Of a DNA stretch of 40,452 bases, positions 1 through 40,452 are shown piece after piece (positions within the stretch are counted from its first letter, which is position 1; every line of letters begins with the position of its first letter). The notes beneath the pieces were generated by a model, which was not told the DNA's origin, did no database searches, and saw only the letters and a program-made list of their open reading frames with translations. This stretch comes from Spirochaetaceae bacterium (GTDB taxonomy: Bacteria; Spirochaetota; Spirochaetia; DSM-27196; SLAA01), in assembly GCA_003556605.1 (NCBI GenBank), contig PWQX01000055.1, positions 1-40,452 on the forward strand, given 5' to 3'. Made by a program: the position numbers and the translations under genes.

Positions 1-1173
1 GTGGACACCATCCGGGGTATTTCGGTTTTCACCGGCAGGGAGATTGAATTGGAGCTTGAGGGCGGCCGTATCCGCGCCGTGCGGGAGCCGGAGGAGCCGA
101 CAGCGGAAGGTGGGGACCGGAGGCGGCTCTTTGTAAGCCCGGGGTTTTTCGATATACAGGTTAACGGCTACCGCGGCAGCGACTATAGCCGCGATGAGCT
201 GTGCGAAGACGACCTGCGGGTGATACACAGCTGTCTTGCGGCCGCCGGAACGACCCAGCACGTACCTACGATGATCACCTCGCCGCAGAAGCGTCTGGTT
301 CGCAATCTGGGTGTGATCGCCGAGGTCCTAGAGCGCGATCCGCTGATGCACGCGGCGATTCCCGGGGTGCATATAGAGGGTCCTTATGTGTCGTCTGAGG
401 ACGGCGCTCGCGGGGTGCACGACGCGTCCCACGTGCGCGATCCTGACTTCGCGGAGTTTGAAGAGTGGCGAGCAGCCTCAGGCAACCGGATCGTGATGGT
501 CACCCTGGCGCCGGAACGCTGCGGTGCTATCCCGTTTATCGAGAAAGTAACGGAACTGGGTGTAATAGTGGCCATTGGTCACACGGCCGCCGAACCGGAA
601 ACCATACGCCGCGCCGTGCAGGCCGGAGCGCGTCTATCCACCCATCTGGGTAACGGCAGCCACCTTATGATGCCCCGGCTGCAGAACTACATTTGGGAGC
701 AGCTCGCTCAGGATGACCTGCACGCGAGCATCATCTGTGACGGGCATCATTTGCCGGACTCGGTTGTGAGAGTCTTCCGGCGCTCGAAGGGACTGTCGCG
801 GCTGATCCTCGTCAGTGATGCGGCGCTGCTCGGCGGCCGCGAACCGGGGATTTACAAATGGAACAGCATAGATGTCCAGGTGTTCCCGGACGGCCATCTC
901 GGGCTTCCCGGGACTACCCTTCTCGCCGGCGCCGCCCATCTGCTTGATTGGGATGTGGCGCATTTCCACCGGTTTACCGGAGTGTCCCTTGGGGAGGTCA
1001 TTCGGTTATGCACGGAGAACCCGGCTCGCCTGTTGGGGCTGGAAGCCGCCATTACGAGTGTACTGCGGGCGGGGGAGCCGGCGAATCTTACGGTGTTCGA
1101 GTACTCGGGTGGTGAACAGAGGCTGCACATACGCAAAACAATCTGCGGCGGACGGGAAGTGTATCACACTTAA
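1..1173 (+). CDS. N-acetylglucosamine-6-phosphate deacetylase-like amidohydrolase
   Basis: A 390-residue metal-dependent amidohydrolase of the NagA family, which removes the acetyl group from N-acetylglucosamine 6-phosphate in the cytosol. The barrel motifs are visible: HIEGPY near residue 124 (metal-binding Glu), GHT near 194, a conserved His in HLGNGSH near 216, and the catalytic Asp in VSDA near 273. The usual HLFNAM loop is replaced by HLGNGSH followed by a different sequence, so the true substrate may differ from GlcNAc-6-P. The reading frame begins with GTG at the first base of the window. The N-terminus looks complete for the family, but any upstream start or ribosome site cannot be seen. 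It converges on the ROK regulator gene with a 10-base gap. The locus of sugar-related genes supports an amino-sugar role. Confidence 0.8.
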   Translation: MDTIRGISVFTGREIELELEGGRIRAVREPEEPTAEGGDRRRLFVSPGFFDIQVNGYRGSDYSRDELCEDDLRVIHSCLAAAGTTQHVPTMITSPQKRLVRNLGVIAEVLERDPLMHAAIPGVHIEGPYVSSEDGARGVHDASHVRDPDFAEFEEWRAASGNRIVMVTLAPERCGAIPFIEKVTELGVIVAIGHTAAEPETIRRAVQAGARLSTHLGNGSHLMMPRLQNYIWEQLAQDDLHASIICDGHHLPDSVVRVFRRSKGLSRLILVSDAALLGGREPGIYKWNSIDVQVFPDGHLGLPGTTLLAGAAHLLDWDVAHFHRFTGVSLGEVIRLCTENPARLLGLEAAITSVLRAGEPANLTVFEYSGGEQRLHIRKTICGGREVYHT

Positions 1174-1183
1174 CGGCAGCAGG

Positions 1184-2380
1184 TCACATCGCGACCAGGT
1201 GGCGCCGGTAAGCTTCGTGAAAGAGCTCGGCGGTGGACCCGATCAAGCCGGCGGTGAAGCCGGTGGTGATACGTTCAACAGACAGCAGATTTGCGAATAC
1301 CGGCGAGAGCCCCGTGTACACTCCGTCGATTACCTGTTGAAACACCGTGTCGCTATTGAGGAAAGGCCCGTAAAGGATAATGCGGTCCGGAGCGAGTACG
1401 GTGTACAGCACAACCATAGCGCGCGTGAACGCTGCTACCGCCTGCTGAACTACCGGATGCGATGCAAGCTTACGTTCAATAAGCACCCGCGCGAACGCCT
1501 CTTCTCCGTGCGGCAGATCGGGCGCGGTTTGGCGCAACTGCGGCAAAATTGCCCACAGTGCGGCCTCGGTTTCAAGACAGCCGCGCCGCCCGCAGATGCA
1601 GCGCGAGCCGTCGCCCGAGTCGCACAAGCTCACGTGGCCGATCTCGCCGAACCCGCCTGCGGCGGTGCGTATGATTTCGCCGTTGTGCGCGTAGGAGCTG
1701 CCGATCCCGTAACCCCAGTGAACCAGGAGCGTACCGCCCGTGCGGTAGGCCGGGTATTGTCGTAGCAGGTGTTCGAGCTCGGCATCTAACGAGCGCCGGC
1801 AACTCACCGGGAGGTTGATCCGGGACGCAAGATCGTGTACTGAGAAATCACGAAGGCGCGGCCAGCGGGCGGCAAAAACCCAGCGCTGCCGCAGCGTATC
1901 TGTATAGCCGGGGAAGGTGATGCCGCAGCCGAGCACTTCCACATCCGGGGGTGCATGCGGCCGCAGCGCCTGCACAGTCGCCACGATCCGGTCCCTGAGC
2001 TGCGCATGGTCGGTCCGTTCGCAGAGCGTCTCCGTCTGCTCGGCGACTATCTGGTACGCGGAGTTTATTAAGGCGCCCTTCAGCTCCATGGATACGAAGT
2101 ACAGCGCCAGGGCCATAAAGCGGTTGATGTTTGGTTGGAGCGAGATCTGCGGGCGGCCTTGGCGCCCGCTGCTCTTGAGCTCGCCTTCACGCAGCAGGCC
2201 GCCGTCGAGCAGTTGCTGTACGAGGTTGGAGACGGTAGTACGGCGCAGAGACAGGTTCTCCGCGAGCTGTTTGCGGGTCAATCCGGGTGAGGAGCGAACT
2301 GCATGATAGATCAGCGCCTTTTGCTTGTCTTTGGCGCGATAGCTCGGGCCTTCGTAGAGCTGTTCCAGATCGCCGGTCAT
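1184..2380 (-). CDS. ROK-family transcriptional repressor (NagC/Mlc-like)
   Basis: A 398-residue ROK-family protein with an N-terminal winged helix-turn-helix at about residues 20-80 (TRKQLAENLSLRRTTVSNLV region) and a sugar-kinase-fold C-terminal domain. The ROK zinc motif is present as CICGRRGC near residue 255, preceded by the GGFGEIGH signature. The family normally senses a sugar or sugar phosphate and represses nearby uptake and catabolic genes. Its position opposite the NagA-like gene and divergent from the ceramidase-like/ABC transporter genes makes these the likely targets. A good promoter lies upstream on this strand. The ribosome site before the ATG is weak. The effector cannot be read from sequence. 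Confidence 0.88.
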   Translation of the reverse strand: MTGDLEQLYEGPSYRAKDKQKALIYHAVRSSPGLTRKQLAENLSLRRTTVSNLVQQLLDGGLLREGELKSSGRQGRPQISLQPNINRFMALALYFVSMELKGALINSAYQIVAEQTETLCERTDHAQLRDRIVATVQALRPHAPPDVEVLGCGITFPGYTDTLRQRWVFAARWPRLRDFSVHDLASRINLPVSCRRSLDAELEHLLRQYPAYRTGGTLLVHWGYGIGSSYAHNGEIIRTAAGGFGEIGHVSLCDSGDGSRCICGRRGCLETEAALWAILPQLRQTAPDLPHGEEAFARVLIERKLASHPVVQQAVAAFTRAMVVLYTVLAPDRIILYGPFLNSDTVFQQVIDGVYTGLSPVFANLLSVERITTGFTAGLIGSTAELFHEAYRRHLVAM

Positions 2381-2423
2381 AACGTCTTTCCGCCGTTCTC
2401 ACTGTCTTCAAGGCGAAGAACTT

Positions 2424-2452
2424 ACAATAGCGTGGCCCGTATCATTTGACAA
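2424..2452 (-). promoter_or_regulatory. Promoter of the ROK regulator gene
   Basis: On the minus strand TTGTCA (2447-2452) and TATTGT (2424-2429) are separated by 17 bases. Transcription would start about 36 bases upstream of the ROK start codon. Predicted from sequence only. Confidence 0.6.
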
Positions 2453-2507
2453 GTCGGCCGGGTCGACTCTGTTGACATTTTTTGTAAAATCTTGAGAGCG
2501 CAACGAA

Positions 2508-2516
2508 TGCTATACT
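2508..2516 (+). promoter_or_regulatory. Extended -10 promoter element facing the ceramidase-like gene
   Basis: TGCTATACT is an extended -10 element (TGn plus TATACT). No good -35 lies at the right distance: the TTGACA at 2472-2477 is 33 bases away. The AT-rich patch at 2472-2490 between this element and the divergent ROK promoter is a plausible operator region. If the element is used, translation of the downstream gene must begin after about 2523. Confidence 0.45.
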
Positions 2517-2548
2517 GTGTCGTGCGGTTTGTGCAACGGGGGCCTGCT

Positions 2549-3895
2549 GTGTTTCGGAGTAGCCGAAAGCATACGAAGACAATCTTCTCGGCGTACAGCG
2601 TGTGCGGTTGCGCAGCGCTTTCCGCCGGATTTGGGAGCGCTGTGCTGGCCGAGTGGCAGGGCCATCGCCTTCCGGGACACCTGGCGCGCGAGCGGCCTGC
2701 CCAGGGCAGTCTCGACCGCCAACAGGTCCGTGTGGCCGTGTTCGGGGGCAAGCGCCAAGCTGCGGTGTTAATTCTCGCCGACGTGCTGGCGTTCGACGCG
2801 GAGCTCGAGCGCCGTGTGATCGAAGCGGTAGCGCCGCGAGCCGATGTTTCACCCCGGCATGTTGTAGTGTGCGCGACGCATACGCATACCGGTCCGCCGG
2901 TGTTCGCACTGGGACCGGCTGCCGCCCACGAGCCGGCGCGCTGCGACCTTGTTTCAAAAGCCGCGCGTGCGGCCGAAGGCGCGGTAGCCGCGGTGCGCCC
3001 CGTTACGCGGCTTGAGGTGGCCGCAGCCGCGAACCCGTATGCGATCAATCGACGGCGAGTGGTAGACGGCCGAGCCGAAATGGAGCCGAATCCCGGCGGG
3101 GCCGTTGATCAAAGCATTACCATGCTGACCTTTTGTTGCCAATCGGCTGTTCTCGGGCGTATTGCGGTGCTGGCGATGCATCCAACGGTCTTATCCCCGG
3201 CTGTTGCGATGCTTTCGGGGGACGTGGCCGGAGCGCTCGCCGGCGCGCTGGAGGGGCCCGAGGGCGGCCGCGCCCCGTGCCTGATTCTTCAAGGTGCGTC
3301 CGGCGACATCCGCCCTCGAATCGTCGACCAAGACGGCCGTTTTACCGGCGGCACGCCGGATGAGGTAAAACGGATGGGCGAAGAGCTCGCACAGGCTCTA
3401 GGCGGCGGCATCGTACAGGCTTTGGGCGCGCGGGTCAGTCTGCAGATCCGGCGGCGGCAGGTGCGTCTGCAATGCCGGCCGCTGCGCGTTCAGCGGGGTA
3501 CACGGCGGCGGCGTTTCGGTTTCGCGAGATCCGCGGTGCTGCGCCGCAGCGTGTTGGGGATTGCATTCGACGAAGCGCTGGCGGTAGTGTTTCTGCCGGG
3601 GGAGCCCTTCGTGGAGCTCTCCGAGCGCATCAAGGCGAGTAGCGCGTTCCGGCATACAGTGGTCGCTGCCCACAGCGGGGCTACGATCGGCTACGTGCCT
3701 ACTGCGGAGGCTTTTGAGCTGGGCGGGTACGAAGTCGAAGAGGCTCACGCGTTCTACGGCTTCGATGCGCCGGTAGCCCCGAACTCCGGGCGCCGCCTGG
3801 TTCGGGCGGCGATCCGGGTATTGGGGCGCCTCAAGACTGCCGGGGTCACCCTCATGCTTGTGCGAGCCTGTTTTTGGGTGTATCCTTGTCTATAG
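2549..3895 (+). CDS. Neutral/alkaline ceramidase-fold protein, probably cytosolic
   Basis: The protein resembles the N-terminal catalytic domain of neutral ceramidase. It has THTHTGP near residue 110 for metal binding, a short NRR motif, HPT, SGDVAGAL, and the GASGDIRPR segment that in this family lies in the zinc site. True ceramidases are secreted. Here I see no convincing signal peptide, and the gene sits in a sugar uptake locus, so ceramide is unlikely to be the substrate and the function is unknown. The open frame extends upstream to 2492, but the -10 element at 2508-2516 argues against that start. I chose GTG at 2549, which follows a G-rich stretch. GTG at 2600 is also possible. The frame ends about 100 bases before the binding-protein gene. 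Confidence 0.62.
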   Translation: MFRSSRKHTKTIFSAYSVCGCAALSAGFGSAVLAEWQGHRLPGHLARERPAQGSLDRQQVRVAVFGGKRQAAVLILADVLAFDAELERRVIEAVAPRADVSPRHVVVCATHTHTGPPVFALGPAAAHEPARCDLVSKAARAAEGAVAAVRPVTRLEVAAAANPYAINRRRVVDGRAEMEPNPGGAVDQSITMLTFCCQSAVLGRIAVLAMHPTVLSPAVAMLSGDVAGALAGALEGPEGGRAPCLILQGASGDIRPRIVDQDGRFTGGTPDEVKRMGEELAQALGGGIVQALGARVSLQIRRRQVRLQCRPLRVQRGTRRRRFGFARSAVLRRSVLGIAFDEALAVVFLPGEPFVELSERIKASSAFRHTVVAAHSGATIGYVPTAEAFELGGYEVEEAHAFYGFDAPVAPNSGRRLVRAAIRVLGRLKTAGVTLMLVRACFWVYPCL

Positions 3896-3958
3896 AGTGC
3901 GGGCGCACGGCCGGGATAGGCGCCGGCTTAGTGCCCGTAATAGAGAGTGTTTCGAGGC

Positions 3959-3976
3959 GAATCGTAGCGACGATTC
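3959..3976 (+). promoter_or_regulatory. Palindrome/hairpin in leader of the binding-protein gene
   Basis: GAATCGT and ACGATTC form a perfect 7-bp inverted repeat around AGCG. Flanking AGTGT (3946-3950) and ACACT (3984-3988) can also pair, giving a longer stem ending just before the ribosome site. It could be an operator or an mRNA 5' stabilising hairpin. I cannot tell which. Confidence 0.45.
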
Positions 3977-4001
3977 ACGTCACACACTAAGGAGGTTTCT
4001 T

Positions 4002-4994
4002 ATGACACGACGAGTGTGCTTGGCAGTGCTTGCGCTGTTGGTTTCGGCCGGCATGGTGTTCGCCGCCGGGGCGCCGGAAGACGCAGAGCCGGACTCGCTG
4101 ACTGTGTGGAGTGCGGCGGCGGAAGACGAGGCGGACGCGCTTGTTGCGGCTTTCCGCGCGCAGTATCCTGAGATCAGCGTCGATGTAATACGCGCCGGCT
4201 CCGGTGAGCTGCTTACTCGCCTCCGTGCCGAGCAGCCCAACCCCAGCGGGGACGTACTGTTGGGTATCGCGAAGGAGGCATTCGACGCCAACTACGACTT
4301 GTTCACCGGCTACGTGGCGGCGTATCATGACGACATCCCCGAAGAGCTGCGCGATCAGGCGGCTGTGCCCCGCTACTACGGCTTCTCGATGCCGCTGCAG
4401 GCATTCATGATCAACACCGAGCTGCTGGACGAACAGGACTACCCGCGCCGATGGGTGGATCTGATCGATGAGCGCTATGCGGGGGAATTGATTCTCGCGA
4501 ATCCGGCCCTCTCGGGCTCGGCATACGCACAGATCTATATGATGCACGGGCTCTACGGGTTTGACTTCCTGGGGGAGATCGCCCGCCAGGCTACCTTCGT
4601 TGCGAGCTCCACGGCGGTGCCGGAATCGGTCGCCCGAGGCGAGTACGCAATAGGAGTAACCGGTGAGGGCAACATCGCCCGCTACATGGAAGAAGGCGCT
4701 CCGGTGACATACGTATACCCGGAAGACGGCACGGGACGAAGGTTCGATGCCTCGGGTATCATCGACGGCGGCCCCAACCCTGAAGCGGCGGAGCTGTTCA
4801 TGGACTTCCTGACCTCGGAAGACGCGTATCAGATTATACGGGAGACCCGCAGTCGACGCGTAGTGCATCCGGGCTTCCCTGGACCGGGGCCGCTGCCCGC
4901 GCTCGAGGAGATCACGTTTTTCGCGTACGACGCCGAGGAAGCTGCGGCTATGCGTGACGATCTCACCGATCGTTTTTCGGAACTGATCGAGTAG
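4002..4994 (+). CDS. ABC transporter periplasmic binding protein, FbpA/AfuA-type
   Basis: A 330-residue exported solute-binding protein. The start at 4002 is fixed by an ideal AAGGAGG eight bases upstream. The N-terminus is a signal peptide (MTRRV, then a hydrophobic run ending in FAAG at about residue 24). The body follows the iron(III)/hexose-phosphate binding-protein pattern: LTVWSAAAEDEADALVAAF, a GDVLLGI segment, and FSMPLQAFMINTELL before the hinge. FbpA homologues bind ferric iron, whereas the related AfuA was shown to bind hexose phosphates. The Tyr pair typical of iron-binding members is not evident to me, and the neighbours are sugar genes, so I favour a phosphorylated sugar or related anion. 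The ATPase and permease follow in the same direction. Confidence 0.82.
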   Translation: MTRRVCLAVLALLVSAGMVFAAGAPEDAEPDSLTVWSAAAEDEADALVAAFRAQYPEISVDVIRAGSGELLTRLRAEQPNPSGDVLLGIAKEAFDANYDLFTGYVAAYHDDIPEELRDQAAVPRYYGFSMPLQAFMINTELLDEQDYPRRWVDLIDERYAGELILANPALSGSAYAQIYMMHGLYGFDFLGEIARQATFVASSTAVPESVARGEYAIGVTGEGNIARYMEEGAPVTYVYPEDGTGRRFDASGIIDGGPNPEAAELFMDFLTSEDAYQIIRETRSRRVVHPGFPGPGPLPALEEITFFAYDAEEAAAMRDDLTDRFSELIE

Positions 4995-5050
4995 GGTGCG
5001 CCGAATGTGAGTTTACGCGGCGCTGTTGTGGCGCGGCTTTTCCAAGCCCC

Positions 5051-5067
5051 GGGCAACAGCGCTGCCC
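5051..5067 (+). other. Intra-operon hairpin between binding protein and ATPase genes
   Basis: GGGCA (5051-5055) and TGCCC (5063-5067) form a 5-bp stem followed by a C/T-rich tract in the 159-base gap. Such hairpins often leave binding-protein mRNA in excess over membrane components. There is no clear T tract, so this is a weak call. Confidence 0.3.
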
Positions 5068-5153
5068 CCTCCCCTCTTTGTTGTGGGACTTTCCCAGTTC
5101 GTGGGTCATAGTATGTGCGCGGCATATTCCAACTAGACAACGGCGGAGGACAG

Positions 5154-6305
5154 ATGAGTCTGAGCATGCGATACGACGGGGTCGAGAAGGTGTTCGACCC
5201 CCAGGGGCGCAACCCGGTACGCGCCCTGAATGGAGTATCATTCACTATCGAGCCCGGTGAGCTCTTCTGCTTGCTGGGCCCCAGTGGATGCGGCAAGACC
5301 ACGCTTCTGCGGTGCACAGCGGGGCTGGAGAGCATAACGGGCGGGCGAATCTTCTACGGAGACCGCGATGTTACGACGATTCCGCCGTTTCGCAGGAACA
5401 TCGGTATGGTCTTTCAAAGCTTTGCTCTGTATCCGCATATGAACGTGTTTGAGAATGTTGCGTATGGGCTGCGGGTCCGCAAAGTACCGGAAGATACGAT
5501 AGAGCGCAAGGTCAGCGCGATCATGGATCTGGTCGGTCTGCCGGATGTCTTGAAACGCAACCCGAGCCCAACGGCGCTCTCCGGGGGACAGAAACAGCGT
5601 GTGGCGGTAGCGCGGGCACTCGTATACGATCCCGAAATTCTGTTATTGGATGAGCCGCTTGCCAATCTGGACGCGAAGCTTCGCAGGCGAATGCGGGCGG
5701 AAATCAGGCGCATTCAGAAGGTAACCAAGATCACGACGATCTTCGTGACCCACGACCAGGAAGAAGCCATGGCTATCGGAGATCGCCTGGCGGTGCTGCG
5801 TGATGGGAATGTCGAGCAACTCGGTACCTCGAGCGAGGTGTACAGCGCACCCGAGAATGCTTTCGTGGCGAACTTCATCGGAAAGATGAACTTCTTTCAC
5901 GGGCGTGCCGTTGAAAGTGCCACCGCCGATGAGCAGGTGCGGATAGGTATTGCCGGCGGCCTTGTGTTGGAACCGCAGGAGCGGGCAATCAAGACGAAAC
6001 ACGGTTTGCGTGCAGGTGAGCCGGTTTTGGTTGGAGTACGGCCTGAGCACCTTATGCTGCGAAGCGAAGGTTCGAACGGCGGCTTCGCCGGCACGGTCAA
6101 CGTGATTCAGAACTTGGGCCAATTCATCCGTTATGAGGTCCACGTTGACCCTAGGCTGGCACCCGATGCGCTTGAAATAGATATGCACCAAGCGCTTGAC
6201 GGCTGCACGGAGGGTGATCACGTCAGCGTTCACATTGATCAGGCTCAGGCGCTGGTTTTTTCACCTGAAACGGGGTGGGATATTTCTCAGGACGAGGTGG
6301 GCTGA
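5154..6305 (+). CDS. ABC transporter ATP-binding subunit (FbpC/PotA-like)
   Basis: A 383-residue ATPase that powers the importer encoded with it. Visible motifs are Walker A GPSGCGKT at about residues 43-50, a Q-loop in MVFQSFALYPHM, the ABC signature LSGGQKQRVAVARAL near 142, Walker B LLLDEP near 163, and the switch His in VTHDQEEAM. The C-terminal part (about 240-383) is a TOBE-type regulatory domain (GVRPEHL). I chose ATG 5154 because GGAGGA lies directly upstream. Upstream in-frame codons lack a ribosome site. Its stop codon overlaps the permease start by one base (TGATG), indicating translational coupling. Confidence 0.92.
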   Translation: MSLSMRYDGVEKVFDPQGRNPVRALNGVSFTIEPGELFCLLGPSGCGKTTLLRCTAGLESITGGRIFYGDRDVTTIPPFRRNIGMVFQSFALYPHMNVFENVAYGLRVRKVPEDTIERKVSAIMDLVGLPDVLKRNPSPTALSGGQKQRVAVARALVYDPEILLLDEPLANLDAKLRRRMRAEIRRIQKVTKITTIFVTHDQEEAMAIGDRLAVLRDGNVEQLGTSSEVYSAPENAFVANFIGKMNFFHGRAVESATADEQVRIGIAGGLVLEPQERAIKTKHGLRAGEPVLVGVRPEHLMLRSEGSNGGFAGTVNVIQNLGQFIRYEVHVDPRLAPDALEIDMHQALDGCTEGDHVSVHIDQAQALVFSPETGWDISQDEVG

Positions 6306-8032
6306 TGTCGATGGATGAACGCGGCCTGCAGAAGGAATCGCGGATTGAACGCCTTCTGCAGAAGGACTGGACCCCTTATCTCATCTTTGCCGTTCCTTTG
6401 TTGTTTCTTGCCCTATTTCTGTTCTGGCCGTTGGGGATAACGGTACTGCGGGCCTTCTCCGGACCGGGGTTCGATGTCGACCTGAGCAACCTCGGGCTGG
6501 ATAATTTCGAGCGGTTTATGACCTCGGGCTTATACCAGCGCAGTCTTCGCAATTCGTTTGTGGTGAGCGCCTCTGCTGTGGTTTTCGCAACCTTGATCGG
6601 ATTGCCGATGGGGTATTGCGTGGCCCGGGTTAAGATGCCGTTCAAGAACTTGTTTCTGTCAATCGGCATTCTGCCGGTGATCATGCCGTCCTTCATAGGG
6701 GCGTTCTCGTGGGTTATTCTGCTCGGGCGCCAAGGGGTGATCCGCTTGTTCTTGAATCGGCTGTTCGTTCCTTTGGGCATCGTGATACCCAGTATTTACG
6801 GTGTGGCAGGCATCATCTTTGCGATGTCTCTGACGTATTTCCCGTTTGTCTTCTTGCTCAGCTATGGCGCCTTCAGTGCGGCCAATCCCATGTTGGAGGA
6901 AGCGGCCATGATGATGGGTGCGCGCCGCCCGCGCATCATGCGCAGCATTACGCTGCCGTTGGTGATTCCCAGCATCGGCGCAGGGGCAATTCTGGTGTTT
7001 ATCCGCTCGATGGGGAATTACGGTATCCCCGCGATTCTCGGCGGCGACCAGTATGTGCTGCCTACACTCATCTACTTCCGGGTGAGCGGCTTCTGGGATT
7101 TGAACTCCGCGGCGGCGATAGCGCTTGTGAGCGTCATTATAACCGGGGGCGCGTTGCTTCTGCAGAAGTACGTGATTAGTCGGCGTGAGTACGAAACGGT
7201 GTCGAGCTCGCGGTCTGAACAGCACTTGCACACTCACTGGTTGGCGCGCCTGGTCGCCATCGTATACTGCACTCTTGTGTTGGTCGTGGCTATGCTTCCC
7301 AACATCACGATCATCATTATGTCCTTTTTCGAGTATTGGCGAGGAGCGCTCCCCACCGGCTTTACATTGGAGAACTATGCCCGTATACCTCAGCTGGTTT
7401 CGTCGGAGATCTTCAACTCACTCTTTCTGGCGACCACAGCGTCATTGATCACCGCGGCGCTCGGTTGCATGGTTGCGTATATCACCGAGCGGCGAAGACC
7501 CAAGGGTGCGATCCTGCTGGATATGGCGGTTATGGCGCCGTTTATCTTGCCGGGTATCGTGGTCGCGGTTGCGTTTCTTGCGGCCTTTGCCGGAGACGCG
7601 GTAATTCCTCTGGGGGGAACGTACTTGATCCTCCTGATCTCGTTCGTCGTCCGCAGAACGCCGTACGTGTTTCGTTCGGTTGTGGCGAGCTTGACGCAGT
7701 TGGATGTGACGCTGGAAGAATCCTCAATGATCAGCGGCGCAAACTGGCTGTACACATTCCGTAGGGTCACGTTTCCGCTGATCCTGTCGGGAATCATTGC
7801 GGGAACGATTCTGACCTTTGCGACCCTTCTGCAGGAGCTGAGTACGACGATCCTGCTGTACAGCGCCCGAACCCGAACGGTGCCGGTAAGAATATTCGCT
7901 ATGGTGCAGGACGGGTATTTTGGTCAGGGCGCAGCGTTGTCGGTTATGCTGCTGGCGACAGTTTTCGTCGTAGTCTACGTGATGAACCGTATGCTTGGCC
8001 GGTCAATCTCCTCGAGTTTCAAGCTCGGCTGA
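6305..8032 (+). CDS. ABC transporter permease with two fused membrane domains (FbpB/AfuB-like)
   Basis: A 575-residue inner-membrane protein with two binding-protein-dependent permease domains in tandem, as in FbpB/AfuB. Many hydrophobic segments are visible, starting at about residue 25. Each half carries an ATPase-contact (EAA) loop: EEAAMMMGARRPRIMRSITLP around residue 200 and LEESSMISGANWLYTFRRVTFP around 475. The start at 6305 overlaps the ATPase stop by one base. An upstream in-frame start at 6275 would overlap the ATPase gene by 31 bases and is less likely. With the adjacent binding protein and ATPase it forms a complete importer. Confidence 0.9.
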   Translation: MSMDERGLQKESRIERLLQKDWTPYLIFAVPLLFLALFLFWPLGITVLRAFSGPGFDVDLSNLGLDNFERFMTSGLYQRSLRNSFVVSASAVVFATLIGLPMGYCVARVKMPFKNLFLSIGILPVIMPSFIGAFSWVILLGRQGVIRLFLNRLFVPLGIVIPSIYGVAGIIFAMSLTYFPFVFLLSYGAFSAANPMLEEAAMMMGARRPRIMRSITLPLVIPSIGAGAILVFIRSMGNYGIPAILGGDQYVLPTLIYFRVSGFWDLNSAAAIALVSVIITGGALLLQKYVISRREYETVSSSRSEQHLHTHWLARLVAIVYCTLVLVVAMLPNITIIIMSFFEYWRGALPTGFTLENYARIPQLVSSEIFNSLFLATTASLITAALGCMVAYITERRRPKGAILLDMAVMAPFILPGIVVAVAFLAAFAGDAVIPLGGTYLILLISFVVRRTPYVFRSVVASLTQLDVTLEESSMISGANWLYTFRRVTFPLILSGIIAGTILTFATLLQELSTTILLYSARTRTVPVRIFAMVQDGYFGQGAALSVMLLATVFVVVYVMNRMLGRSISSSFKLG

Positions 8033-8092
8033 GCGGGTGCACGGCGGCCGTTGTTGACGATGGGGGTGGCGATTTGACTCGGGAGCTGCCAC

Positions 8093-8929
8093 ATGCGGAT
8101 TGAAGAGCACCACGTGGTGGGCAAGACCGGACGCTCTGAGGTCTGCGAAGACGAAATCATCGCCAACGAGCGGTTTGTTGCGGTAGTCGACGGGGTAACG
8201 AGCCCGATCGCCGCTAACACAGCCGGCGAGCAAACACCGGGGAAAAAAGCGGCAGCCAGGATCCGAGAGGGACTTGAAGGGTTGCCTGCTGACATCGGCG
8301 CGTTCGAGTGCTTTCGGCATTTGAACACCGAGATTGCGCGCATCTATTGGGACGAAGGGTCGCTCGAAAAGGCCAGGGCAAACCCCGAGTACCGGTGTTG
8401 TGCCTCGGTAATCATATATAGTTGTTACCGGTCGGAACTGTGGATGATCGGCGATTGTCAGGCACTTGTTGGCGATAGGTTGATCACCGCGCTGAAAGAT
8501 GCAGAGGCTTTACTCGCCGAAGTGCGCGCCATGTTTCTGGAGTCTGAGCTGCTGATGGGCCGAACAGTGGACGATCTGCTCAAGCAGGATACCGGCCGAG
8601 CGTACATTCGCGAATTGCTCATACGGCAAAGGCTGTTTCAGAACAGAGGCGCGAACTCGCCGTACTCACACTTCATTCTCGACGGGTTTCTGGACAAGCC
8701 CGAGCAAGCCATGCAGGTATATCGGGTTCCCCGGTCATGTCGCAGCCTTGTGCTTGCGTCCGACGGGTACCCGTACTTGAAGCCGACCTTACGGGAGTCC
8801 GAACAGGCCTTGGAGGAAATCATCAAGAAAGATCCGTTGTGCTTCCGCCTGTTCAAGTCCACTAAAGGGGTTTACGACGGCAATCTGTCTTTTGATGATC
8901 GAGCGTACGTCAGGCTGCATCTCGGATGA
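8093..8929 (+). CDS. PP2C-like serine/threonine phosphatase domain protein
   Basis: A 278-residue protein with the pattern of a PP2C/SpoIIE-type metal-dependent phosphatase: an early acidic ED (CEDEIIANE) near residue 20, VVDGVTSP near 35 carrying a metal-binding Asp, IGDCQALVGD near 120, ASDGYP near 223, and a final DDRAY near 268. It lacks a sensor domain and membrane segments, so it is cytosolic. It follows the permease by 60 bases and precedes a SIS-domain gene, which suggests a role tied to this sugar locus, possibly acting on a small phosphorylated compound rather than a protein. That last point is speculative. Confidence 0.65.
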   Translation: MRIEEHHVVGKTGRSEVCEDEIIANERFVAVVDGVTSPIAANTAGEQTPGKKAAARIREGLEGLPADIGAFECFRHLNTEIARIYWDEGSLEKARANPEYRCCASVIIYSCYRSELWMIGDCQALVGDRLITALKDAEALLAEVRAMFLESELLMGRTVDDLLKQDTGRAYIRELLIRQRLFQNRGANSPYSHFILDGFLDKPEQAMQVYRVPRSCRSLVLASDGYPYLKPTLRESEQALEEIIKKDPLCFRLFKSTKGVYDGNLSFDDRAYVRLHLG

Positions 8930-9029
8930 GCCGGGAACGGATTACTCGGTGGTAGAAGCCGCTCTGAGATCCGGGGGGCTGGGGGCAGCCTGAGAACGCC
9001 GCGGCGGCTGCACGGCAGGAGAAGGGGCT

Positions 9030-9794
9030 ATGAGTACACCAGAAAAACCGACAAGCGAATACGCTGAAAAGATCAGTTCTCAACTGCGGCGGATCAACGA
9101 GGAAGAGCACGAGGCAATACGTGCGGCGGCGGGAGTTCTCGCGGCGCAGATTAAGGCGGATCGGTTGATACACGTATACGGGCCGGGCGGGCATTCCAAT
9201 TTGGCGCCGCAAGAGGTGTTCTTTCGGGCGGGCGGCCTGATGCATTTCAGCGCCGTCCTCGACGAGGGAACGCTTCTGAATAACGGAGCGCTGCGTTCAA
9301 TGGCTATTGAGCGGACGCCCGGGTATGGTCGAGTTGTAATAGAGAACTGCGGTTTGGGTGAGGATGATGTCCTGATTATCGTAAATGCGTACGGTATCAA
9401 CAGTGCGACGATAGATGCAGCGATTACCGCCAAGGAGCGGCGCGTGAAAACGATCGGGGTTACCTCAGTTGAACACGCGGACTCCACCATGCCCGATCAT
9501 CCGGCGAGGCATCCGTCGCGCCGCAATCTCCACGAGATCGTGGACTTGGTTATCGACAGTAAGGTTCCAATTGGTGATGCGGTTATCGAGATTGCCGGCA
9601 TCGGCCAGAACATCGCCGCTATTTCGACGTTCTGCAACGCCTACATCATGAACTGCCTCGTGATCGAAACGGTGCAGTGTCTAGCGGAGCAAGGCATCAC
9701 TCCGCCGATTTGGCGTAGTGGTAACGCTCCGGGCGGCGACGAATGGAACAATCAGTTTATCTCTAGATTCAGGTCACGAGTTCCCAACCTGTAG
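9030..9794 (+). CDS. SIS-domain sugar isomerase-like protein (UPF0309 type)
   Basis: A 254-residue SIS (phosphosugar-binding) domain protein of the UPF0309 type. Features are HVYGPGGHSNLAPQEVFFRAGG near residues 47-70, LNNGALRSMAIER near 90, VLIIVNAYGINSATIDAA near 118, and VDLVIDSKVPIGDAVIEI near 177. SIS domains bind phosphorylated sugars and act as isomerases, aldolase partners or regulators. Here it probably handles the sugar phosphate imported or deacetylated by the neighbouring genes. The ribosome site AGGAGAAGG precedes ATG 9030. The N-terminal helical region (residues 1-40) is typical of the subgroup. Confidence 0.75.
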   Translation: MSTPEKPTSEYAEKISSQLRRINEEEHEAIRAAAGVLAAQIKADRLIHVYGPGGHSNLAPQEVFFRAGGLMHFSAVLDEGTLLNNGALRSMAIERTPGYGRVVIENCGLGEDDVLIIVNAYGINSATIDAAITAKERRVKTIGVTSVEHADSTMPDHPARHPSRRNLHEIVDLVIDSKVPIGDAVIEIAGIGQNIAAISTFCNAYIMNCLVIETVQCLAEQGITPPIWRSGNAPGGDEWNNQFISRFRSRVPNL

Positions 9795-9813
9795 CACTTC
9801 ACGATCCAGCCGC

Positions 9814-9892
9814 CTGACCGGTTCCGCCGGCCGGCATGCAGCGGCGCGTGCCGGTCGGGGCGGCATATACCGGCTGGTGTGCCGCCGGTCAG
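9814..9892 (+). other. Branched inverted-repeat structure in intergenic region
   Basis: An 8-bp outer stem (9814-9821 CTGACCGG with 9885-9892 CCGGTCAG) encloses two hairpins: 9829-9839 with 9846-9856 (11 bp including two G-T wobbles) and 9861-9867 with 9878-9884 (7 bp including one wobble). The result is a small three-way-junction fold between the SIS gene and the trp promoter. It could be a repeat element, an RNA end structure or a small RNA. No T tract follows. Confidence 0.4.
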
Positions 9893-9963
9893 CGTGCGGC
9901 GGCTCGTGCCGAGCGAACCGGGTGCTTTTTGGTCCTCCGCTGCGATAAATCGTTGTGTTCTGC

Positions 9964-9992
9964 TTGACAACTATTTCGCCATGCGGTACAGT
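9964..9992 (+). promoter_or_regulatory. trp operon promoter
   Basis: A consensus TTGACA (9964-9969) and TACAGT (9987-9992) are separated by exactly 17 bases. Transcription should start near 9999, leaving only about 35 bases before trpE, too short for a leader-peptide attenuator. Confidence 0.75.
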
Positions 9993-10003
9993 GCGGCCTC
10001 AAG

Positions 10004-10023
10004 TGTTTCTCTTAGTAGAAACA
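10004..10023 (+). promoter_or_regulatory. Palindrome in trpE leader: candidate operator or RNA hairpin
   Basis: TGTTTCT (10004-10010) and AGAAACA (10017-10023) are perfect inverted repeats around a 6-base centre, lying at about +5 to +24 and touching the AAGGAAGG ribosome site. As DNA it is a likely repressor site. As RNA it would partly mask the ribosome site. It does not match the enteric TrpR box. Confidence 0.5.
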
Positions 10024-10033
10024 AGGAAGGTGT

Positions 10034-11479
10034 ATGGCGAGACACGACTGCATAATCAAGGTCCTTCCCGGCGAGCGGTTCACGCCGTACGCGCTCGCTC
10101 ACAAGCTCGGCGCCTCGGTGGTGCTGGAATCGGCTTCGTTCGACAAGGGGCGCGAGCGGTACTCGATGCTGATGGTGCAGGAAGCGTTTCGGGTGATTGA
10201 AACCACAGGCGGCATCGTCTTGGAGCGCGACGGCAAGCGGCTGAGGCTCAACAGCACGGCGCGTGATATTCTCGACGTGCTGCGCTACTTCGCGAACCAG
10301 CACACGCTGCCGCAGCAGGACTTCCCGTTTCCTGTGGGCGGCATCGGCTTTCTCTCCTACGAGTTTGCTTCGCGCTGCGACGCGATTCGCTTCACCGAGA
10401 AGCCCGACCCGCTGCAACTGCCGCTTGCGGCGTTTATGTTCGGCCACGTGTTTGTGGTCTTCGACCACTACACCGACCTTCTGTACCTCATTGGGGTGAA
10501 TTACGACGAGCACGTGATAGCGCTCGAGCGCGCGGTCGCGGCGGTTGAAGAACGCATCAACGATCTGAACTTCAATTACCTGCAGAGCACCGAGCGGGAG
10601 TACTCCGCCGCGGTGCACGAGCCGGAGCACGAACGCGAGCGGTTTCTGCGGGGTGTACAGACGCTGCGTGATGAGATCATCAAGGGGAACCTCCTGCAGG
10701 GGGTGCTGTCGCGCCGGCTCACCGTAGAGACTGATCTTCCTGCCTTGGAAGCGTACCGGCGGCTTCGCACCGCAAACCCCTCGCCGTATCTCTTCTACCT
10801 TGATTTCGGTGATTATCAGCTGTTCGGCTCTTCGCCTGAAGTGCACGTGCGCGCCAAGCACGAGCGGGTGACGATTCGCCCGATCGCCGGGACCCGCAGG
10901 CGTGGAGCAAGCCGCGAGCAGGACCACGAGCTCGCTGCTGAGCTCCTTGAAGACCCTAAGGAACGCGCCGAGCACCTCATGCTCGTGGACCTCGCGCGGA
11001 ATGACATAGGGCGTGTATGCCGGCCCGGGTCGGTTGCGGTTCAGGATTTCATGACGATAGAGCGCTACTCGCACGTGATGCATATTGTCTCGCAGGCCAA
11101 CGGTACGCTTGCCGCAGGCAAGAGCGGGATTGATGCGCTGCGAGCCACCTTCCCGGCCGGTACGGTGTCGGGTGCGCCCAAGATTCGCGCTATTGAGACC
11201 ATAGATCGCCTCGAGCCGTATCCGCGCCGCTTTTATGCCGGGCTCGTGGGATACGTGGAACCGGGCGGCAACCTCGATACCTGTATCACCATTCGCAGCG
11301 CGTTGAAGCTGGACGGGCAGCTGGTGCTGCAGGCCGGCGCGGGGGTGGTATACGACTCGCTGCCGGAGCGCGAGCTTCAGGAGACCGGTGAGAAGCTGGG
11401 CGCGCTTGCCAAGGCTGCCGGAATCAGCTTGGAAGGGGTTCAGGATGGCGCGGCGGCACAAACCATCGGCGCGCAGTAA
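10034..11479 (+). CDS. trpE: Anthranilate synthase component I
   Basis: A 481-residue chorismate-using enzyme that makes anthranilate with the glutaminase subunit TrpG. The chorismate-binding domain is clear: LLQGVLSRRL near residue 220, PSPYLFYLDFGDYQLFGSSPE near 253, PIAGTRRRG near 283, ERAEHLMLVDLARNDIGRV near 318, and GTVSGAPKIRA near 377. The N-terminal ligand domain is shorter and more divergent. Length fits TrpE rather than PabB, and the following trpGD, trpCF, trpB and trpA genes confirm this. The start at 10034 has an AAGGAAGG ribosome site. The gene is preceded by a strong promoter and a palindrome. Confidence 0.95.
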   Translation: MARHDCIIKVLPGERFTPYALAHKLGASVVLESASFDKGRERYSMLMVQEAFRVIETTGGIVLERDGKRLRLNSTARDILDVLRYFANQHTLPQQDFPFPVGGIGFLSYEFASRCDAIRFTEKPDPLQLPLAAFMFGHVFVVFDHYTDLLYLIGVNYDEHVIALERAVAAVEERINDLNFNYLQSTEREYSAAVHEPEHERERFLRGVQTLRDEIIKGNLLQGVLSRRLTVETDLPALEAYRRLRTANPSPYLFYLDFGDYQLFGSSPEVHVRAKHERVTIRPIAGTRRRGASREQDHELAAELLEDPKERAEHLMLVDLARNDIGRVCRPGSVAVQDFMTIERYSHVMHIVSQANGTLAAGKSGIDALRATFPAGTVSGAPKIRAIETIDRLEPYPRRFYAGLVGYVEPGGNLDTCITIRSALKLDGQLVLQAGAGVVYDSLPERELQETGEKLGALAKAAGISLEGVQDGAAAQTIGAQ

Positions 11480-11485
11480 TGCGCG

Positions 11486-11527
11486 GGCCGGTAGCTCGGT
11501 GCGCAACCGGCCGGCGTGCGCGCCGGC
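11486..11527 (+). other. Overlapping mutually exclusive hairpins between trpE and trpGD
   Basis: GGCCGGT (11486-11492) pairs with ACCGGCC (11506-11512). GCCGGCG (11510-11516) pairs with CGCCGGC (11521-11527). The two stems share bases 11510-11512, so they compete. They sit in the 114-base gap, the only sizeable gap in the operon. Confidence 0.4.
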
Positions 11528-11593
11528 GACCGCGGTGCGGTAAGCGTGCGGGTGTCCCCATCTCGGTAACATCACGGCGGCAAGGAGCACGAA

Positions 11594-13285
11594 ATGATTT
11601 TGCTGATCGACAACTATGATTCCTTCACTCACAACCTTTATCAGTACCTGCGCGAGGTGGGCGAGCACGAAGTTCAGGTGGTTCGTAACGACCGCATTAC
11701 GGTCGGCGAGATCGAGCACCTTGCCCCCAGTCACATTGTAGTCTCGCCTGGACCGGGCAGGCCCGATGACGCCGGGGTGTCGTTGGAGGTGGTGCGGCGC
11801 TTCGCGGGCGAGGTTCCGATCCTGGGGGTGTGTTTGGGACACCAGGTGATTGCGCAGGCGTTTGGCGCGCGCGTGGTGCAGGCAGAGCGTATTGTACACG
11901 GCAAGGCCGAGCCGATTACGATAGACGGTCAAGGGCTGTTTCGCTCAATTGCTTCGCCGGCGGTGTTTACCCGCTACCACTCGCTGCTGGTAGACCCCAA
12001 CAGCCTGCCGGCGGAGCTGGAGCCGACGGCTTGGAGCGCCACCGGTGAGCTCATGGGCTTGCGCCACCGCGCGCTCTTGCTAGAGGGCGTGCAGTTTCAC
12101 CCCGAGTCGATCGCGAGCGAGGACGGCAAAAAGCTTCTGCGCAACTTCCTGTACTACCGGCGTGAACCGTTTGTGGCCAAGGCGCGGCTCGAAGAGTTGA
12201 TTGCCGGACAAGACATGAGCCAAGGAGAAGCGGAGAGCTTCATGGAGGAGCTCACCGAAGGCAACCTCAGCACGGCGCAGGTTGCGGCGTTCCTCACGGC
12301 GTTCGCGGCCAAGGGAGCGAGCCCGCAGGAAATCGCGGGCTGTGCCGGGGTGCTGCGGCGAAAGCGCGTGGCGGTGCGTGCCGAGCGGCCGGTGCTAGAT
12401 ACCTGCGGAACCGGTGGCGACGGGTGGGGCACTTTCAATATCTCGTCGTTCGCGGCGCTGCTTGCCGCGGCGTGCGGGGCGGCGGTCGCGAAGCACGGTA
12501 ACCGTGCGGTGAGCTCACGCAGCGGGAGCGCTGAGTTCTACCGCGAGCTGGGTCTGCCGGTGGATCTCGCTCCGGCGCAGGCCGAGGCGCTTCTGAATGA
12601 AACCGGCTTCGCGTTCTTGTTTGCGCCCACTTACCACGGAGCGATGAAGCACGCCGCGCCGGCGCGCAAAGAGCTTGCGCTGAAGACGATCATGAATCTA
12701 CTCGGCCCGCTCGCGAACCCCGCCGCCGCCGAGTTTCAGCTGATTGGGGTATACGCTGAGGATTTGTGTGAACCGGTAGCGCGTGCCGCGCAGCTCTTGG
12801 GTGTGCGCCGCGTGATGGTGGTGCACGGGCTGGACGGTATCGACGAGCTGTCGCCGGCGGCGCCGAGCCGGGTAGTGTACTTCGACGAGCACGGTCGCTT
12901 TGAAAACCAGCTGCTTTCGCCCGAGCGCTTTAAGCTCGGAGTATTCAAGAGCGAAGAGATCATCGGCGGTGACGCGGCAGCGAACGCGGCCGATGCACGC
13001 GCGCTGGCCGGCGGCGCGGGGCGGCCGGCGTTGCAGGCTGCGGTGGTGCTGAACGCCGGGGCGGCGCTGTACGTATACGGTGCGGCTGACTCTATCGAAG
13101 GCGGCGTTGAGCGTGCGCGTGCAGCGCTTGCCGAGGGAGCCGTACGCGCAAAGCTGGCAGAGGTGCGCACCGCGGCCGAGCGGCTGAAAGAGCGTGCGAG
13201 CGGCCGTGGTGCGGCAGCCGGCGCCGGCACGGCGGGTGACGGGGGCGGCAACGGAAAACGCGGCGCCGCGGGGGCGCGCGGATGA
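11594..13285 (+). CDS. trpGD: Fused anthranilate synthase glutaminase / anthranilate phosphoribosyltransferase
   Basis: A 563-residue fusion. Residues 1-190 are a class I glutamine amidotransferase ([16 protein letters not shown], oxyanion [11 protein letters not shown], catalytic Cys in GVCLGHQ, His/Glu in GVQFHPES) that supplies ammonia to TrpE. Residues 200-530 are TrpD, which joins anthranilate to [21 protein letters not shown] near 265, [15 protein letters not shown] near 300, and LLGPLANPA near 373. The C-terminal 30 residues are a Gly/Ala-rich tail. The start at 11594 follows a GGCAAGGAGCACGAA-type ribosome site. The stop overlaps the trpCF start by four bases (ATGA), implying coupled translation. 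Confidence 0.95.
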
Positions 13286-14880
13286 GCGCCGAGCGCGGCG
13301 ATATCCTCCGGCGCATTCTCGATGACCGCCGCTCGCGTTTGGCGGCTTCAGGGCCGCAGCTCGGGTGTACGATTCCCGCCGAGCGTTCGGTGCCGGTGGT
13401 GCCGCCGCCGGCGGCGACCTCTCGCCACGGCGGTCCTGCGCTGTTTGAGATCAAACGCCGGAGCCCGTCGCGCGGCGCGATCGCCGCGGGCCTCGATGCG
13501 GTCGCGCAGGCCGAACGCTATCATCTGCACGCGGCGCGGGCGTTTTCGGTGCTCACCGAAAGCGCCTATTTCGGCGGTTCGCTGGACGATCTGGTCGCGG
13601 TGAAGGCTCGTTTTCCCGGGTGCTGCGTGCTGCGTAAGGATTTCCTGCAGCGCGAGGATGAGATCGACGTTTCGTACCGCGCCGGTGCGGACCTCGTGTT
13701 GCTGATAGCCGCGGCGCTCGAGGAGGCGGAGCTCGAAGCGCTGCACGCTGCGGCGTCGGCGCAGGGCATTGGGGCGTTAGTGGAGCTGCACGACCGCGCG
13801 GACCTCGAAAAGGTGCGCGGGCTGAAGCCTCCGCTTGTGGGGATCAACAGCCGTGATCTGCGCACGTTCCGGGTGGATCGGCTTGCGCCGCTCGCGCTTG
13901 CCGCCGAGATCGAGTGGGACTGTACTCTGGTGTACGAGTCGGGGATTAGCGGCTATGAAGATGCGCTTGTGGCCGCGGCTTCGGGGTTTGAGGGTGTGCT
14001 TGTAGGTGAAGCGGCGATGCGAAGCCCTGAGCTGGTCGGTGAAGTGCTTGCCGGACAATCAGACGGCCTTGCCGCGGCCTCGTTCAAAGCTGGAGTTTCG
14101 GCCGCCGAAGGCGGCAACGGCGGAGACCGCGCGGGTAAGGGGCAGAACGGGGGAAATAGCCGACGGGGAGCTGCCGGCTTCGGCCGCGGTGGGTGTCTCG
14201 GTAACCCGCGGTTCTGGGCTGAGCTCATGCGCCGGCGGGCACCGGCGGCACACAGCTGCCGCCGGCCGCTGGTGAAGATCTGCGGCCTTGTGCATGCGGA
14301 TGACGGGCGGCTCGCAGCCGAGCTCGGCGCCGATGTGCTCGGTTTTGTATTCGCCGACTCCCCCCGCCGCGCCGGCCCGGCGCTGCTCGAGGAGCTCGCC
14401 GATTTGCAGTGCTTGAAGGTAGCGGTGGTGCAGAGCAGCGCCGGCGGGCTTGCTCGTGAGGTGTGCCGGCTGCTGCACGCGGGACTGCTCGATGCGGTAC
14501 AGTTTCACGGTGACGAAGCGCCGGCGCAGTGCCTGCAGCGTGCCTTTCCCTACTACAAGGCGCTGCGGTTGCGCGGCACTGCCGACCTCCATGCGGCCCG
14601 TACCTATGGTTCGCCCCGGGTTTTGGTCGATGCGTTCGACCCCCATCGCGCCGGTGGGACCGGAAAGCGCATCGCCCCTGAGCTGGTGCAAGCGGCCGCC
14701 GAGCACGGGCCCTTATGGCTTGCCGGTGGGCTCAGCCCCGGAAACATCGCCGCGATCATCAGGGCGTATCGTCCTGAGCTGGTGGACGTTTCCAGCGGGG
14801 TTGAGCGAACCGCGGGGCGCAAAGACGCTGCGAAACTTGAGCGTTACATGAAGGAGATACGGCATGCAGTCACGGTATAA
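13282..14880 (+). CDS. trpCF: Fused indole-3-glycerol phosphate synthase / phosphoribosylanthranilate isomerase
   Basis: A 532-residue two-enzyme fusion for consecutive steps of tryptophan synthesis. Residues 1-260 are Trp[14 protein letters not shown] near 55, [15 protein letters not shown] near 88, [12 protein letters not shown] near 117, [10 protein letters not shown] near 190, and YESGISG near 218. A Gly/Arg/Ala-rich linker of roughly 60 residues follows. Residues 325-530 are Trp[13 protein letters not shown] with its catalytic Cys, [23 protein letters not shown], and [10 protein letters not shown] near the end. Order and content match the E. coli TrpC(F) arrangement. The start overlaps trpGD by four bases and the end overlaps trpB by 17. 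Confidence 0.95.
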
Positions 14881-16087
14881 CGATTACTTCGGAGAGTTCG
14901 GGGGCCGCTACGTCGCCGAGGTTTTGCGCGGCCCGCTCGATGAGTTGCAGCACGAGTTCTGTGCGGCCTTCGACGATCCGGAGTTCCACGCCGACCTCGA
15001 GCGCGTACGCGACCAGTTCATTGGGCGGCCGACCCCGCTGCTGCACGCCGTCAATACCTCGACCGAGCTGGGGGGCGCGCAGATTTACGTGAAGCTCGAG
15101 GGACTGGCGAATACCGGCGCCCACAAGATCAACAATGCCGTCGGCCAGGCACTGCTTGCCAAGCGTATGGGCAAGCGGCGCGTGATCGCCGAGACCGGAG
15201 CCGGGCAGCACGGGGTAGCGACCGCCGCGGTTTGCGCTACGCTCGGGCTTGAATGCACCGTCTACATGGGCGAAGTTGACCGGCGCCGGCAGCGCCCGAA
15301 CGTTTTCTGGATGGAGCTCTACGGAGCGCAGGTGGTGCCGGTACGAAGCGGGGCGCAAACGTTGAAAGACGCGGTGAACGAGGCGCTGCGCGACTGGGCG
15401 GCGAGCTTTGCCGACACGCATTACCTCATCGGCTCGGCGTTGGGCCCCTCGCCGTTTCCGGATATGGTACGTGAGTTTCAGGCCGTGGTGGGCCGAGAGA
15501 CGCAGCAGCAGCTCGCCGAGCATGGGCTCACGCCCGCCGCGCTGATCGCCTGTGTGGGCGGCGGGTCAAACGCAATCGGATTTTTCGAGCCCTACCTCGA
15601 GAGTGAAACACCGCGGCTCATCGGTGTGGAAGCCGGTGGGCGCGGAATCGAGACCGGGGCACACGCTGCGCGCATGCTGGGCCTTGGCCGTACCGGCATT
15701 CTGCAAGGATACAAGAGCAAGTTTCTGTTGAGCGAAGACGGCCAGGTTGCGGCGACGCATTCGGTATCGGCCGGTCTTGATTATCCCGGCATAGGCCCAC
15801 AGCTGGCGCATCTCGGCGAAAGCGGGCGGGTGGAGTTCCGGCGAGCCGCGGACGCGCAAGCACTCGAGGCGCTGCGTGCGTTCGCCCGCAACGAAGGGGT
15901 GATCTTTGCACTTGAAAGCGCGCATGCAGCGGCGGCGGCAATGGAGCTTGCCCCGCAGTTGCCGTCCGAGAGCGTTATTGTGGTGAACATGTCCGGGCGC
16001 GGCGACAAAGACCTGTTCATCACTGCACGCGAGCTCGCCCCTGAGGCGTGGAAAACCTTCTTGAGCGAAGAGGAGGCCTCGTTATGA
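14864..16087 (+). CDS. trpB: Tryptophan synthase beta chain
   Basis: A 407-residue PLP enzyme that joins indole and serine. The PLP lysine is in HKINNAVGQALLAKRMG near residue 86, the catalytic Glu in AETGAGQHGVATA near 108, and the phosphate-binding loop is CVGGGSNAIGFF near 229. It begins with ..DYFGEFGGRYVAE, typical of TrpB1, the form that works with TrpA. The start at 14864 has AAGGAG at 14851-14856 and lies inside the last codons of trpCF. Its stop overlaps the trpA start (ATGA). Confidence 0.97.
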   Translation: MQSRYNDYFGEFGGRYVAEVLRGPLDELQHEFCAAFDDPEFHADLERVRDQFIGRPTPLLHAVNTSTELGGAQIYVKLEGLANTGAHKINNAVGQALLAKRMGKRRVIAETGAGQHGVATAAVCATLGLECTVYMGEVDRRRQRPNVFWMELYGAQVVPVRSGAQTLKDAVNEALRDWAASFADTHYLIGSALGPSPFPDMVREFQAVVGRETQQQLAEHGLTPAALIACVGGGSNAIGFFEPYLESETPRLIGVEAGGRGIETGAHAARMLGLGRTGILQGYKSKFLLSEDGQVAATHSVSAGLDYPGIGPQLAHLGESGRVEFRRAADAQALEALRAFARNEGVIFALESAHAAAAAMELAPQLPSESVIVVNMSGRGDKDLFITARELAPEAWKTFLSEEEASL

Positions 16088-16920
16088 GCGCAGCATCAAA
16101 AACCCCGGATCGGCATGACGCGGCAGCGCGCCGGGCGGTGATGGCGCATATGGTGGCGCATTACCCCGACCGCGAAAGCTCACTCGCGGTAGCGCGGGCC
16201 TTGCTCGCGGCAGGGGTGGCCTACCTCGAGGTCCAGTTTCCCTTTTCCGACCCCAGCGCCGACGGGCCGGTGATACAAGAGGCCAATAGCGCTGCGCTCG
16301 ATGCGGGTTTCCGGGTTGACGATGGGTTTGCGTTGGTGTCCGAGATCACCCGCGACGCTACCGTTCCGGTGTATCTCATGACCTACGCAAGCTTGGTCGT
16401 CAGCCGCGGTGTCGAGGCGTTCTGCAGCGCGGCGGCGGTGGCGGGTGCTGCCGGGTTGATTGTCCCGGATCTGCCGTTCGATTACGACGAGGGGCTCTAC
16501 GCGGCAGGGAAGGCCGCCGGGCTCGAGGTGGTACCGGTGTTGGTGGCCGGGGTGCGCGACGAACGCTTGGCGCAGATCCTCGGCTGCCGGCCCGAGTCGG
16601 TTTACGTGGCGCTTCGCGCCGGCATCACCGGTTCGGAGACCGTTCTGGACGATGCGACCGTTCGGTTTCTCGATTGTGTAAAAGCCGCCGGCTGCCGCGT
16701 GTTCGGCGGTTTCGGGGTGCGCCGCCGCGAGCAGGTTGAGCAGCTTGCACCGCACCTCGACGCTGTGGTGGTCGGCTCACAGTTCGTACGCGCGCTGGCG
16801 GGCGCTGTGGACGAGGCGCCCGGCAACCGTGCGGCAGCCGCCGCGGCGGTAGGCGCCGCGGCGCGCGAGCTGGTGTGGGGCACCGCCGCCGCCTCGCAGT
16901 CCGGCGCGCCCGCCGGCTAA
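16084..16920 (+). CDS. trpA: Tryptophan synthase alpha chain
   Basis: A 278-residue TIM-barrel enzyme that releases indole from indole-3-glycerol phosphate. The catalytic Glu is in LEVQFPFSDP near residue 50 and the catalytic Asp in SADGPVIQ near 60. VPVYLMTYAS and GLIVPDLP follow near 98 and 130, and GFGVRRREQVEQL near 215 forms the phosphate site. The family's PFSDPLADGP appears as PFSDPSADGP. The C-terminal 30 residues are Ala-rich and probably disordered. I chose ATG 16084, which overlaps the trpB stop, over the further upstream 16048. It is the last trp gene. Confidence 0.95.
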   Translation: MSAASKTPDRHDAAARRAVMAHMVAHYPDRESSLAVARALLAAGVAYLEVQFPFSDPSADGPVIQEANSAALDAGFRVDDGFALVSEITRDATVPVYLMTYASLVVSRGVEAFCSAAAVAGAAGLIVPDLPFDYDEGLYAAGKAAGLEVVPVLVAGVRDERLAQILGCRPESVYVALRAGITGSETVLDDATVRFLDCVKAAGCRVFGGFGVRRREQVEQLAPHLDAVVVGSQFVRALAGAVDEAPGNRAAAAAAVGAAARELVWGTAAASQSGAPAG

Positions 16921-17018
16921 CCCCGCGGCGGCACGGCAGCGTAACCGCTTTGCCTCGCGGGGCAAGCAGCCGCAGGCCTGAGCGCAACCGCCTTGCCGCG
17001 CCGGGTACACAGCTGCAG

Positions 17019-17048
17019 TTGGCGCGGCGGGTCCATAATTGCTACATT
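17019..17048 (+). promoter_or_regulatory. Probable thioredoxin gene promoter
   Basis: TTGGCG (17019-17024) and TACATT (17043-17048) are separated by 18 bases and place the transcript start about 42 bases before the thioredoxin ATG. CATAAT at 17034-17039 is an alternative -10. This would let trxA be expressed apart from trp. Confidence 0.4.
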
Positions 17049-17096
17049 GAGCGGCAACACGGTCGTGTGATACCGTACCCAACAAGGAGTGCCCCA

Positions 17097-17414
17097 ATGA
17101 AAGTAACGTTGACACCTGATAACTTTGAGCATGAGGTCTTGAGCTCCGATATCCCGGTCCTCGTAGATTTCTGGGCCGAGTGGTGTATGCCGTGTAAAAT
17201 GATCGCTCCGGTACTCGAGGAGCTCGCCGAGGAGTACGAAGGCAAGCTGAAGATCGGCAAGCTCAATGTAGACGATAACGGCGACCTGGCAGCGCAGTAC
17301 AATATCGTGAGCATTCCGACGATGCTGTTTTTCAAGGGCGGCGAGATCGTAAAGCAGCAAATCGGTGCGGTGCCCAAAGAACACCTCAAGCAGACTATCG
17401 ACGAGTTGGTCTAA
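17097..17414 (+). CDS. trxA: Thioredoxin with WCMPC active site
   Basis: A 105-residue cytosolic thioredoxin that reduces protein disulfides. The fold is complete: VLVDFWAEWCMPCKMIAPVLEELA, KLNVDDNGDLAAQYNI, and the cis-Pro loop SIPTMLFFKGG. The active site is WCMPC rather than the usual WCGPC, a change expected to shift redox potential or partner choice. ATG 17097 is supported by AAGGAG eight bases upstream and by family length. The longer open frame to 16875 overlaps trpA and is rejected. Confidence 0.95.
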   Translation: MKVTLTPDNFEHEVLSSDIPVLVDFWAEWCMPCKMIAPVLEELAEEYEGKLKIGKLNVDDNGDLAAQYNIVSIPTMLFFKGGEIVKQQIGAVPKEHLKQTIDELV

Positions 17415-17458
17415 CCGACCGAAGCAAGGGCCGGATGATTGCTGCTCCGCGACCACGC

Positions 17459-18472
17459 CTAGTCGGAGGTAAAGCGCTGTTCGCTGTTCGGCGCGCCGAA
17501 GGTGGCGCCGCGGGTTGGGACGGTGTGCCAGTCGGCGGAGCTGTCCGTGTCGGTGGAGTTCGAGTCGCGGTTGAGGCTGCGCGTTGGTGAGGTATCTTCG
17601 GCCCAGACCGCGTCTTCAGGCGCTGCGAGCTCGCCGGCAATACGCCAGGAGCCTGCAGCGACCACCGCGTCTACCCGATCCATAGTGCGGCGCGTGCCGA
17701 AACCACGAAAGTTGGTGTCTGATTGCGAGGTGCGGTTGGTATAGATCACCGCGTCCATGACGGTGCCGTTAGGCGTGTCGTACAGCGACAGCGCCCCGTT
17801 GTTGGACGGCAGCCCCGCGCCGTCCGGTACCCAGAAATTCAGCCGCTCGTCGCCAACGGCCGGGCTGTCGGGGCGGAAATGAACTACCACATACTCCCCG
17901 GCGGATACCTCGTGATCGGGGAATACGATCTTAGTGTCGAAATCGCGGGCGACACCGTTGTACAGACACACGCCGGCTAGAGTTCCGCTCGCGCGCACAT
18001 ACAGCTCAACCCGCTCAGCATTGGTGCTGCTGCCGCGCGGTGAGAACTCGTTGATGAGCAGGTCCGGCAGGCGGTCGTTGAAGCCGTAGAACGACACCAC
18101 AAACTGCAGCGTGTTGCCGGCTTCGTCCCGGACTGCCGCGCGCAGCGCGTAGCGTTCTCCCGCGGCGCTGGGCTCGTCGAAGGTGAGCACCACGGTCCTT
18201 TGGGCCCCGGGCGGCACTTCCAGCGAAAGCGCCGGGTCAAGCTGTACGCTGCCGGGTACCACCAGGGCGGGCTTGTCAAACTCCAGTTCTACGCGCCGGG
18301 GGCCCCCAACTCTGACTGCCCGCAGCTCGGGCGGATAGAACTCGCCGTCGGCGGGACGTACTGCCTCGTGCAGCGGCCTGCACCCGGCTGCCGACAATGC
18401 GAGCACTGCGGCGGCACCGGCGAGCAGCCGCGCGGCGGCGATTGCGAGCGCGTGCCTCCTCGTCCAGCTCAT
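17459..18472 (-). CDS. Lipoprotein with Ig-like and lamin-tail domains
   Basis: A 337-residue predicted lipoprotein. The N-terminus has Arg residues, a hydrophobic stretch and a lipobox ending LSAAGC at about residue 31. Residues 40-130 look like a bacterial Ig-like domain (ELRAVRVGGPRRVELEFDKP, VLTFDEPSAAGERYALR). Residues 135-290 resemble a lamin-tail domain (LLINEFSPRGSSTNAERVELY, then GEYVVVHF and GALSLYD). The C-terminus is Ser/Thr/Asp-rich. Such domains occur in surface proteins that bind or process polymers, but no catalytic site is visible. A strong GGAGGAGGG ribosome site precedes the ATG. It converges on trxA with 44 bases between them. Confidence 0.75.
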   Translation of the reverse strand: MSWTRRHALAIAAARLLAGAAAVLALSAAGCRPLHEAVRPADGEFYPPELRAVRVGGPRRVELEFDKPALVVPGSVQLDPALSLEVPPGAQRTVVLTFDEPSAAGERYALRAAVRDEAGNTLQFVVSFYGFNDRLPDLLINEFSPRGSSTNAERVELYVRASGTLAGVCLYNGVARDFDTKIVFPDHEVSAGEYVVVHFRPDSPAVGDERLNFWVPDGAGLPSNNGALSLYDTPNGTVMDAVIYTNRTSQSDTNFRGFGTRRTMDRVDAVVAAGSWRIAGELAAPEDAVWAEDTSPTRSLNRDSNSTDTDSSADWHTVPTRGATFGAPNSEQRFTSD

Positions 18473-18536
18473 TCGCCCTCCTCCTCGTTAACCGTTCTAT
18501 TGATATACAACCGCAACGGGCTGCGTGTTGCTTCCC

Positions 18537-18565
18537 TTTACCGCAAGTTCTTGATCGACTATACT
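18537..18565 (+). promoter_or_regulatory. Promoter of the Crp/Fnr-glmS unit
   Basis: TTTACC (18537-18542) and TATACT (18560-18565) are 17 bases apart. Transcription from about 18572 would cover the Crp-like gene and glmS. Confidence 0.55.
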
Positions 18566-18627
18566 GCCCCGGTAGCTATCAAAGGGCGATCAAAGCGCGC
18601 CATATCTCCCGGAGGCGATGAAAGGGC

Positions 18628-19251
18628 ATGGTCGAGAATCCACTTTTCGAGAAATACGGCCAGACAATTGAGAACGGTAAAGTCATCTTTCGCGAGGGTG
18701 ATCTCGGTGACCGCATGTACATTATTCAAGACGGAGCTGTGCGGATCAGCAAGAACATCGACGGTCGCGAGTACAAGCTTGCCGAGTTAACCAAGGGTGA
18801 GTTCCTCGGTGAAATGGCAATTGTGTCACGCATCCGCCGTACCGCAACGGCGACGGCGGTGGGGTCGGTGCAACTGCTGGCGTTTGACCGCGCCGGGTTT
18901 CAAGGCATGATCGAGAAAAACGCCAAGATTGCGATGAACGTGATAGACCGGCTGTGCAAGCGGCTGCAGCGTACCAACTCCCAACTGCAGGACTTGGTAC
19001 GCCAGAACGTGCGCAGTCACATCGCGCTGATTTTGTACTACAAGTTCATTGAGAAGCCCAACGAGGAGCCGAGCCTATCGCGCGATCGGGCAGTGGAAGA
19101 TATCGCCCGCCATCTTGGGGTACCGGCTGCAACGGTAAGTACCGCGATCACTGAATTGGTGGATGCCGGTGTGATACACCTACAAGGGAATGCGCTGCGC
19201 ATCAAGAATCGTGACAGCATCACGGCCCTTGCAGAGCAGTTAGGAGGTTGA
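18628..19251 (+). CDS. Crp/Fnr-family transcriptional regulator
   Basis: A 207-residue regulator with an N-terminal cyclic-nucleotide-binding-fold domain (GKVIFREGDLGDRMYIIQDG near 17-36, GEFLGEMAIVSRIRRTATATA near 54-75) and a C-terminal winged helix (DIARHLGVPAATVSTAITELVDAGVI near 155-180). The GE..(10)..RTATATA pattern is compatible with cAMP-type binding, but Ser/Thr positions cannot settle the ligand. No Cys cluster for an Fe-S centre is present, which argues against Fnr proper. The stop lies six bases before the glmS ATG, so the two are co-transcribed. A promoter lies about 60 bases upstream. Confidence 0.85.
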   Translation: MVENPLFEKYGQTIENGKVIFREGDLGDRMYIIQDGAVRISKNIDGREYKLAELTKGEFLGEMAIVSRIRRTATATAVGSVQLLAFDRAGFQGMIEKNAKIAMNVIDRLCKRLQRTNSQLQDLVRQNVRSHIALILYYKFIEKPNEEPSLSRDRAVEDIARHLGVPAATVSTAITELVDAGVIHLQGNALRIKNRDSITALAEQLGG

Positions 19252-19256
19252 CCCCC

Positions 19257-21080
19257 ATGTGTGGAATCATCGGTTACTGCGGACCAAAGCCCATGGCGGA
19301 GGTGCTGCTAGAGGGCCTCAAGCGCATGGAGTATCGCGGCTACGACTCGGCCGGAATCGCGGTGCGCACCAACGCCGAGCTCAGCGTGATCAAGCGCGCC
19401 GGCAAGATCGCAACGCTGCGCGAAGCGGTGCCGCCCGAGCTATACGGCGATTGCGGGATAGGCCACACGCGCTGGGCAACGCACGGCGGGGTCAGCGACA
19501 GCAATGCTCACCCGCACCTAGATGACTCCGGCAAGGTAGCGATTGTACACAACGGCATTATCGAGAACTACACGGTGCTGCGTGAGAAACTCTCGTCCGA
19601 GGGTGTTGAGTTCTCAAGTGAGACCGACTCGGAGGTGATTGCGCATTTGGTCGCGCGGCTGTACGACGGTGACCTCACCGTGACGGTTCAGAATACCGTG
19701 CAGCTCCTCAAGGGAACCTACGGTATCGCGGTAACGCATCTTGATCAGCCGGGCCTGCTCGTCGGTGCGCGCAACGGCTCGCCGTTGGTCCTGGGGGTCG
19801 GTGAGCACGAGATGTTCCTGGCATCCGACGTAACCGCTATTGTCGGGCACACCAAGCAGGTAATCTATCTTGAAGACGGTGAGATTGTAACGATATCGGC
19901 CGATGAGTACCGAACCACCGATCTTCACGATCGCAGTATCGACAAGCACATCCAGATCATCAACTGGGAGCTCGAGGAGATTGAGAAGGGCGAATACCGG
20001 CACTTTATGGAAAAGGAGATCTTCGAGCAGCCTGATTCGATCCTGCGCGCGATGCAGGGGCGGCTGGACCACGAGTATGCTACCGGGCACCTCGGCGGAC
20101 TCAATATGACCAAGAAAGAGCTGCTTGACCTGGAGCGCGTGAAGATCATCGCTGCCGGGACCTCGTACTATGCCGGCCTGGTTGCGTCGTACCTCATTGA
20201 GTCGATTGCACGTATCCCTTGTACGGTTGAGCTTGCCGCTGAGGTGCGCTACCGCAATCCCATCGTAGAGCGCAACAGCATCTATTTCGCTGTTTCGCAG
20301 TCGGGCGAGACCGCCGACACGCTGTATGCGATGCGCGAGCTGCAGCGCAAGGGTGCGCGCGTACTCGGCATTTGCAACGTAGTCGGTGCGTCGATTCCGC
20401 GTGAGTCCGACGGTGGGGTGTACATTCACTCCGGTCCTGAGATCGCGGTTGCCTCAACCAAGGCGTTTACCAGTCAGCTTACCGCGCTGTATATCTTCAC
20501 CTTGCTGATCGCGCGTATGCGCCACATGTCGTACGAGCAAGGGACAGAGTTCATACAGGCGCTTGAGCAGATACCGGAGCAGGTGGCAGCGGTCTTGGGC
20601 GGCGCACCGAAAACCGCCGAGCTCGCGCGTACGTATCACAAGGCCCGCAACTTCCTGTTTCTCGGACGGGGTATCAACTACCCGGTAGCGCTCGAGGGTG
20701 CGCTCAAGCTCAAAGAGATCTCCTACATCCACGCCGAGGGCTACAGCGCGGCTGAGGTCAAACACGGTCCGATTGCGCTGATCGGCCCTGAAACGCCCAG
20801 CCTGTTCTTAGTGCCTGACGATACCTTGCGTGAGAAGGTGATCTCTAACATGAAAGAGGTTAAAGCGCGTAACGGGCAGGTGATCGCGGTTTGTGCGGAG
20901 GGTGACGATGAGGTGGCGGCACTCGCCGACCATGTGATCAGGGTCCCACGTGTACACGAGTTGATGTACCCCTTCGTTATGACGATCCCCCTGCAGTTGT
21001 TTGCGTATTACACCGCCTTAGAACTGGGACGCGATGTGGACCAGCCGCGCAACCTCGCCAAGAGCGTCACGGTTGAGTAA
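19257..21080 (+). CDS. glmS: Glutamine--fructose-6-phosphate aminotransferase
   Basis: A 607-residue enzyme that makes glucosamine 6-phosphate for cell-wall precursors. The start at 19257 is fixed because MCGIIGYCG exposes the N-terminal catalytic Cys after Met removal, and AGGAGG lies at 19242-19247. The glutaminase domain includes RMEYRGYDSAGIA, GHTRWATHGG and HNGIIENY. Two SIS domains follow: AAGTSYYAGL with FAVSQSGETADTLYA and STKAFTSQL, then LGRGINYPVALEGALKLKEISYIHAEGY. It ends with the conserved PRNLAKSVTVE. The gene lies outside the amino-sugar locus at the window start and is probably part of essential envelope synthesis, coupled here with a Crp-like regulator. Confidence 0.97.
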   Translation: MCGIIGYCGPKPMAEVLLEGLKRMEYRGYDSAGIAVRTNAELSVIKRAGKIATLREAVPPELYGDCGIGHTRWATHGGVSDSNAHPHLDDSGKVAIVHNGIIENYTVLREKLSSEGVEFSSETDSEVIAHLVARLYDGDLTVTVQNTVQLLKGTYGIAVTHLDQPGLLVGARNGSPLVLGVGEHEMFLASDVTAIVGHTKQVIYLEDGEIVTISADEYRTTDLHDRSIDKHIQIINWELEEIEKGEYRHFMEKEIFEQPDSILRAMQGRLDHEYATGHLGGLNMTKKELLDLERVKIIAAGTSYYAGLVASYLIESIARIPCTVELAAEVRYRNPIVERNSIYFAVSQSGETADTLYAMRELQRKGARVLGICNVVGASIPRESDGGVYIHSGPEIAVASTKAFTSQLTALYIFTLLIARMRHMSYEQGTEFIQALEQIPEQVAAVLGGAPKTAELARTYHKARNFLFLGRGINYPVALEGALKLKEISYIHAEGYSAAEVKHGPIALIGPETPSLFLVPDDTLREKVISNMKEVKARNGQVIAVCAEGDDEVAALADHVIRVPRVHELMYPFVMTIPLQLFAYYTALELGRDVDQPRNLAKSVTVE

Positions 21081-21570
21081 GTGCACCGGTTCGCCGGCGG
21101 CCATCGTGCTCGGCGCGGCGCTCGTTGCGATCCTCGTGCTGCTGCCGGGTGTAGAATGCGTGCAAGCCCAAGATACCGCCGCGGCGATATTGGTGCGCGG
21201 CCCTCGGCCGGGGCGCGGTATCCCCTTCTTTGGTGCGAATACTATTGAGTATCAACGCGGGGTTTACCGGCGTAACGCCGTTGAGGTGACGGTCTACTAC
21301 GGTGAGCAAGACCTTCCGCTCGCCGGCGGCCTCAAAACGCTGCAGTGCGGGCCGCACGAGCTGCAGGTGCTGCCGGCGACCGGCGAGCATCAGCGGGTGT
21401 TACAGCACGAGCTGGAGATAGGTGGTTGGCTGCTGCTAAAGCTGCGGCCCGGCACGGTCGAAGAGTGCGCTTTCGCCGAGGCGTTTATCGAACAGTTTGA
21501 GTTCTTCCGCGAAGCGCAGCCGCCCGGGTGGGTTGAAGCGCCGTTCCCGGCGATTGTCCCGTTCGAGTAG
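21073..21570 (+). CDS. Small exported protein of unknown function
   Basis: About 165 residues, not recognised. A hydrophobic stretch (AAIVLGAALVAILVLLPGVE) followed by AQDTAAA looks like a signal peptide cleaved after CVQAQ, so it is probably periplasmic or surface-exposed. The mature part is about 130 residues with no repeats and ends in ProPhe-rich segments. The start is uncertain. TTG 21073, overlapping glmS by eight bases, fits the signal peptide best. ATG 21034 is inside glmS. A 6-bp hairpin follows the stop. Confidence 0.55.
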   Translation: MSKCTGSPAAIVLGAALVAILVLLPGVECVQAQDTAAAILVRGPRPGRGIPFFGANTIEYQRGVYRRNAVEVTVYYGEQDLPLAGGLKTLQCGPHELQVLPATGEHQRVLQHELEIGGWLLLKLRPGTVEECAFAEAFIEQFEFFREAQPPGWVEAPFPAIVPFE

Positions 21571-21586
21571 CTGCTCATTCAGCAGC
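21570..21586. terminator. Possible bidirectional terminator hairpin
   Basis: GCTGCT (21570-21575) and AGCAGC (21581-21586) form a 6-bp stem with a 5-base loop between two convergent genes. There is no T tract on either side, so this is weak. Confidence 0.3.
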
Positions 21587-21589
21587 CGC

Positions 21590-21994
21590 TTACGCTTCGC
21601 GTTCCTCCTGTATGCGGTCGAGCAGGCGCGCTGCCAGAATTCGAGGCCAGTCCGGCAGTGTGCCCTCCTCGGCAGCTTCGTAGCGAGCGAGCAGCGTGAG
21701 GAACTTCTCCTCGGCGACCTCAAGCTCATCGCGGCGGTAATGGATAAACGCGATCTCGTACTCGGCGGCGGCGATGCCCGCCACGTCGTCGGGATTGCGC
21801 TCGATAAAGGTGCGATAGTATACCAGCGCAGTGTCGTAATGCCGTTGGTCGTAGGCTTCTTGAGCGCGCTGAAAATACTCCTGGCGGCTGAGGTCCGCGG
21901 GGATCTCGGCCGGCTCAGGTACAGTTTCGCACGCGGCGAACAACAGCAGGGCGGCGGCCGCCGGCAAGAAACACCGTGGGCGCAGTAGTCTCAT
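21590..21994 (-). CDS. Small TPR-like lipoprotein
   Basis: A 134-residue protein with a signal sequence and lipobox (LLLFAAC near residue 22), then a region with tetratricopeptide character: SRQEYFQRAQEAYDQRHYDTALVYYRTFIERNP and a second, less regular repeat (AEYEIAFIHYRRDELEVAEEKFLTLL). This resembles the outer-membrane TPR lipoproteins of the BamD/YbgF type, but it is too short for full BamD. It probably serves as a scaffold at the envelope. I chose the inner ATG at 21994 because GGAGGG lies eight bases upstream. The gene lies immediately downstream of the large receiver/PEP-binding gene on the same strand. Confidence 0.7.
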   Translation of the reverse strand: MRLLRPRCFLPAAAALLLFAACETVPEPAEIPADLSRQEYFQRAQEAYDQRHYDTALVYYRTFIERNPDDVAGIAAAEYEIAFIHYRRDELEVAEEKFLTLLARYEAAEEGTLPDWPRILAARLLDRIQEEREA

Positions 21995-22039
21995 TGTTGT
22001 TGCCCTCCTGCGCAACGGTAGCACGCCGCCACCACGGGG

Positions 22040-25000
22040 TCAATACACCGCCCCCCGCTCTGCGGCAGCGGTCATCCGCGCAGCGGCGGCCTCACCGGCC
22101 GGGACCGCGCTCTCGCTTTCGGGCGTAATTGCCTCGCCGGTGGGCTTCAGCACCACCGCGCGCCGGTCCTTACCGGCGATTTTCGCGATGACCGGTGTAG
22201 CGAACCGCAGGTGCCGGAGAAATCGATCCTGATGGTAAGCCGGTACCGCCCGCAGATAGTCGCGATCCAGCAGCCCGTCACCGATGAAGGGATTGATCGT
22301 GAGATAGGCAATGCGCAGCGACGTGATATTCTGGAAGAAGTGTGTGCCCTGGCTGGGGTCCACTCGGAAGTGCTCGAGCCCGCATTCCACGATGACCTTG
22401 GCGTTGGAGATCTGTGTCCAGGCCAGTGGGATACCGAGCCACGGATCGCTTGACCCTAAGCGGCCCGGTACCACTAGGATGTACCGCCGATTCTCCGCGC
22501 GCATACGGTCGTTGAGCCGGGTGAGCGAGTCGGCCATCCGGTTCGTGGCGGCCGCATCAAAGGCCTCGGGCTTGATGTACACGAAATCGTAGATCGTGTC
22601 GTACAGCCCGTTGCCGAGTGCTTTCTCGGAGGCGAGCAGGACGCGCTTGTTGTCCTCCTCTTCGATCTGTATGTCATCGGACTCCAGGCCTTCCACTATC
22701 GGGCGGACCTGCAGAAAGCTGAACACCCGCTGCGACTCCGGCGGCGGGTTGAGGTCTACGGCGAACTCAATCTCGACGGGAACGTTCATCTCGTTGGAGG
22801 CAAGCCGCAGGAGGTCTTGCAGAATCTCCATCAGCGGGAACATTTGGTACTTCAACACCCCTGCGAACGTGATTACGCGCCTTCCGGGCTGGTCGGTGCC
22901 GTCGTACAGGCGCTGGTGCTCGAAGTCGTAGCTGGAGGCGACCAGTGGAAGCGCAGGATCTTCTTCCGCTGCCGTGATGGGGTAACGCACAACGGTTCCG
23001 CCCTCGTCACGGTGCGGGTCGAAGTTGGTTTCGGTCATGTCGATCGCATAGAAGTCATTCTGCGTGTTTTTCAGCGCGGTATCGGTATCGGTCAGTTGAA
23101 TGACTTTCTTAGGGCGGCTCGGCGACACCCGCAACGAGCAGCCGCCCTCTACTACGGTCTTTCCCAGCCCGTGCGCGAGGCTCACGATACCGTCTTCGGT
23201 ATTCTCGGACTCTACCGGGTAGAAGTTCAGCGACCGCGCCACGCCGCTGATCGTGGGGTAACAGCGTGTCTGGTGCAGCGTTCCGGCCACCTCTTGTATG
23301 ATAACCGCCATCTTCTCTTCGTCGAGAACGTTCTGGGTCGCGACGAGATAATCGCGGCTGCGCTTATAGTACGTGGAGGCGAACACCGCCTTGATCGCGG
23401 CGACCAGCTCGTGGTGGCGCTTCTCAACCGTTTCGGCGTTGTTCGGCAGCATGTAGGTTATGTAGATTCCTGCGAAGGGCTGATAGTGCGAGTCCTCTAG
23501 CAGGCTCGAGGAGCGTACCGCGATGGGTTTGCGCATAACCTGCAGCACGGCGTACAGATCCTCGTGTAAACGCTCCGGCAAGCGCGCCTCGAGAAACAAA
23601 TGCAGAATCTGATCGTCGGTGAGCTCGTGGTCGGCAAGCACGCGCTCGAACAGGTTGTTCTTCTCCATGAAAGACTCGAACACGTCGGTAGTCAGTACTA
23701 CCGTCTTCGGGATCGAGATAATCACATCCGGGTAGCGATAGCGCATGCGCTGCTGTTTGAGTATGAAATCAGCAAACGCCAGCCCGCGGCCCTTACCGCC
23801 GAGCGAGCCGTCGCCGATACGTGAAAAGCTGTAGTACTCGTCGTAGTGGCTTTTGCGGAACTCCGCTATTGTTCCGCGGTTTTCGAAGATACGGTAGTTC
23901 TTGATTGTCTCGTACAGGTGGCGCTTGGCGTCCGCCACGCTCGGAAAATCACTGAGCTGGATATCGCTAATAACGTTCGCGAGCGGGAATAGAGCTCGCG
24001 CCTTCAGCCACTTGGAAAAATCGTTGATGCGTGCGTGGTGGGCGAAGCTGTCATCCGGAATAGAGCGAATCTTGTTCTGCAGCTCAGTCAGGCTCGAGAC
24101 CCTCTCGATCTCTTTGCGAGTCTGCGGGTCGCGGAACGCAAAGTCGCCGAACCCGTAGTTCTCGCGCACGTACGCGCGCAGCCGCGCGAGTAGCGATTTC
24201 GAGTGCTTATGTACGAACGCGGCGTTGTAGCGTTCGGCGTCGGCGCGGTGCGCCTCGTGCGAGGACTGCAGCAGAATCGGCATATCCCCCTGTTCGGCGC
24301 GCACGTACTCGCAGAGGCGCAGGCCGGCCTCAGGGTCGTCCACGCCGCCGCGCTTGTAGCTGATGTCCGAGATAATGCCCAGCAGGTGACCCTTGTAGCG
24401 TGTATAGAGCTCTACCGCCTCCTCATAGGTTTTAGCGAGGAGGATCTTCGGACGGCAGCGCATCCGCATTGTCTGCTGCCACTCGTTCAGCCCCTCGTCC
24501 ATGAGGTGGCGTGCCTGCTGAAACAGTACGCGGTAAATGTTCGGCAGGTAGCTTGAGTAATAGCGCACCGAGTCCTCCACGAGAATGATGGTCTGGACTC
24601 CGGCGATCCTCACGTCGTATTCAACGTTCATCCGGTCTTCCATGAGCTTGACGATCGCGAGCAGGATACTGTCGTTGCCGAGCCAAGAGAAGATGTGATA
24701 GTGACTGGAGAGGTCGTCGTTGCGCAGCCGCAGCGTCACTTCGCGAGAAAACGGAGTGAGTACCACCACCGGGAGCTCGGGATATGCGCTGTCGATCGCT
24801 TCGGCGAGGTCCAGAGTACGGACCTCGCCGATGTTCAGCATGGTGATCACCAAGTCAAAGCGTCGTTGCGAGAGCATCGCGAACGCTTCGTCGCCGCGCG
24901 AGACCTGCGTGAACTTCGGCGGGTAGCGGAGATTGAGCGCTACGTACTCCTGAAAGATCTGCTCGTCGACCCGGCCGTCCTCCTCCAGCATGAACTTGTC

Positions 25001-25114
25001 GTACTTGCTGCAGACAAGCAGTATTTCTTCGATGCGCCGCTGCATCAACTGCTTAACCGGCACTTCCTCAAAGTAATACGGTTCTTTCGGCCCGCGGCGA
25101 GTATTCGTGCTCAT
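22040..25114 (-). CDS. Receiver-receiver-PEP/pyruvate-binding hybrid protein
   Basis: A 1024-residue soluble protein. Residues about 30-160 resemble a degenerate receiver domain: the phosphoacceptor Asp is replaced (DLVITMLNIG). Residues 170-330 look like an intact receiver (IILVEDS acidic pair, GIISDISYKRGG Asp, and a Lys in FVHKHS). From about 430 to 810 there is a PPDK_N/PEP-synthase ATP-binding domain (GDGSLGGKGRGLAFADFIL, IAVRSSSLLEDSHYQPFAGIY, SLAHGLGKTVVEGG, ending FLQVRPIV). The phospho-His swivel domain and the PEP-utilising barrel of true PEP synthase are absent. The last 200 residues are of unknown fold. It could be a phosphorelay-controlled phosphotransferase. The promoter puts the transcript start at the ATG, and no ribosome site is visible. 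Confidence 0.8.
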   Translation of the reverse strand: MSTNTRRGPKEPYYFEEVPVKQLMQRRIEEILLVCSKYDKFMLEEDGRVDEQIFQEYVALNLRYPPKFTQVSRGDEAFAMLSQRRFDLVITMLNIGEVRTLDLAEAIDSAYPELPVVVLTPFSREVTLRLRNDDLSSHYHIFSWLGNDSILLAIVKLMEDRMNVEYDVRIAGVQTIILVEDSVRYYSSYLPNIYRVLFQQARHLMDEGLNEWQQTMRMRCRPKILLAKTYEEAVELYTRYKGHLLGIISDISYKRGGVDDPEAGLRLCEYVRAEQGDMPILLQSSHEAHRADAERYNAAFVHKHSKSLLARLRAYVRENYGFGDFAFRDPQTRKEIERVSSLTELQNKIRSIPDDSFAHHARINDFSKWLKARALFPLANVISDIQLSDFPSVADAKRHLYETIKNYRIFENRGTIAEFRKSHYDEYYSFSRIGDGSLGGKGRGLAFADFILKQQRMRYRYPDVIISIPKTVVLTTDVFESFMEKNNLFERVLADHELTDDQILHLFLEARLPERLHEDLYAVLQVMRKPIAVRSSSLLEDSHYQPFAGIYITYMLPNNAETVEKRHHELVAAIKAVFASTYYKRSRDYLVATQNVLDEEKMAVIIQEVAGTLHQTRCYPTISGVARSLNFYPVESENTEDGIVSLAHGLGKTVVEGGCSLRVSPSRPKKVIQLTDTDTALKNTQNDFYAIDMTETNFDPHRDEGGTVVRYPITAAEEDPALPLVASSYDFEHQRLYDGTDQPGRRVITFAGVLKYQMFPLMEILQDLLRLASNEMNVPVEIEFAVDLNPPPESQRVFSFLQVRPIVEGLESDDIQIEEEDNKRVLLASEKALGNGLYDTIYDFVYIKPEAFDAAATNRMADSLTRLNDRMRAENRRYILVVPGRLGSSDPWLGIPLAWTQISNAKVIVECGLEHFRVDPSQGTHFFQNITSLRIAYLTINPFIGDGLLDRDYLRAVPAYHQDRFLRHLRFATPVIAKIAGKDRRAVVLKPTGEAITPESESAVPAGEAAAARMTAAAERGAVY

Positions 25115-25120
25115 ACTACT

Positions 25121-25149
25121 ATCATAGCCGAGCCGGCGGGACTTCGCAA
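25121..25149 (-). promoter_or_regulatory. Promoter of the receiver/PEP-binding gene; leaderless arrangement
   Basis: On the minus strand TTGCGA (25144-25149) and TATGAT (25121-25126) are 17 bases apart. The predicted start is 25114-25115, at the A of the ATG. Confidence 0.6.
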
Positions 25150-25172
25150 AGCGGTATCGCGCCGAAATGTCC

Positions 25173-25201
25173 TTGACAAATCCGCAAACCGGCCTGAGAA
25201 T
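25173..25201 (+). promoter_or_regulatory. gdhA promoter
   Basis: Consensus TTGACA (25173-25178), a 17-base spacer and GAGAAT (25196-25201, 4 of 6 to consensus). It predicts a start near 25208, directly at the first of two operator palindromes. TATACT at 25215-25220 is too far (36 bases) to pair with this -35. Confidence 0.55.
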
Positions 25202-25207
25202 TCAACT

Positions 25208-25243
25208 GTTCTATTATACTAACGACTGTTCAAATAATAAAAC
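25208..25243 (+). promoter_or_regulatory. Tandem palindromic operator, gdhA copy
   Basis: Two 16-base sites, GTTCTATTATACTAAC (25208-25223) and GTTCAAATAATAAAAC (25228-25243), lie 20 bases apart start to start, which is two helical turns. The same pattern, with the same promoter geometry, occurs at iclR. IclR-family regulators often use GTTC...GAAC-like sites. Confidence 0.65.
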
Positions 25244-25257
25244 CTCATGGACGAGTT

Positions 25258-25279
25258 GGCCGGCTGAGCTTCGCCGGCC
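25258..25279 (+). other. Hairpin in gdhA leader
   Basis: GGCCGGC (25258-25264) and GCCGGCC (25273-25279) form a perfect 7-bp stem. A 6-codon frame, ATG at 25247 to TGA at 25265-25267, ends at the loop but has no ribosome site. Confidence 0.45.
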
Positions 25280-25315
25280 TGCCACCGGCACCATAGAGGT
25301 AAGGAGCGTTATCAC

Positions 25316-26653
25316 ATGTACAAGCTTGACCAGTTCATGAACGACCTACAACAACGGCACCCGGCTCAGCCGGAGTTCATTCAGGCGGTGCACGAGGTAG
25401 CTGAATCGATCATTGACGTTGTCAACCGCAATCCGCGCTATCTGTACGCGCGAATTCTCGACCGCATCACTGAGCCCGACCGCGTGTTCATCTTCAAGGT
25501 GGAGTGGGAGAACGACGATGGGCAGGTGGAGGTGAACCGCGCCTACCGCGTGCAGTTCAACAACGCGCTCGGCCCGTACAAGGGAGGTATTCGCTTCCAC
25601 CCGAGCGTGACGCTCGGGGGTCTGAAGTTCCTGGCGTTTGAGCAGACCTTCAAGAACAGCCTTACCCAGCTGCCGATGGGCGGAGGCAAGGGCGGCGCCG
25701 ATTTCAACCCCAAGGGTAAGAGCGAGAACGAGATTCAGCGTTTCTGCCGCTCGTTCATGACCGAGCTGCAGAAGTACATTGGACCGCACACCGACGTGCC
25801 GGCCGGCGATATCGGCGTGGGTGCGCGTGAGATCGGTTTTATGTACGGGCAGTACAAGCGCCTGCATGACGAGAACACCGGTGTGCTGACGGGAAAGGGA
25901 CGTAACTGGGGTGGGTCGCTGGCGCGCCCGGAGGCTACCGGCTACGGCGCGGTGTACTTCGCCGACGAGATGCTGAAAGCCGCCGGTGACGGGCTCGAGG
26001 GTAAGACCGTGGGCCTGTCAGGCTTTGGCAACGTCTGCTGGGGTGCGGCGATGAAGGCCACGCAGCTCGGTGCAAAGGTGGTAACCATCTCGGGTCCGGA
26101 CGGATACGTCTACGACAAAGAGGGGGTCAACACCGAGGAGAAGTTCCGCTACATGCTGGAGCTACGTGCCTCGAACAACGATGTAGTTGAGCCATATGCG
26201 GAGAAGTTCGGGGCGGAGTTTTTCGCCGGTAAGCGGCCTTGGGAGGTTCCCGTCGATATTGCGATTCCGTCGGCTATTCAAAACGAGCTCGATGAGAACG
26301 ATGCCGTGCGGCTCATAAAAAACGAAACGCGTTACGTAATAGAGGCCTCAAACATGGGATGCACGCCGGAGGCCATAAGCGCGCTCCGTGAAGCCGGGGT
26401 GCTCTTTGCGCCGGGCAAAGCCGCTAACGCCGGTGGTGTGGCGGTCTCGGGGCTCGAGATGACGCAGAACGCGATGATGCTGTCGTGGACCTTCGAAGAA
26501 GTAGAGACGCGGTTGCACGATATCATGCGGCGGATCCACGCGAGCTGCCTCAACGACGGCAGACAGACCGACGGGTTCGTAAACTACGTCCGCGGCGCAA
26601 ACATCGCCGGCTTCAAGAAGGTCGCCGATGCGATGATAGAGCAAGGGTACTAA
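25316..26653 (+). CDS. gdhA: Glutamate dehydrogenase, probably NADP-specific
   Basis: A 445-residue hexameric-type enzyme that interconverts glutamate with 2-oxoglutarate and ammonia. Signatures are PYKGGIRFHPSVTLGGLKFLAFEQTFKNSL with the catalytic Lys near 110, LPMGGGKGGADFNPKG near 120, the Asp/His region TDVPAGDIGVGAREIG near 162, and a GFGNVCWGAA nucleotide-binding loop near 238. Length and sequence match the small bacterial NADP type, but cofactor is inferred. AAGGAG at 25301-25306 precedes the ATG. The leader carries two palindromes shared with iclR. That suggests GDH is controlled with ectoine degradation, where it would recycle the glutamate produced by the transaminase. Confidence 0.95.
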   Translation: MYKLDQFMNDLQQRHPAQPEFIQAVHEVAESIIDVVNRNPRYLYARILDRITEPDRVFIFKVEWENDDGQVEVNRAYRVQFNNALGPYKGGIRFHPSVTLGGLKFLAFEQTFKNSLTQLPMGGGKGGADFNPKGKSENEIQRFCRSFMTELQKYIGPHTDVPAGDIGVGAREIGFMYGQYKRLHDENTGVLTGKGRNWGGSLARPEATGYGAVYFADEMLKAAGDGLEGKTVGLSGFGNVCWGAAMKATQLGAKVVTISGPDGYVYDKEGVNTEEKFRYMLELRASNNDVVEPYAEKFGAEFFAGKRPWEVPVDIAIPSAIQNELDENDAVRLIKNETRYVIEASNMGCTPEAISALREAGVLFAPGKAANAGGVAVSGLEMTQNAMMLSWTFEEVETRLHDIMRRIHASCLNDGRQTDGFVNYVRGANIAGFKKVADAMIEQGY

Positions 26654-26663
26654 GCGGCGCGGC

Positions 26664-27974
26664 TCAGCACACCTCGTGGATCGCGGCGAAGATCTCGGAA
26701 TAGAGCTCCTCGATGTGCTGCAGGTCGACACCGGCGAATGCCACGCGCAGGTAGCGGTCCTCGATCGAGATCGTGCCGATGCCGCGCTCGTGCAGGATCT
26801 TGCGGCGGAGGTTCTCGGCGCCGCCGGATTCAAGCTCGAATGTCATGAAGTAGCCGGAGTTAAACGGCAGTACGCGCACGCCCCTCGGCAGCGCGTGCTG
26901 CTCCAGCACTCGGCGTACCGCCCGGTAGCGCTCGCGCAGCAACTCAAAGGCGGCCTGCTTTTCATCCGGGTACGTCGGTGTCTCGAGCGCCTTCAGCAGC
27001 AGGCTCTGCGCCGGGCGGCTTGAGTTGGAAACCGCAGCGCGCACAGCGCCCCCGAGCTTCTTCTCCAGCGCTTGGTATTTGCCGGCATCCGCCCCGGCGC
27101 AGCCGAAAGTTACGAAGCCCAGCCGAAAACCCCACACAAAATCCTCTTTGGTAGCGCCGTCCACCTTTATCGCGAGCAGGTTTGGGTGCGCGTCGGCAAG
27201 CTCGGCGAACAGCGACTGCCGATAGGTGTCCTGCTCGTAAAACAGCCCGAAGTACGCGTCGTCGCAGATCACTAACAGCCGCACGCCCTCGGAAGCGATT
27301 GCGGTCAGACGGCGGCAGATTTCCGCGGCCTCGCTGACCGTGGGTGAATACCCGGTGGGGTTGTTCGGGAAGTTCAACACAATCGCAGCCTTGGAGTTAC
27401 CTTCCGGGGTACGGCCGTCCGCCGCCGACTCGCGTACCGCCTGCTCCATCGCGTCGAGGTTGAAGGCGTCGCTATAGTAAAACGAAAAGCGCTTGACGGT
27501 TGACTGTTTGCGTCCCTCAAAGATGAGGCGGTAGTTTCCCCAGAACATATCCGGAATGACCACCTCATCGCCGGTGTCGAAAAACAAGTCCGCGAGGATG
27601 GAAATGCCGGCCGTCAACCCCGGGACGACCAGCGGCTGGCTTATGGCTTTGCCGGCGAGTGTCGGGGTTTTTCGTAGCATCTCATCGCGCCAGCGCTCGC
27701 GCAAGCGTGGATCGCCCGGCGTTGGAGCGTATGAAAACAGCTCGCCGGGGCTGAGCCCGGAAAAATGCGAAGCAATCTCCTCAAGGTGTAGCGGTTGGCC
27801 GTCCTTTACCGCCAGGCCGACGGTGGCGTCGAATCGATGCGCATGCTGTTTTGCTTCCGCGGCCTGTGTGATGATCCCTTTCGGGAAATAGAAGCGGCGC
27901 CCGTACGGCGACAGCAATTCAAACATCGCGCTGCCTGCTAAGGTCTCGTTCAGTTCTTTTGCCAACGGATTCAT
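26664..27974 (-). CDS. Class I/II PLP aminotransferase
   Basis: A 436-residue fold-type I aminotransferase. The PLP lysine is in GATKEDFVWGFRLGF near residue 275, with the expected Gly and Arg six and eight residues later. Other markers are NFPNNPTGYSPT near 192, CDDAYFGLFY near 235, and a substrate-binding Arg segment near the end (RYLRVAFAG). It resembles aspartate/tyrosine-type enzymes, but the specific amino acid is unknown. The ATG at 27974 is chosen because GGAGGG precedes it. It starts one base after the stop of the upstream ectoine hydrolase on the same strand, so the two are translationally coupled. A role in moving amino groups during ectoine use is likely. Confidence 0.85.
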   Translation of the reverse strand: MNPLAKELNETLAGSAMFELLSPYGRRFYFPKGIITQAAEAKQHAHRFDATVGLAVKDGQPLHLEEIASHFSGLSPGELFSYAPTPGDPRLRERWRDEMLRKTPTLAGKAISQPLVVPGLTAGISILADLFFDTGDEVVIPDMFWGNYRLIFEGRKQSTVKRFSFYYSDAFNLDAMEQAVRESAADGRTPEGNSKAAIVLNFPNNPTGYSPTVSEAAEICRRLTAIASEGVRLLVICDDAYFGLFYEQDTYRQSLFAELADAHPNLLAIKVDGATKEDFVWGFRLGFVTFGCAGADAGKYQALEKKLGGAVRAAVSNSSRPAQSLLLKALETPTYPDEKQAAFELLRERYRAVRRVLEQHALPRGVRVLPFNSGYFMTFELESGGAENLRRKILHERGIGTISIEDRYLRVAFAGVDLQHIEELYSEIFAAIHEVC

Positions 27975-27975
27975 A

Positions 27976-29166
27976 CTACCCTCCTTCTTGGGTAAATAGT
28001 TGCTCGGGAAACTCGACAAACTTTTCACAGCCGGACTCGGTCACCAGCACGGGCTCACTGCACTCGAAACCGTATCGCTCGAGCCAGATGCCCGGCATGA
28101 AGTGCAGCGTCATGCCCGGCTCCAGCACGGTGGTGTCGCGGGGGCGTAAGCTGATGGTGCGCTCGCCCCAGTCGGGGACGTAACTCAAGCCAAACGAGTA
28201 TCCAACGCGAGAGGGCTTGTGCACGCCGGTTCCGCGAAGACTCTCACGCCAGGTGGCTTCCACCGCTTCGGCGGTGACGCCGGGTCGGATGAACTCCAGT
28301 GTGCGCCGCAGCCCGTTTACTACCGTATCGGCGGTCTTTCGAAGGTCCGCCGGCGGCTCACCAAGGTAAACGGTGCGTGACAACGGAACGTGATAGCGAC
28401 GGCGTACGCCGCAGAGCTCCAGCAGTACAACGTCGTTGGGTTGATAGCGGCGCTCGGGGTCAAAGGTCAGATGGGCGGAGGAGGTACGCTCGGCGCTCGG
28501 CATTATCGGAAATATCGCCGGCGATTCGCCACCAAACTCCCCGGTTCCGCTGATCTGCGCCGCCGCCACCGCGGCGCAGGCATCCTTCTCGGCGACACCG
28601 ATAGCGACCGTGTCGATCGCGGTCTGCATCACGCGTTCGCAGATGCGTGCCGCCTGGCGCATGCAGGCAATTTCAATCGGGCTCTTGACTGTTTTGACCC
28701 AGTTCACCAGCCCGGTGGCGTCGAGGATGCGCGTGTTCGGCAACTCGCGTTGCAGCTCTTGCAGCATACGCGCAGAGAAATAAAGGTTGTCCATCTCCAC
28801 ACCGAGCGGCCGCTCGGAAACGCCAAGCTCCGCGAGCAAAGCGGCGACGAAGGTCATGGTGTGCTCTTGGGTAGAGTGCACGTAGGTATCGGGGTATCCG
28901 TATACGCACTCGTTCGGCATGAACACCGTCAGGCGCGCACCGTTGGCATCCTGCTCGCGCCCGAACCACACCGGGTTATCCTCGTCGCGAATTACGAGCA
29001 CGCCTTGGTGTACGTAGAACGACCAGCCGTCGTATCCGCTGAGGTAATTCATGTTGGCCGGATCCACGGTCAGCAGTACCTCGATCTCGGCCGCATCCAT
29101 GCGCGCTTTCACGCGCTGTAGCCGGCGGCGATACTCTTCATCTTCGAACACTGCGGTACTCTTCAT
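27976..29166 (-). CDS. doeA: Ectoine hydrolase, copy 1 (DoeA/EutD)
   Basis: A 396-residue M24-fold enzyme that opens the ring of ectoine to N-acetyl-diaminobutyrate. It strongly resembles the known DoeA/EutD proteins in SGYDGWSFYVHQGV near residue 45, EMDNLYFSARMLQELQRELPN near 120, VNWVKTVKSPIEI near 150, RRYHVPLSRTVYLG near 255, GYSFGLSYVPDWGERTISLRP near 320, and PGMTLHFMPGIWLE near 350. Creatinase-fold enzymes of this type lack the peptidase metal-binding set. It is read leftwards from its own promoter, divergent from the GNAT-kinase gene, and coupled to the aminotransferase. A second copy lies at the window end. Confidence 0.92.
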   Translation of the reverse strand: MKSTAVFEDEEYRRRLQRVKARMDAAEIEVLLTVDPANMNYLSGYDGWSFYVHQGVLVIRDEDNPVWFGREQDANGARLTVFMPNECVYGYPDTYVHSTQEHTMTFVAALLAELGVSERPLGVEMDNLYFSARMLQELQRELPNTRILDATGLVNWVKTVKSPIEIACMRQAARICERVMQTAIDTVAIGVAEKDACAAVAAAQISGTGEFGGESPAIFPIMPSAERTSSAHLTFDPERRYQPNDVVLLELCGVRRRYHVPLSRTVYLGEPPADLRKTADTVVNGLRRTLEFIRPGVTAEAVEATWRESLRGTGVHKPSRVGYSFGLSYVPDWGERTISLRPRDTTVLEPGMTLHFMPGIWLERYGFECSEPVLVTESGCEKFVEFPEQLFTQEGG

Positions 29167-29187
29167 CCTCGTGCTCCAGCCTGCTAT

Positions 29188-29203
29188 TGTCCATTGTTAG
29201 ACC
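29188..29203 (-). promoter_or_regulatory. Possible divergent operator at doeA copy 1
   Basis: On the minus strand GGTCTAACAATGGACA is an imperfect GTC...GAC repeat starting at about +1 of the predicted promoter, the same place as the first gdhA/iclR site. It matches GTTCAAATAATAGAAC at 10 of 16 positions, which is suggestive only. Confidence 0.3.
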
Positions 29204-29207
29204 AAAA

Positions 29208-29237
29208 AGTATAAGGGGGCATCCTCGTGTTTGGCAA
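29208..29237 (-). promoter_or_regulatory. Promoter of doeA copy 1 and aminotransferase
   Basis: On the minus strand TTGCCA (29232-29237) and TATACT (29208-29213) are separated by 18 bases. Transcription would start near 29201, about 35 bases from the ATG. Confidence 0.65.
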
Positions 29238-29244
29238 TTACTAG

Positions 29245-29250
29245 TACAAT
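29245..29250 (+). promoter_or_regulatory. -10 element of the GNAT-kinase gene
   Basis: TACAAT (5 of 6 consensus) ends six bases before the ATG, predicting a start at or next to the codon. No good -35 is visible. The ATG lacks a ribosome site, which fits a leaderless mRNA. Confidence 0.4.
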
Positions 29251-29256
29251 ATCGGA

Positions 29257-31233
29257 ATGAGTGAACGTAGTACTACAATCACGGCGATTCAGCCACTGAG
29301 TCCGGACCTCGAACAGCGAGTTGAGCGCAACCCGCTGTTGCATATTGATACCTTCGTGATTCCTTCCCCGTACGTGAAGGACAGCGCGATCGAAAAGGAT
29401 TACGAGCACAGCTACGCATGGATCGAGGAAGGTGAGATCTTGGGCTTCGTGCTGGTGTACTCTGATAAGGCCAAACAGAACTTCCACATCTACAAGCTGG
29501 TTACCAGCCCTTTCGGCCGCGGCCGCGGCATCGGCACGCTGATCATCGAGCATCTGGCGCACAGCATTCCCGCCAAGGCGCGGTTGTACCTGTACGTCTG
29601 GGAAAAGCAGACCGACACCCTTGAGTTCTTCCAGCGCAAAGGCTTTAGTGTCGGCAAGACTACGGTGTACCGGAACGTGGTCTACTATCATCTGTTCGCG
29701 CGCCGCGACGAGATCAGGAGCGGCTCCGGCTTACAAGTACCCACGGGCGCGCTGTTCGGTGAAGAGATCGGCCGTACGCGCCACGATGCGAAAAAGACGA
29801 TTCGGTTGTTAGCGCACATGGTTGACATGCTGTCGATCGACAACTGCGGCAAGATCATCGAGGATATCAACCGCGAAACCACGACACTGGTTAACGTCCT
29901 GAACGCGTTTCGAGATACCGTCAGCAGCGTCCACGCAGTGAACGTCAAAGACCTGATCCTGGAGCGTATCATCCCCTACATTGAAGCCTCCTCTATTCCG
30001 AGCACGGTCAAGCTGACCCTTGATACCGACTCAACCAATGTGCTCGGCTATTATGTGAACTTCGGCCGCGCGCTGGTGAACATCGTCGCGAATGCGCTCG
30101 AGGCGATTGCTGAGGCCGAGCGCAAAGGCGTGATCGAGATCGAGCTTCGCGAAGAAGGACCGCAGGTAGTGCTGCGGATTGGCGACAACGGTATCGGGAT
30201 GGAACCCGCGCTGCTCGAGCCGGATGCCGAAGGCTACCCGGCGTTCGTTGGCGCCACCACTAAGACGCGCCGAAAGGGTGAAGGGCTCGGGACGGTGCAG
30301 ATCTACGCTACCTTCGGCGTAGAGAACATCACCGTGGAAAGCGCTGCAGGCGTCGGAAGCACCTGGACGATTCGGCTGCAGAAGGCCGGGGAAGGGGTTG
30401 ATCGCTGGTTCCTCCAGCTTGAGCAGCGCTTTCATGAGCTCAAGACGATTGCGGGCAGCGCGCGGCTCACCGCAGACTCAAGCCGCACCGCGGTAATCGC
30501 CCATATCTGGCAGCTTCGCAAGCTGCAGCTCTACTTGTTCGACGTAATCCTGCACTTCGGCAAGTACCATAATGTGCGGACGATCTTTCGGTCGGTTCTC
30601 GCGTTCTTGATGAGAAGGCTCGAACCGGCTGCGCTGCAGGCCCACGTCGAGGGGCTGCGCTCGGATTACCCGCAGCTCAAGAACAGGCTGCTGGAGACGG
30701 CGGCTGAAATCAAATTGCGCTTTGAACAGCTGCGCAGCGCGGTGGATCTGTCGCAGTACCGCGGTGCGCTGTTCAAGAGTTACGGTCAGGCGCTTGAGAA
30801 CGTCATCATCTTCACCCTCGATCCCGACAGCGGGCGATTCTTTGCGACCGATCGCAAGCTCGCCGAGCACCTTGATTTTGTCACGTATTTGAGAAGAGAT
30901 CGTGACCGGCTGCTGCGCGGTGAGTTCATCGGCGATGTAAACGAACGCTCGCAGCCGATACTGCTAGGTATCTGGAGTGTTGAATCCGACGAAGACCTGT
31001 GGAAGAAGCTCAAGTTGCTGCGGCAAGGCGCTCGAAAGCTCATCGAGATCGGGGTGTACGGAGATAAGAGCCTCGCGTTCTACCAGACCACCCATGTGCG
31101 GCACACGCGCGACATCAACAGCGATATCTCGATGACGTTCGCGCAGTTCGCTGCGGTCGAAGACGATGAGCTGTGGCAGTACACCACCGATGCGTCGGAC
31201 GAGCTGCAGGGCTTTGTCGCCGCAGTGGATTAG
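29257..31233 (+). CDS. GNAT acetyltransferase-histidine kinase fusion
   Basis: A 658-residue cytosolic protein. Residues about 40-150 form a GNAT domain (GFVLVYSD, acetyl-CoA loop GRGRGIGTLIIEHL, then FFQRKGFSVGKTTVY). A helical region follows with a candidate phospho-acceptor box, RHDAKKTIRLLAHMV, near 170. Residues 250-375 are a GHKL ATPase domain: N box NIVANALEAIAEA, DNGIGM, and KGEGLGTVQIYATFG. The last 280 residues are helical and unrecognised. There are no membrane segments or obvious partner response regulator next door. It may sense or modify a metabolite. It is divergent from doeA copy 1 and lies upstream of aspartate kinase. It may be leaderless. Confidence 0.78.
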   Translation: MSERSTTITAIQPLSPDLEQRVERNPLLHIDTFVIPSPYVKDSAIEKDYEHSYAWIEEGEILGFVLVYSDKAKQNFHIYKLVTSPFGRGRGIGTLIIEHLAHSIPAKARLYLYVWEKQTDTLEFFQRKGFSVGKTTVYRNVVYYHLFARRDEIRSGSGLQVPTGALFGEEIGRTRHDAKKTIRLLAHMVDMLSIDNCGKIIEDINRETTTLVNVLNAFRDTVSSVHAVNVKDLILERIIPYIEASSIPSTVKLTLDTDSTNVLGYYVNFGRALVNIVANALEAIAEAERKGVIEIELREEGPQVVLRIGDNGIGMEPALLEPDAEGYPAFVGATTKTRRKGEGLGTVQIYATFGVENITVESAAGVGSTWTIRLQKAGEGVDRWFLQLEQRFHELKTIAGSARLTADSSRTAVIAHIWQLRKLQLYLFDVILHFGKYHNVRTIFRSVLAFLMRRLEPAALQAHVEGLRSDYPQLKNRLLETAAEIKLRFEQLRSAVDLSQYRGALFKSYGQALENVIIFTLDPDSGRFFATDRKLAEHLDFVTYLRRDRDRLLRGEFIGDVNERSQPILLGIWSVESDEDLWKKLKLLRQGARKLIEIGVYGDKSLAFYQTTHVRHTRDINSDISMTFAQFAAVEDDELWQYTTDASDELQGFVAAVD

Positions 31234-31247
31234 GGACGCGGTATTTC

Positions 31248-31276
31248 TTGACCAATTGGAAATCTCGGTTTATCGT
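31248..31276 (+). promoter_or_regulatory. Promoter of the aspartate kinase unit
   Basis: TTGACC (31248-31253) and TATCGT (31271-31276) are 17 bases apart, giving a leader of about 205 bases. The leader has a CAGCCT/AGGCTG stem (31296-31301 with 31314-31319) and an AGCTC/GAGCT stem (31386-31390 with 31394-31398). It matches no riboswitch class I know. Confidence 0.55.
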
Positions 31277-31490
31277 GGCAAGCGCTCTCTGCTCGCAGCC
31301 TCTTAAGAGAAACAGGCTGGTCCGAAGCTTGTGGTGAGCGTGGCGTTAACCGCATGGTGTTGCGGGAGTTGGCCGGCGCACCCCCAGCTCGCGGAGCTTA
31401 CAGGCGGGCCAAGGCGCCAAAGCTCGCACCGGCGGCTATTTGCGTGAGTCGGGCACCACAGAATTCGGTCCAATCTTTAAGGAGAACCTT

Positions 31491-32801
31491 ATGAACACAG
31501 TCGTTGCCAAGTTCGGCGGAAGCTCGGTTGCCGATGCCGCCCAGATCCGCAAGGCCGCCGAGATCCTGCGCTCCGACTCACGGCGCAAGGTTGCGGTGTT
31601 CTCCGCGCCCGGTAAACGCAGCAAGACCGACGAGAAGATCACCGATATGCTGCTAGGCTGCCACGCCAAGGCTGCGGCCGGCGAGGATATCACTCCCGTT
31701 TTCGAGTTAGTTCGCACGCGCTATCTCGAGATCGCGCGCGAGCTGGGAGTTGCCGCGGACGTGGCGGCAGTTCTCGACGAGGTTGAACAGACGATTCGCA
31801 GCGGCGGCAGCAAGGATTACGTTGTGTCGCGCGGGGAGTACCTCGCTGCCCAGCTCATCGCCGTCTATCTCGAGGCCGAGTTCGTCGATGCTGCCGAGCT
31901 CGTGGCGTTCCGCGATGCTACTACGGTGGACACCGAGCGCACCTACCGGCAGGTCGCCGCTCGGGTCTCCGAGACGGGGCGGTTGCAGATTGTGCCGGGG
32001 TTCTACGGTGCTTACCGTGATGGACAGATTCAGCTGTTCTCGCGCGGCGGTTCGGATATCACCGGGGCGCTGGTCGCCCGGGGTATCGGCGCGGACCTGT
32101 ACGAGAACTGGACGGATGTTTCGGGCCTGTTGATGACCGACCCACGCATAGTCGACGATCCCGGGCCAATCAGCGAAATCAGTTACCGTGAGTTGCGTGA
32201 GCTTGCCTACCTCGGGGCAGCGGTGTTTCACGAAGAGGCCATTTACCCCTGTTCGGAAACCGGTATTCCCATCGTAATTCGCAACACCAATCAGCCCGAG
32301 CACCCGGGAACCAAGATCGTTACCGCCGTGAGTATCGACCGGGGTGATATTACCGGGATCGCCGGGCGCGAGCATTACCGACTCGCGCGGATCGAGAAGG
32401 TGCTATTGAACAAGGATCGCTCGTTTCTCGCGCGGCTCGATCGGATCCTAGAGCGCTACGGCGTGGGGGTGTTTCAGTCCGCCTCCGGCAGCGACTCTAT
32501 GGCGTTCGTGACCTCGGCCGCCGAGCTGGACGCGGTAGCCGATCATGTTGCCGGTGATATTCGCAGAGAGCTCGCCCCCGATTCGGTTGACCTCGGAACC
32601 CAAGTGGCTGTGGTAGGCATTGTCGGCGGCGCGATTGCCGAAAGCGTTGGGCTGGGCGCGCGGATTTTCGGTGCGCTTGGCGATGCGGGTATTAACGTGT
32701 TGTTTATGGTGCAGGGCTATTCACCGTACAGCGCACTCTTTGTCGTGCCGCAAGCGCAGTACGCTCGGGCGGTACAGGCCATCCACGGCATTGCCTGTTA
32801 G
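31491..32801 (+). CDS. lysC: Aspartate kinase
   Basis: A 436-residue kinase that phosphorylates aspartate at the start of the aspartate family pathway. KFGGSSVADA opens the protein, SRGEYLAAQLIA occurs near 120, and SRGGSDITGALVA near 185 forms the active site. The C-terminal 130 residues are two ACT domains (ASGSDSMAFV and GDAGINVLFMVQGYS), the usual feedback sites for lysine or threonine. The ATG at 31491 has AAGGAG nearby. The upstream frame to 31440 is not used. It stands at the head of a unit with an EutC-like gene, MarC and the ectoine genes, so it may be dedicated to ectoine metabolism. The promoter and long leader suggest its own control. Confidence 0.92.
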   Translation: MNTVVAKFGGSSVADAAQIRKAAEILRSDSRRKVAVFSAPGKRSKTDEKITDMLLGCHAKAAAGEDITPVFELVRTRYLEIARELGVAADVAAVLDEVEQTIRSGGSKDYVVSRGEYLAAQLIAVYLEAEFVDAAELVAFRDATTVDTERTYRQVAARVSETGRLQIVPGFYGAYRDGQIQLFSRGGSDITGALVARGIGADLYENWTDVSGLLMTDPRIVDDPGPISEISYRELRELAYLGAAVFHEEAIYPCSETGIPIVIRNTNQPEHPGTKIVTAVSIDRGDITGIAGREHYRLARIEKVLLNKDRSFLARLDRILERYGVGVFQSASGSDSMAFVTSAAELDAVADHVAGDIRRELAPDSVDLGTQVAVVGIVGGAIAESVGLGARIFGALGDAGINVLFMVQGYSPYSALFVVPQAQYARAVQAIHGIAC

Positions 32802-32867
32802 CAGTGCTGCGTGCCGGCGCTTATCTGCGCCCGCGGCCCGCGTCGGTTACACAAGGGAGGATTGCGC

Positions 32868-33854
32868 ATGCATATTTCAACCGAACGAGCATTGAAAGAC
32901 TGTGTAGTGCTCGACAGCGGCGTAGTGAAGCAGGTGGAAAACGCATTCGCCGAGCTCGAGCACGGCAACGCTACCGTACCGCCGATTTTGATGGTCCCGG
33001 TACCGGAGCAGCACGGCGAGGTTGATGTAAAGACGGCCTACATTCCGGGGCTTGATTTCTTTGCGATCAAGGTTGCCTCGGGGTTTTTCAACAACCAAGA
33101 ACTCGGTCTGCCGAGCGCGAGCGGTTTGGTGCTGCTGATGAGCACCAAGACCGGATTCCCCGTAGCGGTCTTACTGGACAACGGGTACCTCACGCAGGTG
33201 CGCACCGGAGCTGCCGGGGCGGTTGCCGCTCGCTACCTTGCACCAAGGACTACCGCGACCGTCGGCATTGTGGGGTCGGGCACCCAAGCACGGTTTCAGC
33301 TGCGCGCGCTGAGCCTGGTGCGCAATCTCGAACAGGTGCTCGTCTACAGCCCGATAGACGAGGCCGGCGTACCTGCCTATATCGAAGAGATGAAGTCCGA
33401 GCTTGGTGTGAGCGTTGCACGCGTGGATGATCCGCAAGAGCTGCTGCAGCGCAGTAGCGTGGTGGTCAGTACCACGCCTTCGCGCGAGCCGATCATCCGA
33501 GCCGAGTGGTTGCACCCCGGCTTGCATATCACCGCGATGGGATCGGACACCGAAGAAAAGCAGGAGCTGGAAGCGCAGTGCTTCGCCAGGGCGGACGTGT
33601 GCGTGAGTGATCTGAAAACGCAGGGGTTCCGGCTCGGTGAGTTGCGCGCGGCCAAGGCGGCGGGCGTGCTCAACGAAAACTCAGCGGTGGTGCAGCTCGG
33701 GGAGCTGGTGTTGGGAAAACACCCGGGCCGCAGCTCCGAAAAGCAGATCACCGTGTGTGATCTCACCGGTGTCGGCGTTCAAGACACCGCGATCGCGCTC
33801 GAGGCCTACCGCCGCGTACTCGAGCGTGGAACGATAACCGAGATCGCGGAATAA
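32868..33854 (+). CDS. eutC: Ornithine cyclodeaminase family protein, EutC-like
   Basis: A 328-residue NAD-binding protein of the ornithine cyclodeaminase/mu-crystallin family. FFAIKVASGFFNN carries the substrate-binding Lys near residue 60, followed by TGAAGAVAARYLAPR, and the nucleotide loop VGIVGSGTQARFQLRAL is near 130. EutC genes occur in ectoine utilisation clusters, where the exact reaction is debated. The context here (ectoine hydrolases, DoeD-like transaminase) makes the EutC assignment reasonable, but EutB, the usual partner, is not in this window. ATG 32868 has AGGGAGG upstream. The MarC gene begins six bases after its stop. Confidence 0.8.
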   Translation: MHISTERALKDCVVLDSGVVKQVENAFAELEHGNATVPPILMVPVPEQHGEVDVKTAYIPGLDFFAIKVASGFFNNQELGLPSASGLVLLMSTKTGFPVAVLLDNGYLTQVRTGAAGAVAARYLAPRTTATVGIVGSGTQARFQLRALSLVRNLEQVLVYSPIDEAGVPAYIEEMKSELGVSVARVDDPQELLQRSSVVVSTTPSREPIIRAEWLHPGLHITAMGSDTEEKQELEAQCFARADVCVSDLKTQGFRLGELRAAKAAGVLNENSAVVQLGELVLGKHPGRSSEKQITVCDLTGVGVQDTAIALEAYRRVLERGTITEIAE

Positions 33855-33860
33855 CCACAG

Positions 33861-34475
33861 ATGGCGCCCCCCGAGATCTTCGCGGTCTTCATCACCATCC
33901 TGATTCTCGTTGATCCTTTCGGGCTGGTGCCGATGTATCTGTCGCTCACCGGCCACTTGTCGCGCGAACGGAAGCGGCGAACGATCATCAAGGCGGTGAC
34001 AACCGCGCTCACCGCTTTGACGCTGTTCATACTGATTGGCCGCGAGACCCTGATTCTGCTCGGGATTATGCCCGGCTCGTTCTATATTGCCGGCGGCGTC
34101 ATATTTTTCATTATCTCGCTCGATATGATACTCGGTCACCGGCAGCGCACCAAGAGCTCGCCGCACGAGCCCGAGGTCGACGACGTCGCGGTTTTTCCTC
34201 TCGGCATCCCGATTCTCGCCGGCCCCGGCACGATCACCACGATTATCCTCTACATCAGCGAGGCCGACAACCAGTTTGTGATGGGGTGGGTACTGTTCGC
34301 CTCGGTGGTGATCGCCCTCGCGATCGCGGTGGTTACGATGTTCACCGGCGAGCTGATTCTGCGGGTGCTGCGGCGCACCGGTGTTCAGGTGATACAGCGC
34401 CTGATGGGCATGATCTTGTGTGGTTTGGCCGTGCAGTTCATCTACGAGGGATTGCAGAAGCTCGAGATTATCTAA
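33861..34475 (+). CDS. MarC-family inner membrane protein
   Basis: A 204-residue polytopic membrane protein of the MarC/UPF0056 family, with about six hydrophobic segments. Family markers are LILVDPFGLVPMYLSLT near residue 12 and FPLGIPILAGPGTITTIILY near 110. Members have no firmly established function. Earlier links to multiple antibiotic resistance did not hold. Its place six bases after the EutC-like gene and before iclR raises the possibility of solute or metabolite efflux in this pathway, which is speculation. Confidence 0.85.
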   Translation: MAPPEIFAVFITILILVDPFGLVPMYLSLTGHLSRERKRRTIIKAVTTALTALTLFILIGRETLILLGIMPGSFYIAGGVIFFIISLDMILGHRQRTKSSPHEPEVDDVAVFPLGIPILAGPGTITTIILYISEADNQFVMGWVLFASVVIALAIAVVTMFTGELILRVLRRTGVQVIQRLMGMILCGLAVQFIYEGLQKLEII

Positions 34476-34534
34476 ACCGCCTTGGGCTGTGACTGCGCAG
34501 GCGCTTTCGGCGATCTCCCGTGGCGCGAAATTTC

Positions 34535-34563
34535 TTGACAGAACCGTAGACCGCGGGCACAAT
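34535..34563 (+). promoter_or_regulatory. Promoter of the iclR-doeD operon
   Basis: TTGACA (34535-34540) and CACAAT (34558-34563) are 17 bases apart. The predicted start at 34569-34571 coincides with the ATG, giving a leaderless transcript. Geometry matches the gdhA promoter. Confidence 0.6.
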
Positions 34564-34568
34564 ATCAT

Positions 34569-35378
34569 ATGTTTCACGATGAGAACGCTAGTTCAAATAA
34601 TAGAACAAATTCGTATACCCTGGCTGCGACGGTGAAGAAAGCGTTTACGATTCTGGAGCTCATCGCGGAACAGCAGCCGGTGCGCGCGGCGACAATCGCC
34701 CGCAGTCTCAACCTTACCCGCGGAAACGTGCATCGCCTATTGGCCACGCTTGAGGCTTTAGGGTACATCGAGCGGTCATCGGGCACCGAGTACCGGCTTA
34801 CATTCAAGATGTTCACGCTTGGCAACAGCATTCCCGGGACACGCAGACTGAGCGAGCTAGCGTACCCGTTCATGCAGCAGCTTTCGCACGCGTGTCAGGA
34901 AAACGTGTATCTCGTACAGCGCTATGACTACAACGCTATCTGCGTCGATGAGGTCGACAGCCTTAACCCGCTTACGCTGCATCGCGACGTGTCGCGTACC
35001 TACCCCTTGTACTGCAGCGCATCCGGCAAGGTGTACCTCGCGTGGATGCCCGAAGCGGAGTTCGAGCGCTATCTTACTCAGGTTCCGTTACTGCCGCGCG
35101 CACAGCGCACTATCGCAGACCCCGATGAGCTGCGTCGCGAGCGCCTTCGAGTGCTGGAGCAGGGTTACGCCCTCGAGTTGCGAGAGTTCAGCGACGATTT
35201 GAACAGCGTCGCCGCCCCGATCCGTGATCACACGAAGGCGGTAGTCGCGACCGTGAGCATCTCGGGCCCGGCGATTCGGCTAACCGACGCGCGTGCTCGA
35301 GAGCTGATCCCAGAGACGATGCGAACGGCGCAAGAAATATCGAAAACAATGGGTTTCGCCGGCTCAGAAAAACCTTAA
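34569..35378 (+). CDS. IclR-family transcriptional regulator
   Basis: A 269-residue regulator with an N-terminal winged helix (VKKAFTILELIAEQQPVRAATIARSLNLTRGNVHRLLATLEALGYI, residues 22-67) and a C-terminal IclR ligand-binding domain (VYLVQRYD near 113, YCSASGKVYLAWM near 150, VAAPIRDH near 215). It is first in the operon with the transaminase, Asd, racemase, M20 and second doeA genes, so it probably senses an ectoine breakdown product. The start at 34569 lacks a ribosome site, and the predicted transcript start lies on the ATG. GTG at 34632 is an alternative that would still keep the whole helix-turn-helix. Confidence 0.88.
   Translation: MFHDENASSNNRTNSYTLAATVKKAFTILELIAEQQPVRAATIARSLNLTRGNVHRLLATLEALGYIERSSGTEYRLTFKMFTLGNSIPGTRRLSELAYPFMQQLSHACQENVYLVQRYDYNAICVDEVDSLNPLTLHRDVSRTYPLYCSASGKVYLAWMPEAEFERYLTQVPLLPRAQRTIADPDELRRERLRVLEQGYALELREFSDDLNSVAAPIRDHTKAVVATVSISGPAIRLTDARARELIPETMRTAQEISKTMGFAGSEKP
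34571..34606 (+). promoter_or_regulatory. Tandem palindromic operator, iclR copy
   Basis: GTTTCACGATGAGAAC (34571-34586) and GTTCAAATAATAGAAC (34591-34606) lie 20 bases apart, as at gdhA. The second site is a near-perfect palindrome and shares 15 of 16 bases with the second gdhA site. Both lie inside the first codons of iclR, so binding would block initiation or elongation. Confidence 0.65.
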
Positions 35379-35396
35379 CAAGGGAGACGACAGTAT

Positions 35397-36776
35397 ATGA
35401 TCGACGAGAAAACGCTTGCCGAGTTGTCCTTTGCGGTTGCACCTGATATCAAGGTCACACCGCCCGGACCGAAGTCTCAAGAAATCCTGAACTACCAAGA
35501 TCAGAACGAGGGTTCGGCGGTGTCATACGCGCGCGGAATGCCGATGGCGCTCAAGCGCGGCCGCGGCGCTACGATCGAGGACGTTGATGACAACGTCTAT
35601 ATCGATATGTTCGGCGGCGCCGGCGTGATGGCGGTGGGGCACGGGCATCCCGATGTGCTCGAGGCGGCGCGCAAAGAGATTGAGAACGTCACGCACGCGC
35701 TGGACATCCCCACGCAGTCACGCGCTAATCTCGTGAAGCTGTTGAAAGAGTTGTTGCCGCAGGAGCTGACCCGTTTGTTCTTCGGCGGACCTACCGGTTC
35801 GGATGCCGTGGAGACGGCGCTGAAGCTGGCCAAATGGAACACCGGTCGCTACGGCGTGGTCGCTTTTGAGGGTGGATACCACGGTATGACCGGTGCGGCG
35901 CTCGCCCTGACTACCGACAGCAGCCACCGTGACGGTTTGGGCCCCCTGGTGCCGGGTATTCAGTTTGTACCGTACGACTATCGTTACCGCCATCCGTTCG
36001 GCTGCAGCGACGAGGAGTCGGATCTGTACGCAGCCGATTATCTTGAGCGCGTGTTGTCGGACTCGCATTCGGGAATCTCAAAGCCGGCAGCGGTCATAAT
36101 CGAGCCGGTGCAGGGTGAAGGCGGCTCGATCGCGCCCACGCCGCGCTTTCTGCAGCGCATCCGCGAGATTACCGAGCGTCACGGTGTGCTGTTGATCTGC
36201 GACGAAATTCAAAGCGGCCTCGGAAGAACCGGCAAGATGTTCGCCTTCGAGCACGCTGGTATCGTACCGGACATCGTGACGCTGAGCAAGGCGCTCGGCG
36301 GGGTCGGCTTCCCGATCTCGGCGATTGCGTACAAAGAGGAGCTCAACACCTGGCCCCCGGGTAAGACAATCGGTACCTTTCGCGGCAACATGATCGCGTT
36401 TGCTGCCGGCCATGCCGCGCTGCAGTTCATGCGCGCTAACCAAATCCCCGAGCGCGCCGCGAAGCTCGGTGAGAAGGTGCTCGGAGAGCTCAAGAAGCTT
36501 GAAGCTGAAAGCAGCATCGTCGGCGAGGCGCGCGGAATCGGCCTCATGATGGGTCTCGAGATCGTGCGCGACAAGAAGACCAAACAGCCGGCCGGTGATC
36601 TTGCCAAGAAGGTCCGTACGTACCTGCATCAGCGCGGCGTCATGATCGAGGTCGGCGGGCATCACGGCAACGTCGCGCGATTGCTGCCGCCGCTGGTAAT
36701 CACCGAGGAGCTGGCGATGAAAGCGGTTGAGATTATCCGTGGCGTGATCAACGATATCGAGATGGAGGTCGGCTGA
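35397..36776 (+). CDS. doeD: Class III aminotransferase, DoeD/EctB-like diaminobutyrate transaminase
   Basis: A 459-residue class III PLP transaminase. Motifs are GGAGVMAVGHGHPDVLEA near residue 65, FFGGPTGSDAVETALKLAKW near 126, AFEGGYHGMTG near 157, VIIEPVQGEGGSIAPTP near 230, the CDEIQSGLGRTG Asp near 266, and the PLP lysine in LSKALGGVG near 296. In this context it most likely converts diaminobutyrate and 2-oxoglutarate to aspartate semialdehyde and glutamate. The reverse, EctB-type reaction of ectoine synthesis cannot be ruled out by sequence, but no ectA or ectC is present. AAGGGAG precedes the ATG. Its stop overlaps the asd start by one base. Confidence 0.85.
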   Translation: MIDEKTLAELSFAVAPDIKVTPPGPKSQEILNYQDQNEGSAVSYARGMPMALKRGRGATIEDVDDNVYIDMFGGAGVMAVGHGHPDVLEAARKEIENVTHALDIPTQSRANLVKLLKELLPQELTRLFFGGPTGSDAVETALKLAKWNTGRYGVVAFEGGYHGMTGAALALTTDSSHRDGLGPLVPGIQFVPYDYRYRHPFGCSDEESDLYAADYLERVLSDSHSGISKPAAVIIEPVQGEGGSIAPTPRFLQRIREITERHGVLLICDEIQSGLGRTGKMFAFEHAGIVPDIVTLSKALGGVGFPISAIAYKEELNTWPPGKTIGTFRGNMIAFAAGHAALQFMRANQIPERAAKLGEKVLGELKKLEAESSIVGEARGIGLMMGLEIVRDKKTKQPAGDLAKKVRTYLHQRGVMIEVGGHHGNVARLLPPLVITEELAMKAVEIIRGVINDIEMEVG

Positions 36777-37807
36777 TGTTCGGCAAGAAGTACACCGTTG
36801 GCGTAGTCGGCGCCCTGGGGATGGTCGGCAGCGAGATGCGCCGCACGCTTGAGCGGCGGAAGTTTCCGATTAAGGAGTTGCGCCCGCTCGATGTGCCGGA
36901 GGCGGAAGGACAGACGGTGGAGTTTCGCGGCAAGAACTACACCGTGCTTGCCGCGCAAGAGGAGAGCTTCAAAGGCGTCGATATCGCGCTGTTCTCCGCC
37001 GGCGCCGAGGCGAGCCTGGAGTTGGCGCCGCTTGCAGTGCGGCAGGGTGCGGTGGTTGTCGACAACTCATCGGTGTGGCGTATGGATCCGGAGAAACCGC
37101 TGGTGGTTCCGGAAGTAAACGCCGCAGATCTCAAGCGGCACAAGGGGATCGTCGCTAACCCGAACTGCTCGACGATTCAGATGGTAGTGGCGCTGAAGCC
37201 GCTACACGATGCGGCGCGCATCAAGCGCGTGGTGGTTTCCACCTATCAGGCCACTTCCGGCGCCGGCAAGAAGGGCAGCGATGCGTTGACCGAGGAATCA
37301 AAGGCGTATCTGGAGACCGGTATGGTGCAGCAGTCCAAAGGCTTTCAGCACCAGATCGCCTTCAACTGTATTCCGCACATCGACGTATTCCAAGAGTACG
37401 ACTACACCAAAGAGGAATACAAGATGGTCAACGAGACGCAGAAGATTATGAACGACGAGAGTATCAAGGTAACCGCAACGTGCGTGCGCGTACCGGTGTG
37501 GTACGGACATGCGGAATCTATCAATATCGAGACCGAGAAGAAGCTCACCGCTTCCGAGGCGAAGAAGCTGCTCGCCGCCGCTGAGAATGTGGTGGTGATC
37601 GACGATCCGCAGAAGAACGAGTATCCGATGCCGTTGTTCAGTAATGACCGTGATGAGACCATGGTCGGGCGCATCCGCGAAGACCTGACGATTGCCAACG
37701 GGCTGAACCTCTGGGTGGTGTCCAACAACATCCGCAAAGGAGCGGCTTTGAACGCGGTGCAGGTGGCCGAAGCGCTGGTCAAGATGAAGCTGGTGCGCGT
37801 GCCGTAG
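36776..37807 (+). CDS. asd: Aspartate-semialdehyde dehydrogenase (phosphorylating)
   Basis: A 343-residue NADP-dependent enzyme that interconverts aspartyl phosphate and aspartate semialdehyde. Signatures are GVVGALGMVGSEM near residue 8, FSAGAEAS near 75, the catalytic Cys in NPNCSTIQM near 128, and the acid-base His in CVRVPVWYGHAES near 240. This is the biosynthetic Asd fold, not the DoeC aldehyde dehydrogenase usually found in ectoine degradation. Its one-base overlap (TGATG) with the DoeD-like gene means the two are translated together and that semialdehyde is handed over. Direction of use cannot be determined from sequence. Confidence 0.94.
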   Translation: MFGKKYTVGVVGALGMVGSEMRRTLERRKFPIKELRPLDVPEAEGQTVEFRGKNYTVLAAQEESFKGVDIALFSAGAEASLELAPLAVRQGAVVVDNSSVWRMDPEKPLVVPEVNAADLKRHKGIVANPNCSTIQMVVALKPLHDAARIKRVVVSTYQATSGAGKKGSDALTEESKAYLETGMVQQSKGFQHQIAFNCIPHIDVFQEYDYTKEEYKMVNETQKIMNDESIKVTATCVRVPVWYGHAESINIETEKKLTASEAKKLLAAAENVVVIDDPQKNEYPMPLFSNDRDETMVGRIREDLTIANGLNLWVVSNNIRKGAALNAVQVAEALVKMKLVRVP

Positions 37808-37848
37808 CGCGCGCGCGCGTAACCGGGCGTGCTTATGCGAGGCGCACA

Positions 37849-38580
37849 ATGATCTTTCACGCAAGAGCCGGACAGACCAGTTACGGCGAAGCGATCGGAA
37901 TTCTGTTGCTCGACACCTTCACACCGTTTATCGAGGGCGACGTCGGCAACGCCGGCACCTACTCGTTTCCCGTGCGGTACCGTACCATACCGGGGTTGAC
38001 GGTTAAGCGCATTTTCAGCAAGGACCTGAGCTTCCGGGAGGAGATGCTTGCCGCCGGCCGAGCACTGGTGGGCCAGGGCGTAAGGGCGATAACCGGTGAC
38101 TGCGGTTTCATGGCGATCTATCAACGGTATTTGGCCGATCACCTGGAGGTTCCGGTATTTCTCTCGAGTTTACTGCAACTGCCGTTCATAGCTTCAGTAC
38201 TCTCATCCGAGTGCCGAGTCGGCATTCTAACGGCCAACGAAGCCGTCTTGGATTCGGAGCTTCTCAGTGCGCTCGGCATAGCTGCCTCGGAGCGTTACGT
38301 GATTGCAGGACTGCAGGACTATCCTCGGTTCTGCAGCGCGATCATCGATGAAGAAGGGCAGCTCGACAGCGAAGCGGTTGAGGCTGAAATGGTGGTGGCG
38401 GCACAGCGGCTGGTGCAACGCGAGCCGCAGATCGGCGCGCTGGTGCTGGAATGCAGCGTGATGCCCCCGTACGCGGCAGCGGTAGCCGCGGCAACCGGCC
38501 TACCGGTGTTTGATTACGTAACGATGATTGAGTACGTGCACTCGGCGGTGGTGAAACGCCGATATGCGCGCAGAATGTAG
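37849..38580 (+). CDS. Asp/Glu/hydantoin racemase family protein, EutA-like
   Basis: A 243-residue racemase-fold protein with two candidate catalytic cysteines, in TGDCGFMAIYQ near residue 86 and LECSVMPPYA near 205, the paired-Cys arrangement of cofactor-free amino-acid racemases. EutA proteins in ectoine clusters belong to this family, but their reaction is not settled. Racemising diaminobutyrate or a derivative would be a guess. It lies 41 bases after asd and nine before the M20 gene, in the same operon. Confidence 0.75.
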   Translation: MIFHARAGQTSYGEAIGILLLDTFTPFIEGDVGNAGTYSFPVRYRTIPGLTVKRIFSKDLSFREEMLAAGRALVGQGVRAITGDCGFMAIYQRYLADHLEVPVFLSSLLQLPFIASVLSSECRVGILTANEAVLDSELLSALGIAASERYVIAGLQDYPRFCSAIIDEEGQLDSEAVEAEMVVAAQRLVQREPQIGALVLECSVMPPYAAAVAAATGLPVFDYVTMIEYVHSAVVKRRYARRM

Positions 38581-38589
38581 GAGAGTGAG

Positions 38590-39810
38590 ATGATTGCAAC
38601 CGGCACGCCGGCGAAGAAGCTGAGGCAACGCATCGGCGAGCTTGAAGCGCAGATGATCGAGCGACGCCGCGACTTTCACATGTATCCGGAGCTGGGTTTC
38701 GACGAAGACCGCACGTCGCGGATCGTTGAAGAGCACCTTGGCGGGCTGGAGGGTATAACAGTCCGGCGGTACACGCACACAGGGATCGTCGGCGTGCTGA
38801 ACGCAGACAAGCCCGGCCCTACGGTGCTGCTGCGTGCCGACATGGACGCGCTGCCGGTTCAGGAAGAGACCGAGGTGCCCTACCGCTCGCGCAACGACGG
38901 CGTGATGCACGCCTGTGCTCACGACGCGCACACTGCCATACTGATGACCGCTGCTACAATTCTCAGTGAGCTACGCGACGAGATTCCGGGCAAGGTCAAA
39001 TTGGTGTTCCAACCCAACGAAGAGGTCGGTGGTGCGGAGGACATGATAGCGGACGGAGTGCTTGAAGACCCGGTAGTAGATGCCGCGTTCGCAGTTCATC
39101 TGTGGACCCCGCTGCCGAGCGGGGTGATCGGCGTGAAGGCCGGCTGCGTGATGGCCGGCATGGATGTGTTCAAGCTGATCATCACCGGTCTCGGCGGGCA
39201 TACCGGCTATCCCGAGAGCGCGATAGATCCGGTAATAACCGCAGCCGAGATCATCCAAAGCGCGCAGACGATACAGACCCGCGAGATCGATCTCATGAAG
39301 CCCACCGCCATCATGTTCGCGAAAATCCAAGGGGGCACTAAGAACAACATCATTCCAGGCAGCGTGGAGCTGGAGGGGTCGATGCGCTACCTCTACGACG
39401 GCGGCCCGGGCAGCGTCGAGAACCCGGGTCAGCGGCTTGATCGCATTGTGCGTGGTTTGTGCGAGGCGCATCGCAACCAGTACGAGCTTGAGATCGAGCG
39501 CGAGAATACCCCCGTGATCAACGACAGCGCGATGGCGCGGGTGGTATACACCGCTGCGGTGGACACCCTCGGCGACCGGACGAAAGTGGTGGAACACGCG
39601 AGTATGGCCGGGGAAGACTTTGCTTCGTTTGCCGCGCGCGTGCCGAGCTGCTTCTACTTTGTGGGTACCGGAAACCCTCAGAAACGGTCGGATTATCCGC
39701 ATCACAACGCGCGCTTCAATATCGATGAAGATACGATGCGCACCGGCGTGGAGATGCATCTTCGCACGGTATTCCAGTACTTTGAGTATCGCAGGAAACG
39801 GCAGCAGTAG
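38590..39810 (+). CDS. M20 family amidohydrolase, candidate N-acetyl-diaminobutyrate deacetylase
   Basis: A 406-residue M20D peptidase-family enzyme (hippurate hydrolase/amino-acylase type). The metal-binding residues are visible: RADMDALPVQEET near 82, CAHDAHT near 104 (Cys and His), FQPNEEVGGAEDM near 140 (Glu pair), FAVHLW near 165, and a late His in PHHNARF near 380. It cleaves amide bonds. In this locus the expected substrate is the N-acetyl-diaminobutyrate made by the neighbouring DoeA. The best-known deacetylase, DoeB, belongs to a different (AstE-like) family, so this would be an alternative enzyme. GGAGAG precedes the ATG. Confidence 0.85.
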   Translation: MIATGTPAKKLRQRIGELEAQMIERRRDFHMYPELGFDEDRTSRIVEEHLGGLEGITVRRYTHTGIVGVLNADKPGPTVLLRADMDALPVQEETEVPYRSRNDGVMHACAHDAHTAILMTAATILSELRDEIPGKVKLVFQPNEEVGGAEDMIADGVLEDPVVDAAFAVHLWTPLPSGVIGVKAGCVMAGMDVFKLIITGLGGHTGYPESAIDPVITAAEIIQSAQTIQTREIDLMKPTAIMFAKIQGGTKNNIIPGSVELEGSMRYLYDGGPGSVENPGQRLDRIVRGLCEAHRNQYELEIERENTPVINDSAMARVVYTAAVDTLGDRTKVVEHASMAGEDFASFAARVPSCFYFVGTGNPQKRSDYPHHNARFNIDEDTMRTGVEMHLRTVFQYFEYRRKRQQ

Positions 39811-39839
39811 AGAATACCAAGGAGTAACAGGAGAGCAGA

Positions 39840-40452
39840 ATGCCGGTATTTGAACCCAGTGAGTATCAACAACGGATTGCGAAAACCAAGGAACGAATGG
39901 AGCGCCGCGGTATCGAGGTATTGGTCATTTCGCAGCCGGCGAACATGAATTACCTCACCGGCTATGACGGTTGGAGTTTCTACGTGCACCAGTGTGTGCT
40001 GGTGTCTCTAGATGCTGAGCAACCGCTGTGGATCGGCCGCGCAATGGATGCCAACGGCGCCCGCTTGACGACCTTTCTCTCGGAGGAGAGCATCATCGAG
40101 TGGCCCGACCACTACGTGCACTCCGCCGAGCATCATCCCGCCGAAACAATCGTAGAAGCGATCAAAGCCCGCGCGTGGGGCGGCAAGGCTATCGGCGTCG
40201 AGATGGATCAGTTCTACTTCACGCACCGCATGTTTCGTGAGCTCGAAAAGGGGCTGCCGAACGCGCGTTTTGTCGACGGTGACACCTTGGTGAACCGCGT
40301 GCGCGCGGTGAAAAGCGAAAATGAGATTGCGTTCATGAAACGCGCCGGCAAGATCGCCGGCAGGGTCATGGATGCGGCGATTGAGCACATAGCCGTGGGC
40401 GTCCGCGAGTGCGACGCGGCCGCGGCGATCGCCCACGCTCAGTACAGCGGCA
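39840..40452 (+). CDS. doeA: Ectoine hydrolase, copy 2 (DoeA/EutD), cut by window end
   Basis: The first 204 residues of a second DoeA/EutD protein; the stop lies beyond the window. LTGYDGWSFYVHQCVLVS near residue 38, GRAMDANGARLTTFLSEE near 60, EMDQFYFTHRMFRELEKGLPNARF near 120, and VNRVRAVKSENEI near 150 match DoeA. It is clearly a paralogue of the copy at 27976-29166 but not a recent duplicate. GGAGAG lies before the ATG, and it follows the M20 gene by about 30 bases as the last visible gene of the operon. Confidence 0.9.
   Translation, partial: MPVFEPSEYQQRIAKTKERMERRGIEVLVISQPANMNYLTGYDGWSFYVHQCVLVSLDAEQPLWIGRAMDANGARLTTFLSEESIIEWPDHYVHSAEHHPAETIVEAIKARAWGGKAIGVEMDQFYFTHRMFRELEKGLPNARFVDGDTLVNRVRAVKSENEIAFMKRAGKIAGRVMDAAIEHIAVGVRECDAAAAIAHAQYSG

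Follow-up and report, generated by a model that had tools for sequence, protein, structure and literature searches.

The gene examined here joins a GNAT acetyltransferase fold to a histidine-kinase ATPase and lies next to doeA, an arrangement which raises the question of what such a fused protein does, and whether its function is tied to ectoine. The stretch of DNA analysed (the window, 40,452 nucleotides) represents contig C6 in the 3.9-Mb genome of a Spirochaetaceae bacterium, in an assembly with a contamination of 4.4%. The sequence-only reading had proposed a kinase that senses acetyl status beside a pathway that releases acetate.

Architecture of the GNAT-kinase

The open reading frame starts with ATG, contains no internal stops, and encodes 658 amino acids (Table 1). 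In a Pfam search, the window protein matched only Acetyltransf_1 (residues 45-130, E 7e-11) and HATPase_c (residues 271-376, E 7e-11), both over the gathering cut-offs. No transmembrane segment was found in the 658-residue protein, the highest hydropathy mean over 19 residues being 1.16, and the GNAT-kinase is predicted to be soluble and cytosolic. The window protein and 24 relatives align over their full length, with identities to the window protein of 35-80%, and the full architecture is kept in ten Spirochaetota families. Because the identical fusion is present in all of these families, a chimaeric artefact is ruled out. In comparisons with the window gene, dN/dS was 0.05-0.16 in all four regions, and it was low in every comparison for the GNAT and DHp regions. 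The open reading frame is intact and under purifying selection, and a chance reading frame is excluded. The architecture first described from the letters alone, namely a GNAT domain, a His box, an intact GHKL ATPase and an unrecognised C-terminus, is borne out by Pfam, the alignment and the structure model.

Table 1. Positions of the GNAT-kinase gene and its parts in the window.
Feature	Residues	Position	Strand	Basis
Whole gene: GNAT, DHp-like hairpin, GHKL ATPase, undescribed C-terminal domain		29257..31233	+	ORF, Pfam, model
GNAT domain	1-150	29257..29706	+	Acetyltransf_1, alignment, solved GNAT relatives, e.g., PaiA (1tiq)
Acyl-CoA pyrophosphate loop R88-G-R-G91-I-G93	88-93	29518..29535	+	25-member alignment
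DHp-like helical hairpin	164-222	29746..29922	+	Predicted secondary structure, region identities
Candidate phospho-acceptor in R-H-D-A-K/R-K	H176	29782..29784	+	Alignment
GHKL ATPase (CA) domain	226-376	29932..30384	+	HATPase_c, profile and fold matches
N box	N275, N279	30079..30093	+	Each 25/25
G1 box D310-N-G-x-G314	310-314	30184..30198	+	D310, G312, G314 invariant
G2 box G341-x-G-x-G345	341-345	30277..30291	+	G341, G343, G345 invariant
Undescribed C-terminal domain (279 residues)	380-658	30394..31230	+	Structure model; no known match
C-terminal signature SYGQA...FT..P...DRKLAEHxDF...LRGE..GD	508-560	30778..30936	+	Alignment

The N-terminal domain has both the Q/R-x-x-G-x-G/A acyl-CoA loop and the GNAT fold, the model showing the beta-alpha pattern. 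In support of the earlier reading, the acetyl-CoA loop of this domain is present and nearly invariant, with R88 and G91 found in 25/25 members and G93 in 24/25, position 93 being G or A. By profile, PaiA (1tiq) is among the closest GNATs of solved structure. The fold and the CoA loop are common to PaiA/RimI-like GNATs and the GNAT-kinase, and the WEK(N/Q)...F..xGF motif is present in PaiA as well. Apart from the fused kinase core, the GNAT-kinase differs from PaiA in the canonical catalytic pair of beta-4 Glu and general-acid Tyr, which, as judged from the alignment to PaiA, is not kept in the family. At the general-acid position, which precedes the GF of motif B by four residues, 22/25 members have Phe and 3/25 have Tyr; where PaiA has its beta-4 Glu, the family has the invariant Y79. 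The canonical Glu and Tyr are typical of many active GNATs but are not needed for the fold, and certain GNAT enzymes are active without one or the other. A strongly conserved block, NPLLxIDTFxIPSPY, occupies residues 25-39, a region which in the GNAT fold usually forms the acceptor side. The CoA loop together with this block is what would be expected if the domain still bound a specific second ligand in addition to a CoA compound. Since two canonical residues are lost, what is known of GNAT catalysis (PMC8556138) favours a sensor role over acetyl transfer, and the domain probably has little or no acetyl transfer activity of its own.

A profile search gave KinB (3d36) as the best match, over residues 201-382 (E 3e-14); the ATPase part aligns to ZraS (9jfj), and a fold search retrieved HK853, ZraS and KinB at E 1e-9 to 1e-11. 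The N, G1 and G2 boxes, which the GNAT-kinase has in common with these three cores, are all invariant in the family, in agreement with the earlier description of the ATPase as intact. Directly before the ATPase, the model places a DHp-like hairpin of two helices (residues 164-190 and 197-222), although with a pLDDT of only about 50-63, and this hairpin carries the candidate phospho-acceptor His. The box RHDAKKT, picked out earlier, is real: R175, H176, D177, A178, K180 and R183 are identical in 25/25 members, and residues 161-220, with a mean pairwise identity of 68%, are the best-conserved stretch of the protein. The HisKA box is usually HE-x-x-N/T, that is, with Asn or Thr at H+4, whereas the box of the GNAT-kinase is HDAKK, with Lys at H+4. 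The Pfam HisKA profile was not matched by the window protein, and 1 of the 25 members reached E 0.1. We infer that the protein is a histidine kinase. Unlike KinB, ZraS and HK853, it would have a GNAT domain, not a PAS domain or a transmembrane sensor, as its input; besides the deviating His box, it also differs from them in the unrecognised domain that follows the ATPase.

This C-terminal domain comprises a helical part (residues 383-511) followed by an alpha/beta part (residues 516-645), and when modelled alone it reached a mean pLDDT of 91.6 and a pTM of 0.88. Residues 380-658 matched no Pfam family, giving scattered weak matches only, and no PDB sequence; a Foldseek search of the model against PDB and viral proteins returned nothing significant. 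The best plausible fold match, Stay-Green (7y5y), was rejected as not meaningful (E 0.04, TM 0.2-0.3). Neither a receiver nor an HPt fold was recognised by sequence, Pfam or Foldseek. The C-terminal signature contains 12 invariant residues, Y509, Q511, T520, D532, R533, K534, E537, H538, D540, R554, E556 and D560, and the charged ones among them suggest an active site or a site for a ligand. In the 393 genomes sampled across the phylum and the 46 of the window's order, a profile of the domain matched only GNAT-kinase genes and one broken fragment. The stretch of about 280 residues that had drawn attention as unrecognised is thus conserved, outside known families and confidently modelled, and set against PDB and viral structures its fold is provisionally a new one.

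Distribution and genomic context

Relatives of the GNAT-kinase were found in 5/5 genomes of the window's genus, 19/46 of its order and 11/393 sampled across Spirochaetota; a few of the matches behind these counts are fragments at contig ends, and the counts cover Spirochaetota genomes and are not to be read as a restriction to that phylum. In a contig scan that reached close relatives only, two spirochaetes gave matches. No copy with the full architecture was found in viruses or plasmids, the plasmid matches spanning the kinase region only. In the gene tree, members mostly cluster by taxonomic family, a pattern consistent with largely vertical inheritance accompanied by loss, and the GNAT-kinase appears from its sequences to be an old family.

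There is one copy per genome, with the exception of the window's own assembly, which also holds a broken, shortened copy (L028, 6800-8500, on contig C167). This copy is nearer to the version of G412 (family f5), with up to 85% identity, than to the window gene; it was either gained by horizontal transfer and has since decayed, or is part of a contaminating contig.

In the window and three genus-mates, doeA is divergent from the GNAT-kinase gene, and an ectoine-type aspartokinase gene and eutC lie downstream. We found these neighbours in the window's genus only. In carriers outside the genus, the flanks examined never adjoined ectoine genes; the neighbours there include sulfatase, HAD hydrolase, hexokinase and ABC ATPase genes and vary by lineage. 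No conserved operon partner was detected and no neighbour family recurs widely in the flanks examined. Nor is a response regulator gene conserved among the linked genes; a few receivers lie 2-6 kb away in some loci. In three related genomes (G399, G400 and G402), the GNAT-kinase is encoded on other contigs and is missing from the stretches of the ectoine locus that were examined; in G399 and G400, the ectoine locus is otherwise almost identical in gene content to that of the window.

The co-occurrence of the two genes points the same way. DoeA, the ectoine hydrolase, is missing from most carriers outside the genus: 10/10 of those tested gave no match, although the same query detected it in 11 genomes of the order. 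Six genomes of one family (f61) have the GNAT-kinase and no DoeA match, and two DoeA-positive genomes (G401 and G403) gave no GNAT-kinase match. Within the order, carriers make up 9/11 DoeA-positive and 10/35 other genomes (Fisher p 0.004), and with the window's genus counted once the association has p 0.08. The co-occurrence is an association, not linkage. These data indicate that the place beside doeA is peculiar to the window's genus and that the family probably has no ectoine-specific role; a secondary recruitment may have occurred within that genus alone.

Some further observations concern the ectoine loci themselves. A gene at 22040-25114 on the minus strand encodes a 1024-residue protein with a partial receiver-like match (residues 67-124) and a PPDK_N ATP-binding domain (residues 437-819). 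It was considered as a partner of the kinase and rejected, as its gene tracks doeA rather than the kinase gene. Among the genomes of the order, only one DoeA-positive genome is without it, hardly any of the others have it, and it is encoded on one contig with doeA in several genomes from two families. The protein seems to be a component of ectoine loci in spirochaetes, with a signalling or enzyme role, that is so far undescribed. G399 (L093), G400 (L092/L097) and G402 (L090) encode two DoeA paralogues, one sharing about 66-71% and the other about 49-50% identity with the DoeA of the window. In G399 and G400, the ectoine regions further contain gdhA, asd, a gene for a DAT/EctB-like aminotransferase and two IclR regulator genes. 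The window region 25316-40452 likewise encodes an aspartate-semialdehyde dehydrogenase, a DAT/EctB-like aminotransferase and a glutamate dehydrogenase, as well as an amidohydrolase near DoeB2, and therefore mixes degradation with aspartate-family steps. For the aspartokinase, the TTG start given in the list (31440-31491) is probably placed too early; agreement with a genus relative begins at the ATG at 31491 (MNTVVAKFGG).

Proposed function and alternatives

We prefer, tentatively and at somewhat less than an even chance, the hypothesis that the protein is a cytosolic orphan sensor histidine kinase with the GNAT fold as its input domain. The protein would form a dimer through the hairpin and autophosphorylate on H176; the GNAT domain would bind an acyl-CoA and a second ligand held by the block at residues 25-39, and its ligand state would be relayed to the adjoining DHp helix. 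The phosphate would pass from H176 to a response regulator encoded elsewhere and unlinked, and the C-terminal domain would serve as output module or as an additional sensor. We favour this hypothesis because a single full-length architecture is kept in 25 sequences from ten families, because all kinase boxes are invariant and the best profile and fold matches are KinB, ZraS and HK853, because the CoA loop is kept while the canonical Tyr and Glu are replaced and dN/dS stays low in the GNAT and DHp regions, and because the C-terminal domain is exclusive to this architecture in the sampled genomes and the neighbours vary among lineages. Points against it are the Lys at H+4 and the missing HisKA match of the window protein, as well as the lack of a response regulator among the conserved neighbours. 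Furthermore, the conserved acceptor-side block suits an enzyme as well as a sensor, and as some GNATs work without the canonical Glu or Tyr, the loss of activity is only presumed.

The same observations can be read in the opposite direction, with the kinase core and C-terminal domain as the sensing part and the GNAT domain acetylating a protein or metabolite as output. The very strong conservation of the CoA loop and acceptor-side block, the low dN/dS of the GNAT region, the lack of a response regulator partner nearby and the existence of GNATs with N-terminal regulatory domains (PMC8556138) would all suit such an enzyme. However, we consider it unlikely, as the general-acid Tyr has mostly become Phe and the beta-4 Glu a Tyr, and as the GNAT domain is N-terminal here, whereas type III GNATs have their regulatory part N-terminal to the GNAT. 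An N-terminal position is the usual one for the input domain of a kinase. The atypical His box and the missing HisKA match could also mean that the protein is no longer a histidine kinase but a GHKL ATPase joined to a GNAT domain, e.g., an ATP-driven conformational switch or scaffold; this seems improbable to us, with H176 and D177 invariant in a two-helix hairpin just before a CA domain whose closest matches are true kinases.

A self-contained phosphotransfer, in which the C-terminal domain as effector receives or uses the phosphate of H176 and a separate response regulator is dispensed with, would be in keeping with the receiver-like position of that domain, as in hybrid kinases, with its never being found apart from the kinase in the sampled genomes, and with its many invariant charged residues, including D532, H538, D540 and D560. 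We nevertheless give it little credence, as neither a receiver nor an HPt fold was recognised and no phosphate-accepting residue is indicated. The least probable of these explanations, and in our view a very improbable one, is the regulation of ectoine breakdown suggested by the sequence-only reading. The divergent doeA and the downstream aspartokinase and eutC genes of the genus, as well as the enrichment of carriers among DoeA-positive genomes, speak for it; both the neighbourhood and the co-occurrence data go against linkage, and the ectoine hypothesis is therefore unsupported for the family. Adjacency is confined to the genus, the ectoine loci of a related family lack the kinase, two DoeA-positive genomes gave no match to it, many carriers are without DoeA, and the genomic context of the homologues outside the genus revealed no link to ectoine loci.

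Relation to regulated GNATs and significance

GNATs joined to a domain likely to be allosteric are known as type III GNATs, which include MsPat/MtPat with a cAMP domain and the ACT-GNATs, their regulatory domain being N-terminal (PMC8556138). The GNAT-kinase resembles them in such a pairing, but its partner is a complete histidine-kinase core placed C-terminal to the GNAT domain. In the available part of that GNAT review (PMC8556138), a kinase-type GNAT is unmentioned and the term "histidine kinase" occurs 0 times, and we found no published description of a GNAT-kinase fusion in the open-access literature. Both folds are known on their own; as judged from the sequences, what is new is their fusion, relative to the open-access literature, and the undescribed C-terminal domain. 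A wider reading is that these proteins form a class of bacterial sensor kinases in which a former GNAT enzyme now works as a sensor dependent on acyl-CoA, so that the state of central metabolites would bear directly on phosphotransfer, and in which a new C-terminal fold supplies a second sensory or output function; this is less likely than not.

The ectoine neighbourhood proved to be incidental, and a wrong functional label has therefore been avoided. The C-terminal domain, well defined and confidently modelled, with no relatives found in this analysis, is a clear structure target. As a rule, acetylation and phosphorylation are regarded as distinct layers; the GNAT-kinase, a single conserved polypeptide, combines the folds of an acetyltransferase and a kinase. 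If the preferred hypothesis is true, a kinase that reads acyl-CoA would couple gene regulation directly to central metabolism.
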